Source: a virus
Virus record (IMG/VR): IMGVR_UViG_3300042691_026441
Span: 1 to 44,474 of that record
Length of the DNA stretch: 44,474 nucleotides
Reading direction: 5' to 3' (one strand)
This document shows, one piece after another, positions 1 through 44,474 of the stretch. Within the stretch, counting starts at the first letter, position 1. Every line of letters starts with the position of its first letter. Both the position numbers and the translations under genes were made by a program. The notes below the pieces were generated by a model. It searched no databases and was not told where the DNA came from. It worked only from the letters and a program-made list of their open reading frames with translations.

Positions 1-1
1 C

Positions 2-46
2 CAGCGTGCGAACGCGGTGACGGAATGGCTGATCGTGTCGAAGTGA
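2..46 (+). CDS. Partial CDS, C-terminal 14 residues of a gene entering from the left edge
   Basis: Reading from base 2 gives 14 codons and a TGA at 44-46, followed 3 nt later by the AGGAG of the next gene. The end of the peptide (TEWLIVSK) reads like a real protein end. The 5' part lies outside the window. If the genome is circular, this could be the tail of the gene cut at the right edge (44163), but joining the two ends directly puts them out of frame by one base, so this is only a possibility. Frame 1 is also open here to a TGA at 61-63, so the frame assignment is not certain. Confidence 0.4.
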   Translation, partial: QRANAVTEWLIVSK

Positions 47-59
47 AAAGGAGCGAACG

Positions 60-353
60 ATGAGCACAGACAATACATTGGTTTTTGACCCCTCTCTGGC
101 ACCGCTTCTGACGGGTGCCGAAGTGAAGAAGCTGATCTCGGGTAGCGCCATCGAACAGAACGACCTACTCGAACAACTCGACCGGTATTTGCATCGCTCG
201 CAGTTTGTTCCAGGCGAGGGGAAACACACAACGTTTGTTTCCCGCCGTGTCTATTTGTTCCTCAAGCGTCCGGCCAATCACCGCCGCGGGCGTCGGTTCT
301 GCCGGGGCAAGGGCAACCAGCACACGCCGAAGGGGCGAAGGAGAAAGCGATGA
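60..353 (+). CDS. Small protein of unknown function, basic C-terminus
   Basis: A 97-residue protein I do not recognise. The start is supported by AAAAGGAG 7 nt upstream, and the stop overlaps the next start as ATGA. The first 65 residues look like a folded helical protein (LLTGAEVKKLISG, then LLEQLDRYLHR). From about residue 68 the chain becomes very rich in Arg, Lys and His, ending RRRKR. That resembles out-of-frame translation or an unstructured basic tail, so a small frameshift near 250 cannot be excluded. It sits in the small-gene block that follows the recombination genes if the genome is circular. There are no cysteines arranged as a metal site, no signal peptide and no membrane segment. 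Confidence 0.65.
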   Translation: MSTDNTLVFDPSLAPLLTGAEVKKLISGSAIEQNDLLEQLDRYLHRSQFVPGEGKHTTFVSRRVYLFLKRPANHRRGRRFCRGKGNQHTPKGRRRKR

Positions 354-610
354 GCACCGCAAACCAAACAGACAAGGTTGAGGAGAAGTGGGAAGCGTGG
401 AAAACCCGCTTGATGGAGGCGGCGGCGCATCTGGAAGCGAGGAGCGGCGTGCGGGTGACGGCGTTCCGAGTTTCGCAGAGCGTCGATATTGATTGGGTTT
501 CGCGCACCCGACACCGCTACCGCCAGTACGAGGAGCGCTACACCACAGCGAGATTCTGGCGGACCAAGACCATCACCGAGCAGGATTACAGATTGGGAAG
601 CACATGCTGA
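350..610 (+). CDS. Small hypothetical protein
   Basis: An 86-residue protein of unknown function. AAGGAG at 338-343 gives 6 nt spacing to the ATG, and the start overlaps the previous stop. The N-terminal half is charged and helical (KVEEKWEAWKTRLMEAAAHLEARSG), followed by a short beta-prone, Arg/Tyr-rich part that ends without a clear motif. The downstream gene starts inside its last codons (ATG at 604), which is typical translational coupling in a phage operon. I recognise no domain. Confidence 0.7.
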   Translation: MSTANQTDKVEEKWEAWKTRLMEAAAHLEARSGVRVTAFRVSQSVDIDWVSRTRHRYRQYEERYTTARFWRTKTITEQDYRLGSTC

Positions 611-963
611 CACCATCCCTGTTTGACGCCACAACCCGCATCCCCGACCCATCGCCTCCGGCGAAGGTTGAGCGCCGCCCCCGGGTCGTGAAAGCCAACT
701 ACCGCGATCAGGCCGAGACGTTCATCAAGGAGAACCCCGCTATCTGGTCGGCGTTCGTCCGGTTCGCCCAGGAAGCCGCGGCGTGCGGCGGGGTTATCGG
801 GGCGAAGTTCATCGCCGAGCGGGTGCGGTGGGAGATGCGGGTTGTGAAGCGAGCGCCCGGGTTCAAGATCAACAACAACCACGTGGCGTTTCTCGCCCGT
901 GAGTTGGTCCGGCGGCACCCCGAGTTGGCCGAGCTGATCCGATTCCGCCGCGCGAGATTCTGA
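604..963 (+). CDS. Conserved phage protein of unknown function (FKINNN/HPE type)
   Basis: A 119-residue protein. The frame is open further upstream to 493, but the ATG at 604, overlapping the previous stop, fits the packing of this operon better and drops a nonsense-like extension. From about residue 35 it follows a pattern I know from many small phage and prophage proteins: a helical FIKENPAIWSAF segment, then RVRWEM, then FKINNNHVAFLARELV, then RHPEL. The function of that family is not established. The strongly conserved NNN/ARxL core suggests nucleic-acid or protein binding, but that is inference. It is the last gene before promoter P1. Confidence 0.75.
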   Translation: MLTPSLFDATTRIPDPSPPAKVERRPRVVKANYRDQAETFIKENPAIWSAFVRFAQEAAACGGVIGAKFIAERVRWEMRVVKRAPGFKINNNHVAFLARELVRRHPELAELIRFRRARF

Positions 964-973
964 GCGATTCAAG

Positions 974-1009
974 TTGACAGCATGGAAAGCCGATGGTAAT
1001 CTCATGGAA
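974..1009 (+). promoter_or_regulatory. Promoter P1 with three ATGG repeats every 11 bp
   Basis: TTGACA at 974-979 is followed after 17 bp by TAATCT at 997-1002. ATGG occurs at 982, 993 and 1004, exactly 11 bp apart, covering spacer and -10. The same arrangement occurs at 36821-36856 (P2), in the same register to the -35 box, and the two share TGGTAA, one differing base, then CTCATGGAA. It lies in the gap between 963 and 1042 and would drive 1042-3679. Confidence 0.7.
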
Positions 1010-1026
1010 GTGGGGAGTGCCCCCAC
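1010..1026 (+). promoter_or_regulatory. 5' hairpin at the predicted P1 transcript start
   Basis: GTGGGG (1010-1015) pairs with CCCCAC (1021-1026) around a 5-nt loop. It begins 8 nt after the -10 box, so it would be the first thing in the transcript. P2 has a different-sequence hairpin at the identical offset. The ribosome binding site AAGGAG follows 2 nt later. Confidence 0.5.
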
Positions 1027-1041
1027 CCAAGGAGAATGACC

Positions 1042-1878
1042 ATGGGCAACGTGAATGGACGCGGTTTCGAGATCCCCACCGGCATCCCGATCAATCTGGC
1101 GGGTGAAGCGGACGTGTACGCCGTCGAGGGGTTCGGCAACGCGGCAAGGCGTCTGGCGTTTGTGGCGAGTCAGTGCGGGTTCAGCGTCGAGGTGAACTAT
1201 CGGTTCTCGCGAATCGAGGTGTTTCATCAGAACGGTTTGTTTCACCTGTACTACGACACCATCGGCTTGACGGAAGCGGTGAAGAAGCACAATGCAGACT
1301 TCAACGATCCGTGCCATACCGTCATCTACCGGCGGCCAACTCAAGAGACGCTCGATCTCGCCCGCGCGATCGTTGCGGGCTGGAAGATGTCCGACGTGCT
1401 CGAATACGCGATGGCGCACTACATCGACACGCGCGAGTACCCGCCCGTGGCGGACAGTGAGCAAATGGCGTCTGTTGACGCGTACAACCGCGAAGGGGTG
1501 GCGGCCTACATCGCCGGTCGGCCCGATCTTCGGCGCGTCCAAGCCAAGCAAGACCCCAGCCCGCAACTCGCCAAGATGCCCGCACCCGCGGCGGGTTTGC
1601 GCCCCGGGGTTGTCGTCGAACACCACAACAAGACGTTCAGCGTTGAATGGCCCGAACACCATTTCAGCCTTATGCCCAACGAGCAGACCGCCCGGGCGTG
1701 CGCGAACATCAAAGACTTGTACGACATCGCCTACATGGTGCAGATGTGGGAAGACTCGACCGACGATCACCACGCCGACGTTCGCAAGGTCTTCGGAATC
1801 CCCGACAACATCAACGTCTACGACTTCATTCGCGACCGCCGCCGGGCGGTGCTCTACCGCATCCACGCCGGGCACTGA
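1042..1878 (+). CDS. Hypothetical protein, first gene of the P1 operon
   Basis: A 278-residue protein of unknown function. An ATG at 1036 is only 1 nt from GGAG, whereas the ATG at 1042 has the ideal 7 nt, so 1042 is chosen. The leader AAGGAGAATGACC recurs before two other genes of this operon. The sequence mixes alpha and beta segments, with a first part rich in aromatic residues (NYRFSRIEVFHQNGLFHLYYD) and a C-terminal part with many His and Asp residues (WEDSTDDHHADVRKVFGIPD). A short linker rich in Pro and Ala lies near residues 175-190. I see no motif that names it. Its position directly behind P1 suggests early expression. Confidence 0.75.
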   Translation: MGNVNGRGFEIPTGIPINLAGEADVYAVEGFGNAARRLAFVASQCGFSVEVNYRFSRIEVFHQNGLFHLYYDTIGLTEAVKKHNADFNDPCHTVIYRRPTQETLDLARAIVAGWKMSDVLEYAMAHYIDTREYPPVADSEQMASVDAYNREGVAAYIAGRPDLRRVQAKQDPSPQLAKMPAPAAGLRPGVVVEHHNKTFSVEWPEHHFSLMPNEQTARACANIKDLYDIAYMVQMWEDSTDDHHADVRKVFGIPDNINVYDFIRDRRRAVLYRIHAGH

Positions 1879-1887
1879 TCGGACCGC

Positions 1888-1915
1888 CGCCGAGGGGCTC
1901 ACGAGCCCCAAGGCG
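1888..1915 (+). ncRNA. Intergenic hairpin element, copy A
   Basis: CGCC (1888-1891), GA, GGGGCT (1894-1899), loop CACG, AGCCCC (1904-1909), AA, GGCG (1912-1915). The outer CGCC/GGCG and inner 6-bp stem are separated by a GA/AA internal loop. Copy B at 2894-2922 has the same layout with two compensated base-pair changes. No T-run follows, so it is not a standard terminator. It sits 9 nt after a stop codon. Confidence 0.55.
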
Positions 1916-1946
1916 CTGGCCCGCAAGGCCGCAAAGGAGAATGACC

Positions 1947-2240
1947 ATGACGACGAAGAAGAAGCGGAAGAACGGGTGGAACGCATCAAAAACGAATCAG
2001 CGAAGAGCAACCGAGGGGCTGGACGCGATCTTTCGCAGCACGGGCGAGATTGGCGACGTCACTCACAAGATGATTTCCGATCCGATTGTTCCAGACGATT
2101 TGGCGAAAGAGTATTTCGTTGATCTCGTGACGAACGCGGCGCACGGGCTGGCGTCGCTCAACGTCCCGATCGGCGAGATCCTCGACAGCCTGCACACCGC
2201 CCAGCGCAACTTCACCGGCGAGTTCGTCGAAGGAGAATGA
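1947..2240 (+). CDS. Small hypothetical protein with Lys/Arg-rich N-terminus
   Basis: A 97-residue protein, unknown function. The start at 1947 is chosen over the in-frame ATG at 1941 because AAAGGAG then has normal spacing; the same AAGGAGAATGACC leader is used before 1042 and 2243. The first residues are basic (MTTKKKRKNGW). The rest looks helical and amphipathic, with a conserved-looking FRSTGEIGDVTHKMIS segment and an acidic C-terminus ending GEFVEGE. The stop codon overlaps the leader of the next gene. It follows a 68-nt spacer that carries the copy A hairpin. Confidence 0.7.
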   Translation: MTTKKKRKNGWNASKTNQRRATEGLDAIFRSTGEIGDVTHKMISDPIVPDDLAKEYFVDLVTNAAHGLASLNVPIGEILDSLHTAQRNFTGEFVEGE

Positions 2241-2242
2241 CC

Positions 2243-2443
2243 ATGGCCCACTATGCGACCATCCCGTACGAGGGCAGATACTGCAAGATCCACCGTTTCA
2301 ACGTGCGCGGGTTCATGTCCGCCAAGAACCGGCGCAATCTCAAGCGGTGCTTTATGAAGGATCTCGCCGGGATCAAGTACGACGCACCCCCGCACTATTT
2401 CCACCTGATTGACCGCAAAACCCCCAATCGCACGAAAGGTTGA
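2243..2443 (+). CDS. Small hypothetical protein
   Basis: A 66-residue basic protein of unknown function. The ATG at 2243 follows AAGGAG by 7 nt; an ATG at 2237 overlaps the previous stop but is too close to the ribosome binding site. It contains a central Lys/Arg-rich patch (SAKNRRNLKRCF) and a short acidic/aromatic end. One Cys sits near residue 12 and another near 38, which is not a recognisable metal site. The stop TGA at 2441-2443 lies 2 nt before the next start. Confidence 0.6.
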   Translation: MAHYATIPYEGRYCKIHRFNVRGFMSAKNRRNLKRCFMKDLAGIKYDAPPHYFHLIDRKTPNRTKG

Positions 2444-2445
2444 CC

Positions 2446-2883
2446 ATGGCCCGCAAACCATCCAAGAAACTGATGGACCTGACCAGCATGGGAGTGTCGA
2501 TGTGGGCCGAGTCTATTGCCCAGCGCATCGACAACATCCCCGAACCGTCCGTTCGCGAACGTCTGCACGCTTGGGTAGGGGCGATACTGGTGCGGGCAAA
2601 CGAGGGTGAGCGTGGGTGCCGTCTATCGGCGTTCATGCGACTGATCGTGCGGGAGTGTGACAACTGGAATGGCGACGCTCTACAAGGCTACTCGCGCAGC
2701 ATGATGTTGCGGCATCGTGCTCAACTCATCAGCCTTGCGGCCTGCAACGCCCTTCTCGACTTCGCCGACCACAACAACCACGTCACCCTTTCAGGCAACC
2801 TTGCCGCGGCGGTGAGCCTCGCGCGGGAAGCCCTGACGGGGAAACCACCGGAGCACGAAGGGAAAGGCGGAACACCGGCCTGA
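2446..2883 (+). CDS. Hypothetical helical protein
   Basis: A 145-residue protein that appears almost entirely helical, with no membrane segment. The ATG at 2446 is preceded by GAAAGG at about 6 nt. An upstream TTG at 2440 lies inside the previous gene's last codons and is less likely. The C-terminal tail (from about residue 130) is rich in Lys, Pro and Gly and probably unfolded. I do not recognise a family. It is the fourth gene of the P1 operon. Confidence 0.65.
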   Translation: MARKPSKKLMDLTSMGVSMWAESIAQRIDNIPEPSVRERLHAWVGAILVRANEGERGCRLSAFMRLIVRECDNWNGDALQGYSRSMMLRHRAQLISLAACNALLDFADHNNHVTLSGNLAAAVSLAREALTGKPPEHEGKGGTPA

Positions 2884-2933
2884 CGGTCTTCGCCGCCGAG
2901 GGGGCTTGTGGCCCCCAAGGCGATGCGGACCGT
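2883..2933 (+). ncRNA. Intergenic hairpin element, copy B, with an extra outer stem
   Basis: CGCC (2894-2897), GA, GGGGGC (2900-2905), loop TTGTG, GCCCCC (2911-2916), AA, GGCG (2919-2922), the same plan as copy A at 1888-1915. Here ACGGTC (2883-2888) also pairs with GACCGT (2928-2933) as an outer 6-bp stem. It begins at the stop codon of the previous gene and ends 20 nt before the next ribosome binding site. Confidence 0.55.
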
Positions 2934-2965
2934 CGTTCGCACACACCCTTATCAGGAGCCTCGCC

Positions 2966-3679
2966 ATGTCCATCGCCGACCGCCTCACGCCCGATCAGGA
3001 AGAGAAAGCCACCGCCCTGCTCATCGAGCACGCCAAGCGGCTGCGGTACGCCTTCATCTGCATCGCGCCCCCTGGGAGCCCGTTCGGCCCCATTCTGGTG
3101 GCCCACAGCTTCGATCTGGCCTTGCGGGTGAAAAGCTCGTGGGGCGACGGGACGCGCATCGTGCGTGCCACCGAGGCTTTGGCCGCCGACGCCCTGAACA
3201 GTGCCCTGACGCCCCTCTACCAGCTCGCCGACGCGCTGATGGTCGAACAGGGGTCCAACCCGTCATTCCACCGAATGAACGGCCAGTTCCTCAATGCCCG
3301 CCTCGCCCAAATCGCCGCCGAGGAAGGGGAGGTGTACGAAGACGCCCCAGCCTTCGCCGCGGTCGTGCTCGCAGCCCGCCGCGTGCTGCAAGAAGCGCCC
3401 GAAGCCCAGCGGTCAGAAGCCATGAAGACGCTCGATGACGAGTTGCAGGCGTTCGCCGGGTATCTGGAAGAACGGGCCAAGGCGACGCTCCACACCGCCA
3501 AGGGGGCGATGGATGGGGCACAACCGGCACAACTCACCCCCAAGAAAGATCACAGCGGCGCAGATCTTGCGCTGAGGCCCGTGTTGGGTCGTCCGATGAT
3601 CAAATGCCCACGGTGCCAGCGGGTGACGTTCGCCGACGGGACGTGCTCGGAGTGCCCCCCGCTCGACGTGAAGGCGTGA
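2966..3679 (+). CDS. Hypothetical protein with C-terminal zinc-ribbon-like motif
   Basis: A 237-residue protein. The frame is open to 2906, but AGGAG at 2954-2958, 7 nt upstream, fixes the start at 2966. Residues 1-180 are mostly helical (QEEKATALLIEHAKRL at the N-terminus, a long helix around EAQRSEAMKTLDDELQAF). The C-terminus holds two CxxC pairs (KCPRCQ and TCSECP) that should bind one zinc ion as a ribbon. Such ribbons in phage proteins often bind nucleic acid or a partner protein; which applies here is unknown. It is the last gene before the terminator at 3703. Confidence 0.7.
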   Translation: MSIADRLTPDQEEKATALLIEHAKRLRYAFICIAPPGSPFGPILVAHSFDLALRVKSSWGDGTRIVRATEALAADALNSALTPLYQLADALMVEQGSNPSFHRMNGQFLNARLAQIAAEEGEVYEDAPAFAAVVLAARRVLQEAPEAQRSEAMKTLDDELQAFAGYLEERAKATLHTAKGAMDGAQPAQLTPKKDHSGADLALRPVLGRPMIKCPRCQRVTFADGTCSECPPLDVKA

Positions 3680-3702
3680 CGCCCCCAGCATTCTCCTCCA
3701 GA

Positions 3703-3734
3703 CCCCGGGTGGCTCGTTGCCCCCGGGGTTTTTT
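3703..3734 (+). terminator. Rho-independent terminator ending the P1 operon
   Basis: CCCCGGG (3703-3709) pairs with CCCGGGG (3722-3728), 12-nt loop, followed by six T (3729-3734). It lies 23 nt after the stop at 3679. The tail GGGTTTTTTCATGC is shared with the terminator at 36781. Confidence 0.9.
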
Positions 3735-3740
3735 CATGCA

Positions 3741-3754
3741 CGCTTTTCAAAGCG
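3741..3754. promoter_or_regulatory. Short perfect inverted repeat
   Basis: CGCTTT, TC, AAAGCG, a 6-2-6 dyad between the P1 terminator and the end of the converging minus-strand gene. A second small dyad (AGGGTTTACCCT) is at 3762-3773. They could be protein sites or weak stops for the minus-strand transcript; neither has a T-run in that direction. Confidence 0.3.
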
Positions 3755-3766
3755 GCGGTACAGGGT

Positions 3767-4132
3767 TTACCCTTGGCCCTGGTACATCCACCGCCAATCA
3801 TCCGCGGTGATCGGGGTCGCCACCCACCAACGGCGTGAACCGGCCTTCTCGGTCAGGACCACGGCCCCGGCCAGCGTCGGCCCGCTCGCTTCACGGCGGA
3901 GATCCCTCACCGCCACCCACCCATCCAGCTTGGCGACGATGACCCCGCCCCCCTTCATGGCGCTGCCGATGCGGGTGTAGCGCCCGAAAGTTGTGGCGAG
4001 GCTTTCGGTCGTGCAATCACGCACTCGGCGGAGCGACTGCAGCTCGGCGGGGTGGCGGAGCTGCTCAGCCTGGTCAAAACGCCGGATCTGGTCGGCAAGG
4101 TGCTTCGGGGGCGCGAGGTTTGGAATGGTCAT
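3767..4132 (-). CDS. Lone minus-strand hypothetical protein
   Basis: A 121-residue protein reading from ATG at 4132 down to TAA at 3769-3767. The codons have a strong G/C bias at the third position and the sequence is not low-complexity, so I take it as real; plus-strand frames across it are arginine-rich nonsense. The N-terminal third is helical (LADQIRRFDQAEQLRHPAEL), the rest looks like beta strands ending WRWMYQGQG. No strong ribosome binding site is visible (GGTGAG about 11 nt upstream). It is the only gene against the common direction and its start lies 30 bp from the divergent gene at 4163. That placement fits a regulator or lysogeny/host-interaction gene, but no helix-turn-helix is apparent. 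Confidence 0.65.
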   Translation of the reverse strand: MTIPNLAPPKHLADQIRRFDQAEQLRHPAELQSLRRVRDCTTESLATTFGRYTRIGSAMKGGGVIVAKLDGWVAVRDLRREASGPTLAGAVVLTEKAGSRRWWVATPITADDWRWMYQGQG

Positions 4133-4162
4133 GGGCTATTGTTCTCACCAAGGAGCACCACC

Positions 4163-4744
4163 ATGAGTTGCGGACTTCAACAAGTCGTGTCCATCGGAAT
4201 CGCCAACCAGCTTCAGGCACCATGGAACCCGCTGACCGGTCCCCTGGGCCAGCTCACGGCGTACAACGGGGCTTTGCCTGCGCCGACGGCTGATGTCGCG
4301 GCTCAACCCCAGACGCTCATCAACCAAGGCATCTACCTTGCCCAAACCCCCCTCAAGGGCAAGCTACTCGCGCTGCGGTTCGTGGTTGAAGGCACGCTCG
4401 GGCAGACGTTCACGGGGCGTATCTCGCTCTGGAACCAGCTTGTGACGCCCAGCGCCCCGAACACGGTGCATTGGACCAAGACCCAGCTTGTTGACTTCAC
4501 CGGCGAGGCTGGCGGCATCACCGGCTTCACGGGCGGGCTGTTCAACGCCAACGCACGATGGGCGGCTGGGATCAACGCCAGCAGCGACAACTCGCTTCCC
4601 CCGGCGTTCACGCGCGTGCTCAACCCCGCTGGGGGACCGTCAACGCTCGTCATCGACCCCATGGCGGCGGAGATCATCGAGATCGCTTTGGCGATCGGCA
4701 CGTGCGCCCGCGTTGGGCCTGCCCTGATGGGCGTGAGCGGCTGA
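4163..4744 (+). CDS. Probable virion-associated protein, unknown
   Basis: A 193-residue protein. AGGAG at 4151-4155 gives 7 nt to the ATG at 4163; the open frame upstream to 4052 runs over the minus-strand gene and is not used. The sequence is rich in Gly, Ala, Thr and Asn with alternating hydrophobic residues, as in beta-rich phage structural proteins (GRISLWNQL, LVDFTGEAGGITGFTGGLF). It precedes a likely beta-helix spike and the packaging genes, so a head or tail surface component is plausible. I do not recognise a named family. Confidence 0.65.
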   Translation: MSCGLQQVVSIGIANQLQAPWNPLTGPLGQLTAYNGALPAPTADVAAQPQTLINQGIYLAQTPLKGKLLALRFVVEGTLGQTFTGRISLWNQLVTPSAPNTVHWTKTQLVDFTGEAGGITGFTGGLFNANARWAAGINASSDNSLPPAFTRVLNPAGGPSTLVIDPMAAEIIEIALAIGTCARVGPALMGVSG

Positions 4745-4799
4745 TCGGCGTCGTCGTAGAGCATCCCCCAACCACCACGCACGCAAGGACGCGAGCACA

Positions 4800-6914
4800 A
4801 TGGCCACATACACCTTCGACGGCAACGCTGATCAATGGACCGGGAACAACACCTTCACCGATACGTCGGCGGGAGGCGCGACCATCACCTTGGTTGACGG
4901 CGATATCGTCAACATGTTCGGAAACTACACCGGCAGTTCGGGTTCTCGGAAGATCCGCACGACCGTTGGCGTGCGATTCCAAAACCTACAAGACATTCTG
5001 CCGGGCTCGCGCGGCGCGTGGACGCTCAACGGTTCTGAGAGTGTGGTTGATTTGAATCCGACCGGTCGGCTTTTTGGCCTGACCTGGACCAACCTGGGCG
5101 ACTCGACGTACGAGATCAACTTGCCCGCGAGCTTCTCCGTCGCCAACGGCGGTGTCGGCGCTGTTGCGGTGCGGTTTGACCAGACGCTGGGCACGTTCAC
5201 CAACGGCGCAGACGGTGGGCTTCTCCAACGACGGATCAATGTCGCCGCGATCGTTGCGCCCAACAACCACGTATGGCACTTCAACATCACGACTCGCAAG
5301 CTCACGGTGCGGTCAACGGCGATTGTCGATCCCGATTCCGACATTCGCGTTGTTCTCGGCGAGGTGACGGGCACGGGTACCGACCCGTACGGAACCAACG
5401 GAGCAGCGTTTACCGGCCAGCCTGATGGGATTGCCGGTGGGCCCGGATCGTGGTCGATGATGGAGCTGGGCGGCGTGTCACACGTCTATGGAGGCGTGTT
5501 CTACCTGGGTTCGCCTCGCGGCTCGGGCTACGGCACGCTGTTTATCGGCACGGCATCGCGTGGGTCAACCATCAAGCGGTGCTGGTACTCCAACTGCGGA
5601 TATCACTGCGCGGGGGCAACGGCTGGATCTGGCACGACCGGCATCATCATCGAAGACTGCGTGTTCTCGGGATGCCTGAACCACACGGGTTCAACGTTGA
5701 CGGTGAACTATTCCACCGCGGCAAGCGGGATCAGCGGCGCGAGGGAGCGACGGAATCGGTACATCATCCACGGCGGGTACCTTCCCAACGGTGCCCACCT
5801 TCCGCCCGACGAGGGTTACAGCTACATCGGCGGGATGAACGCCACGTACGCCCACGGTGCTGCCAACTGCGTAGCCGACATGGAAGTGAGCGAATGCACC
5901 TGCCTTGTGGACGAGTCGATGTTTTTGGCCAACAGCGGTCCTCGCCCGAACGCGTGCATCCCGTATCACGTCGGCGAAACGATCGCGTGTCGTGGCAACC
6001 CGCATGACTACCGCAACTACCCCGTGCGCGTCATTGACTGCGTGACGACGGCATGGTCGATGTGGGTTTATGCACCGAACACGGGCACCGGCACGGCCAT
6101 TGCGTTCCACCGATGCTGGCTGCCTTCGGGCACTCACGCACCATCTGCCGGGCTCACGCTGCTCAGCTTTGGAGCAGGATCAGGAGGCAGCTTCGGGATT
6201 GGTGTCAACGCCAACAACGCCCGCGTTCTTCTCAGTGCAACGCTGCTCTCGTCTACCTTGCGGACGGACGCCACGACCGGGTTCGGATTTATCGGGCTTG
6301 GTTCTGGTACGCCGGTGAACAACCGCTTGCACTTCATCAAGTCAACCCTGTTGCACACCGGCAGTTTGTCGGGGCGCTCGGGCGGGGAAGCCCTGATCTG
6401 TCCGCGACACTCCATCACGGCCCAAACGTGCGTGCTCGAAATGCGGTCGTGCGTGCTCGCTTTCACGGACAACGGAACGTACACGGGCACCGCAAACACA
6501 TGGCTGCTGCGGGATCAGTTCGGCGTTCTCACAACCGCTCTTGCGCCGAACGTGCTCCAGTTCTCCGACAACGCGTACTTCATCGGAAACACCAGCACCG
6601 TCTGGGCAAGCAACACACCCAGCTCGACGTACAACAACGTCGCCAAGCTCAGCTCGACAGACCCGGCATCCGTTGGCCTGGACCCCGCGGGCGTCTACGG
6701 CACGTCTCCGGCGTTCGTTGACGGCGGTACCGTCAACACGAATGGACGGCCATCCCCCGCGTTCCTGCTGGCAACTCGAAAGCCCAACTCGCAAATCGTC
6801 AACTCGCTCGCTGGCCGCAACAAACGGCGCGGGAGCAACCCCGGCGTGTATCAGGACTCGCCAGATTTGAACGACATTGGAGGGTCATCCGACCGTGCCC
6901 GCCGCACAGCGTAA
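4800..6914 (+). CDS. Probable right-handed beta-helix protein (tail spike or surface depolymerase-like)
   Basis: A 704-residue protein. AAGGA lies about 10 nt before the ATG. Short repeating turns rich in Asn, Gly, Thr and Val, with lines such as GIIIEDCVFSGCLNHTGS and RVIDCVTTAWSMWVY, are typical of parallel beta-helix coils in pectate-lyase-like folds. Near the C-terminus SPAFVDGGTVN and RRGSNPGVYQ match the usual closing pattern of such helices in surface proteins. It contains an unusual number of Cys residues for a phage spike (about 18 in the central part). In phages this fold is used for host-glycan recognition or cleavage. Catalytic residues cannot be assigned by eye. It lies directly upstream of the terminase, which is unusual for a spike. 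Confidence 0.7.
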   Translation: MATYTFDGNADQWTGNNTFTDTSAGGATITLVDGDIVNMFGNYTGSSGSRKIRTTVGVRFQNLQDILPGSRGAWTLNGSESVVDLNPTGRLFGLTWTNLGDSTYEINLPASFSVANGGVGAVAVRFDQTLGTFTNGADGGLLQRRINVAAIVAPNNHVWHFNITTRKLTVRSTAIVDPDSDIRVVLGEVTGTGTDPYGTNGAAFTGQPDGIAGGPGSWSMMELGGVSHVYGGVFYLGSPRGSGYGTLFIGTASRGSTIKRCWYSNCGYHCAGATAGSGTTGIIIEDCVFSGCLNHTGSTLTVNYSTAASGISGARERRNRYIIHGGYLPNGAHLPPDEGYSYIGGMNATYAHGAANCVADMEVSECTCLVDESMFLANSGPRPNACIPYHVGETIACRGNPHDYRNYPVRVIDCVTTAWSMWVYAPNTGTGTAIAFHRCWLPSGTHAPSAGLTLLSFGAGSGGSFGIGVNANNARVLLSATLLSSTLRTDATTGFGFIGLGSGTPVNNRLHFIKSTLLHTGSLSGRSGGEALICPRHSITAQTCVLEMRSCVLAFTDNGTYTGTANTWLLRDQFGVLTTALAPNVLQFSDNAYFIGNTSTVWASNTPSSTYNNVAKLSSTDPASVGLDPAGVYGTSPAFVDGGTVNTNGRPSPAFLLATRKPNSQIVNSLAGRNKRRGSNPGVYQDSPDLNDIGGSSDRARRTA

Positions 6915-7407
6915 ACCATCTCGAAAGCCCACCAAGGACCGCAAGAAGGACGGGAAGTTTGAGCCCGGGCACTCGCTCCCCGGGCCGGGAAATCCGAAGC
7001 TGACCCGGTACAACCAAGTTCGTGCCCTGCTCTTCTCGGACGCCAACACGCCCGAGAAGACGATCTTGCAGGTGTGGGCGGCGCTGATCGCCAAGGCCAA
7101 GCGCGGGCACTTCGAGTCGATCAAGTTTTTCCTTGAGTTCATGTGCGGCAAGAGCCCGGTGCGCGTGGACGTGCGCGGTGAAGGTGGCTTTGACCTGCGA
7201 CAGCTCATCGTAAACGTCAACGGCTCCATGAAAGCCGAGCACGAGGCGGCGCTGCGTGAGGCCAACGCCTTACGATCGCTCGACCATGAGCCAGTTCCAG
7301 TTCAACCCGCTCGCCTACCCGAAGGATCGGTGGGCGTGCCCGAAGACCGGGCTCATCGTCTGCAAAAGCGTGAACGAGTGGTCATCCGACCGCCTCAGAC
7401 TGATTGA
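6895..7407 (+). CDS. Probable small terminase subunit
   Basis: A 170-residue protein starting at GTG 6895, 11 nt after GGAGG (6879-6883); a TTG at 6877 is the alternative. The N-terminus is basic and then carries FEPGHSLPGPGNP, the FxPGxSxNP-type signature seen in many small terminase or DUF5681-like phage proteins, followed by helices (QVRALLFSDANTPEKTILQVWAAL). Position directly before the large terminase supports the role of packaging-site recognition. The last 40 residues overlap the large terminase gene by 122 nt and look like out-of-frame translation, so the functional part probably ends near residue 130. It overlaps the spike gene by 20 nt. Confidence 0.65.
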   Translation: MPAAQRKPSRKPTKDRKKDGKFEPGHSLPGPGNPKLTRYNQVRALLFSDANTPEKTILQVWAALIAKAKRGHFESIKFFLEFMCGKSPVRVDVRGEGGFDLRQLIVNVNGSMKAEHEAALREANALRSLDHEPVPVQPARLPEGSVGVPEDRAHRLQKRERVVIRPPQTD

Positions 7408-9181
7408 ATGGGCCGAAGCCAACCCCGCGAGCGCCATCGTTGCGTGCCGCGAGTCGTTCACGTTCTGGATCAACGTGTTCGGGTGGACGTACAAGGTGCT
7501 CCAGTCGGGCGCAGGGTTCCGCCGCGCAACCGTGGGGAGCCTCGACCGCCCGTTTCTGACGTGGCCGGTTCAGGACAAGGCCGCCGCCGAGATCATCAAC
7601 TGCATCGAGACCGGCCAAGACTGCACGATCAAGAAGTCCCGCGACATGGGCGCGACGTGGCTCATCCTCGCCATCGCCCTCCACCGGTGTCTGTTCTTCC
7701 CCCAAACGTCGGTGCTCATCGCCAGCCGCAAAGAGGAGGAGGTGGACAAGGGCGATCCGAAGAAAGGGGCCAACGACCCCGACACGCTGTTCTGGAAGAT
7801 CGATTACATGCTCTCGAAGCTCCCCGATTGGATGACCGGGGGCGCGGATTCGATCAACCGCACGTACATGCACATCGGGTTTGGCACGACCGATTCGGTG
7901 ATTGACGGGGAATCGACCAACGCCGACCTGGGCCGTGGCGGGCGACGAACGTTCATCATGGTGGACGAGGCCGCGGCGGTGGCGAATCTGCGATCGGTGG
8001 ACGCTGCAACCACAGACTCCACATCGTGCCGCGTGTTCAACTCGACGCCGAAGGGATCGAGCTATTTCACGAAGCTCTGTCGATCTCCGCACGTGCGGAA
8101 GGTGCAACTGGCGTGGTGGGACCATCCCGAGAAGGGCCAAGACCGCAGCGTCGTCAAAGACGAGCGCACGGGCCTGCTCAAAGTCACGTCGTCTTGGTAC
8201 GAGGCCGAGTGTGCCCGCCGTGTCGATCCCCGAAACATTGCCGAAAACCTCGACATGGACGACACGCAATCGGGGTGGATGTTCTTCGACGGCCCGACGA
8301 TCGCCAAGCACACCGCGCTGTACGTGCGTCCGCCCCGCATGACCGGGACGCTGGTGAACCGGCTCGACTTGGCCGATGCCGTGCTCCGGTGGGATTCGTG
8401 GGTGCATCAGTCGCCCGACAAGCTGCTCGACGTGCTGGAGTGGCGGCGGGATATCAAGGGTGCGTGGAAGCTCTGGTGTACGCTGGAAGCCGACGCCGAC
8501 GGCATCCTCCGCCCGCGACAAGACCACACCTACGTGTTCGGGATCGACGTGAGCGCCGGGCTCGGCGCGTCCAACTCGGTGATCTCCGTGTTTGATCGCG
8601 ACCTGGGCGAGAAGGTTGCCGAGTTCGCCGACGCGTACACCAGCCCCGAGCGCCTTGCCGAGATCGCCGCTCTGGCGGGCGTGTGGTTTGGAGGCCCGAC
8701 CGGGTACGCCATGCTGGCGTGGGAGACGAACGGGCCCGGCGGCGCGTTCACCAAGCGGATCAAGTCACTGGCGTACCCGTACCTCTACCGCGCGGTCCGC
8801 ACCGCCACACGGGGCAACGACAGCGGCGACGCGCTGGGCTGGACGAGCAACCGGCCCAACAAGGAATACCTGCTCGGCGGGTATCGAACGGCGCTGGCCC
8901 GGGGCGACTTCATCAACCGGTGCGCCAAAGCGATGGAGGAGGCCAGCCGGTATGTGTACGGCGAGAGTTCGGGCGAGATCCTGCCCGGCGAAATGCAGGA
9001 GGAAGAGGGCAACGCCCGCGCCACACACGGCGATCGTGTGATTGCTGACGCGGTGGCGTACGAAGCGGCGCTCAAGGCTCCCCGCATCAAACCGCCCGAG
9101 CGCCCGGTCCCGGCCCGGTCGTTCCTTGGCCGTCGGCAGCGCCGGAAGGCCGAAAAATCGATGCTCAACGACGACGAGTGA
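7286..9181 (+). CDS. terL: Terminase large subunit (packaging ATPase/nuclease)
   Basis: A 631-residue protein that would pump DNA into the prohead and cut it. The ATPase half has a Walker-A-like KKSRDMGAT at residues 116-124, in the variant form seen in terminases, and a Walker B FIMVDEAA with Asp227/Glu228. The nuclease half begins with YVFGIDVSAGLGASN, where Asp421 is the expected first metal ligand of the RNase H-like fold. WINVFGWTYKV near residue 60 is the usual N-terminal lead-in. ATG 7286 is used because the protein reads sensibly from there; no strong ribosome binding site is seen, so coupling to the upstream gene is likely. The length is normal for the family. Confidence 0.93.
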   Translation: MSQFQFNPLAYPKDRWACPKTGLIVCKSVNEWSSDRLRLIEWAEANPASAIVACRESFTFWINVFGWTYKVLQSGAGFRRATVGSLDRPFLTWPVQDKAAAEIINCIETGQDCTIKKSRDMGATWLILAIALHRCLFFPQTSVLIASRKEEEVDKGDPKKGANDPDTLFWKIDYMLSKLPDWMTGGADSINRTYMHIGFGTTDSVIDGESTNADLGRGGRRTFIMVDEAAAVANLRSVDAATTDSTSCRVFNSTPKGSSYFTKLCRSPHVRKVQLAWWDHPEKGQDRSVVKDERTGLLKVTSSWYEAECARRVDPRNIAENLDMDDTQSGWMFFDGPTIAKHTALYVRPPRMTGTLVNRLDLADAVLRWDSWVHQSPDKLLDVLEWRRDIKGAWKLWCTLEADADGILRPRQDHTYVFGIDVSAGLGASNSVISVFDRDLGEKVAEFADAYTSPERLAEIAALAGVWFGGPTGYAMLAWETNGPGGAFTKRIKSLAYPYLYRAVRTATRGNDSGDALGWTSNRPNKEYLLGGYRTALARGDFINRCAKAMEEASRYVYGESSGEILPGEMQEEEGNARATHGDRVIADAVAYEAALKAPRIKPPERPVPARSFLGRRQRRKAEKSMLNDDE

Positions 9182-9213
9182 ACCCGTAGACTTGACGATC
9201 AAGGAGCGTGCCG

Positions 9214-11010
9214 ATGGAAGTCCCGAGCATTGACCGCATCTACAAGGCCATTGAGGCGGCGGACAACGCCCACAAGCCCCACCGCGAGCTACGCGGCGAG
9301 TTGCTGCGCATCTACATGGGAGCGGTGAACGACCGCGTGGGAAACATGGGCCTTGCCAGCGACGGCAATCGGCGGGTGCGGCGCGTGGTCAACCTGACGG
9401 CACAGACAATCGACGTTCTTTCGGCGGTGCTGTCTGGGTCGGACCCGCGACACGTGCTTCTGCCCAAGCGCAACGAGCTTTCCGGCGAAGCCATGCTGCT
9501 CGAATCGATGCTCGATCAGGCGTGGATCGATCAGGCAATCCGAACCGAAGTCCTCGAAATGTGCGTGTTCGACGCCCTGGTCTACCCGATGGGCATCGCC
9601 ATGTGGGGGATCAAGGCTGGTTCGTCTCAGGTGCTCATCAACAACGAGTCCGTGGACCTTGGCGAGTATTTCATCGCGCGCATCGACCCCGACGACTACG
9701 GGATCGACCCGCACGCGCGCACCTGGGGCGAACGGTCGTTCGAGTTCCACCGTTTCCGGGTTGGCCGGGATTACGCGCTGGAATGCGGGCTATTCGCCGG
9801 TAAGGAAGAGATCATCAAGATGATGCCCGCGGTTCACAACCTCGGCATGGGCGACGAGGCGGGGAGCCGATCGTCCGAGATGGTGTCAGCCAACGACACC
9901 AACCGCAAGGATCCGCTCTACGACCAGATCGAGCTCATCCAGATGACGATGTACCTCGGCGACGACAACGTGCAGGAGATCATCATCCCGTCGCGACGGG
10001 TCAAGACGGATTCCATGAGCAACGAGGATCACATTCTCCAACTGAAGAAGTACGAGGGCCCGAAGGGTGGGCGGTATCGGATTCTGAGGCTGCGCCCGAT
10101 CCCCAACAACATCATGGGCACGCACCCGGTCGGTCAGCAGATGGACCTGGCCAACGCGGTTGACAAGGTGGCGGGAAAGCTCATCAACCAGATGCACCGG
10201 TCGAAGACCATATACGGGTACGCCCGCGCGGTGGAGCACGAGGCTCTGGAAGTGAAAGACGCTCCCGACGGCGCGACGGTCGCGATGGACGACCCGAAAA
10301 ACCACGTGATGCTCCAGTTCGGCGGCGTCATCGAGCAGTTCTTTGACGGTCTCAAGTGGATGATGAGCCAGTACAACAACATCACCGGCAATGTTCAGCA
10401 GCTTGGCGGATCCGGCCAGCTTGGCGAGACGGGCACGGCGACGGAAGCGCAGTTGCTCCAGAACAACGCCAACCGGGGCGCGACGGTGCTCGATCGTCGC
10501 GTAGTCGGCTTTGCCGGCGAGCTTTCCAAGATGCTCGCGTGGTCGTTTGTGACCGACCCGCTGATCCAGCGCCCAACGTCGGTCCGCATCCCCGGCGGCG
10601 AAAAGCTCGATCTGGTCTACGACGCGGCAACACGCCGGGGCGGGTACCTCGACTTTAACTACAACATCCTCCAAGACACGCTTGCGCCGATGGATCCGAC
10701 CGTCCGCCGCGCCATGCTCTTGGAGCTTTTCCGCACGATCAACGAGCTGCTTCCCTACATGCAGGCGGGCGTGTACAACTCGACGCCGACGCTTCAAGTG
10801 CTCGGTTCGGAGTTCGGACGCCCCGACCTGGACAACCTCGTCAACGACCCGCGCATGGCGGCCATGGATTCGGCGATGCTCGCCCCCACGAGCGCGGGCG
10901 CCATGCCCGGGATGCCCCAGCAACCGACAACCGGCCCGGGCGCGGTGGGCGCGCCCAGCCGATCACAATCACCGCAGGCGGCGCGTCAGTCGGCAACCGC
11001 CGTTCCGTGA
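9214..11010 (+). CDS. Portal protein (podovirus-like)
   Basis: A 598-residue protein forming the ring at the DNA-entry vertex. AAGGAG at 9201-9206 is 7 nt from ATG 9214; a GTG at 9208 is too close. Placement right after the large terminase, the length, and the middle segment (GTHPVGQQMDLANAVDKVAGKL, then FDGLKWMMSQYNNITGNVQQLGG, then TATEAQLLQNNANRG) match portals of short-tailed phages, where the long helix and the ETxTEAxLL stretch line the channel. The C-terminal 60 residues are Pro, Ala, Gln and Gly rich and probably flexible. A TAGACT element at 9187 might be a -10 box for it. Confidence 0.85.
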   Translation: MEVPSIDRIYKAIEAADNAHKPHRELRGELLRIYMGAVNDRVGNMGLASDGNRRVRRVVNLTAQTIDVLSAVLSGSDPRHVLLPKRNELSGEAMLLESMLDQAWIDQAIRTEVLEMCVFDALVYPMGIAMWGIKAGSSQVLINNESVDLGEYFIARIDPDDYGIDPHARTWGERSFEFHRFRVGRDYALECGLFAGKEEIIKMMPAVHNLGMGDEAGSRSSEMVSANDTNRKDPLYDQIELIQMTMYLGDDNVQEIIIPSRRVKTDSMSNEDHILQLKKYEGPKGGRYRILRLRPIPNNIMGTHPVGQQMDLANAVDKVAGKLINQMHRSKTIYGYARAVEHEALEVKDAPDGATVAMDDPKNHVMLQFGGVIEQFFDGLKWMMSQYNNITGNVQQLGGSGQLGETGTATEAQLLQNNANRGATVLDRRVVGFAGELSKMLAWSFVTDPLIQRPTSVRIPGGEKLDLVYDAATRRGGYLDFNYNILQDTLAPMDPTVRRAMLLELFRTINELLPYMQAGVYNSTPTLQVLGSEFGRPDLDNLVNDPRMAAMDSAMLAPTSAGAMPGMPQQPTTGPGAVGAPSRSQSPQAARQSATAVP

Positions 11011-11017
11011 GATCACC

Positions 11018-11362
11018 ATGCCCCTGTACGAGTTTCTGTGCGAGAAGTGCCAGCACGAGTTTGAGGAGCATTGCCGGTACGCGGCGAAGAACGCTCAGTC
11101 GTGCCCGCGATGCAAACATTCACCCGCGTGTCCGATGCCGTCACTGACCCTCCGCGAGCGTCATTTTCACGGCGAAGGCACGATCAGCCTCATGCACGGA
11201 TTCAACCCGGAAGACGTGCCGGAGGCGCGTCGGCTGTACCCGGACACCACGATCACCGATCAGGGGGATGTGGTCTTTGACCGGCGCAGCGACGAACGCC
11301 GGTTCGTTCGCCAGAAACGGGAAATCGAGCGCGTGTCGCTTCAGAAGACGGATGAGGGGTAA
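11018..11362 (+). CDS. FmdB-type zinc-ribbon protein with phage-specific C-terminus
   Basis: A 114-residue protein. The first 45 residues (MPLYEFLCEKCQHEFEEH, then SCPRCKHSPACP) match the FmdB-like zinc ribbon: CxxC, about 20 residues, CxxC. The remaining 70 residues (HGFNPEDVPEARRLYPD onward) are charged and unfamiliar. FmdB-like ribbons occur in phages among head genes, function unknown. The longer open frame starting at 10682 lies over the portal gene and is rejected. The start is 7 nt after the portal stop with no clear ribosome binding site, so translation is probably coupled. Confidence 0.8.
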   Translation: MPLYEFLCEKCQHEFEEHCRYAAKNAQSCPRCKHSPACPMPSLTLRERHFHGEGTISLMHGFNPEDVPEARRLYPDTTITDQGDVVFDRRSDERRFVRQKREIERVSLQKTDEG

Positions 11363-11368
11363 ACTACC

Positions 11369-11390
11369 GCACCAACACCTGCACCAACAC
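11369..11390 (+). repeat. Tandem 10-bp direct repeat in the scaffold leader
   Basis: GCACCAACAC occurs at 11369-11378 and 11381-11390, separated by CT. It lies between a TAAACT element (11360-11365, overlapping the previous stop codon) and the ribosome binding site of the 11402 gene. It may be a protein site near a transcript start, or chance. Confidence 0.35.
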
Positions 11391-11401
11391 AGGAGCAACG
11401 C

Positions 11402-12385
11402 ATGGGTGGCGACGAAATCAACACGGGCGGCGATGAGATGATTCAGACCGGTGCTGACGAAACCGCCATTTCAACAAACCTCCCCGCATCTGGTGAAGGA
11501 ACACCGGATTCAACCCTCGCCGATGGCTCGCAGGATGCAGGCCACGGCGATCTTTCTTCGCTCGGGTTCGACGACGTGGATCTTGCCACGCTCGGTCATC
11601 TGGGCTGGAACAAGGACAACCTGACCGCGCGGATGGCAGCGATCGGTGCTGACGCGGCCAAGGCCGAGTTTGGCGGGCTCATCAACACGATGGCGGCGGC
11701 GATGGGACGTTTCCAGCCGCCCGCGCAGGGTCAGCCCGCCAACGCGCAGGACGCCGGTACCGCCCAGAACGCGGGCGCGAACCAGCCGCCGCAAGGGCAG
11801 ACGCCGCCCAATGCTGCAGCGCAGGCCCCCGCCGGCAACAACGCGGCCCCGGTCTTCGATCAGAAGAAGATCGAATCGCTCCGCGCCAGCTACGGGGACG
11901 AGCTCGTCGATGGCGTTGTCGCCCCGCTGATGTCGCAGATCCAATCGATGCAGGCGGTGATCTCCGAGATCCAGCCGGCGATTCAGGCCATGCAGATGCG
12001 CCCCGCCATGGAGGCGTCCAACAAGGCGTTCTCGGAACTTGGCGGCGATTTCAAGGCCGTCTACGGCGACTCGTGGGATTCGCTCACGCCCGAACAGCAG
12101 CAGAACCGTCAGACCGTGTTGGGCATCGCCAACTCGATCTACAACACCCTCAAGGGCAAGGTCGATGGCATCACGCCGGCGCGGGCGCTGAAGTACGCTC
12201 ACCAATCCGCGCGGCTCGACGTTTCCAAATCGACGGCGATCAGCGAAGTCCGAAGCACCATCAAATCCCGCGCGGCTCAACGGGTGATCCCGCCGACCGC
12301 CGGGCGCGGCGGTGTGGGTGGGCAAGGGGGAGATCCCGATGCCGACGCGAAGAACCACGTCCGAAACTTCCTGAAAAATCGCTGA
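11402..12385 (+). CDS. Probable scaffolding / head assembly protein
   Basis: A 327-residue protein with AGGAG about 8 nt upstream. It is acidic at the N-terminus, has a Gln, Ala, Pro, Asn-rich flexible middle (about residues 100-155), then a long helical/coiled section (SQIQSMQAVISEIQPAIQAMQ) and a basic C-terminus ending VRNFLKNR. This composition and its place between portal and major capsid gene are characteristic of scaffold proteins of short-tailed phages, whose basic C-terminal helix binds the coat protein. There is no protease gene nearby. The identification rests on composition and synteny, not on a sequence motif. Confidence 0.75.
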   Translation: MGGDEINTGGDEMIQTGADETAISTNLPASGEGTPDSTLADGSQDAGHGDLSSLGFDDVDLATLGHLGWNKDNLTARMAAIGADAAKAEFGGLINTMAAAMGRFQPPAQGQPANAQDAGTAQNAGANQPPQGQTPPNAAAQAPAGNNAAPVFDQKKIESLRASYGDELVDGVVAPLMSQIQSMQAVISEIQPAIQAMQMRPAMEASNKAFSELGGDFKAVYGDSWDSLTPEQQQNRQTVLGIANSIYNTLKGKVDGITPARALKYAHQSARLDVSKSTAISEVRSTIKSRAAQRVIPPTAGRGGVGGQGGDPDADAKNHVRNFLKNR

Positions 12386-12399
12386 TGATGGTTGGTGGT

Positions 12400-12453
12400 T
12401 ATACTTGACCGACACACACCGCAGGACGCGGTGTAGAAAGAGCAAGGAGGCTC
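12400..12453 (+). promoter_or_regulatory. Capsid gene leader: -10-like box, hairpin, ribosome binding site in a loop
   Basis: TATACT (12400-12405) could be a -10 box, though no convincing -35 is present. A 7-bp hairpin follows, ACACCGC (12416-12422) with GCGGTGT (12428-12434). Then GAGC (12440-12443) can pair with GCTC (12450-12453), leaving AAGGAG in the loop. The same loop arrangement precedes the genes at 15116 and 22385. Confidence 0.45.
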
Positions 12454-12456
12454 ACT

Positions 12457-13536
12457 ATGGCGGGCGGCCTGACGATCCAAGAAGCTGGCGATCTTTTGAT
12501 CACGACTCTTCCCAAGCTCAACCGCGGGAAGAAGATCGACACGTTCCTGCTCCAGAACTACCCGTTCTTGGAGTCGGTCGTTTCCGACAAGATGCCTCAG
12601 TCCGGCGGCACGCGGTTCCAGAAGTCGATCCGGCTTCGCTCCGGCGCTCCGTCCCGCGGTGTGAACCTCTACGAAGTGACGCCCACGAGTCGCGTGCAGG
12701 TCATGGCCATGATGGCCGCCGAGTGGTTCCACCACGAAGGCAAGATCATGTACGACGTGCGCGAGCTGGCCATGAACGCCTCCGACGAGGAGCGCGTCAT
12801 CGAGTGGATCAAGACCCAGCAAGACGCCGAGATGGAGGAAATCTGCAACTATTGGGAGCTCAACGGCTTCCTCGCGCCCACCTCCGCCGGCGACACGCGT
12901 TTCCCGCTGGGGATGAAGTATTGGATCCGCGGCCTTGGCTCGGGTGTCACCGACATCCGCGGTGGGTTCAACGGGACCACGGCGGTCTTCCGCAACGGCT
13001 CCACAAGCAGCGTTGTCGGCAACATCGACGCGGCGATCCCCGCCAACGAGCGGTGGCGCAACTGGGCCTTCACGCACGGCGGATCGCTGAACATGCAGAC
13101 CCTGCGCTCCATGACCACGGCCATGAAGCGCACGCGGTTTGCGCCGCCCCCGGGCATGAAGGGCTCGACGAACACCTCGGGCAAGAGCAAGCTGCGCGTT
13201 TACTGGAATCAGCAGTTCTCGGAGGACTACGAGGAGATCGTGAACCGCGGCCCCGATGACCGCAACGGGAACGCAAGCCCGTTCTCGGGCGATCTGATGT
13301 ACCGCGACGTGCAGACCGTGGCCACGCCCGCGCTCGACAGCGAAGCCGACGCGCCCATCCTTGGGGTCAACCACAACCACCTGTACGTCATCACCCTTCA
13401 GAACATGTGGATGCAGAAGGACAAGCCGATCAACGACGTTGACCAGCGCCACGTGTTCACCCAGGGCATCGACTCCTCCGGGCAGATCGTCTGCGACAAC
13501 CCCCGTTCGTGCTGGATCGGCCACGCCGTTCGGTAA
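12457..13536 (+). CDS. Major capsid protein
   Basis: A 359-residue protein with the strong site AAGGAGG before the ATG. Synteny (portal, scaffold, this gene, a second head gene), the length, the absence of membrane or enzymatic motifs and the elaborate leader all point to the major coat protein. The sequence shows a capsid-like N-terminal helix and E-loop region (RFQKSIRLRSGAPSRGVNLYEV), then a helical spine stretch (ASDEERVIEWIKTQQDAEME) and a C-terminal part with MYRDVQTVATPAL. I place it as an HK97-fold coat protein by inference; the exact family cannot be named by eye. Confidence 0.85.
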   Translation: MAGGLTIQEAGDLLITTLPKLNRGKKIDTFLLQNYPFLESVVSDKMPQSGGTRFQKSIRLRSGAPSRGVNLYEVTPTSRVQVMAMMAAEWFHHEGKIMYDVRELAMNASDEERVIEWIKTQQDAEMEEICNYWELNGFLAPTSAGDTRFPLGMKYWIRGLGSGVTDIRGGFNGTTAVFRNGSTSSVVGNIDAAIPANERWRNWAFTHGGSLNMQTLRSMTTAMKRTRFAPPPGMKGSTNTSGKSKLRVYWNQQFSEDYEEIVNRGPDDRNGNASPFSGDLMYRDVQTVATPALDSEADAPILGVNHNHLYVITLQNMWMQKDKPINDVDQRHVFTQGIDSSGQIVCDNPRSCWIGHAVR

Positions 13537-13610
13537 TCAAACACCGCCGGCTGAACCTTCCGCCCGTCTGCGTTCCTCACCACACGCACACCAGATAGAA
13601 AGAGTTTCCC

Positions 13611-14213
13611 ATGTCGATCCAAGCCCAAAACTTTGTTCTCGCCTCCGGCACGGGTGTCGGCGGCCAGCAGATCGTGCCGGGTATCTCCGTGCCCGAGAAG
13701 CGGATCACGGTGCATTACACCGGGTTCACGTCCAACGCCGCGGCCAACTCCCGCACCGCAATCAACGAGGACGTCACCGTCGGTTCGATTGTGTGTTGGG
13801 ATCCGGTCAACGGCACTTCCGGCACACCCAACACGAACGACATCTCCCTCCGTCTTCCCACCGGGATGGTCACGCGCCCGCAAACGTCTTTACTCGCCCT
13901 GTGCGCCGGCGTCGTTACGAGCGTCCCGGCGACAAGCAAGCGCGGCGGTCTCATCGAGATTGCCCCGCTCGGTTCGTACATCGGTGAGGTCCGCGCCACC
14001 AAGGGCTCGGCGGTGGCGGTCGGCGACTTCTTCGGTCCCCAGGACGGGTCGTTTGTCGGTGCCAACGTGACGCTTGACGCCACCAACGCCGGCACGATCA
14101 CCAGCTCGATCCAGCGCATGTGCTTCAAGTCCTTGCAGATCACTTCGGGCGCGATCACCGATCAGATCATCAACACGGCTTCCGGCTTCTTTGGCACTCC
14201 CAGCGTCGGCTGA
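13611..14213 (+). CDS. Probable capsid decoration / head fibre-like protein
   Basis: A 200-residue, Thr, Gly, Val and Ser-rich protein with GAAAGAG 7 nt upstream. Alternating hydrophobic residues (RITVHYTGF, GLIEIAPLGSYIGEVRAT, AVAVGDFFGP) indicate a beta sandwich, similar in style to head decoration or head-tail cement proteins that follow the coat gene. It is followed at once by a terminator, so it is the last gene of the head transcript and likely made in high amounts. No specific family recognised. Confidence 0.65.
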   Translation: MSIQAQNFVLASGTGVGGQQIVPGISVPEKRITVHYTGFTSNAAANSRTAINEDVTVGSIVCWDPVNGTSGTPNTNDISLRLPTGMVTRPQTSLLALCAGVVTSVPATSKRGGLIEIAPLGSYIGEVRATKGSAVAVGDFFGPQDGSFVGANVTLDATNAGTITSSIQRMCFKSLQITSGAITDQIINTASGFFGTPSVG

Positions 14214-14235
14214 GGCACATCCAACGCAGTCCACG

Positions 14236-14269
14236 ACCCGGCTCGGCTACCGCCGGACCGGGTTTTTTT
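14236..14269 (+). terminator. Rho-independent terminator after the head genes
   Basis: ACCCGG (14236-14241) pairs with CCGGGT (14258-14263), with a small inner CGG/CCG stem in the loop, followed by a run of T to 14269. The next gene starts only 13 nt later, so some read-through, or a second promoter, must serve the tail genes. Confidence 0.85.
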
Positions 14270-14281
14270 CTGAGCACACCT

Positions 14282-15094
14282 ATGGACGGGCGCACGTTTG
14301 CAGAGCTGATCTTGGACGCCGCCGAACGGCTGGGTGTGGCCGAGTACGTTGATCCGCTTACCGGCGAGTCGTCCGCCGCCCAGATTCCCACCGACCCGCA
14401 CAACCTTGACCGGTGCAAGCGCCTTGTGAACCGAGGCATCCGCCGCTTCTACGCCGCCAACCCGCGATGGCGATTCCTTGAAGACACGGTGAAGATCACG
14501 ATCTCGAACGACCCCGCCAACGCGGTGGACGGCGACACGGCGCGTTGGAAGCTCCCGCCAGGCTTTGAGGGTGCTCCGCGCGGGCGTTGGTCGGTGAATC
14601 AGCCCGGGACGTTCGTGTCGTCAACGTGGATCATCCACACCGACGCCAACCGGGTTCGGGCGATGCTGGCGCAGGGGCAGAACGTCGGACGCCCCACGAT
14701 GGCGGCAACTCGCCCGCTGACCAAAGAGCGCTCGTGGGAGCTGCTGGTCTACCCGCGCCCGGATCAGGTGTATCAAGTCGCCGCCGAGTACGTCTTGATG
14801 CCGCGGGATCTGGTGGAGCTTGATGACCGCCACTACGGCGGGCGCACGCTTGACCATGCGGTGCTGCAATGCGTGCTCTACGAGATGGCGATCGCGGACG
14901 CAAAGAACCCCAACGAGCAGACCGTGGCGATCGCTCAGGCAAACATGGACACGGCCATGGCGCAGGCGTTTGCGCTCGACCGCGCCAACCGCCCTGCGCA
15001 GCTCGGCCAACTGAACGATCCGAGCATCGACGACGGTACAATCACCCGTGCAGATGTCCGCGGATGGACGCGGCGAGGACCGATCAAAGTTTGA
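14282..15094 (+). CDS. Probable head-tail connector / adaptor protein
   Basis: A 270-residue protein. The open frame extends to 14120 across the terminator, but ATG 14282 is the first sensible start. It is helical at both ends (FAELILDAAERLGVAEYV; QTVAIAQANMDTAMAQAF) with a beta-rich centre (RSWELLVYPRPDQVYQVAAEYVL), the build of adaptor proteins that sit under the portal in short-tailed phages. The order (coat, decoration, this, tail proteins) supports that role. No good ribosome binding site is seen just upstream. The stop TGA is the first part of a 23-nt repeat shared with 22361. Confidence 0.6.
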   Translation: MDGRTFAELILDAAERLGVAEYVDPLTGESSAAQIPTDPHNLDRCKRLVNRGIRRFYAANPRWRFLEDTVKITISNDPANAVDGDTARWKLPPGFEGAPRGRWSVNQPGTFVSSTWIIHTDANRVRAMLAQGQNVGRPTMAATRPLTKERSWELLVYPRPDQVYQVAAEYVLMPRDLVELDDRHYGGRTLDHAVLQCVLYEMAIADAKNPNEQTVAIAQANMDTAMAQAFALDRANRPAQLGQLNDPSIDDGTITRADVRGWTRRGPIKV

Positions 15095-15114
15095 CCCCGA
15101 GCAGGAGGCTCACC
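15092..15114 (+). repeat. 23-nt leader repeat, copy 1 (copy 2 at 22361-22383)
   Basis: Identical 23-nt sequence starting at a stop codon and running through the ribosome binding site. It contains GAGC (15099-15102), AGGAG in a loop and GCTC (15108-15111), so the ribosome binding site may be displayed in a 4-bp hairpin. Confidence 0.85.
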
Positions 15115-15115
15115 C

Positions 15116-15838
15116 ATGCCAACCGGATTTGGTACCAACCCGCTTCATCACGACGACGCGATCAATGCCAGCATTCCCGCCTACGGGTTCAAGCGGGACT
15201 ACCCCATCCCGCTGGGGCTGGCCCGCGTCACGGCGTCCGGCTTGGTGCTGACCGCCACCACGTCATCGACCGTGCCGGCGATCGTGCCAAGCTCCGACGA
15301 TCCGCCCTTCCACACCCTGCAATGGTCGGCGCAGGCCACAACGGCGGCGCGGGCGTCGTTCAACTTCACCGTTCCCGGCGAGTACAACGCCGATCAGGAC
15401 CAGATCGAGATTCTTGCCGCGTTCCGCAAGAGCGGTGCGGAGGATGCCGCGTTGGGGATGAACCTGACGGTGGCGGCCTTTGAGCCCGGCATCACCGATC
15501 CGATCGTCGGGCCCGCGGTCGTGCCGTCGATCATCACGCCCGGCAACAACACGCCGGTGCTCATCCCAACGGCCAGCGCGATCACGCGACTGCTGACCGC
15601 CCGGGACGACAGCCAGGACGGGTACAACTGGTATTCGTTCGATCTCGGGTTTGGCACCGGGCGCACGGGCAACGCCAACCGGTTCAAGCCCCTGCAATGC
15701 CTCACGCTCAACCTCGGCCCCAGCAAGACCCTTGCGGCAAGCCTTGTGGTCGATTGCGCCGGGCTCATCGCCCGGGTCCGCGTTGGTGCCGCGCTGAACA
15801 GCCGACCCGCCCGCGACTCTCGCACGATTCGGAGCTGA
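15116..15838 (+). CDS. Probable virion structural protein
   Basis: A 240-residue protein with AGGAGG just upstream, inside the 23-nt repeat. It is rich in Ala, Thr, Ser and Pro, strand-forming throughout (ASFNFTVPGEYNADQDQIEIL; TLAASLVVDCAGLIARVRVG), with no membrane segment. It lies between the connector and a beta-propeller-like tail protein, so a tail or head-tail joining component is likely. The family is not recognised. Confidence 0.6.
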   Translation: MPTGFGTNPLHHDDAINASIPAYGFKRDYPIPLGLARVTASGLVLTATTSSTVPAIVPSSDDPPFHTLQWSAQATTAARASFNFTVPGEYNADQDQIEILAAFRKSGAEDAALGMNLTVAAFEPGITDPIVGPAVVPSIITPGNNTPVLIPTASAITRLLTARDDSQDGYNWYSFDLGFGTGRTGNANRFKPLQCLTLNLGPSKTLAASLVVDCAGLIARVRVGAALNSRPARDSRTIRS

Positions 15839-15840
15839 AC

Positions 15841-17733
15841 ATGGCCGAAGGCCCCCGTCTGCTTCCCCCAAGGGCCGGTGTGTCAAACACCCGGCCCTTT
15901 GTCGATACCGCCGGCGATCTCGTGCCCCTGTCGGCAGAACGCAACTGCCGTCCGTTCGGCGACAAAGCCGATCAGGCGTCGTACGGCACGCGCCCGGGGA
16001 TGCGCAAGGTGTACAGCACGCGGCTTGGTGTTGACGGCAACCGCGCCGTCCGCACGCTCGCGCAGATCAGCCGGGCATCGGCGGTAACCAGCTTCACACT
16101 TGGCGCAAAGACGGACATTGACCCCGGGACCGCAACGCCCAGGCGGTCGGCCCTGCTGGTGGCGAATGTGGCGATCCTGAACACGGCAACCCGCGCGATT
16201 CGGGAGATCCACACCGTCTCGGGCTCGGGAGGACAGGCCCGCGTCCAGCCCGGCGGGTACCCCGCGACGCCCATCAGCATCCCGGCGGCCCCGTCGGGTT
16301 TCCCGAACGTCGGCGTGCCCGCGTGGGTGGCGGTGCATCCGAGCGGATCACTGGCGGCGGTGGCGTTCAACTACACGGCGAGCTCGCAGGTGCGGTGCCT
16401 GCTGGTGTTCATCGACCCCGTGACGGGGATGTACGTCGGCTCCAAGCTCATTGCGCCGTCGGTCGAGGCGGTGGGGAGCGTGAACAACACGAGCGCCGTC
16501 GCGTTCGCGTGGACGAACGAGGCCCTGTGGGTGGGGCGCGGGCGAGAGTTGTGGTATGTGCCCACACCCACGCTCGGCACGCGGGCATCGCTGGCAAACC
16601 CGGAGGTGGTGTCGGCCGCGCTCTCAATCCCGCCGGCGGTGGGCGGTGTCGGGCGGTTTGTGGCCCTGTCCACCGCGACGGTCAACGGCGAAACGATCGT
16701 CTGGGCGGCGTTCGACGGAACGACCGAGCCGATGATCCTCACCAACCCGTCGGCGACGGTGGCGGACCCGACGTGCGCGAAGCACATGCGGGCGGGCATC
16801 GTCCCGCTGGTTCAGCGTCCCGACGTGGCGGAGTTGAGCTACAAGCTCGAACCCCGGGCCCTGTCAACGGCGCCTTCGCTGAGCGATCAGAACGTCGAGG
16901 TGAGCACGACGGGCGACGTGGTGATTCACGGCACCATCCGGTTCTCGCAAACGCTCTTCCGCGCACCGCGCGGGGCGCTGCCAACGGCCGTGGCGATCAA
17001 CCCGGTTGACGCGTCGTGCGTTGTGGCGTTCACGAATCAGGGGTACGGGCCCGACCCGAGCACCCACCCACCCGACGGATCGGTCGGCTACACCACCGTG
17101 GCGAAGTACGAGATTTCCGGCGCGCAGGTGTGGGAGATCGATACCGGCTCGCCGATCGGCACCGAACAGGGCGGCAAGCGTGCGGGCATCGGCACGTATT
17201 ACCCGTGCGACGTGCCCGACGAGGACGGGGCCAACGCGGGAACGACCAACGCCAACGGGCCGGCAATCCGGGCGCTGGCGTGCGATCGTGCCGGGCGGGT
17301 CTTTGCCGCCGGTCGGATCTCGCAGTCGCGGGCAAATGTCTTTGCGCTGGGCTCGGCAAGCGGCGTGCTGCTGTGGCGGTCCGCCACCGAAAGCAACAAC
17401 CCGACATCATCGTCGCCGACGTGGGCAACCCCGGGCGCCCTCAACGGGGGAACGCCCACCAACGGCATCGGCATCGACGCGGCGGATCAGAGCGTGATCG
17501 TGGTTGGCCGGCGCAACGGGACATGGCTCGATCTTGACAACCCGCCCACGGGCAAGGCCGCGATTCTCTGGTCGATCAACCCGGCGACGGGGCTGATCCA
17601 GTGGGGTCACACGCCCATCGAAGACTACACGGCTGGAAGCCCCCCCGACTACACTCCGCTGACAGCCCCCAAAGGGGTAGCCGTCGGCACCGGCGTTGCG
17701 GTGTACGCGATGACCACTGTGACCGACACGTAA
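15841..17733 (+). CDS. Tail protein with beta-propeller-like repeats (nozzle candidate 1)
   Basis: A 630-residue protein. GGAG at 15831-15834 is 6 nt from ATG 15841. Repeated blades such as VFALGSASGVLLWRS and AILWSINPATGLIQWG are of the PQQ/WD-like type, and VAVHPSGSLAAVAFNY fits the same scheme. In short-tailed phages a beta-propeller protein forms the tail nozzle. The N-terminus (RPFGDKADQASYGTRPGMRK) resembles the start of tail proteins that bind the adaptor. The function is inferred from fold type and position. Confidence 0.6.
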   Translation: MAEGPRLLPPRAGVSNTRPFVDTAGDLVPLSAERNCRPFGDKADQASYGTRPGMRKVYSTRLGVDGNRAVRTLAQISRASAVTSFTLGAKTDIDPGTATPRRSALLVANVAILNTATRAIREIHTVSGSGGQARVQPGGYPATPISIPAAPSGFPNVGVPAWVAVHPSGSLAAVAFNYTASSQVRCLLVFIDPVTGMYVGSKLIAPSVEAVGSVNNTSAVAFAWTNEALWVGRGRELWYVPTPTLGTRASLANPEVVSAALSIPPAVGGVGRFVALSTATVNGETIVWAAFDGTTEPMILTNPSATVADPTCAKHMRAGIVPLVQRPDVAELSYKLEPRALSTAPSLSDQNVEVSTTGDVVIHGTIRFSQTLFRAPRGALPTAVAINPVDASCVVAFTNQGYGPDPSTHPPDGSVGYTTVAKYEISGAQVWEIDTGSPIGTEQGGKRAGIGTYYPCDVPDEDGANAGTTNANGPAIRALACDRAGRVFAAGRISQSRANVFALGSASGVLLWRSATESNNPTSSSPTWATPGALNGGTPTNGIGIDAADQSVIVVGRRNGTWLDLDNPPTGKAAILWSINPATGLIQWGHTPIEDYTAGSPPDYTPLTAPKGVAVGTGVAVYAMTTVTDT

Positions 17734-17744
17734 GGAGAACGCTT

Positions 17745-18191
17745 ATGCAGGTTTCGCGACTACGCCAGACGCTCTCGATCCATCTCCCGATTGTCATTAT
17801 GGCTGTGGCTGTGTGGATGTTCGTCATCCCCGCCATGATGCTCAACCCCGGGTGCGCGGGGAACACCGCCAGGAAGACGGTGGGCATCTCGTCGCTGCTG
17901 ATTGCGGTAGGGGGTGTTGATCAGGACGCGCGCGCAGGCATCGCCACCCTTCCCGAGAACGAACAACCGGCGGCAATCCAGACCCTCAACGCGTTCACCA
18001 CCGGGCTTGCGTCCAAGGATCTGGCGACGGTCAACGAGCAGGCCGGCCCGCTGTGGCCGGCGGTCAAGGGCTACGCCGAGCGAGGCATCGACGCACAGGT
18101 TGCCGCCGGCAAAATCACGCCCGCCTTGGCCGAGTCCAAACGCGAACGGGTCGTGCAGTTCGGCCTGACGCTAAACAAGCTCGGCCCGTAA
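17745..18191 (+). CDS. Small membrane-anchored or secreted protein
   Basis: A 148-residue protein with AAGGAG 8 nt before ATG 17745. Residues 12-32 form one hydrophobic segment after a positively charged start (SRLRQ), then LNPGC with Cys37, which resembles but does not match a lipobox. The remainder is soluble and helical (NEQPAAIQTLNAFTTGL, then ESKRERVVQFGLTLNKL). It could be a lipoprotein, a lysis accessory (spanin-like) or a virion membrane protein that acts in ejection. Its place inside the tail block fits the last idea; nothing decides between them. Confidence 0.6.
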   Translation: MQVSRLRQTLSIHLPIVIMAVAVWMFVIPAMMLNPGCAGNTARKTVGISSLLIAVGGVDQDARAGIATLPENEQPAAIQTLNAFTTGLASKDLATVNEQAGPLWPAVKGYAERGIDAQVAAGKITPALAESKRERVVQFGLTLNKLGP

Positions 18192-18249
18192 CGCGCAACA
18201 ATCTCGGCTGATCGTTTCATTTCATCACCTCAAACTGAAGGAGCCTTTC

Positions 18250-18558
18250 GTGAGCATCAACGCAGACCAACTCGGCAACGATCTTCTCGAAGTGGTCAAA
18301 TCGACCGCGGCGGACCTTGGGATCAGTCTGAAAGACGATCTCTCCGAGACGGCGAAGTACACCGCGGAGCGTCTTCGCCACATTTCCGCCAGCGTGAACG
18401 ATCCGAACTTCACCCAGATCGTGCGGATTGAATCCGAGAACATCGCCCTCAACGCGGCGCGCAGCGCCATCGTCGCCGGCGACAAGACCGATCAGGCTTT
18501 CAAGAACGTGATCCAGGGCGCGTTGAACATCGCCGCCCGCGTGCTGATTGCCGTCTGA
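18250..18558 (+). CDS. Small helical hypothetical protein
   Basis: A 102-residue protein starting at GTG 18250, with AAGGAG 6 nt upstream. It looks wholly alpha-helical and acidic (DDLSETAKYTAERLRHIS), ending in a hydrophobic helix (NVIQGALNIAARVLIAV). The composition recalls small phage proteins that coat or line a membrane, or small helical holin-associated proteins, but no motif confirms this. It follows the membrane protein at 17745. Confidence 0.55.
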   Translation: MSINADQLGNDLLEVVKSTAADLGISLKDDLSETAKYTAERLRHISASVNDPNFTQIVRIESENIALNAARSAIVAGDKTDQAFKNVIQGALNIAARVLIAV

Positions 18559-18562
18559 ACCC

Positions 18563-18958
18563 ATGGCCTCCAAGAGCATCTATCTTGCAAACGCAACGCT
18601 CGACCACTTTCTCGGTGGTCCGGCGTTTTCACCGCCCGCGGTGCTGCTGGTCGGGTTGTTCACCACCAGCCCAACGCCGAGCACCGCAGGCGTCGAAGTC
18701 TCAGGAACCGGGTACGCACGCGTGCAGGTTCCGAACACATCCGCGACGTGGACGCCAGCGGCGGCGGGCTCAAAGTCGAACGCGTCCCCGATCACCTTCC
18801 CCGTCGCCGGCGGATCGTGGGGGACGGTGGTTGCCGTCGGCCTCTTCAACGAAAGCGGCACGCTCCTGTATTTCGGCCCCCTGACGGCATCGCTGACCGT
18901 CACGTCGGGCGAAGCGTTCACAATCCCCACCGGCGCCTTTGTCGCCTCTGAGTCGTGA
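18563..18958 (+). CDS. Phage tail-fibre-like protein of the EVSGTGYAR type
   Basis: A 131-residue protein. It follows a pattern I know from many phages: a short N-terminal helix (YLANATLDHFLGG), a strand (VLLVGLFTTSPT), then GVEVSGTGYARVQV, then FPVAGGSWGTVVAVGLFNESGTLLYFGPL, then an even strand series. Such proteins are commonly labelled tail fibre or baseplate-like; the exact role is not proven. The ATG at 18563 lies 4 nt after the previous stop with no clear ribosome binding site, so coupling is likely. Confidence 0.7.
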   Translation: MASKSIYLANATLDHFLGGPAFSPPAVLLVGLFTTSPTPSTAGVEVSGTGYARVQVPNTSATWTPAAAGSKSNASPITFPVAGGSWGTVVAVGLFNESGTLLYFGPLTASLTVTSGEAFTIPTGAFVASES

Positions 18959-18967
18959 GATCAAAGC

Positions 18968-19774
18968 ATGGCCATCACCACCATCGACCAGCTTGCCGCC
19001 GGATTCACCCCGCCCAACGCGTTCTTCAAGAACGCCGTCGCGTCGCTCACCGCCGGGCGCTGGCATTCGCTTTGGTCGGTCGATGGGCGTCCGAGCGCTG
19101 GCGCTACGCCGGCGGCCACACCGGGCGCCGTCCCCGACAACACCACCGCTGGGGCTCTGCCGTACAACCTGCCCGTCGGTGGGCGGTTGACGTATCTGGC
19201 GCGGCTTGCGGCGGCGGCGGGCGTGCCCGGCACGCTGCTGGTCTACGACCGTCTCTGCCATGTTGCGTCGATCAACGGGGGCTTGGTGGGTGCCCAGACG
19301 GTCAACTCGGCGGCGCTGACTCGCCCCGACGCCAACGGGAACGGCGTCGAGGCGTGGGTGGAATACTTCGCCGCGGCGGTGGGCACGAGCACCGTCAGCA
19401 TCAGTTACACCAACTCGCTGGGGGTTTCCGGGCGAACGTCGCCGGCTGTGACCCTCCCCGCGACCATCGCCGCCGGCACGATGATCCCACTGCCCCTTGC
19501 GGCGGGCGATACCGGCGTGCGGTCGGTGCAGACCATCACACACGCGGGCGCGTCGGGCGGGACGAACGTGGGCGTCACGCTGCTGAGGCAGATTGCGCAA
19601 ATCCCGCTCCCGGCGGCGAACATCAACACAGTCGCCAACGCCATTGAGCTTGGGATGCCGCTCATTCAGGAACGCGTTTCACCCCAACAGGGCGCGTGCA
19701 TCGCCTTCGCGCTGCTGCTGCAAAGCACCAGCGCCGGCCCGTTGTACGGTCAAGCGGTCCTTGCGCAAGGATGA
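18968..19774 (+). CDS. Probable tail/virion structural protein
   Basis: A 268-residue protein. It begins with a helical segment (TIDQLAAGFTPPNAFFKNAV), then a Gly, Ala and Thr-rich beta domain. The string LLVYDRLCHVASINGGLVGAQTVNSAALTR is close to VLxDRLxHxGGLSG motifs that I associate with phage structural proteins of unknown place in the virion. It lies between the fibre-like gene and the second large tail protein. Confidence 0.6.
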   Translation: MAITTIDQLAAGFTPPNAFFKNAVASLTAGRWHSLWSVDGRPSAGATPAATPGAVPDNTTAGALPYNLPVGGRLTYLARLAAAAGVPGTLLVYDRLCHVASINGGLVGAQTVNSAALTRPDANGNGVEAWVEYFAAAVGTSTVSISYTNSLGVSGRTSPAVTLPATIAAGTMIPLPLAAGDTGVRSVQTITHAGASGGTNVGVTLLRQIAQIPLPAANINTVANAIELGMPLIQERVSPQQGACIAFALLLQSTSAGPLYGQAVLAQG

Positions 19775-19780
19775 TCGATC

Positions 19781-21874
19781 ATGGTGTGGTTCGGACAGTC
19801 GCCGCTCAACTCGTCGCCGACCAACCCGGCGGCGCTGGTGGACACGTCCGGCGATCTTCGCCAGCTCGTGTCGTTGTGGTTCTTTGGTCAGGCGATCGAG
19901 TCCGCGATCGTCAACGTTTTCGGGTCATCAACCGTGCAAGCCACGGCGCGCAAGGCCCAATGGTCCTACGCCACCGACGGCTGGACGCTCCAATCCGGAA
20001 CGCGAAGCGTGGTGATGCTCGCAACCCCGAGCAGCGACAATCAGGCCATCAGGCTCACCATCGCCGACGCGTCCAAGGAAGTCCTTGCGATGGTGCTCGC
20101 GTCCGAAGACGGGCGGAACGCCTTTGAGGTTGGTGTCGTCAAAGGCGCAACGATTGGCGGTGCTCTGACCGCCGGCGAAAACTACGCCGTGATCCGCCGG
20201 GTGGCGGAGGCCCAGCCGATCGACGACGCCAGCGGCAACTTTGCCGTCACCAACGCGGCGGGCGATATCCCCGCGAGCGCCGGCGCGTACGTGAACGTCA
20301 ACGCCATCGTGCCCGACGGGCGGATCTTCACCATCGAGGTGCGCAAGACCGGCGGGTTCATCGAGCTGCGGATCGACGACAACCAAACCCCGGTGATCCG
20401 CCACCGCATCACCGCCACCTACACCCCGTCAACCGCCAATGTGCCAACCTTCGCCCCATCGCAATATGGGGGTTTCCCCAATCAGAAGGCGGTGGGGTTT
20501 GTGTCTGCGGCGTCCGGCGCCCGCGTGATCTCCGCCGCGGTTTACTCGCTGGACGGCCAAACCACGTCGCGGGCGGACGTGCTGGTGGCGATCGCCGGGG
20601 GCAACGTGTACGCGGCTCTGGGCGACGCTGAGCCGATCTTGGTGGCGGCGGGGGCTTTCCCCCCCGACGTGTTCGTCTCGGCTGGGGAGTTCAATGGCGT
20701 GCTCCACATGGTCGGTGGCGGGGTTGCCCGCACGCTGGACCCCATCACCCTGACCGTCTCGCCGTACACCGCCACGGCGGGGACGCTCCCGGGGCAGACA
20801 ACCCCGGGCACGACCAGCGCGGGGATCGTGTCGTCGTATCTCTCCCGCTTGACGTTCGCCGGAATCAAGGGGGACGAGCAGAACCTGCTGTACACCGCCG
20901 TGAACGACGCGTTCGATCTGGACACGGGGAGCGATCTTGCGGGCGCAGCCTTTGCGCTGTCCGGGTACCGTGCCAACCGCATCGGCAAGCCGGTTATCGC
21001 GGTTCAGCAGGCCAGCAACTCCGCGCAGATCATCGGTTGCACGGACACGATCTACACCGTCATTGGTGACCCGGCGCTCGGGCAGATCCAGTCGGTGCCG
21101 AAGTCGCTCGATATCGGGATCTCGGGGATGAGCGCCATGTGGTTGGCGGCGGAGGGGCGCGTGGTGGGCCACTCCCCTTCCGGGTTCCTGCTGATCCCGC
21201 AAGGGGGCGATGTCATCAACCTGTCGGCGTCGGTGCTCACGCAGGGCATCCAAATCGACCCGCTGATGATCGACCAATACCGGACGATCGTGGTCCGCGA
21301 TCCTGTGCGCCACGGGGTTCACGTGTTCATCACGCCCCTCGTGGGCAACGGTCTGCATTTCTGGTACTGCGAGCGCACGGGCGGGTATCAGCCGGGTGCG
21401 GGCGGCTTCCATCCGGAGACGTTCCCCACCGACATGCAACCCTTCTCGGCGTGCGTCTGGCGCGGCGAGGTGGCGATCGGGTGCAAGGACGGGTACATCC
21501 GAAAGTTTGACGACGCCCAGGACACCGACGACGGCGCGCCGATCGACTCGTTCACAACCCTGAGCGCCTTGGCGTTTGGAACGCAGCACGAGGAAGCGGA
21601 GATCGCGCGGCTGGAGTTCATTCTGGCCCAGAAATCCGCGCCCGCGCGGGTGCGGGTGTACAAGGGACTCACCAGCGAGTTCGCCTACGACCCCGCGCGC
21701 CGCAAGGTGCTGCTCAACACCCGGATCGTCGGCCCCAAGCCCGTCCCGCTCACGCAACTGCTCAAGGGGCCCGCGCTGCTGGTGGAGCTGTCCCCGTTCA
21801 CGCCGGGGACGCGGTTTCGCATCGAGTACGTCGGCGGGCAGGTTTCGCTGGGCAGAGACCGCACGGGCCGGTGA
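19781..21874 (+). CDS. Large tail protein (nozzle candidate 2)
   Basis: A 697-residue protein. The N-terminus (SPLNSSPTNPAALVDTSGD) and the centre are strand-rich. Residues from about 480 on (HVFITPLVGNGLHFWYCERTGG, then AIGCKDGYIRKFDDAQDTDDGAPIDS, then RVRVYKG) are like the C-terminal half of nozzle/tail tubular proteins of short-tailed phages, in which a propeller-type domain reads sensor-like blades. AAGG lies 10 nt before the ATG. The presence of two large propeller-like tail proteins is noteworthy. Confidence 0.6.
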   Translation: MVWFGQSPLNSSPTNPAALVDTSGDLRQLVSLWFFGQAIESAIVNVFGSSTVQATARKAQWSYATDGWTLQSGTRSVVMLATPSSDNQAIRLTIADASKEVLAMVLASEDGRNAFEVGVVKGATIGGALTAGENYAVIRRVAEAQPIDDASGNFAVTNAAGDIPASAGAYVNVNAIVPDGRIFTIEVRKTGGFIELRIDDNQTPVIRHRITATYTPSTANVPTFAPSQYGGFPNQKAVGFVSAASGARVISAAVYSLDGQTTSRADVLVAIAGGNVYAALGDAEPILVAAGAFPPDVFVSAGEFNGVLHMVGGGVARTLDPITLTVSPYTATAGTLPGQTTPGTTSAGIVSSYLSRLTFAGIKGDEQNLLYTAVNDAFDLDTGSDLAGAAFALSGYRANRIGKPVIAVQQASNSAQIIGCTDTIYTVIGDPALGQIQSVPKSLDIGISGMSAMWLAAEGRVVGHSPSGFLLIPQGGDVINLSASVLTQGIQIDPLMIDQYRTIVVRDPVRHGVHVFITPLVGNGLHFWYCERTGGYQPGAGGFHPETFPTDMQPFSACVWRGEVAIGCKDGYIRKFDDAQDTDDGAPIDSFTTLSALAFGTQHEEAEIARLEFILAQKSAPARVRVYKGLTSEFAYDPARRKVLLNTRIVGPKPVPLTQLLKGPALLVELSPFTPGTRFRIEYVGGQVSLGRDRTGR

Positions 21875-21886
21875 TAGACTTGAAAC

Positions 21887-22363
21887 ATGCCAGCCCGAAC
21901 AGCCCCGCAGGGCCCGAACACCCTCCCAGACATTCAGGCCGCCGTGTCGGCGATCGCGCGGATGTTCGACGATCCGATCGCGGCGGTGCGGGCGTCGTTC
22001 TCTCCTGAGGTGTCGTCGGGCGTGCGGAGGCTGACGCTCGAAGTAGTCGATCGCAACGAGGCTCGGTACGCGCCCAAGTCGTTCACCGATCTCCCTCGCC
22101 AGCGCGGCGGTCGTTGGCTGGTGGTGTGGTATCTGGCGTCGTCAGAGTTCGGGACGATGCTTTCGCCCGGCATCACCTACATCCGCGGAGCTGAGCGCGG
22201 GACGGTGGGAAGCCTGTTCATCTCGCAGACCGACGACGCCGGCTACGTGGAGGTCGAGATTACAAAGGCGGACCCGGGCGACGTGTGGGCGCACGCGCTG
22301 GCGATCGGGCCTCTACGATCGAAGGGAATCGATTGGACGACAGGCGAGGTTTACAAGGACTGA
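21887..22363 (+). CDS. Hypothetical protein, possibly made from a leaderless transcript
   Basis: A 158-residue protein, family unknown. No ribosome binding site is visible. Instead TGATAGACT, an extended -10-like element, ends 6 nt before the ATG, so transcription could start at the A of the start codon. The protein has a helical first third (IQAAVSAIARMFDDPIAAVRASF), then strands (WLVVWYLASSEF; GSLFISQTDDAGYVEVEITK), and no membrane segment. It precedes the ejection-type proteins. Confidence 0.6.
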   Translation: MPARTAPQGPNTLPDIQAAVSAIARMFDDPIAAVRASFSPEVSSGVRRLTLEVVDRNEARYAPKSFTDLPRQRGGRWLVVWYLASSEFGTMLSPGITYIRGAERGTVGSLFISQTDDAGYVEVEITKADPGDVWAHALAIGPLRSKGIDWTTGEVYKD

Positions 22364-22383
22364 CCCCGAGCAGGAGGCTCACC
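22361..22383 (+). repeat. 23-nt leader repeat, copy 2 (copy 1 at 15092-15114)
   Basis: Identical to copy 1, including the stop codon, GAGC (22368-22371), AGGAG loop and GCTC (22377-22380). Confidence 0.85.
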
Positions 22384-22384
22384 G

Positions 22385-23329
22385 ATGGACCCGATGACAC
22401 TTATGGCCTTGTCTGGATTGTTGGGTGCGGGCATCTCTTCGGCGGGCGGGTTGCTCGGGGCGAAATCCCAGAATGCGGCCGCGCGCGACGCGTTCAACTA
22501 CGACGCCAACACGCGCACGCAGTCGATGAACCGGGCGAACATGGCCATGTTCGGGTTCGATCCCTATCTGGACTCGCTCACCGCCGGCGAAGGCGGCTCG
22601 CAGCGTTCTCGGGAAGCCTCCGCGCGGTTCAACGCGAGCATCGGCGGGCCGATCCATGACCAGCTACGCATGTTTGCGCAGCAGGGCCAGGACGATCTGG
22701 CCGGCAACCTGCGCCGCTTCGACGCGCAGACGCCCCGGCTTGCCGCGTTCGGACGGGGCGCCGAAGGCATCGCGCAGGACTACGGCGCCGGGCGTGAGGC
22801 CGTGATCCGCCAAGACTTCAAAGACACGCTCGGGAGCATGAACCGTCAATCGGCGGCGAACCTGTCCGGGCTGGGCATGAACAGCTTGGTGGCGAATCAG
22901 CAGGCGGGGAACGCGTCGCGGGTGGCGAAGGGTCAGGCCGACGCGCTCACGTCGCTCGGGATGCAGAAAACCGACCGCGTTCTCGGCGCTCGGCAGGTGC
23001 AGGCGGGGCGGGAGTACGGGCGCGATTCGGAACGCACGACGCTTGGGAATCAGACCGCCGCCGGCATGGACGCCCTTCGTCGCCAGCCCCTCAACGCTGT
23101 GTTGCAGTCGTTCACCGACCCGGCGTTCAACCGGGCGGTGGGCGGGTCGAGCGCCGGGTATCTTGCCCAGGCTGGCGCGTCGCCCCTTGGGAGCCTGTTC
23201 GCCAACGCGGGCAACTCGATCTCAACCCTTGGCCCGATGCTGGCGATGATGCAGATGTTCGGTGGCGGCGGAGGAGGCGGTGGCAGCGGCGGCGCGTCGA
23301 TGTTGCCGTACGTTGGACGTGCTGGCTGA
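22385..23329 (+). CDS. Candidate internal/ejection protein 1
   Basis: A 314-residue protein. It starts with a hydrophobic glycine-rich helix (LSGLLGAGISSAGGLLGAKS) and then long Gln, Ala, Arg-rich amphipathic helices (AARDAFNYDANTRTQSMNRANMAM), ending in a Gly run of about eight residues. This build (membrane-active start, helical body, no enzyme motif) is typical of proteins stored in the head and ejected with the DNA. The gene order with the next two genes supports that. Confidence 0.65.
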   Translation: MDPMTLMALSGLLGAGISSAGGLLGAKSQNAAARDAFNYDANTRTQSMNRANMAMFGFDPYLDSLTAGEGGSQRSREASARFNASIGGPIHDQLRMFAQQGQDDLAGNLRRFDAQTPRLAAFGRGAEGIAQDYGAGREAVIRQDFKDTLGSMNRQSAANLSGLGMNSLVANQQAGNASRVAKGQADALTSLGMQKTDRVLGARQVQAGREYGRDSERTTLGNQTAAGMDALRRQPLNAVLQSFTDPAFNRAVGGSSAGYLAQAGASPLGSLFANAGNSISTLGPMLAMMQMFGGGGGGGGSGGASMLPYVGRAG

Positions 23330-23343
23330 AAAGGAATACGACC

Positions 23344-24630
23344 ATGGGCATCGTCAACTCGGGCGCATCGCAAGCGCTGGCGCAAGGTCTACAGCTTGCG
23401 CTCCAAGTTCAGCAGATGGCGCAGCAGCAGCAGGCTCAGCAGGCCCAGCAAGATCTGGCCGGTCGTCGTATGGACTTTGCCGATCGGCAGTTTTCCTACG
23501 GCGTTCAGCAGAACGAGGCCGAGGAGATGCAGCGCCGGTCGGCTGGCATGGCCGACGCCCAGCTCGCGTCATCGCTCGGCATGTTCTCGTCGCTCCCCGG
23601 CGACGGGGAACAGCAGGGGCCACCAGCGCCCGATCAGGAGCTTCTGAGTTTCTTCGCCGACGCCGATCCCGTGATCCGCCGCGGGCTGATAAACGAGCAC
23701 ATCAAAGACCAGTCGCGGGTACGGACGGAGACGGCCAACACCGGTCGCCGGGCCGAGTGGTTCAACAAGCGGGCGGCGGTGCTCGATCAGATGCTCATGG
23801 AACAGAAGCTCACCAGCGAGCAGCACGCTTGGCAGATGATGGACGCGGAGGCGGTGCGCGACAATCTCCCGCGCCCCAAGTTCATGGACGACAGCACCCA
23901 GCGCGGCGGAATGTCGGGCGGCGCCGGCGTCCCGTCGGACGAGCAGATCGCCGCGGCGCTGGCGTCGGTTGAGGACGCGCCCCAGAACGAGAAGGCCGTG
24001 CGGACGGCGGCGGCGCTCGGGGTGAAGCCGACCGCGACGATGATCAGCAGCATGTTCAGCACGGCCAAACCGCCGTCGCTCAACCAACAGCCGGCGTTCA
24101 GGATCGCGGACGAAGAAGTGAAGTTTGCGAAGCAGGTGGCGATGCAGGCAATGAGGCAGCGGGACGAAGCCCGGAATCTGTACGGGTCGTCCACGGCGCC
24201 CGAGGTTTTGGAGGCGGAGAAGGCGCTTCAGGAGGCGTTGAGCGTTCACGCAAAGGCCATGGCGCAATACCGCGCGGCGGCGGCTGGTGCGTCCCCGGTG
24301 CAGACCGGCCCGTCCATGCCGGGAAGCACGCCCCAATCACAGATGCCCCAGACCGTGTACGACATGGGCATGTCGGTTGGATCGTCGGCGGTCCCAGCCA
24401 AAACCCCATCGCAGTTCATCAACCCGGGCGACCCGGAGTACGACGCAAACAAGGTTCCTCCGCTCGGGGCATTGGTCCGGCTTGGCAGCGGGCGGGTAAC
24501 GCCCGTCACCGCCGCGTACATCGACGAGGTGCGCGGTCGGCTGGGCGCGTCTTTGTACCGTCTTCCAGAAAGTCAACGCGCCGCCGCGCTTCGTGAAGCC
24601 GTGCTCATGCAGCTCGAACGGGGCGAATAA
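23344..24630 (+). CDS. Candidate internal/ejection protein 2, Gln-rich N-terminus
   Basis: A 428-residue protein with AAAAGGAA upstream. The first 60 residues are Gln-rich and helical (LQVQQMAQQQQAQQAQQDL); the rest is long helices with a Pro/Ser linker near 320-340. No catalytic motif is seen. Gln-rich, all-helical proteins are common next to ejection genes in short-tailed phages. It could form part of an internal core or a tunnel through the cell envelope. Confidence 0.6.
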   Translation: MGIVNSGASQALAQGLQLALQVQQMAQQQQAQQAQQDLAGRRMDFADRQFSYGVQQNEAEEMQRRSAGMADAQLASSLGMFSSLPGDGEQQGPPAPDQELLSFFADADPVIRRGLINEHIKDQSRVRTETANTGRRAEWFNKRAAVLDQMLMEQKLTSEQHAWQMMDAEAVRDNLPRPKFMDDSTQRGGMSGGAGVPSDEQIAAALASVEDAPQNEKAVRTAAALGVKPTATMISSMFSTAKPPSLNQQPAFRIADEEVKFAKQVAMQAMRQRDEARNLYGSSTAPEVLEAEKALQEALSVHAKAMAQYRAAAAGASPVQTGPSMPGSTPQSQMPQTVYDMGMSVGSSAVPAKTPSQFINPGDPEYDANKVPPLGALVRLGSGRVTPVTAAYIDEVRGRLGASLYRLPESQRAAALREAVLMQLERGE

Positions 24631-24641
24631 GGAGATTCCCA

Positions 24642-25127
24642 ATGAGCAGCACGCGCATCACCCTTGCGGTCCACCACACCGCCGGCGGCCACACCACGTC
24701 ATTCGGTTCGCGGGATCACCCCAGCGAGTACGTGTCGTCGGTTGTCGGCGTCTCCAACTCCGACGTGTTCATCTGTCCATCCGGATCATTGCAGACGCTC
24801 TACCAGTATGCGGACTCGAACCCCGGGATCTCCGCGCTCGTGGTGACAGCCGACCAGGACGGAACGCTTTGGTTGCAGGGCGCCACGGCCAACGGGGCAA
24901 ACCCGACGTGGAACGCGGTGCCGATGCGGGCGAACATGCCCGCGTGCATCTCGGCGGAGTCGTTGCCGACGAACGTTGACCCGTCCGCGCACGCCACCGA
25001 CGCCGGCGGCGTCCCTTCCGGCGCGATTTCAATCAATGAGACAACGGGCGTGCTCTACAAAGCCGTCTTTCAACCCGCTAGCGCTGTCAACACCCCCACC
25101 ACCATCAAAACCTTCCGGTGCAACTGA
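24642..25127 (+). CDS. Hypothetical virion protein
   Basis: A 161-residue protein with AAGGAG before ATG 24642. It is beta-rich (RITLAVHHTAGGHTTSFG, then SALVVTADQDGTLWLQG) and ends TPTTIKTFRCN. The repeated small strands and the Asp/Gly turns suggest a compact sandwich. The stop TGA overlaps the start of the giant gene as TGATG, so the two are translationally coupled. Confidence 0.6.
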   Translation: MSSTRITLAVHHTAGGHTTSFGSRDHPSEYVSSVVGVSNSDVFICPSGSLQTLYQYADSNPGISALVVTADQDGTLWLQGATANGANPTWNAVPMRANMPACISAESLPTNVDPSAHATDAGGVPSGAISINETTGVLYKAVFQPASAVNTPTTIKTFRCN

Positions 25128-28100
25128 TGAACCCAAACGATCCATTTGAGGCGTCCGTCACGCGCGGCTCGCTCGCCGGCGTTGGAATGCCGATCGAGGC
25201 CACACCGCCCCCCGTCGCCGCGCCGGTCGATCCGTTCGAGGCCGCCGAAATGCGTTGGGTCGCTGCGCGCCCGGCGGTCGCGGGTGATCTGAAACGCCAG
25301 CGCGAGGAGCTGATGCGCCCGTCGGGGTCGCTCAAGAACGCCGACGGCACCTACGGCGCTCCGTCTATGCCCGCGCCGCCTCCGTGGTGGGGGCTGACGC
25401 CCAAGACGGGTCTCACCGCCACGAAGGTCACGAAGGAAGACGTGGACTCGAAGATGTACGGCTACACCGCCGACGACATCGGAGCGCCCGCCGAACGCGA
25501 TTCCGCCGGCGTGATCCGCCGGAAGTACAACCCGATCACGGGCGCGTGGGCGGAATGGGGAGACAAGGGTGGGTACGGGTGGCACGAAGACAATGCGATC
25601 GGGTACAGGCCCGATCTGGACCCGCGCGAGAAGGTTGGCTTCTTTGGCGAGTTGACCGACGTGGGCAAAGCGTTCTCCGCAACGTCGCTCGGTTCGGCGA
25701 TCGCGCTGCGCGGCGGACAGCCGACCCCGGAAGAGGCGGCGTATCAGGCGTTCAATGCGCCGCCCCAAACCGGACCCGGAAAGGTTGCCGCGATCGTCCG
25801 CGATTCGGCGGCGTTCGCCACCGACTTTGTGCTCACCGGGAGCGCCCAGCGGGCGCTGAGCACCCCCGCACGCGCGGCGGCGCGGTCGTTTGCGGAAAAG
25901 GTGCTGGGCGCGGGTGGACAGCTCGGCAAGGTCGGAAGGCTCACCGAGGCGGCGGCGGAGATGGGCGCGCGCGGGATTGCGGTTGCACCGACGGGCATTC
26001 CCGCCGGCATCAAGGACGCGGTTGAGATCGCGGCGGTGAGCGACGCGCCGTTCATGGAGTCGCTTTACAAGGGCATGGGTGGGCAGTTCATCGAACGGTT
26101 CAGTGAGTTCTCCGGCGGTGTCGTCGCCCGCGGAGCCGGGATGCTCGTTCCCGAGAAACTCAGGTTGCTCAAAGCCGCGATTGCGCAGAAGTGGATGAGT
26201 AAGTCGCCCGGCGTGCGGACCATCAGCAACTTCGCCGAACAGGTGGCGAAAGTCGGCGGTTGGGATGGGATCTTGGGCGAAATCGGTGAGGAGTATGTGG
26301 GCGGGGTTATGAAGGATCTTGCCCAGATCGAAGATTTCCGCGGGTTCTCAAACGAAGAGATCATGCAGATGGCGGCGGCGTTCGCCATTCCCGGCGGTGT
26401 CGTCAAGACCGCTCAGGGCGGGATGGCCGCCACCGACGCCGTGCGCGCGTTCATGCAACGCCGGGCTCAGGCCCAGGGCGCTGACGCGGCGGTGACGGGC
26501 GAGCCCGTTTTACAAACACCCCCGGGAACGGATGCGCCTTTACAGGCCGCTCCAGTCGAGCAGCAGGCTCCGGAGGTTGTGGCGGAAGTGTCGCCAGTGC
26601 CCGCGGCTGAGGTGATGCCGCACCCCACCGCCACACAGACGGCGCCCGTGCCAGCGCAACAGGCCGCACCAGTGCAGGCGGACCCCATCGCCGAACAGGC
26701 GGCGCCAGCGAAATCGAAACATCGCCCGGGTGATCGGGTCATTGTGAACACCGAGGACGGCCCCGTTCAGGCGACGGTTCGTTTTGATCCGAAAGCCGCC
26801 CCGAACGCCGTCACGGTCAAGACCGACGCCGGCGAGATCATCACCGCGAGCCTTGACGACGTGGAGGGTTGGGCGAGCACCAAAATCGACGAAGCCGAAG
26901 CTGTCGGTGTCGCAGAAAACATGCAGGCCGACGCGGCAACAGGCGAGCAGGTTGTCGCCAGTGGCGGGAACGTGATGAAGGTGGACACGTCCACGGGCGA
27001 TGCAACGCCCGTTGCCGACGTAGAGATCCGGGCGGCAAAGGAAAAGAAGGCGAAGAACAAGCGCCCGTATCAGACAGTTGACGTGCCAATCACTCCCGAG
27101 CGCGCAGCGGTCATTCGACAGGTGAAAGAGGCCGTCGGCAACCGTGAAAAGATCCAAGCGGTGTTGGGTGACAAAACCGATGCCTATTTCAAGCGAATGG
27201 CCGGGGGCGAGCAGTCGGCCAACGCGGTAATCCGGGTAATGGGGTGGGACAATGAAGCAGGTGCGCCAGCGCCCACCGCGCAATCAGCACCCGCAACGTT
27301 CAAAGAAGGCGATCGCGTACAAAAAATCGTCAATGGCAAGACCCTCACCGGGACGGTGCAAGGAGTTGATTCGGTCAACGGTGATCTCACGGTCAAAGTT
27401 GACCAGATTCTCAAGGCTGGCGGAGTGCCGATCGGTCGGATTGAGTATTGGCCAAACCGAGAAGTTCAATCCGCCGACGCCAGTTCAAAGGACGTGGGCG
27501 GAAAAGCATCCACCAGTGATTCCGCACCATCACCAACCACCGCCAACCAACCCACCGCAGTTCCGCCCGCCGCTCCCAAGCGGTCTCGGTTTTTGAAGAA
27601 CCTGACTCCGGAAGAAATGGCGTCGTTCGACGACGCAAAGGCCCGCTTCACCAAAGCCGCCGGCGGATCGACTCTGAGCGCCGGGCTCAACACCGACGCG
27701 CTCACCGCCGCGGTTCAGATGGGGTATTTGGTCGCGAAATCCGGCATCCGGTCGTTCCAGAAATGGGCGGCGGTGATGCACGAAGAGCTTGGCGACGTGG
27801 GCAAAACGTACCTGCGCGAAGCATGGGCTGCGGTGCGCGCTAACCGCGACATGCGAACGTACGCCAAATCCGGGGAAATGGTGGATTCTGAGACCGTCGC
27901 GGACATGGCCGACGAAGAGCTTGACCGCCTTATCATTCAGGGACGCGGGGAGTTGGAGAACGACGATGCAAGCCAACCCAATGACGCCGTGGCAGACGCG
28001 GGCGCTTCAGGCGCTGGAGTTCGCGAGCGAGGGCCGACAGAGCAGGCAGAGCCTCGTGAATCAGGCGATGACGCTGGGGGACGAAGCGGCGGTAATGTGG

Positions 28101-31100
28101 GCGGAGCTGGTGCATCAGGGGACGACGCCCGAACAGGCGCAGGAGCTGGTGACGGCAATGCTGATCGACGCGACCGAGAAGCGGGCAAATCCCGACGCGG
28201 ACGGCGGGCAGCAGCAGGAGATGAACGGGACGGTGGGGGAGATGCTCGCGAAACTCCCGCCCAAGAGCAGCGACAGCACGACGCCAAGGCGCTCGACACC
28301 GCCGACCATGTGATCGAGAACCCCGACACGCTGGCGATGGGCTCGCCCAAAGCCAAGTACGCGGCGAACATGAAGGCGCTGGAAACCTATCGGCGGATCC
28401 AGGCCGAAGGGCGCACGCACGCAACCCCCGAAGAGAAGCGGATCCTGTCTCAGTGGGTCGGCTGGGGCATGTTCCCCCAGGTGTTCAACCGCGACTCGGC
28501 GTGGTCCGTTGAGGCTGAGGCGTTGGCCCAGGCGTTGTCCCGCGACGAGATGTACGAGGCGAGGAACAGCACCAAGAACGCGCATTACACCAGCGCGCCG
28601 ATGGTGCAGGCCATGTACGACATGGTGCGCCGGCTCGGCTTTGAGGCTGGGCGGGTTCTCGAACCGTCGATGGGGATCGGAAACTTCTTTGGGCTGATGC
28701 CGGCGGACATGGCCGCCAAGTCCAAGCGCGTGGGTATCGAGCTTGAGCCCATCACCGGCGGCATGGCCAAGCTGATCTACCCGGCGTCGGTCGTGCGTGT
28801 GGCCGGCTTTCAGGACGTTCGCCTTCCGCCGGATTTCTTCGATCTGGTCATCGGCAACGTCCCGTTCTCGTCCACCACGATCTACGACCCCGAGTACAAA
28901 TCCCTCACGCTCAACACCCACGATTACTTCATCGTGCGGTCGCTGGACAAGGTTCGCCAGGGCGGGCTTGTGGCGCTCATCACCAGCACGGGCACGCTCG
29001 ACAAGGCCGGCGCTCAGGGCTCCCGCGCGCGCGAAGCGATGGCAAACCGCGCGTCTTTGGTTGCCGCGTTCCGACTCCCGGGCGGTGCATTTGAGGCCAA
29101 CGCCGGCACGCAGGTTGTGACGGATCTGCTGATCTTCCAGAAACACACGTGGGTGAACGGGGCTCGGAAGGAGAACCCGCACGCGCAGGCGTTCCAAGAG
29201 GTCGTGACGGTTCCGGACCCGGACGGTGGCGAACCGATCCCGGTGAACGAGTATTTCAAGGCCCACCCCGAGCACATCATCGGGCGGCTCGACCGCACCG
29301 GGACCATGTACCGTGCGGGGTCAAAGAACGTCTCCGTCACGGGCGATTGGCGTGAAATGCTCGCCGAGCAGGTGAAGAAGTTGCCAGCGGGGATTGCCGC
29401 CAAGGAAGCCCAGCCCGACGTGGATGTTGAGGGCGCCATGGTTGAAGACCGTGCGGGCAAGGAGGGCGGGTTGTCCGTTGACGACGGAAAGCTTTTCCGT
29501 CGGGTGAACGGGGCCATGGTTCGCGTGCAGGCAGACAAGCCGACCATCGATCGCGTGAAGGCCCTGCTGACGGTGCGGGACGCGGCACGCGAGTTGGTGC
29601 AGGCCGAAGCCCGAGACGCCGACGTGGCGGTGCTGGACGATCTCCGGCAGAAGCTCAACCGCGCGTACGACCGGGCCACGAGCAAGCACGGCAAGCTGCG
29701 CAGCCGCCCAATGCTCCGGGCGATCGCCGATGACCCGGACGCGATGTTTGTCGCGTCGCTCGAAACCGACACCATGGAGAAGGCGGCGATCTTCACCAAG
29801 CGGACCATCCGCGGGACGAAGATCCCCGAATCGGTCGGTTCAGCCGTCGATGCCATGGTCGTTTCGTTGAACGAGAAGGGATCGGTAGATATCCCGTTCA
29901 TGGTGGGGCTGACCAAAACCACCGCCGCCAAGGTGGAAGAAGAGTTGCGGGCATCGGGCCAGGCGTTTGAAGACCCTTCGGAGGGCTGGCAATCCCGCGA
30001 GCGGTATCTTTCGGGCAACGTTCGGGCGAAGCTCGTGCAGGCGGAGGCCGCCGCGGCGATCGATGAACGGTACATGCGCAACGTGGAGGCGTTGAAGGCG
30101 GTTCAGCCACCGGACAAGACCGCCGATCAGATCGATGTTCAGCTTGGATCGGCGTGGGTTCCCCCCGACACGTACGCGGAGTTTTATGCCGGCGCCCTTG
30201 GTGGTTCGCCGGATCACGTTATGGTGTCGTTCAAGCCGTCCACGGGCAGTTTCCTGTTCCAGTTCACCCCGCGCGGGGAGCGGCTTGCGCGGTCACAAAC
30301 CGCAAAACTGCTGTCAACCGACCGGGTTGAGTTTGCCAAGATTGCCGAAGCGGGCATGAACCGTCAGACCATCAAGGTGTTCGACAAGATGGCCGACGGC
30401 TCCTCGGTTCTCAACACCATCGCCACGGGCGAAGCGGCTGGCAAGGTGCAGGAGCTACGCGAGAAGTTCACCGATTGGGTGTGGAACGACGACACCCGCC
30501 GGCAACGGCTCACGCGCATCTACAACGACCAGTTCAACTCAGTCGCTCCACCGTCCGCCGACGGGTCGAATCTGACGCTCCCGGGCATGTCCCCCGAAGT
30601 GACATTGCGCGACCATCAGAAGAACGCCGTGCGGCGGATCATCAACGAACGGCGTGCTGGGCTTTTCCACGAGGTCGGGACGGGCAAGACGTACACGATG
30701 ATCGCGGCGGCGATGGAGGTTCGCCGGCTGGGTATCGCTAAGAAGCCGACCATCACGTGTTTGCTTTCCACCGCCCCGGACTTTGTTCGAGACATCTACC
30801 ACCTGTACCCGGGTGCGAGACTGCTGAATGTGGCCGCCGCCACTGATGCCGACTCCCGGCGAAGGCTGATCGCGCAGGCCGCCACCGGCGATTACGACTT
30901 GATCCTGATGACCCACGAGCAGATCGGCGGGATCACGTGCTCCCCCGAAACCGAGGTGGAGTACATCCAAGACCAGATCGAGGAAGCTGAGGCCGCGATC
31001 GAGCAGGCCCGGCAGGCCGACCGCGCCGCCGGGTTGTCGAAGTCTTCCGATTCGCGGTTCGTCAAACAGCTCGCCAAGCGGCTCGACCAGTTACGTGAGC

Positions 31101-34100
31101 GCGGGCGTGAGCTGCTGGACAAGAAGGCAATCAAAGCGGACGACCAGATTTATTTCGAGGACACCGGGATCGATTTTCTCTTCATCGACGAAGCCCAGGC
31201 GTTCAAGAACCTGCCGGTTCAATCGGCCCTGAACGTGAAGGGGATTGCGCGCAGCGACACCGGACGCGCGGCGGACATGATGATGAAGATCCGCCACATC
31301 GGCAAGCTCCAGAAGGGCCGTGGCGTCGTGCCGGCGACGGGCACGCCGATTTCAAACACCATCGGCGAAACCTTTGTGATGATGAAGATGATGGCCGAGG
31401 CCGATCTTCACGCGCGGAACATCGGTGCCTTCGACGCGTGGGTGTCCACGTTCGGGCACATCTCCGATCAGGTCGAGTACACCATCGATCTCCGACAGGC
31501 TCCGACGCAGCGACTGCGCGACTTTGTGAACATCGGCGAGTTGCAAACCCTGTTCCGTGACACGGCGGACGTGGTGTTTGCTGATGACATCGGGCTCAAG
31601 CGGCCAAAGAAGGTCAACTACGTTGAAACGATCGAGATGACGCCCGATCAGGAGGACTACCGCGAGCAGCTCCGGGCTCTGGCCGCCGAAATCCGGGCGC
31701 GAAGGGGTCCGCCCAAGAAGGGTGATCTCCCGATTACGATCGTCGGCCAGCGGGGCGCCGCATCGTCGATCGATATGCGGCTGGTCGATCCGACCGCCGA
31801 CGCCGAATCCGGGTCGAAGATTCCCTATCTGGTGGCGAACATCCGGAAGTATCTCGACGCCCACCCGGGCACAACGCAGATGATTTTTACGGAGGTGCGC
31901 ACGCTCGAATCCCTGAACCCGGCGTTCAATCTGGTGGACGAGATTGTGAACCAGCTTGAAAAGGCTGGCGTGCCCCGGGACAAGATCATCGACTTCTCAA
32001 ACCTGACGAAGACCGAGCGGCGGGATGCCGCGCGACGGCTGAACAACGGGGACGCGTGGATCGGCATCGGGTCTACCAAAACCCTTGGCACGGGCGTGAA
32101 CGCGCAGAAGAACCTGATTGCCTTGCACCATCTCGACGTGACGTACACGCCGGCAGAGATGGAACAGCGGGAAGGCCGCGGGTACCGCCAGGGCAACATG
32201 AACCCCACCGGTGAGATCAACATTCATCGGTATGTGACCACGGGGTCGTTTGACGTGTTCCGATGGGGCATCGTGGACCGGAAGTACCGCTTCATCCAGC
32301 GGTTCATGCGCGGGCAATCCGTCGCCGGCACGATGAGGGAGGAAGACGGCGAGGATCTGACGCCCGAGCAGGTGGCGGCGATGGCCACGGGGGATCCGAA
32401 GCAGCTTGAGCTGCTGAACGTTGCGTATGAGGTCGAGAAGCTGGAAACCCAGCGCCGGCGTGCCGCGATGGACGCGGCCCGGGTTCGAGATTCCATCGGC
32501 TCGCTCGAAAAGACCATCACGCATCTTGAAAGCCAGTTGGCCGCCACGGAAGCCGAGCGCGTTGAGCTGGCCGAGTTCACCGCCAAGCCGTTCGAGGTCA
32601 AGATCGGCTCGACGCTCGCGACGACTTCCGAGCAGGTGTACGCCGCCGTCAACGCCGCGTTCCCGCTCGCCAACTACACCGACACCGGCAAAGAGATCGG
32701 TTCGATGCACGGGCTCCGTGTGCGGCTGGGCTTGGTTGCCAGCGGCGATGTGGTCAACCTGACAATCGACGGCCCGAAGGGGGTCGGATACTCGGTGTCG
32801 CTGCGCACCACGTCGGTGGAGATGAACGACGGCAAGATGGTGAAGACCGTCCATCCGAACATGCAGGCGTCACTTCGAGCCGTCATGGGAACGGCCGCGC
32901 TCGAACGGGCGGTTGAGACGACCAAGGCAACGCTCGAATCCGCACGCGCCGACTTGGCCAAGGCCAAGACCATGGTGTCGTCCGGGTTCAAGCGGGATGC
33001 CGAGCTTGAGGAGAAGCGAGCCCGCCGCGAAGTGCTCCGTAAGGAGGTCGAGGCGAATCAGGCCGCCGACGACGCTCGACGCGCGGAACAGAAGCAGGCC
33101 CGGGATCTGCTGTGGTCGATGGATGATGCCGAGTTCGCAAAGCTCGCCAGCGAGCGCGGTGTCATGCAGGAGAAGACAACCCGCAACGTGGGTCGGCTGT
33201 TGAGGGCGATCGGTCAATCCGAGGTGATCCGCATGTTCGCGGATCAGATCGCCAAAGCCAAGGCGGCGCAGGAGTTCAAGGAGGCTACAGACCCGACCAA
33301 GTTGTCGGCGGGGCTCAACGCCGACGCCGCGATCGCTGCGGCCAAGTTCGCGTTCTATTGGGCGAAGCCCCACGTGCGGCGCGCCGCCGCGATGGCGTAC
33401 GCCGCCGGCAAAGCGCTTGTGAACATCCCTCGGGCGGCAAAGCTGATGATGCTGAGCCTGACCGGGAAGATCCGCAACGAGGACGGCTCGGTCGCGGTCG
33501 ATCTGGCGGGGATGTACGGCGACGCCGCCGGCAAGGCTCTGCCCCGCATCACCGCTATGGACGCGGCATCGAGCGAGGCCGGCGTTCGGTACGTCAGCGC
33601 CCCGGACGCGGCGGTGTTGCAGGGCGACGTGTACGCCGACTCGGTGATCGGGGATCACACACCCGAAGACGTGGAGCTTGCGGGCGCGGTTCTGACCGAG
33701 GACAACCTTCGCTCGGTGCGCAAGCAGCACGAGGCCATGGCGGCGGAATACACCGCGCGGGGAGAGCAGGAAGCCGCCGACGCCGCCGCCGAATCCGCCA
33801 AGGCGGTCTATTCGCTTGTGGGCGACGGTCGGTATTTCGAGACCGAGGAGGAATATCAGGCCGCGCTCAGGCATCCCGGTGTGGTGGACATCATCAACCG
33901 GTTCATCGACTCATTCTCGCCCGTGATGGACGAGCTCTACAAGAAGGCCAGCGGGATCCCGCTTGACGACGATCTTCCCTCGCGCGGGGAGCAGACCGGT
34001 TGCCGGATCAACCTGAAAGCCAACCGCCCCGAGCAGACCGCCAAGCCGATCGGGATGGCCAACGACCAGACGCGTCCGTTCGTGCGGAAAAGCTCGTTCA

Positions 34101-35860
34101 ACCGCCGGGCGACGGGTGCGGCGAGCCTTGGCTACGACATCGATCTCCGCGAGATCATCAAGAACAGCGTGGTGAAGCAGTTGGAGATCGCCACTCAGCG
34201 AGAGTGGTACGCCACCATGGAGGCGGCGGGCATCGCCAAGATCGCCCCGATGGGCTCGGAGGTGATGCTGCGCGGGGTAGTGGTTCCGCCCGGGTCCGCC
34301 GTGGACATTCAGTACCGGACGCTGGTGATCTCTAAGAACGGGGAGGCCAAAGTCATCCCCCAGAACAACCGGCTGTACCTGCATCCGGCGATTGCCGGCG
34401 AAGTGAAGGCGGCGCTCCGGAAACAGATCGTGGACGTGCGGGGCGCAAAGAGCGTGCTCGTGGGGGCGATCGAGGCGGCGAACATGGCCGCGCTGGTCGG
34501 GCCGGCGGACGCGACGACGCACGCAATGAACGTCGCCACCGTGCTGTTCACGAGGCCCGGCGTTGGACGAGGGCCGATGGGGCGGACGTTGCACATGCTC
34601 GGGGGCGTGCCGGCGATTCTGGCGGCGCTCGATCAACTTCTCGCCAAGGGCATGAAACACTGGTTCGGCAACCGCGAAACCAAACAGCGACACGCGTATC
34701 TCGTGTCGATCGGTGCCATGCGGGTGGAAGCGCACGACAACCCCAGCGAGCGCGAGGGCCTGTGGGCGAAGGTGCTCGACAAGGTGCTCAACATGGGTTG
34801 GTTGCAGCGTCGGCTGGACCCGGTAGCCCGGCTGGTGCTCGACGACGCGTTCACCGAGTTGGTGAAGAAAGGCTTGGTGATCGACTCTGAGACCAACCGA
34901 CGCGAGTTTATCAACCAAGTGGGCCAGTACAACAAGCGGTTGCAATGGATGCTCCCCCGCATCCTGCGAGAGACGGGCGTTGCCCCGTTCATCACCGCCG
35001 GCAAGACGATGCGGAATCTGGCGATCCGGAATCTGGCGATGGCCCCGGGCGCAACCGCCACGAGCCAACTCGCCGCCGCAAAGCTCCGGTTGTCGATCGT
35101 GTCCAGGTGGGTGGGCACCCTTGGCAGCATCGCCATGCTCAACGTGATGCTTGCCGCGCCCGACGACGACCGGCCCGTCTGGGAGAAGGCGGTTGGCCCC
35201 AAGGGCGCAGCACCGGGAACGGTCATGCTCTACACCGATGAGCGCGGTCGCCCCGTCACGATCGATCTTTTGGAGTTGGTGGGCTACCGGCGTGCCGCGC
35301 GAACCGTGGGGCTCGATCAGGCGATCAAGAGCTACATGTTCGGTCTTTCGCCCGGCCAGACCTTTGACCGGGCCGCGAATCAGGCGATCACGTCGGCGAT
35401 CGTGCATCCGATCTCCGGGCCCCCGATCCGCGCCGGGCTCGCCATGCTGTACGGCATCGACCCGTCCGGGTACCCGGTTGCCGCCAAGGCCCGGCCCGGG
35501 GAATCGCAGGTGTGGGAAAATCTCAAGGCAGCGCTCGTGCAGTCGAACCAAGCTACCAAGATCATCTTCTCGGAGGGCGGGAGCGACGTGTCCGTGTTCG
35601 AGGCCGCCGCACAGAACCTTGTGCCCAGGCTTGTGCCAAAGACCGGGCGGACGGAACGGCAAACCGACACTCTTGCCAAGCGACTCACCGCGTTTCAGGT
35701 CAACGAGTTTGCGGACGATCTGGCGAGCAGGCTCAAGAAACTCCCGCGTGAGGATCGGGTGGCGGCGCTGAACAAGGCGCTCGAAGGCATGGACCTCATG
35801 CACGCTGCTAAAGTACGGCGCATCGTGATGTTCAAGAAGCGTGTGATGGCCGCGGAATAG
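25127..35860 (+). CDS. Giant polyvalent protein: N6-adenine methyltransferase + SNF2-like helicase + virion-type segments
   Basis: A 3,577-residue protein; ATG 25127 overlaps the previous stop. Residues 1-450 are virion-like, with DPFEA at 5 and 35. Residues 450-532 are Pro/Ala/Gln-rich. Small beta (SH3/KOW-like) segments lie near 532 and 726. About 850 starts LSAGLNTDA, a helical module also found at 2726. Residues 947-1062 are low-complexity and overprinted. The methyltransferase spans about 1150-1350: motif I EPSMGIGNFFG near 1179, motif IV VIGNVPF near 1242. The helicase has GTGKT near 1851, FIDEAQAF near 2019, ATGTPISNT near 2070, QREGRGYRQGN near 2347. Coiled coil 2435-2720, then a long C-terminal region. 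It resembles DarB of phage P1 and other polyvalent proteins, injected to block restriction. Being next to ejection genes fits injection. Confidence 0.9.
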   Translation: MNPNDPFEASVTRGSLAGVGMPIEATPPPVAAPVDPFEAAEMRWVAARPAVAGDLKRQREELMRPSGSLKNADGTYGAPSMPAPPPWWGLTPKTGLTATKVTKEDVDSKMYGYTADDIGAPAERDSAGVIRRKYNPITGAWAEWGDKGGYGWHEDNAIGYRPDLDPREKVGFFGELTDVGKAFSATSLGSAIALRGGQPTPEEAAYQAFNAPPQTGPGKVAAIVRDSAAFATDFVLTGSAQRALSTPARAAARSFAEKVLGAGGQLGKVGRLTEAAAEMGARGIAVAPTGIPAGIKDAVEIAAVSDAPFMESLYKGMGGQFIERFSEFSGGVVARGAGMLVPEKLRLLKAAIAQKWMSKSPGVRTISNFAEQVAKVGGWDGILGEIGEEYVGGVMKDLAQIEDFRGFSNEEIMQMAAAFAIPGGVVKTAQGGMAATDAVRAFMQRRAQAQGADAAVTGEPVLQTPPGTDAPLQAAPVEQQAPEVVAEVSPVPAAEVMPHPTATQTAPVPAQQAAPVQADPIAEQAAPAKSKHRPGDRVIVNTEDGPVQATVRFDPKAAPNAVTVKTDAGEIITASLDDVEGWASTKIDEAEAVGVAENMQADAATGEQVVASGGNVMKVDTSTGDATPVADVEIRAAKEKKAKNKRPYQTVDVPITPERAAVIRQVKEAVGNREKIQAVLGDKTDAYFKRMAGGEQSANAVIRVMGWDNEAGAPAPTAQSAPATFKEGDRVQKIVNGKTLTGTVQGVDSVNGDLTVKVDQILKAGGVPIGRIEYWPNREVQSADASSKDVGGKASTSDSAPSPTTANQPTAVPPAAPKRSRFLKNLTPEEMASFDDAKARFTKAAGGSTLSAGLNTDALTAAVQMGYLVAKSGIRSFQKWAAVMHEELGDVGKTYLREAWAAVRANRDMRTYAKSGEMVDSETVADMADEELDRLIIQGRGELENDDASQPNDAVADAGASGAGVRERGPTEQAEPRESGDDAGGRSGGNVGGAGASGDDARTGAGAGDGNADRRDREAGKSRRGRRAAAGDERDGGGDARETPAQEQRQHDAKALDTADHVIENPDTLAMGSPKAKYAANMKALETYRRIQAEGRTHATPEEKRILSQWVGWGMFPQVFNRDSAWSVEAEALAQALSRDEMYEARNSTKNAHYTSAPMVQAMYDMVRRLGFEAGRVLEPSMGIGNFFGLMPADMAAKSKRVGIELEPITGGMAKLIYPASVVRVAGFQDVRLPPDFFDLVIGNVPFSSTTIYDPEYKSLTLNTHDYFIVRSLDKVRQGGLVALITSTGTLDKAGAQGSRAREAMANRASLVAAFRLPGGAFEANAGTQVVTDLLIFQKHTWVNGARKENPHAQAFQEVVTVPDPDGGEPIPVNEYFKAHPEHIIGRLDRTGTMYRAGSKNVSVTGDWREMLAEQVKKLPAGIAAKEAQPDVDVEGAMVEDRAGKEGGLSVDDGKLFRRVNGAMVRVQADKPTIDRVKALLTVRDAARELVQAEARDADVAVLDDLRQKLNRAYDRATSKHGKLRSRPMLRAIADDPDAMFVASLETDTMEKAAIFTKRTIRGTKIPESVGSAVDAMVVSLNEKGSVDIPFMVGLTKTTAAKVEEELRASGQAFEDPSEGWQSRERYLSGNVRAKLVQAEAAAAIDERYMRNVEALKAVQPPDKTADQIDVQLGSAWVPPDTYAEFYAGALGGSPDHVMVSFKPSTGSFLFQFTPRGERLARSQTAKLLSTDRVEFAKIAEAGMNRQTIKVFDKMADGSSVLNTIATGEAAGKVQELREKFTDWVWNDDTRRQRLTRIYNDQFNSVAPPSADGSNLTLPGMSPEVTLRDHQKNAVRRIINERRAGLFHEVGTGKTYTMIAAAMEVRRLGIAKKPTITCLLSTAPDFVRDIYHLYPGARLLNVAAATDADSRRRLIAQAATGDYDLILMTHEQIGGITCSPETEVEYIQDQIEEAEAAIEQARQADRAAGLSKSSDSRFVKQLAKRLDQLRERGRELLDKKAIKADDQIYFEDTGIDFLFIDEAQAFKNLPVQSALNVKGIARSDTGRAADMMMKIRHIGKLQKGRGVVPATGTPISNTIGETFVMMKMMAEADLHARNIGAFDAWVSTFGHISDQVEYTIDLRQAPTQRLRDFVNIGELQTLFRDTADVVFADDIGLKRPKKVNYVETIEMTPDQEDYREQLRALAAEIRARRGPPKKGDLPITIVGQRGAASSIDMRLVDPTADAESGSKIPYLVANIRKYLDAHPGTTQMIFTEVRTLESLNPAFNLVDEIVNQLEKAGVPRDKIIDFSNLTKTERRDAARRLNNGDAWIGIGSTKTLGTGVNAQKNLIALHHLDVTYTPAEMEQREGRGYRQGNMNPTGEINIHRYVTTGSFDVFRWGIVDRKYRFIQRFMRGQSVAGTMREEDGEDLTPEQVAAMATGDPKQLELLNVAYEVEKLETQRRRAAMDAARVRDSIGSLEKTITHLESQLAATEAERVELAEFTAKPFEVKIGSTLATTSEQVYAAVNAAFPLANYTDTGKEIGSMHGLRVRLGLVASGDVVNLTIDGPKGVGYSVSLRTTSVEMNDGKMVKTVHPNMQASLRAVMGTAALERAVETTKATLESARADLAKAKTMVSSGFKRDAELEEKRARREVLRKEVEANQAADDARRAEQKQARDLLWSMDDAEFAKLASERGVMQEKTTRNVGRLLRAIGQSEVIRMFADQIAKAKAAQEFKEATDPTKLSAGLNADAAIAAAKFAFYWAKPHVRRAAAMAYAAGKALVNIPRAAKLMMLSLTGKIRNEDGSVAVDLAGMYGDAAGKALPRITAMDAASSEAGVRYVSAPDAAVLQGDVYADSVIGDHTPEDVELAGAVLTEDNLRSVRKQHEAMAAEYTARGEQEAADAAAESAKAVYSLVGDGRYFETEEEYQAALRHPGVVDIINRFIDSFSPVMDELYKKASGIPLDDDLPSRGEQTGCRINLKANRPEQTAKPIGMANDQTRPFVRKSSFNRRATGAASLGYDIDLREIIKNSVVKQLEIATQREWYATMEAAGIAKIAPMGSEVMLRGVVVPPGSAVDIQYRTLVISKNGEAKVIPQNNRLYLHPAIAGEVKAALRKQIVDVRGAKSVLVGAIEAANMAALVGPADATTHAMNVATVLFTRPGVGRGPMGRTLHMLGGVPAILAALDQLLAKGMKHWFGNRETKQRHAYLVSIGAMRVEAHDNPSEREGLWAKVLDKVLNMGWLQRRLDPVARLVLDDAFTELVKKGLVIDSETNRREFINQVGQYNKRLQWMLPRILRETGVAPFITAGKTMRNLAIRNLAMAPGATATSQLAAAKLRLSIVSRWVGTLGSIAMLNVMLAAPDDDRPVWEKAVGPKGAAPGTVMLYTDERGRPVTIDLLELVGYRRAARTVGLDQAIKSYMFGLSPGQTFDRAANQAITSAIVHPISGPPIRAGLAMLYGIDPSGYPVAAKARPGESQVWENLKAALVQSNQATKIIFSEGGSDVSVFEAAAQNLVPRLVPKTGRTERQTDTLAKRLTAFQVNEFADDLASRLKKLPREDRVAALNKALEGMDLMHAAKVRRIVMFKKRVMAAE
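27966..28313 (+). CDS. Overprinted gene inside the giant gene (+1 frame), helical protein
   Basis: A 115-residue frame lying wholly within the giant gene, shifted by +1. GGAG at 27955-27958 stands 7 nt before ATG 27966, an ideal ribosome binding site. The protein reads as a compact helical protein: MTPWQTRALQALEFASEG, then LGDEAAVMWAELVHQ, then TPEQAQELVTAMLIDA, then a polar tail. By my hand count about 87% of its third codon positions are G or C, as in the other genes here, whereas the giant frame over the same bases has about 47% and encodes a monotonous Gly, Ala, Asp, Arg stretch. So the selected frame here is the short one. It could be a structural or regulatory partner of the giant protein; no family is recognised. 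Confidence 0.7.
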   Translation: MQANPMTPWQTRALQALEFASEGRQSRQSLVNQAMTLGDEAAVMWAELVHQGTTPEQAQELVTAMLIDATEKRANPDADGGQQQEMNGTVGEMLAKLPPKSSDSTTPRRSTPPTM

Positions 35861-35875
35861 CGCAAGGAGGCGCAT

Positions 35876-36256
35876 GTGCCGGACATGGATCAGGGTCAGA
35901 TTGAGGCGTGGTCGCGGGCGGGCGGGCTGCTGGTCGTGAGTGTGATCGTCTTCCCGATCGTGCTTTATTGGATTGCGCAACTGCAAAACCGGTTCACCGA
36001 AGCCCTGAACGCGGTGAACAAGGCGAACGCGGACATGATCGAGCGACAGAGCGCCGAGCACGCCGAAGAGCGGCGTCTGATGCACGAGGACCGCCGCGAG
36101 ATGGCCCAAGTTGTGGCGGAGAACACGAAAGCCGTGACCCGCGCTACTGTTGCGATCGAACACCTGCTCACTGTGAGCGGGATCGGAGCGGCAAATCCAT
36201 CGGAGCCAAGCAATGAACGAGAGCAACGAACAACCTGTAAACCAAGCCCTCACTGA
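35876..36256 (+). CDS. Single-pass membrane protein, holin-like (BhlA/UviB-like layout)
   Basis: A 126-residue protein starting at GTG 35876 behind AAGGAGG, 5 nt spacing. One membrane segment lies at residues 15-34 (GGLLVVSVIVFPIVLYWIA), then a long charged coiled coil (NKANADMIERQSAEHAEERRLM and so on). This layout matches small holin-like proteins of the BhlA/UviB kind, or an inner-membrane spanin. Its place just before a strong terminator, after the virion genes, fits lysis. It lies in the same frame as the giant gene, after that gene's UAG. Confidence 0.6.
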   Translation: MPDMDQGQIEAWSRAGGLLVVSVIVFPIVLYWIAQLQNRFTEALNAVNKANADMIERQSAEHAEERRLMHEDRREMAQVVAENTKAVTRATVAIEHLLTVSGIGAANPSEPSNEREQRTTCKPSPH

Positions 36257-36737
36257 AACCGACAACGCGGTGGTGCACACCGTCAATCCGGGGCGGGTTG
36301 TGATGGTCGTTCACCCGGCGCTGGAACGCCCGCGCCCGGGGATCGTCGTCCAGGTCGGTTGGGGCGTAGATTCGCAAGTCGGCGAACTGGTCGAGTTCGC
36401 AATGGTTGCCGTGCAAGCGCTTTGCACCGACGCACTGGTCGCAAGTGCTGGCGCGTCGGGTACCGTGGTGAATATCGAGGTGCCCATCTACGACATGGAC
36501 AAGCACTCGCTTCCCCGCGACGACATCAAAATCTACGGGTATCTTCCGTACCGCGCTTCGCCGCCGGCGACGACCGAATCGAACCCCCAAACCCAGCTTC
36601 TGATTGAGCAGGTCAAAGAACTTCAGGACCAGGCCGGGCGGCTGTACGACGCGATTCAATCGCTCGCGACCCGGCTGTCCGCGGCGGAGAAGCTGCTTTC
36701 GGAGTCTCAGACCAAGCCGGGACCGACCGGCGAGTAA
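36213..36737 (+). CDS. Hypothetical protein, last gene of the late unit
   Basis: A 174-residue protein with GGAG about 7 nt before ATG 36213, overlapping the previous gene by 44 nt. It has beta strands in the first two thirds (RVVMVVHPALERPRPGIVVQVGWG; GTVVNIEVPIYDMD) and a C-terminal coiled coil (LLIEQVKELQDQAGRLYDAIQSLATRLSAAEKLLSES). The coil would make it oligomeric. I do not recognise it; an accessory lysis protein or a host-takeover protein are both possible. Confidence 0.6.
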   Translation: MNESNEQPVNQALTETDNAVVHTVNPGRVVMVVHPALERPRPGIVVQVGWGVDSQVGELVEFAMVAVQALCTDALVASAGASGTVVNIEVPIYDMDKHSLPRDDIKIYGYLPYRASPPATTESNPQTQLLIEQVKELQDQAGRLYDAIQSLATRLSAAEKLLSESQTKPGPTGE

Positions 36738-36753
36738 TCACCATGGCGAGGCT

Positions 36754-36811
36754 CCCGACCGGTAACGGTCGGGTGATGGACCCGGCGGGCGCCCCTCCCG
36801 CCGGGTTTTTT
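36754..36811 (+). terminator. Double hairpin terminator ending the late unit
   Basis: First hairpin: CCCGACCG (36754-36761), GTAA loop, CGGTCGGG (36766-36773), an 8-bp stem with a GNRA tetraloop. Second: CCCGGCGGG (36781-36789) with CCCGCCGGG (36797-36805), then six T (36806-36811). The second is a textbook intrinsic terminator and shares a 14-nt tail with the one at 3703. Promoter P2 follows 10 nt later. Confidence 0.92.
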
Positions 36812-36820
36812 CATGCGCCC

Positions 36821-36856
36821 TTGACGCGATGGTAATCGCATGGTAAACTCATGGAA
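36821..36856 (+). promoter_or_regulatory. Promoter P2 with three ATGG repeats every 11 bp
   Basis: TTGACG (36821-36826), 17 bp, TAAACT (36844-36849). ATGG at 36829, 36840 and 36851, 11 bp apart, in the same register relative to the -35 box as at P1. It would drive the recombination/replication operon that starts at 36894. Confidence 0.75.
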
Positions 36857-36874
36857 ACCGATCGTGTGATCGGT
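36857..36874 (+). promoter_or_regulatory. Inverted repeat at the P2 transcript start
   Basis: ACCGATC, GTGT, GATCGGT: a perfect 7-4-7 dyad. It begins 8 nt after the -10 box, the same offset as the P1 hairpin at 1010. It can be an operator or a 5' stem-loop protecting the mRNA. Confidence 0.6.
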
Positions 36875-36893
36875 CAAACACAAGGGGCATCAC

Positions 36894-37829
36894 ATGGCGT
36901 TGACAGCGAAACAGTTGGAAGACCGCAAGGCGTGGCTTGGCGCGTCGGACATGGCGGCGGTGCTGGGGCTCGATCCCTACCGCACGCCCTACGAGGTGTG
37001 GGCCGATAAAACGGGGCGGGCGCCCGCGCGGGAAGGGGGCGAGCGGGCAAAGTACGGCACGATGATCGAGCCCGTGTTGCGGGCGTGGGCGTCGGCGAAG
37101 CTCGAACGCCCCGTGGTGGCGTCCACGAGCACGTTCCGCCACATGTCGGTTCCGTGCATGGCGGTCAACCCCGACGGGTTTGTCGGCAAGTGCCAGCGCG
37201 GCAATCCGTTGGTGGAGTGCAAACGCACGTCGCTCGCGCAGGAGTGGGGCGAGCCGGGCACGGATCAGGTTCCCTATCGGACCATCGTTCAGGTACAAAC
37301 CCAGATGGCCTGCACCGCTTCGCCGCACGTTCACGTCGTGGCGGACATTGCCGATCGGTTCCATGAAGGTCCGGAAATGTACATCGTGCATCGCGACAAC
37401 GAGATGATCGCGATGATTGAGGAGCGGGCGGTCGAGTTCTGGAATCTCATCGCGAACGACACGCCGCCGGAAGACGGGCCGGTCCCGCCGGTGGAGTTCA
37501 TCGCCAAGGTGCGCCGCGACACCGTGGATCCCGCCCAGGTTGATGACGCGATCATCGCCGAGTATCAAGCCGCCAACGAGCGCCGCAAGAAAGCGGAGAA
37601 GGAGGAGGAGGAGATCAAGGCCCGCCTCCTGCTCAAGCTCGGCACGTCCGAGATCGGCGAGTCCGAGATGCACATCGTGAAGTACGTGATGGAGAACGCC
37701 GGATCGAATACCGACATGGCCGCGATTCGGCAGAACCACCCCGAGCAGTTTGAGGCGTGGCAGCAGCTCATCGATCGGTATCAGGTCAAGCGGACCCGTC
37801 GCGTTCTCCGCATCAAGGCCCGCAAATGA
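36894..37829 (+). CDS. YqaJ-type viral recombinase exonuclease
   Basis: A 311-residue protein, first gene after P2, with AAGGGG 6 nt before the ATG. It begins with KAWLGASDMAAVLGLDPYRTPYEVWADKTG, the hallmark of the YqaJ exonuclease family, and shows the PD-(D/E)xK core: Glu59 (GTMIEP), Asp94 (NPDGF), Glu108-Lys110 (ECK), then VQVQTQM. Such enzymes chew one strand from DNA ends, giving 3' overhangs for the annealase RecT, encoded three genes downstream. A coiled basic/acidic section (KKAEKEEEEIKARLLLKL) follows the nuclease domain and may contact the partner. The length is normal. Confidence 0.9.
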   Translation: MALTAKQLEDRKAWLGASDMAAVLGLDPYRTPYEVWADKTGRAPAREGGERAKYGTMIEPVLRAWASAKLERPVVASTSTFRHMSVPCMAVNPDGFVGKCQRGNPLVECKRTSLAQEWGEPGTDQVPYRTIVQVQTQMACTASPHVHVVADIADRFHEGPEMYIVHRDNEMIAMIEERAVEFWNLIANDTPPEDGPVPPVEFIAKVRRDTVDPAQVDDAIIAEYQAANERRKKAEKEEEEIKARLLLKLGTSEIGESEMHIVKYVMENAGSNTDMAAIRQNHPEQFEAWQQLIDRYQVKRTRRVLRIKARK

Positions 37830-38086
37830 GCGACAAGCCCCACACCATCCCGTTCCCGTGGATCGTTGCCGGCGAGCGGTGCGCGCTGTGCAACAGGCCG
37901 GTGTGGTTTGTTCCGGTCCGGGTCAAGGGCGGCGCGAAGGTCAACTACCCGACCGCCCCCTTGGCCATGACCATGTTCCGCATCGACACCGCAGGCCGCG
38001 GGCTTCGCACGCAATCGGGATTCCCGCTGCACCAACAGGACGGTGGCGCAGCGCCCGATCTGGCGTGCGATCAGGAGCCGTTCTGA
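37826..38086 (+). CDS. Small hypothetical protein with one CxxC
   Basis: An 86-residue protein starting at ATG 37826 in an ATGA overlap with the exonuclease stop. It has a single CALC pair near residue 20 followed by strands (RPVWFVPVRVKGG), and its stop overlaps the next start. One CxxC alone may pair with another protein or with a second chain. Its place between exonuclease and RecT suggests a role in recombination or early takeover; function unknown. Confidence 0.65.
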   Translation: MSDKPHTIPFPWIVAGERCALCNRPVWFVPVRVKGGAKVNYPTAPLAMTMFRIDTAGRGLRTQSGFPLHQQDGGAAPDLACDQEPF

Positions 38087-38487
38087 TGACCGCCTTTGGA
38101 CCCAACTCGCTCTTCGGGCAGTCGAACCCGCCGGCACCGTCGGCGGGCGAGACCCCGCACCCGGGGAACCACGGTCACGAGTTCCTTGGGCCCGACCGGT
38201 GCAAGTCGTGCGGAGCTCCGATCCTGTGGGGCACGAACCTCGCCACCGGCAAGTCCATCCCGCTGGACGCGCACCCGATCGCCACGGCGTTCGTCGTCAC
38301 CGAGGCCGGGGAGAAACAGCCGTTCTGTGAAATCCGTCGAGCCTTCCGCAGTCACTTCGTCTCATGTCCGAACCGAGATCAGCACCGAACCAAGGGGAAT
38401 CACCATGACCAATCAGGCATTGAAAGACCAACCATCAACTCCGCAGCCGGCCAAGCAGCCTCAGCCGAACCCAACCCGCCGCGTTGA
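38086..38487 (+). CDS. Zinc-ribbon-like early protein
   Basis: A 133-residue protein. CKSCGAPILWGTNLATGKSIPLDA at about residues 43-66 and a later SHFVSCPN give the CxxC...C pattern of a small phage protein type (C-x-x-C, tryptophan, GKxxPLD, then SHxxxCP) seen next to recombination genes. The function is unknown; DNA or single-strand binding is possible. The last 25 residues overlap the RecT gene in another frame (83 nt) and are Asn, Gln, Ala-rich. Confidence 0.65.
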   Translation: MTAFGPNSLFGQSNPPAPSAGETPHPGNHGHEFLGPDRCKSCGAPILWGTNLATGKSIPLDAHPIATAFVVTEAGEKQPFCEIRRAFRSHFVSCPNRDQHRTKGNHHDQSGIERPTINSAAGQAASAEPNPPR

Positions 38488-39478
38488 CCCGGAGCGGGCG
38501 ATGACGCCCAACGAGCTCAACGAGGCGGTGCTGGCGCTCAACAAGATCTTCTCTAACCCGGGCCGCATGGAGCGTCTGAAAGACGTGGAGACCGAGTTCG
38601 TCTCCGCCGAGCGCGCGGTGCGTGTGGCGATGGCCGCGATCTCGCGGAATCCTCAGCTCGTCCAGGCTGCGCGGATGAGCCCCCTGAGCTTCTTCGAGGC
38701 CGTCATGGGGGGTATCGAGATGGGCCTTGAGCCGGGCGGGCGGGCGGGCTTGGCGTATCTGGTCCCGCGGCGGAACAAGAAGACCGGGCGCACCGAGATC
38801 ACGTTGCTGGTGGGATACCGCGGGCTCATGTCGATCGTCCGCCGTTCCACCGAGATCGGCGCGATCGAGGCGGACGTGGTGTACCCCACCGACATCTTCT
38901 CGTTCGAGCGTGGATCGGCCCGCGGGCTGCGACACGTGCCCAACTTGGACATTCCGCGGGACGCGCCGGGCGATTTCCGGTTGGCGTACGCCGCCGCGTA
39001 CACCCGGGCCGGTCAACTCATCGACGCGGCGATCATGACCCGGGAGCAGATTGACCAGATCCGCAAGCGGTCGGAGGCCGGGGAATCGGCGTTCTCGCCG
39101 TGGAACAGCAAGTTCGGCGGGGATCAGCTTGAGATGTGCAAGAAGACCGCGCTCCGCCGGCTGTGCAAAATGCTCCCCCTTGAGCCCGTTATCGCCACCC
39201 AGGTTGGGACCGCGGACAAGTTCGACCCGATTGGGGAGACGTTCGCCACCGCCGCCGCACCCGCTGCGGAGGCCCGCCAGACCCCCGCAAGCCGAACGGA
39301 GGCGGTCAAGGAGGCGATTGCACGCTCGGGGGGTGCTCAGACCCCACCAGCCCCCGCCCCCGAGCCTGAGCCCGAGGAAGAGCCTCAGGTCAACCCAGAG
39401 GACGAGGAGCTTGTTCGGGAGCTGGACGATCTGATCGCGCAAGGAAACACCCGCACCGCTTCTCAGGGGAAACCATGA
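38405..39478 (+). CDS. recT: RecT-family single-strand annealing protein
   Basis: A 357-residue protein. AAGGGG is 7 nt before ATG 38405; the open frame upstream to 38096 runs over the zinc-ribbon gene. Residues of about 91-150 (SPLSFFEAVMGGIEMGLEPG, then AYLVP, then VGYRGLMSIVRRS, then VVYPTD) are the classic RecT core. It binds single-stranded DNA and anneals it to complementary strands, working with the exonuclease at 36894. The last 100 residues are a Pro, Glu, Ala-rich acidic tail (PAPEPEPEEEPQV), longer than in most RecT proteins, that could contact SSB or other partners. Confidence 0.92.
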   Translation: MTNQALKDQPSTPQPAKQPQPNPTRRVDPERAMTPNELNEAVLALNKIFSNPGRMERLKDVETEFVSAERAVRVAMAAISRNPQLVQAARMSPLSFFEAVMGGIEMGLEPGGRAGLAYLVPRRNKKTGRTEITLLVGYRGLMSIVRRSTEIGAIEADVVYPTDIFSFERGSARGLRHVPNLDIPRDAPGDFRLAYAAAYTRAGQLIDAAIMTREQIDQIRKRSEAGESAFSPWNSKFGGDQLEMCKKTALRRLCKMLPLEPVIATQVGTADKFDPIGETFATAAAPAAEARQTPASRTEAVKEAIARSGGAQTPPAPAPEPEPEEEPQVNPEDEELVRELDDLIAQGNTRTASQGKP

Positions 39479-39837
39479 ACACCCGGCTGAACATCACCGT
39501 GCACCCTGAACACTCCACGGTGTACATCGTGACGGCGAGCAACGAGGTGATCGAGGTGCAGGTGCGCGAGCCCCACAAGGTTGCGATGGCGTTCACCGCC
39601 GACCGCGACACGATCATCATCCGATCGGCGCTTGTCGAATCACGTGAACAAGTTGTGGAAATGGCCTGTCGGTTGCGCGCGGTTGCGAACAACCGACCGC
39701 CCCCCCCTCCCCCCTCCCCTCCCCGACCGCACACCAAATACGCCGCGCAACCGACAGCAACCGACAGGGGCGTCGGTTCCAACCGACAGCCACAACACAC
39801 CACCAGCTTTGCGAGAAACCCCCGTAGAAATGCGTGA
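39475..39837 (+). CDS. Small protein with poly-proline tail, gene carries origin-like repeats
   Basis: A 120-residue protein starting as ATGA at the RecT stop. Residues 1-70 are beta-alpha (NITVHPEHSTVYIVTASNEVIEVQV) and plausible as a fold. Residues 73-84 are nearly all proline, encoded by a tract of C with single T, and the remainder is polar and seems shaped by the DNA repeats (CAACCGACAG) that it contains. The tail may be there because the DNA has another function. Function of the protein unknown. Confidence 0.6.
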   Translation: MNTRLNITVHPEHSTVYIVTASNEVIEVQVREPHKVAMAFTADRDTIIIRSALVESREQVVEMACRLRAVANNRPPPPPPSPPRPHTKYAAQPTATDRGVGSNRQPQHTTSFARNPRRNA

Positions 39838-39927
39838 ATCTCGCGATTCAAACAGAGTTATCAACAACCGACAGGACACCATTACCACCAACAGAGATTT
39901 ATCTATCTCTGAAATAAGGAGCAGGAC
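39666..39927. other. Candidate replication origin: iterons, DnaA-like box, AT-rich stretch
   Basis: CAACCGACAG occurs exactly at 39748, 39758, 39780 and 39865 and in reverse (CTGTCGGTTG) at 39666-39675. The first two abut in tandem, and the third lies 22 bp further, about two helical turns. A 7-2-7 dyad GTCGGTT/AACCGAC spans 39772-39787. TTATCAACA at 39858-39866 is one base from the DnaA box TTATCCACA. From 39838 to 39927 the DNA is visibly A+T-rich and includes a CAGAGAT/ATCTCTG dyad (39892-39911). Confidence 0.6.
39700..39724 (-). other. G-quadruplex motif on the minus strand
   Basis: The plus strand reads C8, T, C6, T, C4, T, C4. The minus strand is therefore four G runs of 4, 4, 6 and 8 separated by single A, a pattern that favours a very stable four-stranded G structure. 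It sits inside the iteron cluster. Confidence 0.7.
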
Positions 39928-40611
39928 ATGGCAAAGGCAGCGAAGGATCTCAAGCGTCAGATGACCGACGACGAAAAGATGATCTTGGTGTACGTCGCCA
40001 AGCGAGCTCGAAAGGGCTCGAACATCAAGGCCGTCAACGTGCTCATGGCGGGGCTGGGAAAGCCCTCCATCGAGAGCATCACGCACCTGATCCACACCTT
40101 TGGGTACATCACCCACCCGAACGGGCAGGATGGAGAGGTGAATGAGCACCGGGTGATCCTGACCGTTCAGGGCAAGGCCGCCGTCGAGAAGCTGGTCGCC
40201 GAGAAGTTCTCCTTCTCCGTCGATCCCGACGTGATGCGGAAGGTCGAGGAGGCCGAGAGCTCCAAGTCGGACGGCGCGACCTTCGACGACATCACCCTCG
40301 CAAACCCCGTTGACGACGAGGGCGAGCCCGAGAAGGAAGACCCCACCGCCGGCGGGCTCATCGTCGTGAGCAAGAAGGCAAAGCCGGTCAAGGAGCAAAG
40401 GCCGCTCAGGACCGACCGCGCCGCCATGGAGGCTCGCGCCGCCGCCGAAGAGGCCGGGGAAATCGAGCACGACGAAGAAAACCCCGCGGACCCGGACCCG
40501 GACCCCGAGCCCGAGCCGGAGCCTGAACCCGAGGTGGAGAAGCCAGCCCGCACCACGACCCAGCGCCGTGGGCGTGGGCGTCCCCCCGGCCCTTCGCGCA
40601 AGTCCCGGTGA
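39928..40611 (+). CDS. Candidate origin-binding protein: helical DNA-binding N-terminus, acidic stretch, AT-hook
   Basis: A 227-residue protein with AAGGAG 6 nt before the ATG. Residues 1-95 are winged-helix-like by appearance (DDEKMILVYVAKRARKG, then KAVNVLMAGLGKPSIESITHLIHTFGYI). A repeated Asp-Pro/Glu-Pro stretch lies near 188-204, and residues 213-222 contain RGRGRPPG, an AT-hook that binds A+T-rich DNA in the minor groove. It starts right after the A+T-rich region of the candidate origin, so a role as initiator or as repressor of its own operon is plausible. No known family is identified. Confidence 0.7.
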   Translation: MAKAAKDLKRQMTDDEKMILVYVAKRARKGSNIKAVNVLMAGLGKPSIESITHLIHTFGYITHPNGQDGEVNEHRVILTVQGKAAVEKLVAEKFSFSVDPDVMRKVEEAESSKSDGATFDDITLANPVDDEGEPEKEDPTAGGLIVVSKKAKPVKEQRPLRTDRAAMEARAAAEEAGEIEHDEENPADPDPDPEPEPEPEPEVEKPARTTTQRRGRGRPPGPSRKSR

Positions 40612-40654
40612 TGAACCACACCGCCGACGCGTGCGAGAGCGCCCGCCGGCGATT

Positions 40655-40924
40655 ATGCCAAAGACACACCCAACCAACGAAGTTCAGACGCACGTGTTTG
40701 GCGGGAGGCTGTACACCGCCACCGACCACGAGCGCAAGACGTACGCAACCCCCGCCCAGGCGGCGTCGCTCATCGGCGTCTCTCGCCGCACGATCACGCT
40801 TTGGTTTGACCGGGGGATTCTCACGCCCGTCCAGTGGGGGCGGTACCAGCTCATCGAGCGCGTGAAGGTTCGCGAGCTGGCGAAGCAGTACCGGGGCAAA
40901 CCCCGCGCGCGTTCCAGCCGTTGA
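40655..40924 (+). CDS. Small helix-turn-helix protein (excisionase/MerR-like)
   Basis: An 89-residue protein. Residues 31-55 (ATPAQAASLIGVSRRTITLWFDRG) form a helix-turn-helix of the MerR/excisionase kind, followed by ILTPVQWGRYQLIERVKV, which would be the wing. It probably binds specific DNA. The start at ATG 40655 has no good ribosome binding site; the frame is open upstream to 40568 over the previous gene. No integrase is present, so regulation, for example of P1 or P2, is likelier than excision. Confidence 0.75.
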   Translation: MPKTHPTNEVQTHVFGGRLYTATDHERKTYATPAQAASLIGVSRRTITLWFDRGILTPVQWGRYQLIERVKVRELAKQYRGKPRARSSR

Positions 40925-40975
40925 CACACACAACCGGTGCGCGTTGCACCATCACCACCAGCAAAGGAGTCCCGC

Positions 40976-41500
40976 ATGGCGACGAAGAAGAAGAACGCGA
41001 AGAAGAAGCCCACCAAGAAGCCCAAGCCGAAGAAGCCCAAGGTCGAGGGCTTGACGAAGGGCAACACCACCCGGCTTTTCGGCTGGGTCGAAACTCACGA
41101 CGAGACAGTCCAGCGGATCGAGAAGTACAAAGCGGAGGTTCAGCAGCTCAAGGGCGCCAAGGCCGAGCTTATCCAAGAGTTGCTCGCCGCCCCGCGCAAA
41201 GCCGCGGACGAGCACAAAGACACCATCGACGTGGATCCGCTTCTCAAAAAGCAGGCGCATCTGGACAAGATCAGCGCCCAGCTTGAGGACGCCAACACGA
41301 CGCTCACGTCGGCCAAGGAAGAGAAGAAGGCGGCGATCGCCGAGTTGGTCGGTTACATCCGCACTATCCGCGACGGCGGCGACTTGTTCGAGTACACCGA
41401 GAAGATCAAGCAGGAGCGGAAGGCCGCCGAGACGAGCAAGCCCGCCGCTGGCAGCGACCCCACGGGTGCCGACCCCGACGACGACGACATCCCCCTGTGA
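40976..41500 (+). CDS. Lys-rich coiled-coil protein with an SSB-like acidic tail
   Basis: A 174-residue protein with AAAGGAG before ATG 40976. Residues 2-30 are almost all Lys/Pro (TKKKNAKKKPTKKPKPKK), then a coiled coil (ETVQRIEKYKAEVQQLKGAKAELIQELL), and the last nine residues are DPDDDDIPL. Bacterial SSB ends in DDDIPF, the tail that recruits repair and replication proteins; here the final Phe is Leu. A protein that binds DNA by its basic end and offers an SSB-type tail could recruit host partners or act as a stand-in for SSB. That function is inference. Confidence 0.7.
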   Translation: MATKKKNAKKKPTKKPKPKKPKVEGLTKGNTTRLFGWVETHDETVQRIEKYKAEVQQLKGAKAELIQELLAAPRKAADEHKDTIDVDPLLKKQAHLDKISAQLEDANTTLTSAKEEKKAAIAELVGYIRTIRDGGDLFEYTEKIKQERKAAETSKPAAGSDPTGADPDDDDIPL

Positions 41501-41504
41501 ACCC

Positions 41505-41628
41505 CCGGACTTCCGGCAGCGCCCTGTCCGGTTTGCCGCAAGGCAATGCCTTCTGAATCTCCCCATCCGATCAGATGGGCAGAACGGGGCGATGATCGGC
41601 CCAGCCGCTCGGAGACGAGACGCTGGGC
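41505..41628 (+). ncRNA. Structured leader RNA with a possible pseudoknot
   Basis: Four stems in a row: CCGGAC/GTCCGG (41505-41510 with 41526-41531), AAGGC/GCCTT (41540-41552), CCCATC/GATGGG (41562-41579) and GCCCAGC/GCTGGGC (41599-41605 with 41622-41628), the last with an inner CTCG/CGAG stem and a GAGA tetraloop. The loop of the third (CGATCA, 41568-41573) is complementary to TGATCG at 41593-41598, so a pseudoknot or an alternative fold can form. The ribosome binding site AGGAG of the next gene follows at 41633. Confidence 0.6.
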
Positions 41629-41642
41629 TTTCAGGAGAACCC

Positions 41643-42041
41643 ATGACCAACCCAATCAACTTTCGATTCCGATACATGCCCGAGCAAAAGGAGATCCGGC
41701 TGAAAAAAGAGACGATCGAGCGCGTGAAAGCGAATCGCCCGACGTTTCAGAGGGCGATGGGCCTACTCCGGCAGGAGCTGGCACACTTGGGCGTTGAGCA
41801 GGAGGTGATCGTCGAAGCCGGGCACAGGCTTGAGCAGATCCGCGCCGACGGCTTCCCGCGCGGATCGTCCACCCCCGAGCACGGCGACGTGCGGATCTCG
41901 TTCCGAGACAAGCACGGGCGAGATTTGCAGTTCATGCAGACGGGCTGGAAGTCGTTCGATTACAACCTGTACATGATCGCGATGCTGCTGAAATACCTGC
42001 GCGACGCCGACGTGTACGCGTGCGACGCGACGGGCGCTTAG
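41643..42041 (+). CDS. N-terminal part of a J-domain protein, ends at UAG
   Basis: A 132-residue frame from ATG 41643 (AGGAG 5 nt upstream of it) to TAG 42039-42041. The sequence (FQRAMGLLRQELAHLGVEQEVIVEA, then GDVRISFRDKHGRDLQFMQTGWKS, then NLYMIAMLLKYLRDADVY) matches the first part of phage J-domain proteins I know, whose second part follows directly without a break. Here that second part continues in the same frame after the TAG. So this is the front of a split or read-through gene. The intact protein would be 213 residues. Confidence 0.8.
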   Translation: MTNPINFRFRYMPEQKEIRLKKETIERVKANRPTFQRAMGLLRQELAHLGVEQEVIVEAGHRLEQIRADGFPRGSSTPEHGDVRISFRDKHGRDLQFMQTGWKSFDYNLYMIAMLLKYLRDADVYACDATGA

Positions 42042-42284
42042 TACCGCGGGTATGCCCAGCTTCCCCCGGGAGGCGGAGCACCTTTAGCGGCGGCGGAGTG
42101 GCCGAACGTCGAGGCGGCGGAGAAGTGGTTGCGCGAGTTCGCCGGCAACATGACCAGCGAACCGATCGATCGCGTCTTCCGCGCCGCCGCCATGAAGGCC
42201 CACCCGGACACCGGGGGCAACGCCGACATCATGGGCAAGATCAACCGTTGCCGCGAGTACATCGAGAAGAAAGGACACCAATGA
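42042..42284 (+). CDS. J-domain C-terminal part, in frame after the UAG
   Basis: The frame after the TAG at 42039 stays open for 80 codons to TGA 42282-42284, which overlaps the next start (ATGA). It reads YRGYAQLPPGGGAP, then EAAEKWLREFAGNM, then a J-domain helix and HPD motif (RVFRAAAMKAHPDTGGNADIM), with His187-Pro188-Asp189 in the numbering of the joined protein. The HPD loop stimulates the ATPase of DnaK-type chaperones. No ribosome binding site exists near any start inside this stretch (first ATG at 42150), so it would need read-through or suppression. Confidence 0.7.
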   Translation, partial: YRGYAQLPPGGGAPLAAAEWPNVEAAEKWLREFAGNMTSEPIDRVFRAAAMKAHPDTGGNADIMGKINRCREYIEKKGHQ

Positions 42285-43150
42285 GCACCAACTTGGACCG
42301 TAAACGCAACCGCCTTCACGTTCTCGTGCATTGCACGGAGCAATACGCGGGAGAACCTACGCCCGGCATCGTGCGGCGTTCTGCGATCCGGACGGAAGCG
42401 TTTGATACCAAAGACATGGGCGGGGTGATGAGTGTCGAGGCCCCGAAGTATTTGGCCGCCGCCGAGGCGTGCAGGGCCGCCGGGCTTCCCCAGCCCGGGG
42501 TGCATCTGCGGTACCCCACCGGGCTTGCCAACGGGCGAACCCCGGCGCTGGAGTCGATGGTTGAGCGACTAACGGGGCTGGCGGCCAATCGACGCCACGA
42601 TTTGTTCCGATCGTTTTTCCGCCCACCCCACCAGATCAGAGAGGTGTCCGCGTACATCGGTGGCGTGGAGCCGAACGCCGGCGAACGTCTATGGGCCAAT
42701 CGCGGGTTGGCCGCTTTCGACAGTTGCATTGATAAGACAGCGGAGTACCTTGCCGCAATCTGGCCGGGGATGTCCTTCGTCGCGGTGGACGTGTCCGGTG
42801 TGGCTCAAGAAGGATCGTGGGCCGAGTACGCGATTCTCAGGATGCAGAAGCTGGGGATGCCGATCGCCGTCGAGCCGATCCGCGGCGGAATCTGGGCGAG
42901 CCGGCGGCCTGTGCCGGTGTTCATGGAGGGCCGGGTGTTTATGAACCATTCAACGCGACAAAGCGACCGTGCGTTGTTCAACAACGTTCTGGACGCGCCC
43001 CGCATCATCATCCAAGACGACGGCACGATGAGCGAAGCGCAGATGGAGTCGCTGTGGTTGCTTTTCCCGGCGATCGAGTTCGTGCTTCCGCCCGAGCGGT
43101 TCACGTCGAGCCTTCTGGCCGATCTGGCGAAGGCGGGGGGTGGGAAGTGA
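42281..43150 (+). CDS. Hypothetical protein, early operon
   Basis: A 289-residue protein starting as ATGA at the previous stop, AAAGG 7 nt upstream. It has a mixed alpha/beta composition: RLHVLVHCTEQYAGE, then MSFVAVDVSGVAQEGSWAEYAIL, then PVPVFMEGRVFMNHS, then APRIIIQDDGTMSEAQ. The first segment and the strand-loop-helix near the middle suggest a Rossmann-like fold, perhaps a nucleotide or sugar enzyme, but no catalytic motif identifies it. Confidence 0.7.
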   Translation: MSTNLDRKRNRLHVLVHCTEQYAGEPTPGIVRRSAIRTEAFDTKDMGGVMSVEAPKYLAAAEACRAAGLPQPGVHLRYPTGLANGRTPALESMVERLTGLAANRRHDLFRSFFRPPHQIREVSAYIGGVEPNAGERLWANRGLAAFDSCIDKTAEYLAAIWPGMSFVAVDVSGVAQEGSWAEYAILRMQKLGMPIAVEPIRGGIWASRRPVPVFMEGRVFMNHSTRQSDRALFNNVLDAPRIIIQDDGTMSEAQMESLWLLFPAIEFVLPPERFTSSLLADLAKAGGGK

Positions 43151-43482
43151 GCAAGCACACACCAGAGCCGTGGATCAGCGGCGACGAGCATTCAGACGAT
43201 CGCCCAACATTGTGGGATGACGAAGGGTGCTGCGTTGCAGAGTTCAACCGGTTCATGGGCGCGAAGCGAGCAATCGCAAACCGTGATCGCGCCATGGCCT
43301 GCGTGAACGCGTGCAAAGGGATCGACCCGGAAGCGGTGCCTTATCTACTGGCCGCGTGCAAGGCGGCCCTTGCCGATCGCTTCGGGTCTGATGATCCGTG
43401 CGTTGATCTTGACCCAATCACCAATCAACTCCGCGACGCCATCGCGAAGGCCGAAGGAGAGAACACCAATGCGAAGGCATGA
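43147..43482 (+). CDS. Small conserved-type phage protein (HTPEPW start)
   Basis: A 111-residue protein from GTG 43147, overlapping the previous stop as GTGA. It begins SKHTPEPWISG, a start pattern shared by many small phage proteins; further on NRDRAMACVNACKGID and NQLRDAIAKAEG are also typical of that group. Their function is unknown. Three Cys residues in the middle are not arranged as a clear metal site. Confidence 0.75.
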   Translation: MSKHTPEPWISGDEHSDDRPTLWDDEGCCVAEFNRFMGAKRAIANRDRAMACVNACKGIDPEAVPYLLAACKAALADRFGSDDPCVDLDPITNQLRDAIAKAEGENTNAKA

Positions 43483-43966
43483 AACAAGCCTCACGTCGGC
43501 GTGTCTGCGGTATCTGGGCGTGCTCCCCGGGGTCCACGTGTGGCGGCAGAACACCGGCGTGGCGTGGATGAAGGGGCGCGGCGGGAAACCCCGGCCCGTG
43601 TCGTTCTCGTTCCCCGGGGCGCCCGACATCATGGGCTGGATTGAGCTCCCGTCGCGCAAGGAAGGCGTGCCGCACGCGGTCTTCATGGCGGTCGAGACGA
43701 AACAGCCCAAGGAAACCGACCTGACCGGGAAGGTGTACCGCGCCGGCGAGCTGAACGACAACCAGATCGAGTTCGGCAACAAGCTGACCAAGGCCGGCGG
43801 CATCTACATCGTCTGCACGAGCGTCGAGGAGCTGGACACGAAGATCAAGCTTGTGCGGGCGTTGTCCGCGTCCATGGTCCCGCAAACGCTTCCCGTCGAT
43901 TCGCATCTGGACCAAGCGAACATGAAGCGGGAAGCGAAGTGGAAGAAGAAATGGGGTGTGAAGTGA
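43469..43966 (+). CDS. VRR-NUC-type nuclease
   Basis: A 165-residue protein with AAGGAG 9 nt before ATG 43469. Glu5, WRQNTG at 25-30, PGAPDIMG with Asp53, VETK with Glu76 and Lys78, and Gln99 in NDNQIEF form the PD-(D/E)xK active site of the VRR-NUC family. Such small phage proteins cut branched DNA or act as structure-specific nucleases. It ends with a basic tail (KREAKWKKKWGVK) that may bind DNA. It serves the recombination functions encoded in the same operon. Confidence 0.88.
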   Translation: MRRHETSLTSACLRYLGVLPGVHVWRQNTGVAWMKGRGGKPRPVSFSFPGAPDIMGWIELPSRKEGVPHAVFMAVETKQPKETDLTGKVYRAGELNDNQIEFGNKLTKAGGIYIVCTSVEELDTKIKLVRALSASMVPQTLPVDSHLDQANMKREAKWKKKWGVK

Positions 43967-44166
43967 GCAAGAAACTCCGCAATCAATGGTCTGTCGGCAA
44001 GGTCTTTCACGCGAACGCGGGCGAGCTGCACGACGGCATCAGGCTGATGGGTGCCGATGGCAAGCCGTTCAAGCGTGCCGCGTCGCTCGTCATCATTCAA
44101 TCGCGTTACTTCGGCCAGATTTGCAAGGCGTGGCGGGAGTACACGAAGAAGGGGAAGAAGAAGTGA
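43963..44166 (+). CDS. Small basic hypothetical protein
   Basis: A 67-residue protein from GTG 43963, overlapping the nuclease stop as GTGA; a GTG at 43939 is possible but would overlap more. It is basic, ending KKGKKK, and has no recognisable motif. The start context AAGTGAGCAAG is identical to the one at 43145-43155, so the two small genes share their junction sequence. Confidence 0.6.
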   Translation: MSKKLRNQWSVGKVFHANAGELHDGIRLMGADGKPFKRAASLVIIQSRYFGQICKAWREYTKKGKKK

Positions 44167-44474
44167 ACATCAACGGAATCGAACGTGACCCGAGGCCAGT
44201 GTGGACCGAGCGGAGCGCCGGGGCGAAGCCGACGAAGCTGGATCAGTATTCGTGGCTGTGTGAGGTGCAGACGGTCATCGACGGCACCGGCACAAGCGAG
44301 GAGGGGAAATACTGGACCGAGGTTCTTCTGCATCGGATGTCCGTGTGCAACAACTCGGCAGAGTTGGCCGCGAAAGAGGCCGCCGAGGCGTGGTACGACG
44401 AAACTGACCAAAGCGGGGGGGAGTGTCGCGTCGTCTTCAAAGTGACCGCGTGGTCCGGCGAAGTGTGGACGGTC
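44163..44474 (+). CDS. Partial CDS running off the right edge
   Basis: GTG 44163 overlaps the previous stop as GTGA and 104 codons stay open to the end of the window. The visible part is mixed alpha/beta (KLDQYSWLCEVQTVIDG, then YWTEVLLHRMSVCNNSAELAAKEAAEAWYDE, then CRVVFKVTAWSGEVWTV). The C-terminal end is missing. If the genome is circular, the short peptide at 2-46 could be its end. Function unknown. Confidence 0.65.
   Translation, partial: MNINGIERDPRPVWTERSAGAKPTKLDQYSWLCEVQTVIDGTGTSEEGKYWTEVLLHRMSVCNNSAELAAKEAAEAWYDETDQSGGECRVVFKVTAWSGEVWTV

Follow-up and report, generated by a model that had tools for sequence, protein, structure and literature searches.

In this study, we analysed a 44,474-nucleotide stretch of viral DNA, hereafter the window (positions 1 to 44,474 of the IMG/VR virus record IMGVR_UViG_3300042691_026441), and found one giant gene on the forward strand at 25127-35860 (+). 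Its sequence supports the reading that it encodes a DarB-like polyvalent protein, in which a methyltransferase is combined with an SNF2 helicase. We consider it probable that this is a DarB-like protein of a short-tailed phage that is packed, ejected unfolded together with the DNA, and protects that DNA against restriction. The observations behind this reading are the open frame, the homology of both enzyme halves to P1 DarB, the intact catalytic motifs, the position of the gene and its depletion of cysteine.

The frame runs for 3,577 codons without a stop and occupies 10,734 of the 44,474 bases (24% of the record), in agreement with the first-pass annotation of this DNA, which had described a 3,577-residue protein taking a quarter of the window. 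An alternative GTG at 25118, three codons upstream of the ATG at 25127, would give 3,580 residues. The ATG overlaps the preceding gene (24642-25127) by one base, its A being also the last base of the TGA stop, and we saw no Shine-Dalgarno sequence ahead of it. This overlap and the missing Shine-Dalgarno sequence make a translationally coupled start at 25127 plausible. The GC3 of the giant (0.80) falls within the range of 15 other window genes (0.71-0.89), indicating that it is coding along its whole length. No transmembrane segment was found in the giant, as no 19-residue window exceeded 1.6.

To define the enzyme core, we compared the giant with profiles and with P1 DarB. A profile search matched PHROG 10089 ("DarB-like antirestriction") to residues 939-2695 with 1,363.9 bits, and the comparison of the whole protein with P1 DarB gave an E value of 1e-50. 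The adenine-type methyltransferase core was assigned to residues 1153-1342 (28583-29152, +) from the P1 DarB alignment (residues 1153-1340, 31.6% identity, E 1e-25), from motif counts and from a weak Pfam Eco57I match. The SNF2-type helicase/translocase was assigned to residues 1777-2487 (30455-32587, +), where P1 DarB aligns in two stretches, 1777-2177 and 2314-2487, with 24% and 27% identity (E 2e-16 and 2e-12). Methyltransferase and helicase follow each other in the same order as in P1 DarB. Pfam on the whole giant placed ResIII above the cut-off and Helicase_C just below it, with Eco57I weaker and LPD14 (E 0.04) below the cut-off. The methyltransferase and SNF2-like helicase that had first been read from motifs are supported by the PHROG profile and by the homology to P1 DarB.

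All motifs quoted in that reading are present: EPSMGIGNFFG from residue 1179, VIGNVPF (GNVPF from 1243), GTGKT at 1851, FIDEAQ (DEAQ from 2021) and QREGRGYRQGN at 2347. The methyltransferase has HYT from residue 1153, motif I LEPSMGIGNFFG from residue 1178 and motif IV NVPF from residue 1244, and SF2/SNF2 motifs I, II, III, V and VI of the helicase are intact (GTGKT, DEAQ, ATGTPISN, GTGVNAQ and QREGRGYRQGN). In an alignment of 166 relatives, the motif IV N and the Walker A GxGK[TS] are each found in 166/166, the motif II DE in 164 and the motif VI QR..R..R in 159. The wording of motif IV is most often NVPF (104), as in the giant, followed by NPPF (50). Ahead of the methyltransferase, residues 1111-1116 (VGWGMF; 28457-28474, +) form a GWG motif, a putative LPD36 signature by our alignment and the description in PMC5512222. 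This GWG or GxGU-type motif is described there as preceding the methyltransferase in polyvalent proteins, and a dyad of methyltransferase fused to a SWI2/SNF2 ATPase after such a motif is described in injected polyvalent proteins (PMC5512222). The giant shares the fusion, preceded by a putative motif of this type whose fourth residue is M (GWGM) where 152/166 relatives read GxG[GAS]. It differs in its N- and C-terminal regions, in which no named LPD domain reached the threshold. Following the published family analysis (PMC5512222), the methyltransferase is supported as the N6-adenine type.

P1 DarB is a virion protein, and its first 30 residues direct a reporter to the capsid (PMC9024508). P1 DarB (2,255 aa) carries both enzymes in the order common to the giant, but it is 1,300 residues shorter, has other ends and 9 cysteines, comes from a contractile-tailed phage and has five Dar partners. 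In P1, DarA, Hdf, DdrA, DdrB and Ulx help DarB into the head. When the window frames of at least 50 aa were searched by phmmer for these five, no homologue was found at E 0.01, and for this reason we do not file the window as a P1-type Dar system.

We propose that the giant would be produced late and enter the capsid, from which it would pass unfolded down the tail together with the DNA, being the final and largest member of the ejected set. Once in the cytoplasm, it would refold on the DNA as this arrives. Its SNF2 motor would then move along the duplex and present the DNA to the adenine methyltransferase, or shield the DNA, and type I-like restriction enzymes would thereby be kept from cutting. 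We infer that the giant methylates the phage's own DNA and protects it. It is unlikely that the giant, although ejected, is a passive shield that coats or occludes the DNA or blocks the restriction enzyme, with methylation playing no protective part. Such a role would agree with the protection by P1 Dar, described as acting only in cis and explained in a 2025 restriction review by a hypothesis of physical obstruction (PMC12707154), and with the ~40 DarB copies reported per P1 virion (PMC9024508). However, a coat needs neither enzyme, and the methyltransferase and helicase motifs are all kept, including the invariant motif IV N.

Giants that join a methyltransferase to a helicase are already published for Bcep22-like phages. 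These phages are described as carrying "massive" DarB-like genes, and the gene of JC1 closes the virion module and takes up 22% of the genome (PMC9144972); further giants are reported for Parlo (3,764 aa) and Atu_ph08 (4,877 aa). As in BcepIL02, BcepMigl, JC1 (gp69), Parlo, PEp14 and Atu_ph08, we found a single giant gene with the methyltransferase followed by the SNF2 helicase and nearly or fully free of cysteine. The identity to Bcep22-like giants is ~33% over 77-90% of residues 925-2700, among the matches listed. Five of six named Bcep22-like and related loci encode 3,640-4,985 aa, and the sixth, Dfl-JY45, 2,214 aa. The giant therefore adds a member to an already described DarB-like family.

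To see how frequent and how large such proteins are, we searched 50,697 phage records by tblastn with residues 925-2700, and found matches in 114, every one below 60% identity; 25 of them span at least 80% of the query. Pattern scans confirmed at least 437 relatives among 600 candidates in viral contigs and 447 of 460 candidates in genome contigs; from each set, we retained the 80 best. Among these, closed viral frames range from 1,918 to 6,469 aa with a median of 4,386 aa (n=64), whereas closed frames of the bacterial genomes are compact (median 1,776 aa, n=63). A size of 3,577 aa is thus ordinary for a viral relative. The first-pass annotation had taken size as a special sign, and this part of its argument is ruled out by the 64 closed viral frames. 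In the tree of the core, the window groups with L010 and L071 (L-numbers, L002-L169, denote loci of relatives) with an SH-aLRT of 100, and the frames of these two nearest core relatives are just 2,384 and 2,352 aa. L064 and L003 are one contig, and L064 was left out of counts made after the size comparison.

We then examined the genes around the giant. The terminase large subunit is encoded at 7256-9181 (+; Pfam/PHROG), a putative SU10-like portal at 9208-11010 (+; Pfam PF23899, E 5e-6, below the cut-off) and a putative major head protein at 12457-13536 (+; weak match to phrog_9953, E 3e-7). Upstream of the terminase, 4800-6914 encodes a 704-aa protein with 15 cysteines and no Pfam, PHROG or NCBIfam match. 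The 697-aa product of 19781-21874 (+), which from its sequence we take to be tail nozzle-like, is a homologue of the 884-aa protein of L046 (phmmer E 3e-20; hhalign 98%, beating shuffles), and the L046 gene likewise stands ahead of a DarB-like giant.

Genes of 158, 314, 428 and 161 aa lie between the 697-aa gene and the giant. By position, the 314-aa Gly/Ala-rich product (22385-23329, +), with a hydrophobic N-terminus by reading, is a candidate small ejection protein, and the 428-aa Gln/Ala-rich product (23344-24630, +) is a candidate ejection protein of periplasmic-tunnel-like type; neither has a cysteine. A comparable order is seen in L046 (204 + 476 aa) and L002 (288 + 421 aa), where a smaller and then a larger gene come immediately ahead of the giant. 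The 161-aa gene (24642-25127, +; 3 cysteines), which overlaps the giant start, has no family match in Pfam or PHROG. It separates the giant from the putative ejection genes, and L046 and L002 have no gene at this place. Downstream, the giant is followed by a gene of 126 aa whose product, by reading, is hydrophobic in an N-terminal stretch. A little further on lie genes for a RecE/YqaJ-like exonuclease and a RecT-like annealing protein (36894-37829 and 38306-39478), and 43370-43966 encodes an endonuclease/Holliday-junction-resolvase-like protein (phrog_93, E 2e-10).

The genes beside the giant had been called ejection genes in the first-pass annotation. Gene order and the lack of cysteine argue for this name, but neither Pfam nor PHROG matched an ejection family among the neighbours. 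Comparisons of 22385-23329 and 23344-24630 by hhalign with genes of the same or a nearby position in L002, L046, JC1 and VvAW1 scored no better than shuffles, and the giant itself had no sequence match to known ejection proteins. The precedent comes from JC1, where gp69 (4,515 aa, DarB-like) was reported in CsCl-purified virions with 51 unique peptides, and gp67 and gp68, encoded by the two genes preceding it, were likewise detected in virions (PMC9144972). N4 gp50 offers an analogy: it is similar in size (3,500 aa), free of cysteine, and adjoins two cysteine-free ejection genes, gp51 and gp52. It differs in being a polymerase rather than a methyltransferase-helicase, and we claim no homology for this likeness. 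Transcription by this N4 virion RNA polymerase (vRNAP) is described as pulling the DNA in (PMC3715699). The earlier comparison of the giant with the N4 polymerase, but with modification functions, holds as an analogy; the combination itself was already published in the Bcep22-like DarB-like giants.

The giant has 3 cysteines in 3,577 residues (at 1878, 1938 and 2959), compared with 57 in 5,766 residues of 15 other window genes, so that ~35 would be expected (Fisher p 2e-9). The comparison genes are a chosen set with start codons as called, without 14120-15094, the 161-aa gene and three upstream genes. The three genes at 21887-24630 before the giant (158, 314 and 428 aa) have no cysteine in 900 residues. 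N4-type virion polymerases are described as lacking cysteine (PMC3715699, PMC3915230, PMC2784036, PMC4837373), and the first three of these papers tie the missing cysteine to passage via the tail, through the periplasm or into the cell. As controls, we counted cysteines in proteins known to be ejected and found 0/3,500 in N4 vRNAP gp50, 0/2,065 in T7 gp15+gp16 and 0/1,309 in P22 gp7+gp20+gp16, with 2/2,448 in the T7 ejected set. Other genes of the control phages have 0.68-1.19% cysteine; these are chosen larger genes, and the N4 ejection proteins gp51 and gp52 were counted among them, against the contrast. Against cysteine content as a mark of ejection, further late virion genes may lack cysteine too: 11402-12385 of the window has none in 327 residues, and the T7 gp9 scaffold none in 307. 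Near-absence of cysteine is no formal definition of an ejected-protein family. P1 DarB is mildly cysteine-poor (9/2,255), and the P1 Dar set has 13/4,359 compared with 30/3,138 in other P1 genes.

The same depletion was found when the homologous core was compared between viruses and genomes. For this comparison, 165 cores were reduced to 81 representatives at less than 70% identity (58 viral, 23 genome), with cores of 1,100 aa or less dropped, the first name of each cluster as its representative and mixed clusters counted as viral. The median cysteine content is 0.0% in the 58 viral representatives; among those from genomes it is 0.50% for the 13 compact and 0.83% for the 10 longer ones (viral versus compact, p 2e-7; p 2e-6 with GC >55% only). 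No viral-versus-genome gap such as that for cysteine was seen for W, H, M, F, Y or N. At most 3 cysteines are found in 39/47 viral DarB-like giants of at least 2,700 aa (71 in 202,479 residues) and in 3/23 genome homologues, and the JC1 giant read from stop to stop has 0/4,529. A tree-aware contrast was not significant: of 9 independent pairs, ~3.2 went the expected way, 0.0 the opposite way and 5.8 were equal (median p 0.25). With only ~3 of 9 contrasts informative, significance was out of reach, though the direction was on average as expected. L046, a relative of the giant's N-terminus, is an exception with 9 cysteines in 3,546 residues. Five of 11 compact viral frames (L054, L048, L059, L076 and L009) have 14-17 cysteines, compatible with another route of delivery or with frames wrongly called viral; these frames may be non-injected or not viral.

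Packaging and ejection of the giant, as the first-pass annotation had suggested, are supported by inference from the JC1 precedent, from its gene order next to two cysteine-free genes and from a cysteine content as low as that of the N4 polymerase, while the argument from size fell away. It is quite unlikely that the giant stays in the producing cell as a late cytoplasmic methyltransferase-helicase, modifying progeny DNA before packaging or aiding packaging. The homologues in bacterial genomes are compact and need no virion, and the nearest core relatives have just ~2,370 aa, as such a role would allow; against it stand the cysteine depletion, the position with tail and ejection-like genes, and JC1 gp69 in virions. 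The giant is most likely injected with the DNA. We consider it very improbable that the SNF2 motor mainly serves genome entry, pulling the DNA in as the transcribing N4 virion polymerase does and methylating it incidentally. The giant does hold the place of the last and largest ejection protein, like T7 gp16 and N4 gp50 by gene order, and its motor motifs are intact, but P1 DarB mutants are known as restriction-sensitive rather than entry-defective, and SNF2 proteins are not known to pull phage genomes.

The ends of the giant had been described as virion-like, and this description found no support. Polyvalent proteins with the methylase-helicase dyad usually, though not always, have further LPD or enzyme domains at their ends, but Pfam at E 0.001 gave no family in the first 700 or the last 700 residues of the giant, and no lytic transglycosylase or peptidase was found in the first 700. 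Structure prediction of the ends, proposed with that description as a check, gave unusable AlphaFold2 models: residues 1-480 (3 sequences) reached a pLDDT of 34.5, and residues 2700-3577 (single sequence), mostly helical at low confidence, a pLDDT of 38.1. The first 480 residues had no match in phages. Within the N-terminal region, residues 111-473 (25457-26545, +) are remotely like the N-termini of the giants of L003 (blastp E 2.5e-6) and L046 (phmmer E 5e-10 for the N-terminus). A short domain at residues 850-906 (LSAGLN...; 27674-27844, +) resembles a segment that directly precedes the methyltransferase in giants of the JC1-type cluster (hhalign E 0.002 alone; blastp to several giants E 1e-5 to 1e-3). 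The pattern LSAGLN[TA]DA occurs twice, in this domain and at residues 2726-2760 (33302-33406), flanking the enzyme core; the second copy, from residue 2726, is partial and was found by pattern. DPFEA is repeated at residues 5 and 35; as a candidate capsid-targeting motif it was set aside, with a related pattern in the first 150 residues of 2/35 other giants.

For the C-terminal region (residues 2726-3577; 33302-35857, +), we found no relative: residues 2725-3577 matched nothing in phages, plasmids, 21 related-virus records or the 15,701 reading frames from the loci that we retrieved, and residues 3025-3577 matched no viral contig by peptide patterns. By eye, its order of helix, hydrophobic helix, DDD and hairpin recalls the C-termini of JC1 and VvAW1. 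We set this likeness aside as unproven: the hhalign comparison reached E 0.011 with a probability of 4%, and the last 517 residues scored no higher than shuffles.

Some giants have N-terminal enzymes or a C-terminal LPD38, whereas in this one we could recognise neither a lytic enzyme at the N-terminus nor LPD38, which Pfam found in the last 700 residues of 10/35 giants. In the first 700 residues of 37 giants (this one and L046 included), Pfam found ddrB-ParB in 3, RelA_SpoT in 3, SLT in 2, a cell-wall hydrolase in 2 and others, and none here. At the N-termini of DarB-like giants, anti-CBASS Acb1 occurs in 2/37, a 2'-5' RNA ligase-like domain in 2/37 and RelA_SpoT in 3/37. Since anti-defence domains are found there, further anti-defence enzymes may ride on the DarB-like giant as a carrier. 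L046 lies on another branch of the ten-row tree group of the window and L003 further off. As the N-terminus is like those of L046 and L003 and the core is nearest to L010 and L071, the ends of the giant are mosaic.

A wider reading, which we regard as speculative and improbable, is that exclusion of cysteine generally marks the proteins which travel through a phage tail and can be read from sequence, that DarB-like giants hold the third and largest podophage ejection place (that of T7 gp16 and N4 gp50), and that the ATP-driven SNF2 motor both draws in the genome and methylates it on entry, coupling entry with protection. In the literature searched, we found no published statement of cysteine loss in DarB-like or ejection proteins generally, and we make no claim of priority. 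Taken together, the giant brings an established family into a phage for whose right-hand 24,874 bases megablast found no near relative among 50,697 phage records. The matched comparison, in which one enzyme core has almost no cysteine when it belongs to a viral giant, unlike its cellular homologues, is possibly of wider use. Since the N4 literature explains the missing cysteine by passage through the tail and periplasm, cysteine content may serve as a cheap predictor of injected giant phage proteins.

Follow-up and report, generated by a model that had tools for sequence, protein, structure and literature searches.

DarB-like polyvalent proteins (phrog_10089; Iyer et al. 2017, PMC5512222) share a methylase-helicase dyad, and a text search of that paper found mention of neither a gene overlap nor TnpV. 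TnpV (PF14198, "transposon-encoded protein TnpV") has been linked to excision in the case of Tn4451, where that role was postulated from a resemblance to lambda Xis (PMC3158075). Rz1 within Rz is an example of a complete gene embedded out of frame in a second gene, with a start of its own; the two products of the pair are partners, and embedded Rz/Rz1 genes of this class are present in phage JC1 (PMC9144972).

The locus described here lies in a 44,474-nucleotide stretch of viral DNA (the window, taken as a whole), in which a DarB-like giant gene hosts a small gene in its +1 frame. P1 DarB has neither a linker nor a nested gene, whereas the giant of the window has both. Unlike the Rz/Rz1 lysis pair, the host of the nested family is a gene of more than 10 kb for a virion-type protein whose linker can vary freely, and homologues of the small gene also occur on their own. 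Searches of open-licence papers turned up no description of the nested gene.

A small reading frame inside a DarB-like giant

The giant protein is matched by phrog_10089 (DarB-like antirestriction; PHROGs) at E=0 and by Pfam helicase and Eco57I-type methylase entries. Its gene encodes, in order, an N-terminal part, a linker, an LPD36-like segment with an N6-adenine methyltransferase, an SNF2-type helicase and a C-terminal part. It thus fulfils the description of a DarB-like polyvalent protein, in which the methyltransferase is followed by the helicase in a chain of several thousand residues. The coordinates of the features are collected in Table 1.

Table 1. Features of the giant gene and of the gene nested in it
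Feature	Position	Strand	Basis or remarks
Giant DarB-like polyvalent gene, host of the nested gene	25118..35860	+	GTG start, 3580 codons (3577 aa counted from an in-frame ATG); phrog_10089, Pfam
Shine-Dalgarno-like GGAG	27955..27958	+	Ends 7 nt before the nested ATG
Linker of the giant protein over the nested-gene bases	27965..28309	+	67% of residues G, A, D or R; displaced codon signature
Nested +1-frame gene (ATG to TGA), 115 aa, TnpV-like family, predicted helical	27966..28313	+	ORF, codon signature, iterated HMM, AlphaFold
Part of the nested gene matched by the family profile (AMTLGDEAAVMWAELVHQGTTPEQAQELVTAMLIDATEKRANP)	28065..28193	+	Iterated HMM
Methyltransferase part (beginning), giant frame	28319..29599	+	Blind probe for relatives

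A sequence-only reading of this DNA had described a 115-codon +1 frame with GGAG at 7 nt, and its coordinates, start and site were all confirmed. The bases before the start read ...GGGGAGTTGGAGAACGACG-ATG, and the frame qualifies as an overprinted gene, being a complete ORF with its own start signal within another ORF in a different frame. GC contents at codon positions 1/2/3 of the nested frame are 0.65/0.50/0.86, a normal coding pattern, vs. third-position values in the giant frame of 0.50 across this stretch and 0.44 over the first 100 codons of the overlap, in agreement with the earlier hand counts of ~87% and (first 100 codons) ~47%. The Gly/Ala/Asp/Arg linker proposed for the giant protein was likewise recovered (Table 1). 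Under a codon model trained on the remainder of the window, the nested frame scored +33.9 bits of log-odds, the giant frame –28.8 and the third frame –108.7. When 347 sliding windows were scored along the giant gene, only those starting at 27848–28028 favoured the +1 frame over the giant frame; a coding signature in the shifted frame is confined to this stretch.

When the giant sequence was shuffled synonymously, the +1 frame over the linker remained open 86% of the time, so an open +1 frame of such length is unsurprising by itself. The evidence for the nested gene is its coding signature, its start signal and its conservation in relatives, rather than the length of the open frame. We are highly confident that 27966–28313 is a real, separately translated gene nested in the giant, in the absence of transcript, ribosome-profiling or peptide evidence.

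Relationship of the small protein to TnpV

The small protein of the window was not recognised by Pfam or PHROGs, gave only a chance-level match in an NCBIfam search, and found no match in viral contigs or phage records by plain searches. A first hhalign comparison with ten relatives yielded only a weak match of 17 columns, and deeper iterated profiles were needed to link the protein to a family. In the iterated HMM, the window copy was retrieved at E of 0.001–0.003 among 4528 sequences, the best reversed decoy scoring E=1.4; the match is partial, covering 43 residues (97–139 of the stop-to-stop ORF 27777–28310). The copy also has the layout of the family, lying in the +1 frame of a linker directly before the methyltransferase, with an ATG and a Shine-Dalgarno site. 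It is probably a divergent member of the TnpV-like family.

For other members, the connection to TnpV is more direct. Pfam TnpV matches Firmicutes nested copies at E=7e-32 and 9e-42, and nested copies at Firmicutes and Fibrobacter loci score above its cut-off of 27 bits (L004, 110 bits; L005, 142 bits; L115, 35.5 bits). TnpV and the nested family are similar in size and have the P..Y..L...G.L core in common. They differ in that the proteobacterial-phage branch of the family does not reach the cut-off (its best score being 21.9 bits) and that the window copy, not meeting the gathering cut-off, gives no score at all. They also differ in context: TnpV is catalogued as a transposon protein, whereas the nested family sits inside or right after a methyltransferase-SNF2 gene. 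Where integrated elements were checked, the att site is at the 3′ end of snf2 and "TnpV" follows immediately beyond it; its tie to recombinases therefore looks incidental.

The AlphaFold model of the window protein has helices at residues 8–20, 26–37, 39–50 and 55–74 with a middling pLDDT of 68.6, and that of the core family has helices at 3–17, 19–27, 31–51 and 56–67 (pLDDT 79.5); the order of helices is similar, judged without direct superposition. Foldseek matched no solved fold, and a sequence search of the PDB returned nothing convincing, the best match being a designed helical repeat (E=0.009). The sole convincing viral Foldseek match was Q8W6J4, 48% identical, which we take to be orf33 of Sinorhizobium phage PBC5. 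PBC5 orf33 (phrog_938, "endolysin") ends in the same small protein, which makes up its last 90–100 residues (E down to 3e-25); that record fuses the small protein in frame to the giant's upstream part, probably via one indel, and the library profile phrog_938 therefore includes it under a name that misleads.

Conservation of the nested frame in relatives

The same +1 nested gene is found within DarB-like genes in phages of Burkholderia, Erwinia, Vibrio, Pseudomonas, Klebsiella, Agrobacterium, Ochrobactrum and Microcystis, and in elements of gut Firmicutes. Unannotated +1 ORFs with an ATG and a Shine-Dalgarno site occupy the same place in JC1, CSP3, VvAW1, Pavtok, 8P, USP_25 and POI1126; such ORFs were then located there in Itty13, LASTA, SopranoGao, Atu_ph08, Mwe-JY07, PEp14 and Stean. 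The nested gene is not peculiar to this phage and belongs to a widespread family related to TnpV. It occupies this place in the majority of related phages and mobile elements, whose annotation usually omits it.

Profile scans with the small protein retrieved 92 loci, 87 of them nested in the +1 frame. A blind scan, in which the probe was the methyltransferase profile and independent of the small-protein sequence, gave 80 loci; at 64 of these a nested gene lies upstream of the methyltransferase, always in +1. HMM matches at the blind loci numbered 67 in the +1 frame, with 0 in +2 and 0 on the minus strand, and a single match in the methyltransferase's own frame fell past the giant's stop.

With the window's own methyltransferase as query, a genome scan found no relative, and the closest relatives of the window reach at best ~43% identity in the methyltransferase; pN/pS was thus obtained from relatives and not from the window's copy. 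In the comparison of both frames that the sequence-only reading had recommended, pooled over 17 pairs, the nested frame had a pN/pS of 0.24, the giant frame 1.74 across these bases and the giant methyltransferase 0.15. The nested frame is under purifying selection in many relatives and the giant frame across it is not, strongly supporting the proposal that the linker immediately preceding the methyltransferase is overprinted with an independent gene; the outcome is the opposite of an unconserved short frame beside normal giant codon bias, which would have overturned it. Synonymous shuffling of the nested genes is expected to leave the giant frame open at 5.1 of 85 loci, a set chosen as open, and the third frame is open at 0 of 84; the giant frame is kept open over the nested gene.

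Start signals are conserved as well. Among 83 nested copies, 82 begin with ATG and one with GTG, and a Shine-Dalgarno core precedes 79, vs. 11.5% of other +1 ATGs used as a control. In 21 of the 83, the 30 nt preceding the ATG contain an in-frame stop, and the nested ORF therefore cannot be a read-on of the giant.

The family occurs in several layouts: it may be nested ahead of the methyltransferase or within an earlier linker, or it may start at the giant's stop codon, the small gene lying directly 3′ of that stop at five loci (L126, L179, L197, L202 and L207). Five homologues have no nearby methyltransferase (L098, L104, L105, L112 and L114); together with P1 DarB, which lacks the gene, they indicate that partnership with the giant is not obligatory. 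A plasmid collection contained no match to the proteobacterial branch of the family. Only one of 299 genomes in a Pseudomonadota sample is a carrier, namely the genome on which the sample was centred, and the family is therefore not a common host gene.

Alternative explanations, role and origin

Several explanations other than a functional nested partner were weighed. High G+C favours long open shifted frames and can mimic a coding signature, and the shuffling result for the window's linker is in keeping with chance; this is nonetheless refuted for the family by the contrasting pN/pS of the two frames over the same bases, by profile matches essentially restricted to +1 and by the nested gene's presence in lower-G+C Firmicutes hosts, leaving chance scarcely credible. 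Two compensating indels, either from sequencing, as the sequence-only reading had itself raised, or from recent mutation, would have displaced a stretch of the giant's own sequence without any second gene. The shifted stretch does have clean borders, and in the old PBC5 record (AF448724) the upstream part is in frame with the nested ORF, but dozens of phages, prophages and plasmids, each sequenced independently, have the same two-frame layout, which refutes this account. The shifted stretch, moreover, opens with a start signal (ATG plus Shine-Dalgarno site) and closes with a stop of its own, and a quarter of the copies have the preceding in-frame stop; we regard this as practically ruled out. 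PBC5 orf33 could also be taken to favour programmed frameshifting, by which the small frame would be an alternative C-terminus of the giant's upstream half with no start of its own. That fusion is compatible with a single indel, however, and stand-alone homologues, the near-universal ATG with a well-placed Shine-Dalgarno core, and the many copies in which only a few bases separate a stop from the following ATG make frameshifting very improbable.

More weight attaches to the possibility that the gene is real but a passenger, functionally unlinked to the giant, in which case the overlap would be compaction and the protein would act elsewhere, for example as an excisionase-like factor. The members without a nearby methyltransferase and the excision role once postulated for Tn4451 TnpV (PMC3158075) speak for it; against it, the tie to the methyltransferase-SNF2 gene holds in several layouts and several phyla, and the position of "TnpV" beyond the att site makes the recombinase link look incidental. 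We consider a passenger possible but somewhat doubtful. The reading we prefer, that the small protein is most likely a dedicated partner of the methyltransferase-SNF2 protein, rests on the family staying with the methyltransferase-SNF2 gene in every layout, and is itself an evenly balanced judgement.

Ribosomes on the same mRNA would have two options: to continue across this stretch in the giant frame, or to initiate afresh at the internal Shine-Dalgarno site and ATG. Internal initiation would give the 115-residue helical protein; the start signal is observed and translation is inferred. As shown in relatives, it is the amino-acid sequence of the small protein that is under selection, while the giant's linker need only stay open. 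We infer that the small protein is helical, is initiated independently and is a partner of the methyltransferase-SNF2 protein; what it does biochemically is unproven. The earlier suggestion of an "assembly partner or inhibitor" of the giant is plausible, but remains a guess without test. By way of example, the small protein might hold the methyltransferase-translocase in check until injection, or might keep it competent for virion loading until then.

The giant's linker, not the small gene, may be the younger reading of the shared bases, since homologues of the small gene also exist as ordinary genes; this amends the earlier view of a gene overprinted on the linker. We tentatively propose, with rather less than firm conviction, that the small gene is the older and that giants arose by read-through joining an upstream gene and a methyltransferase-SNF2 gene across it. 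The intervening partner gene would then have survived out of frame inside the new linker. Under the same proposal, the small protein and the methyltransferase-translocase would form a two-protein module that phages, conjugative elements and plasmids use across several bacterial phyla, with the transposon "TnpV" as its stranded half.

The case for long overlapping genes in bacteria and phages is contested, as few genomes stand behind many of the examples. The frame and position of the nested gene are conserved across phages of several phyla and Firmicutes elements, and this breadth, with clear selection on the hidden frame, makes it a usable test case for finding and proving overlapping genes. 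The little-understood TnpV family gains a new context, since TnpV travels with a methyltransferase-SNF2 protein, and the nested gene points to an overlooked component of a protein carried by phages against restriction.

A complete gene inside the polyvalent gene

The sequence-only reading had proposed that a gene is overprinted on the linker of the giant DarB-like polyvalent gene, just before its methyltransferase. Both the frame and its ribosome-binding site were confirmed, and the nested ORF is entirely contained in the giant open frame. G+C at codon positions 1/2/3 is 0.65/0.50/0.86 in the nested frame, the usual coding pattern, and 0.87/0.65/0.50 in the giant frame over the same bases, where the pattern is displaced, so the contrast in third-position G+C previously counted by hand also holds. 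A codon model trained on the remainder of the window gave +33.9 bits for the nested frame and −28.8 bits for the giant frame over these bases, and along the full length of the giant gene the +1 frame outscores the giant frame only here. An open +1 frame of such length is unsurprising alone, arising in 86% of shuffles. A second stretch of the giant gene (27250-27540) has a weak displaced codon signature, with a drop in third-position G+C and no clear winning frame; a 114-codon +1 ORF (27252-27596) is open there.

Coordinates of the nested ORF and its host frame in the window
Feature	Position	Strand	Description
Nested ORF	27966-28313	+	ATG, 115 codons, TGA; GGAG 7 nt 5′ of ATG
Host open frame (giant)	25118-35860	+	Protein matches DarB-like antirestriction family phrog_10089; methyltransferase and helicase segments

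The nested gene in relatives and in a blind census

In the DarB-like genes of phages JC1, CSP3, VvAW1, Pavtok, 8P, USP_25, and POI1126 and of one IMG/VR contig, the linker immediately preceding the methyltransferase likewise contains a +1 ORF of 90-117 codons, unannotated, with an ATG and a Shine-Dalgarno site. Ten of the small proteins, from hosts as distant as Vibrio, Erwinia, Agrobacterium, and Microcystis, align over their full length with 21 invariant columns, and the giant residues over the relatives' nested genes form a low-complexity linker, as in the window. Scanning with a small-protein profile yielded 70 viral and 22 bacterial-genome loci (L-numbers denote loci from our scans), with the gene in the +1 frame within a larger ORF in 87 of the 92 and not nested in five (L098, L104, L105, L112, and L114). 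The L112 homologue (L112:5974-6762, Pseudidiomarina sediminum) stands alone: no methyltransferase lies close by, and its C-terminus is extended by a long, membrane-like segment.

So that the small gene was not itself the probe, viral contigs were also scanned with the methyltransferase alone and the 80 best loci retained; a few are near-duplicates (e.g. L134/L135, L158/L163, L167/L168), and some recur from the earlier scan. Among their 6,704 six-frame ORFs, the small-protein profiles matched 68 at E<0.01. Measured against the methyltransferase frame, 67 of these are in +1 and one is in frame (L126, past the giant's stop); neither +2 nor the minus strand gave a match. The gene lies about 650 nt or less upstream of the methyltransferase in 63/80 loci, 2.1 kb upstream of it in L147, and at the giant's 3′ end in L126, L179, L197, and, as detected by an iterated profile, L202. 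Most of the remaining loci have a sub-threshold best match to the iterated profile at the same +1 position.

No phage record examined annotates the nested ORF as a separate gene; only the giant is listed. The reverse is seen in a Monoglobus plasmid (L122:3304-8337, NZ_OY725736), whose incomplete gene table has a nested TnpV and no giant gene around it. In Sinorhizobium phage PBC5 (L014:1-6309, AF448724), orf33, which belongs to the 'endolysin' family phrog_938, fuses the giant's upstream half in frame with the nested small protein, and the methyltransferase is a separate ORF; this fusion probably reflects one indel, in the record or in the phage.

Initiation, selection, and origin of the overlap

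The nested frame might instead be a product of frameshifting or of indels, two compensating indels being the alternative left by the sequence-only reading. Taking as start the ATG nearest to the match, irrespective of any Shine-Dalgarno site, we found 82 ATG and 1 GTG start codons. A Shine-Dalgarno core precedes 79/83 nested starts vs. 11.5% of 7,789 other +1 ATGs in the same genes, and in 21/83 copies a nested-frame stop lies ≤30 nt upstream of the ATG. These data favor an independent start of translation over either frameshifting or indels. The comparison of both frames among relatives, proposed earlier as a check, also came out in favor of the nested gene: pooled over 17 pairs of related loci, pN/pS was 0.24 for the nested frame, 0.15 for the adjoining methyltransferase, and 1.74 for the giant frame where it shares the nested gene's bases. 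Amino acid sequence is therefore conserved in the small protein but not in the linker.

Despite this lack of conservation, the linker is maintained as an open frame. With the nested genes' synonymous codons re-drawn, the giant frame would be expected to be open in 5.1 of 85 copies (preselected as open, which drops only the few non-nested loci); the third frame, which has no expected reader, is open in 0/84. Unlike the linker over it, the small protein is conserved in sequence and has homologues that stand alone, and the methyltransferase-side ORF opens just 82 nt (L115) and 28 nt (L046) before the small gene. In the absence of a tree, this suggests that, of the two readings of the shared bases, the linker is the more recent. 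An upstream gene and a methyltransferase gene may have been joined across a small gene still in use.

A TnpV-like family and its giant neighbor

The nested gene of gut Firmicutes elements is Pfam TnpV (L004, E=7e-32; L005, E=9e-42), and the Fibrobacter locus L115, which the proteobacterial profile had detected, is also above the TnpV cut-off. TnpV lies in +1 within giant polyvalent ORFs in L004, L005, L116, and L118-L123, including plasmids of Monoglobus and Cohnella. Because the phage branch scores under the cut-off (best 21.9 vs. 27 bits), we use the label "TnpV-like". The window copy, without a match in libraries of protein families, is more distant from TnpV than the phage branch. An iterated profile singled it out among all window ORFs (E~0.001 over 43 residues; best reversed decoy 1.4), and this match, together with its frame, place, and start signal, makes membership in the family probable, although not certain. 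In AlphaFold models the core family has four to five helices (pLDDT 79.5), and the window copy shows a similar helix order (pLDDT 68.6); no similar solved structure was found for the small protein. None of embedded genes, DarB-like proteins, and TnpV is new in itself. Our literature search, confined to open-licence papers, found no report of TnpV-like genes nested in polyvalent genes.

The small gene precedes the methyltransferase in most phages, sits in a linker further upstream in Firmicutes elements (L004, L147), and directly follows or overlaps the giant's stop in L126, L179, L197, L202, and the S. suis element L207. In Streptococcus suis-type elements (L125:3930-4351, L197:7915-8333, L207:9616-9893), the annotated TnpV starts right after the TTTGCGGACA att site, which lies at the 3′ end of snf2, and overlaps the stop of that gene; the customary naming of TnpV as a transposon or transposase gene may derive from elements inserting at this site.

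A gene that retains its neighbor across changed layouts is usually a partner, and the giant gene, kept as neighbor across these layouts, is the strongest hint to the function of the small protein. The link is not strict, since solitary homologues exist and P1 DarB (L206:4231-9555) lacks the gene, starting almost at the methyltransferase without N-terminal part, linker, or nested gene. The small protein is conserved, with its own start signal and a fixed frame and place, and we infer that internal initiation on the giant's mRNA would produce it. Polyvalent methylase-helicase proteins are believed to act after injection, protecting the DNA that has entered (PMC5512222), and the JC1 DarB-like protein is found in virions (PMC9144972). 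Restraining the methylase-helicase enzyme in the producing cell, or aiding its loading into the virion, would be a fitting role for a partner.

Follow-up and report, generated by a model that had tools for sequence, protein, structure and literature searches.

In phage lambda, one regulator acts on two distant phage promoters through the matching operators OL and OR, which are palindromes for a dimer. Other regulators use direct repeats. In the excerpts available from the study of Streptomyces BldC, this protein binds head to tail on direct repeats about one turn apart, covers the smeA-sffA promoter from -60 to -10 and occupies AATT-N4-C repeats at 9 bp in the whiI crystal, and response regulators are named as other direct-repeat binders (PMC5859096). 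RdfS is described, in part of a second article, as placing one monomer per 10 bp (PMC11963761). According to extracts of a third, Apl of phage 186 recognizes direct repeats at 10-11 bp and represses the early promoters pR and pL (PMC7498355).

The DNA analysed here, called the window, is the whole of a 44,474-base phage contig (64% G+C) with genes for terminase, head, RecE and RecT; nearly all of its likely genes lie on the + strand. Two predicted promoters, P1 and P2, each carry three phased ATGG units. A frame runs in phase over the joined contig ends (44163-44474 followed by 1-63) and ends by overlapping the gene at 60 at an ATGA, a match that has a one in three chance by phase alone. The joined ends hint at a complete, circularly permuted genome, though the record is classed as linear. 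If the map is circular, the P2 block would consist of recE, recT, the HTH gene and a VRR-NUC gene, and would run to 963; P1 starts 10 bases past the last stop codon of the block reaching that position. The block opened by P1 holds terminase, head and tail-region genes up to 36737. Between this virion block and P2 stands a strong terminator (Table 1), which has no entry in the list of a simple scanner. For the first gene after P1, a start at 1042 is likelier because a single base separates the ATG at 1036 from the Shine-Dalgarno-like AAGGAG. Among 40 window frames compared with PHROGs, none matched an integrase, and an Rfam search of the window gave no match.

Other parts of the window have features of their own. 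A single frame of 3,580 residues (25118-35860) takes up a quarter of the contig and matches PHROGs for DarB-like antirestriction, DNA methyltransferase and helicase. An identical 23-base leader with a ribosome-binding site is found at 15092-15114 and 22361-22383, directly 5' of the genes at 15116 and 22385, with 0 expected in shuffles. Just 5' of the 39928 gene, at 39660-39880, CAACCGACAG repeats are clustered in both orientations, with five direct copies at 90% or more and several inverted ones; the cluster may be a replication origin or a further control region.

P1 and P2 are predicted sigma-70-type extended -10 promoters. Their coordinates, their hexamers, the 17-base spacer of each and the three ATGG units spaced 11 bases in the same register agree with the earlier note on this DNA (Table 1). 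Over the 36 bases compared (974-1009 and 36821-36856) the two sites are identical at 28, and the likeness stops abruptly outside TTGAC...ATGGAA. The spacers had been said to differ outside the units, which is true in the main, except that in both sites each ATGG is followed by AA (once by AG) and the third unit, which itself reads ATGGAA in each, is preceded by CTC. Two features had been overlooked: in both promoters unit 2 also provides the TGn of an extended -10, and a hairpin lies at both predicted starts. These starts are inferred to fall at about 1009 and about 36856. In a promoter scan, P2 is the only promoter-like site in 24475-44474; the P1 -10 is under the scanner's threshold and P1 is missing from its list.

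Table 1. Features of the P1 and P2 regions and of the genes and proteins discussed (window coordinates).
Feature	Coordinates	Strand	Remarks
P1 -35 hexamer TTGACA	974..979	+	6/6 to consensus
P1 operator (putative)	982..1007	+	ATGG units at 982, 993, 1004
P1 -10 hexamer TAATCT	997..1002	+	TGG before (extended -10); 3/6 to consensus
5'-terminal hairpin, P1 transcript	1010..1026	+	6-pair stem, 5-base loop, -10 kcal/mol; predicted start about 1009
First gene after P1	1042..1878	+	function unknown; no family matched
Intrinsic terminator	36780..36812	+	10-pair stem then six T; ends 8 bases before P2 -35
P2 -35 hexamer TTGACG	36821..36826	+	5/6 to consensus
P2 operator (putative)	36829..36854	+	ATGG units at 36829, 36840, 36851
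P2 -10 hexamer TAAACT	36844..36849	+	TGG before (extended -10); 4/6 to consensus
5'-terminal hairpin, P2 transcript	36857..36874	+	7-pair stem, 4-base loop, -9 kcal/mol; predicted start about 36856
RecE-like exonuclease (YqaJ domain)	36894..37829	+	first gene after P2
RecT-like annealing protein	38405..39478	+	
'AT-hook' protein of the earlier note	39928..40611	+	without support as regulator
Winged-helix protein, MerR/Xis/BldC type	40655..40924	+	89 residues; leading candidate for operator binding

Judged from the letters, P1 and P2 are a real, non-random regulatory element. A search of both strands of the whole window finds the exact triple ATGG-N7-ATGG-N7-ATGG twice, at P1 and P2 only. It appeared in none of 100 dinucleotide shuffles and, on the + strand of 200 first-order shuffles, at 0.005 per shuffle. 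With two mismatches allowed, four triples are found against 2.8 expected, so this looser form is not unusual. The + strand carries 198 copies of ATGG, and its four pairs 11 bases apart all fall within P1 and P2. A 7-base matrix derived from all six units gives the four phased pairs 22-25 bits, against 14.5 for the runner-up in the window. ATGG is intact in every one of the six units while the positions between units differ. None of 110 comparable promoters in other loci has an in-phase 4-mer triple at spacings of 8-14, in a control set that is biased, its loci coming mostly from motif scans and its sites with ATGG pairs being masked.

Directly 3' of the third unit ATGGAA, each promoter has a perfect inverted repeat, GTGGGG-AGTGC-CCCCAC at P1 and ACCGATC-GTGT-GATCGGT at P2. 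Both stems begin 36 bases after the first -35 base, 1-2 bases past the predicted start. What the two hairpins share is their structure, the sequences being unrelated, and this points toward RNA. Of all + strand positions, 0.34% begin a stem of 6 or more pairs and 0.09% one of 7 or more. Among 129 promoter-like sites in other loci, a stem of at least 6 pairs occurred at the same offset in 3 and at one of nine offsets in 11, so start-site hairpins are not rare after promoters generally. Whole-leader folding z-scores are modest (-1.7). Portions of a study of bacterial mRNA report that 5' structures 1-2 bases from the transcript end hinder RppH and RNase E (PMC3997798). The P1 and P2 hairpins are like the protective 5'-terminal stem-loops described there in lying 1-2 bases from the predicted 5' end, and unlike them in that the P1 and P2 starts are predicted (PMC3997798).

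Two proteins had been put forward as regulators, and they fared differently. The 40655 protein falls clearly, by profile and model comparison, into the MerR/Xis/BldC-type winged-helix fold class, an assignment that is clear at the level of the class and not below it. In PHROGs it matches MerR-like (E 7e-8) and excisionase (E 4e-7) families. It is under every curated cut-off, with an HTH_17 match below the cut-off, a score of 21.6 where TIGR01764 (NCBIfam excisionase family DNA-binding protein) demands 28.8, and a score of 16 where the BldC family NF033787 demands 77. Against PDB sequences it matches the BldC chains 6ama and 6amk (E 0.007-0.010); the formally best row, 8pjr, is without any significant single stretch. 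One of five single-sequence models was confident, with pLDDT 81-88 in the winged-helix core. The top Foldseek rows for this model were Pukovnik Xis and BldC (E 0.008-0.009, TM by target 0.71-0.78), with no row at 0.001 or better. VIA-align against Xis/BldC gave Z 7.1 (rmsd 2.6 over 55 residues) and 7.0, and several other MerR proteins tie, as at Z 6.8 and 6.6. Arg30, the base-reading arginine of BldC in the excerpts of its study, aligns to a leucine in the 40655 protein (PMC5859096).

The 40655 protein is nevertheless the leading candidate and the predicted binder of the ATGG units, because its class fills direct repeats about one turn apart and acts on promoters. What favors the earlier proposal of this protein is its resemblance to the Xis/BldC class with such binding, a weak one that stays under every curated cut-off; naming it as the regulator is a reasonable guess. 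The 39928 protein, proposed as an AT-hook regulator, found no backing: no Pfam or PHROGs family matched it, its only two NCBIfam matches are sub-threshold, and its model is unusable (mean pLDDT 47).

Relatives of the phage are distant, as found in scans from which the records closest to the window may be missing. In IMG/VR, no relatives came up with RecT, portal or the HTH protein as query; the RecE query gave two (26-28% identity) and the TerL query seven (27-41%). Of these nine records G006 alone holds the exact ATGG triple, within a simple repeat, and all remaining triple matches have 1-2 mismatches, a level also met in window shuffles. RecT was matched in one of the nine and the HTH protein in none. 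Ranked by terminase, the nearest record is G007 (44,278 bases). It has TerL, portal, head and other genes of the virion block in common with the window, at 29-44% identity. Neither RecT nor the HTH protein found a match in it, and its three candidate promoters are all unlike P1 and P2.

The element was also sought in wider collections. The pattern ATGGNAA-N4-ATGGNAA-N4-ATGG is common in IMG/VR (at least 119 stretches), and the matches listed are mostly coding sequence, unrelated repeats and iteron-like arrays; the repeat by itself is therefore not diagnostic. TTGAC followed by two phased units occurs at 5 viral loci and, in an 84,980-species genome collection, at 21 cellular ones; a third unit is present in none of these 26. 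The cellular TTGAC-ATGGNAA-ATGGTAA sites are promoter-like, clostridial and other, and compare with about 7 expected on a uniform-base estimate. TTGAC with all three units was found at six IMG/VR loci, where a rough estimate expects about six by chance. Four are copies of one stretch and one is an AT-rich stretch, these being judged coding by eye; the sixth (L174, 1927-1960) is intergenic and promoter-like. A blastn comparison of 86 bases around each promoter with 50,697 phage records gave only matches at E of 3 or more. On the strength of these scans, none of the genomes covered uses the exact element as a general type of promoter.

The L174 site combines TTGACG, three ATGG units in the P1/P2 register and TGG before TCTAGT, with a gene starting at 2043. 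Its record contains one exact site, and 14,454 of the 23,852 bases of that record, when compared with 36 window frames, gave no protein similarity. The site was therefore set aside as a relative of P1 and P2 and counted as chance or convergence.

ATGG(C/T)AA arrays at an exact 11-base pitch also occur inside genes, in phages of different hosts. Twelve iteron-bearing frames were picked by eye, and three (L029, L072 and L084) were left out as their longest frame looked spurious. The nine that were tested (L014, L024, L026, L027, L035, L055, L070, L071 and L079) are all replication-initiation or DnaD-like helicase-loader proteins. The arrays within initiator genes look like origin iterons with the same word and pitch as P1 and P2. 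A different recurrent block, in which a pyrimidine-rich stretch is followed by ATGGTAAAA-type units at an 11-base pitch, is present in many prophage records (L016, L017, L018, L025, L036, L050, L065, L069, L093 and others).

The reading favored here, at a probability of about 0.42 and thus tentatively, joins two promoters, one direct-repeat operator, a cooperative winged-helix protein (most likely the 40655 product) and protective stem-loops. P1 and P2, facing the same direction, would head the two main gene blocks of the phage, P1 the packaging/virion block and P2 the recET/DNA-metabolism block. The operator at both would consist of three direct repeats of ATGG(T/A)AA, 11 bases apart, at about -27, -16 and -5 from the predicted start; at these positions and this pitch, all three would lie on the same helix face, overlapping sites required by RNA polymerase. 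The small winged-helix protein would occupy all three units in a head-to-tail, cooperative manner. Its candidate gene, 40655, would itself lie within the P2 block, and once enough regulator was made both promoters would be shut off, or tuned, together. A stem-loop 1-2 bases past the transcript start should shield each long mRNA from 5'-end-dependent decay. The cooperative regulator on one helix face that the earlier note envisaged fits this geometry, and that interpretation as a whole is partly supported. Several points count against the favored reading: the 40655 protein is below its cut-offs, its structural matches tie with MerR proteins, one of its five models is confident, and it has a leucine where BldC has Arg30; the P1 -10 is poor, the whole-leader z-scores are modest, G007 is without the element, and BldC repeats are spaced 9 bp.

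The shared letters could also be core promoter sequence with no dedicated regulator, unit 2 serving as the extended -10 and units 1 and 3 as spacer and discriminator, kept through a duplicated promoter cassette or through fit to the host polymerase. This is somewhat unlikely. Unit 2 does fall exactly on the TGn position, the likeness is limited to TTGAC...ATGGAA, and the cellular two-unit loci outnumber expectation (21 against about 7), but sigma-70 needs neither unit 1 nor unit 3, and the third unit is absent from all of the two-unit loci, viral and cellular. The intact ATGG in six of six units with differing positions between them, and the lack of such triples in the 110 other promoters, also speak against it. 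That the two sites are unrelated and alike by chance is scarcely credible. Elsewhere in the window, 28/36 identity is attained by six further pairs of 36-mers, all in coding sequence except for one duplicated leader, and the P1 -10 is weak; against this, the shuffles do not reach the exact triple, and the coincidence of the hairpins is independent of the triple.

Binding by some other protein must also be weighed. OmpR/PhoB-type boxes are 7-base repeats with 4-base gaps, and the 7+4 layout at P1 and P2 is like such tandem response-regulator boxes; a host regulator of this type could bind the repeats and let the phage read its host's state. This is unlikely, as a host regulon should show up as further copies of the element, and in the 84,980-species collection, at the level of the scan made, there are two-unit loci and no three-unit ones, though such a scan would overlook a degenerate site. 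Q sites are located within the promoter, and another phage protein, either a Q-type antiterminator loading at both block starts or an unrecognized replication initiator, could act at P1 and P2, both of which head long blocks with a structured initial transcript. The 11-spaced ATGG(C/T)AA arrays in initiator and helicase-loader genes of many unrelated phages (9 of 9 tested) would suit the initiator, but those arrays sit in coding sequence and not in promoters, and the 40 window frames sent to PHROGs matched no antiterminator or replication-initiator family, which makes such a protein quite improbable. The operator shares its word and pitch with the arrays, so an iteron code may have been reused, a replication-machinery protein on both promoters coupling the two transcription blocks to replication; the chances of this are slim.

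If the favored reading, the cooperative winged-helix protein on a direct-repeat operator, is true, an 89-residue protein runs a genome-wide two-block switch through operators inside the promoter core, in a phage without a recognized repressor or integrase. The direct-repeat mode of Apl, Xis and BldC would then extend to co-directional early and late blocks, and P1 and P2 would offer a compact, easily testable pair of regulated promoters with built-in mRNA protection.

The kind of arrangement seen here is known from phage and Streptomyces regulators, and P1/P2 is a variant of it for which no description was found in the open-licence literature beyond Apl, BldC and other known direct-repeat cases. 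Lambda OL/OR are alike in having matching operators at two distant phage promoters; their palindromes are unlike the direct repeats of P1 and P2, both of which point the same way. BldC of Streptomyces is among the top sequence and structure matches of the 40655 protein, but its AATT-N4-C repeats at 9 bp, as given in the excerpts of its study, are unlike ATGGWAA at 11 (PMC5859096). Apl of phage 186, like Cox of phage P2, is a recombination directionality factor that also regulates early promoters. In the extracts concerning 186, direct repeats one helix turn apart overlap phage promoters and a small winged-helix protein fills several units cooperatively, a role for which the likeness here comes by way of the 40655 candidate (PMC7498355). 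The same extracts place seven operators between the convergent pR and pL and five at att (PMC7498355), whereas here three units lie inside the core of each of two co-directional promoters 36 kb apart, in a phage whose 40 frames sent to PHROGs matched no integrase. With three direct repeats at 11 bp overlapping each promoter, P1 and P2 have the layout of Apl/RDF-type operators.

Follow-up and report, generated by a model that had tools for sequence, protein, structure and literature searches.

A phage J-domain gene is interrupted by one in-frame TAG at a codon that is otherwise almost always glutamine, and the half downstream of this stop is intact. The gene lies in an uncultivated phage (IMG/VR record IMGVR_UViG_3300042691_026441), and the window analyzed here is the whole 44,474-nt stretch. 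We give about an even chance that this is an ordinary phrog_9210-type J-domain gene carrying one recent nonsense substitution, present as a real allele in the phage. A single ordinary substitution, whether real or an error, very probably accounts for the TAG, while suppression, programmed read-through and split cistrons are improbable even when taken together.

One J-domain gene with a TAG at a conserved glutamine codon

Read directly, the frame 41643-42284 has a single interruption, a TAG at 42039-42041 (codon 133), and closes with a TGA at 42282-42284, as an earlier sequence-only reading of this DNA had reported. It opens with a good ribosome binding site, CAGGAG, ~7 nt before the ATG at 41643, and read-through would yield 213 residues (Table 1). 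The sequence-only reading had also taken the two halves for the front and back of one type of phage J-domain protein, and the homology searches bear this out. Residues 23-207 of the read-through product match positions 20-199 of the 204-position phrog_9210 profile (E = 1.3e-18), each half separately matches its own portion of the profile, and homologues are continuous across the join in tblastn searches and in the alignment. The profile match and the unbroken homologues thus strongly support that the two halves are parts of a single gene and protein. All 88 relatives keep one continuous reading frame over the matched region, which the window gene, with its TAG at codon 133, does not.

The tblastn search returned 70 phage records, nearly all with actinobacterial hosts, and the annotations listed were mostly "DnaJ-like chaperonin". 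H187, P188 and D189 of the HPD motif are invariant in the family, and the C-terminal part of the family profile matches solved J-domains (best E = 1.4e-05); the Pfam DnaJ model scores the single read-through sequence at 14.2 bits, under its cut-off of 27.8. For the N-terminal domain (41643-42038) of this widespread family of phage J-proteins, searches of PDB and BFVD gave no matching structure at E ≤ 0.001.

Table 1. Coordinates of the interrupted J-domain gene and its surroundings in the window
Feature	Positions	Strand	Basis
RecE-like exonuclease and RecT-like annealing protein, upstream of the J gene	36894-39478	+	Homology, gene order
Ribosome binding site (CAGGAG) and spacer of the J-domain gene	41632-41642	+	Sequence read directly, Shine-Dalgarno scored
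N-terminal part, 132 aa, with a folded domain at about residues 7-126	41643-42038	+	Translation, profile, structure model
In-frame TAG, codon 133, Gln in 87 of 88 homologues, predicted interdomain linker	42039-42041	+	Sequence, alignment, model
C-terminal part, 80 aa, with the remainder of the conserved QY-G motif, HPD J-domain and TGA stop	42042-42284	+	Translation, profile, alignment
Possible weak internal start: GGAG, 6 nt, TTG at 42129, 51-aa J fragment	42119-42131	+	Start-site scoring; inference
Next gene, ATG overlapping the J-gene TGA (ATGA)	42281-43150	+	Sequence, gene map, Gordonia phage comparison

We compared the TAG column across 88 homologues, comprising 80 IMG/VR loci found by a scan with the family alignment and 8 annotated phage copies. 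The scan patterns were drawn from conserved stretches upstream of the TAG site and therefore did not select for glutamine. As the sequence-only reading had expected, the residue is glutamine in 87 homologues (73 CAG, one transition from TAG, and 14 CAA); it is histidine in one, and none of the 88 contains an in-frame stop within the matched region. Of the 19 single transitions that would create a stop in the window gene (leaving out the existing TAG), 7 are CAG to TAG, more than of any other kind, so a TAG at a glutamine position says little by itself, and mutation or error at such a codon would be unremarkable.

A base-call, damage or assembly error, with a sense codon at 42039 and the full 213-residue protein made, is a plausible though not our favored explanation. 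One change would restore the conserved residue, the rest of the gene is intact, and the TAG is not confirmed by any second contig. The sequence-only reading had proposed looking for TAG or CAG in other contigs of the same phage, and a Y-degenerate 30-mer at the TAG site found no second contig with this stretch. Protein searches of viral and genome contigs gave no near relative that could confirm the TAG, and neither did searches with the DarB-like and RecT proteins. The J gene was not seen in terminase relatives, which were at most 41% identical and mostly fragments, in a search without a positive control. Against an error, the rest of the contig carries no error signature (the 3577-codon gene, for example, is unbroken), and no other stop-broken frame has coding signal on both sides resembling one gene.

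The half downstream of the stop

Judged by its sequence, the downstream half has not decayed. At positions conserved at ≥70% in 71 non-redundant relatives, the window gene keeps 10 of 12 downstream of the stop and 26 of 55 upstream, and the third-position GC of the downstream half is 0.84. Since the HPD motif and 10 of these 12 positions are kept, any damage would be recent, and such an undecayed second half suggests that the stop is recent, false or bypassed. The ATG of the next gene at 42281 overlaps the TGA, an ATGA coupling that also follows the homologous J gene in Gordonia phages and suggests that the second half originated as the 3' terminus of a translated gene. The order RecE/RecT then J is likewise shared with Gordonia phages: the J gene follows RecT in Agueybana and Vasanti, and RecE precedes RecT in Agueybana. 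Upstream of the J gene, the 142-nt intergenic leader (41501-41642) folds more strongly than shuffles (z = -3.17), with a GCCCAGC...GCTGGGC hairpin immediately ahead of the ribosome site. Rfam searches gave no hit, for this leader included.

The second half might also be started separately, giving two cistrons that encode an N-domain protein and a J fragment. A TTG at 42129, 6 nt after GGAG (42119-42122), would give a 51-aa fragment that retains the HPD stretch. The sequence-only reading had found no ribosome binding site for the second half, which overlooked this GGAG and otherwise holds, the candidate being weak and easily due to chance: it uses a TTG 87 nt past the stop, and four-base matches are common in G-rich DNA. 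Homologues with the two parts as separate genes with their own starts, the arrangement that reading had said would refute it, were not seen among the 88, and one locus (L067, 1785-2339) has the N part alone. We consider two cistrons the least probable of all the readings.

Under programmed read-through, the gene would make two products, a short one of the N domain and a long one that includes the J-domain. In the AlphaFold2 model of the read-through product (mean pLDDT 87), the N-terminal domain extends to residue ~126 and a helical C-terminal domain spans 147-211; residue 133 falls in the low-confidence linker between them (~126-146), so that the stop is predicted to divide two domains cleanly. 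This placement, the conserved downstream half and L067 are all consistent with two forms. L067 is a natural family member that stops just past QYQGW with no J-domain immediately after, the only such case in 88 homologues. However, it retains the QYxGW motif, whose Q, Y and G (of QYxG) are among the most conserved positions of the family, whereas the short form in the window would lose it. The linker position of the stop and the natural end of L067 there keep a functional short form barely alive. Conservation of the stop, expected for programmed read-through, is seen in 0 of the 88 homologues, and the RNA downstream of the stop folds no better than shuffles (z = 0.24; z = -0.05 with flanks; pseudoknot-free folding). 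In E. coli, a UAG followed by U is not known to be leaky. We regard programmed read-through as very unlikely. A lone amber in the linker acting as a switch, yielding a J-less decoy and a little full J-protein through host suppression, is more doubtful still.

TAG elsewhere in the window

To place the TAG in context, we used an approximate, home-made gene map based on codon usage (~45 complete genes), in which 35 genes end in TGA, 8 in TAA and 2 in TAG. Its ~14,000 codons include 558 glutamine codons (419 CAG and 139 CAA) and one in-frame TAG at a glutamine position, not the many found in a translation table 15 phage. Nor is TAG unused as a terminator, as it would be in such a phage: it ends the 3577-aa DarB-like gene at 35858-35860. 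Coding continues in the same frame after this codon, but from its own AGGAGG-GTG start and with a sequence like that of a small membrane protein, so the TAG at 35858 acts as an ordinary stop, and we rejected it as a second read-through site. Genome-wide recoding was rejected on the TAG counts.

Suppression could be more local, with a host or unseen phage tRNA reading the amber codon as glutamine and making TAG sense or partly sense. The position of the TAG, exactly at a conserved glutamine, and its rarity as a terminator in the window favor this explanation. ARAGORN found no tRNA genes within the 44-kb window; this counts against it only weakly because the contig may be an incomplete fragment and an amber suppressor tRNA is carried by only 52.4% of table-15 phages (PMC11210395), some recoded phages having none (PMC10607447). 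The stronger objections are the single TAG against 558 glutamine codons, whereas dozens of ORFs are affected in recoded phages (41 in phAss-1; PMC10607447), and the TAG that ends the DarB-like gene, after which a separate gene starts from an AGGAGG site of its own. Suppression is therefore unlikely.

The DarB-like gene (25127-35860) is a single gene with matches to families of DarB-like antirestriction proteins, DNA methyltransferases and helicases, and its core is ~33% identical to Burkholderia phage DarB-like proteins. Similar strong hairpins at 3704-3745 and 36781-36822, each followed by TTTTTTCATGC, are 74% alike although 33 kb apart and are probably terminators of the same type. A translation leader, AAGGAGAATGACCATG, is repeated around start codons at 1029-1050, 1934-1955, 2230-2251 and 23331-23352, and a second, CCCCGAGCAGGAGGCTCACC-ATG, occurs at 15085-15118 and 22354-22387.

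The nonsense allele and known systems

Our favored reading is that a phage J-domain co-chaperone gene downstream of RecE-RecT took one recent nonsense substitution at its conserved glutamine codon. Should the base be real, translation would stop after the 132-residue N-terminal domain; lacking the HPD J-domain, this product is expected to have lost the recruitment of host DnaK, which would make this a loss-of-function or polymorphic allele. Several sequence comparisons point this way: one gene in all relatives, the near-invariant glutamine, no stop in any homologue, no other sign of recoding and the undecayed downstream half. Against it, the base at 42039 is known from the contig alone and could be an error, an intact downstream half is equally expected of a functional read-through product, and the stop lies in the predicted low-confidence linker, where a two-form gene would place one. 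Of the four explanations in the sequence-only reading, two fit: decay, in the form of a recent nonsense allele, and a base error. The other two, programmed read-through and suppression or recoding, are disfavored by the TAG and glutamine counts, the TAG terminator elsewhere, the missing tRNA, the ordinary RNA folding and the stop-free homologues. A lone in-frame stop at a conserved glutamine is the pattern of ordinary mutation or base error, and taking it as a sign of recoding calls for genome-wide support. If real, the allele would suggest either that the phage can manage without the J-protein or that amber codons are suppressed in its host.

Like TAG-recoded phages (translation table 15, crAss-like, phAss-1, Lak), the window has TAG where relatives have glutamine, but it has only one, carries no suppressor tRNA, also uses TAG as a terminator and has a G+C content of 64%. 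As in programmed stop-codon read-through genes, in-frame coding continues after a stop at a domain boundary; in contrast to them, the stop occurs in no relative and the downstream RNA structure is ordinary. Compared with phrog_9210 relatives, the frame is broken by the TAG, identity to the aligned phage homologues is only 24-29%, and the N part has diverged further than that of any of the 71 non-redundant relatives. Nevertheless, the gene shares length, domain order and the QYxG and HPD motifs with the "DnaJ-like chaperonin" of Gordonia, Microbacterium and Mycobacterium phages (Agueybana gp64, Jambalaya gp82, Fizzles gp49), together with the RecE/RecT genes found nearby in some of these phages and the ATGA overlap with the next gene.
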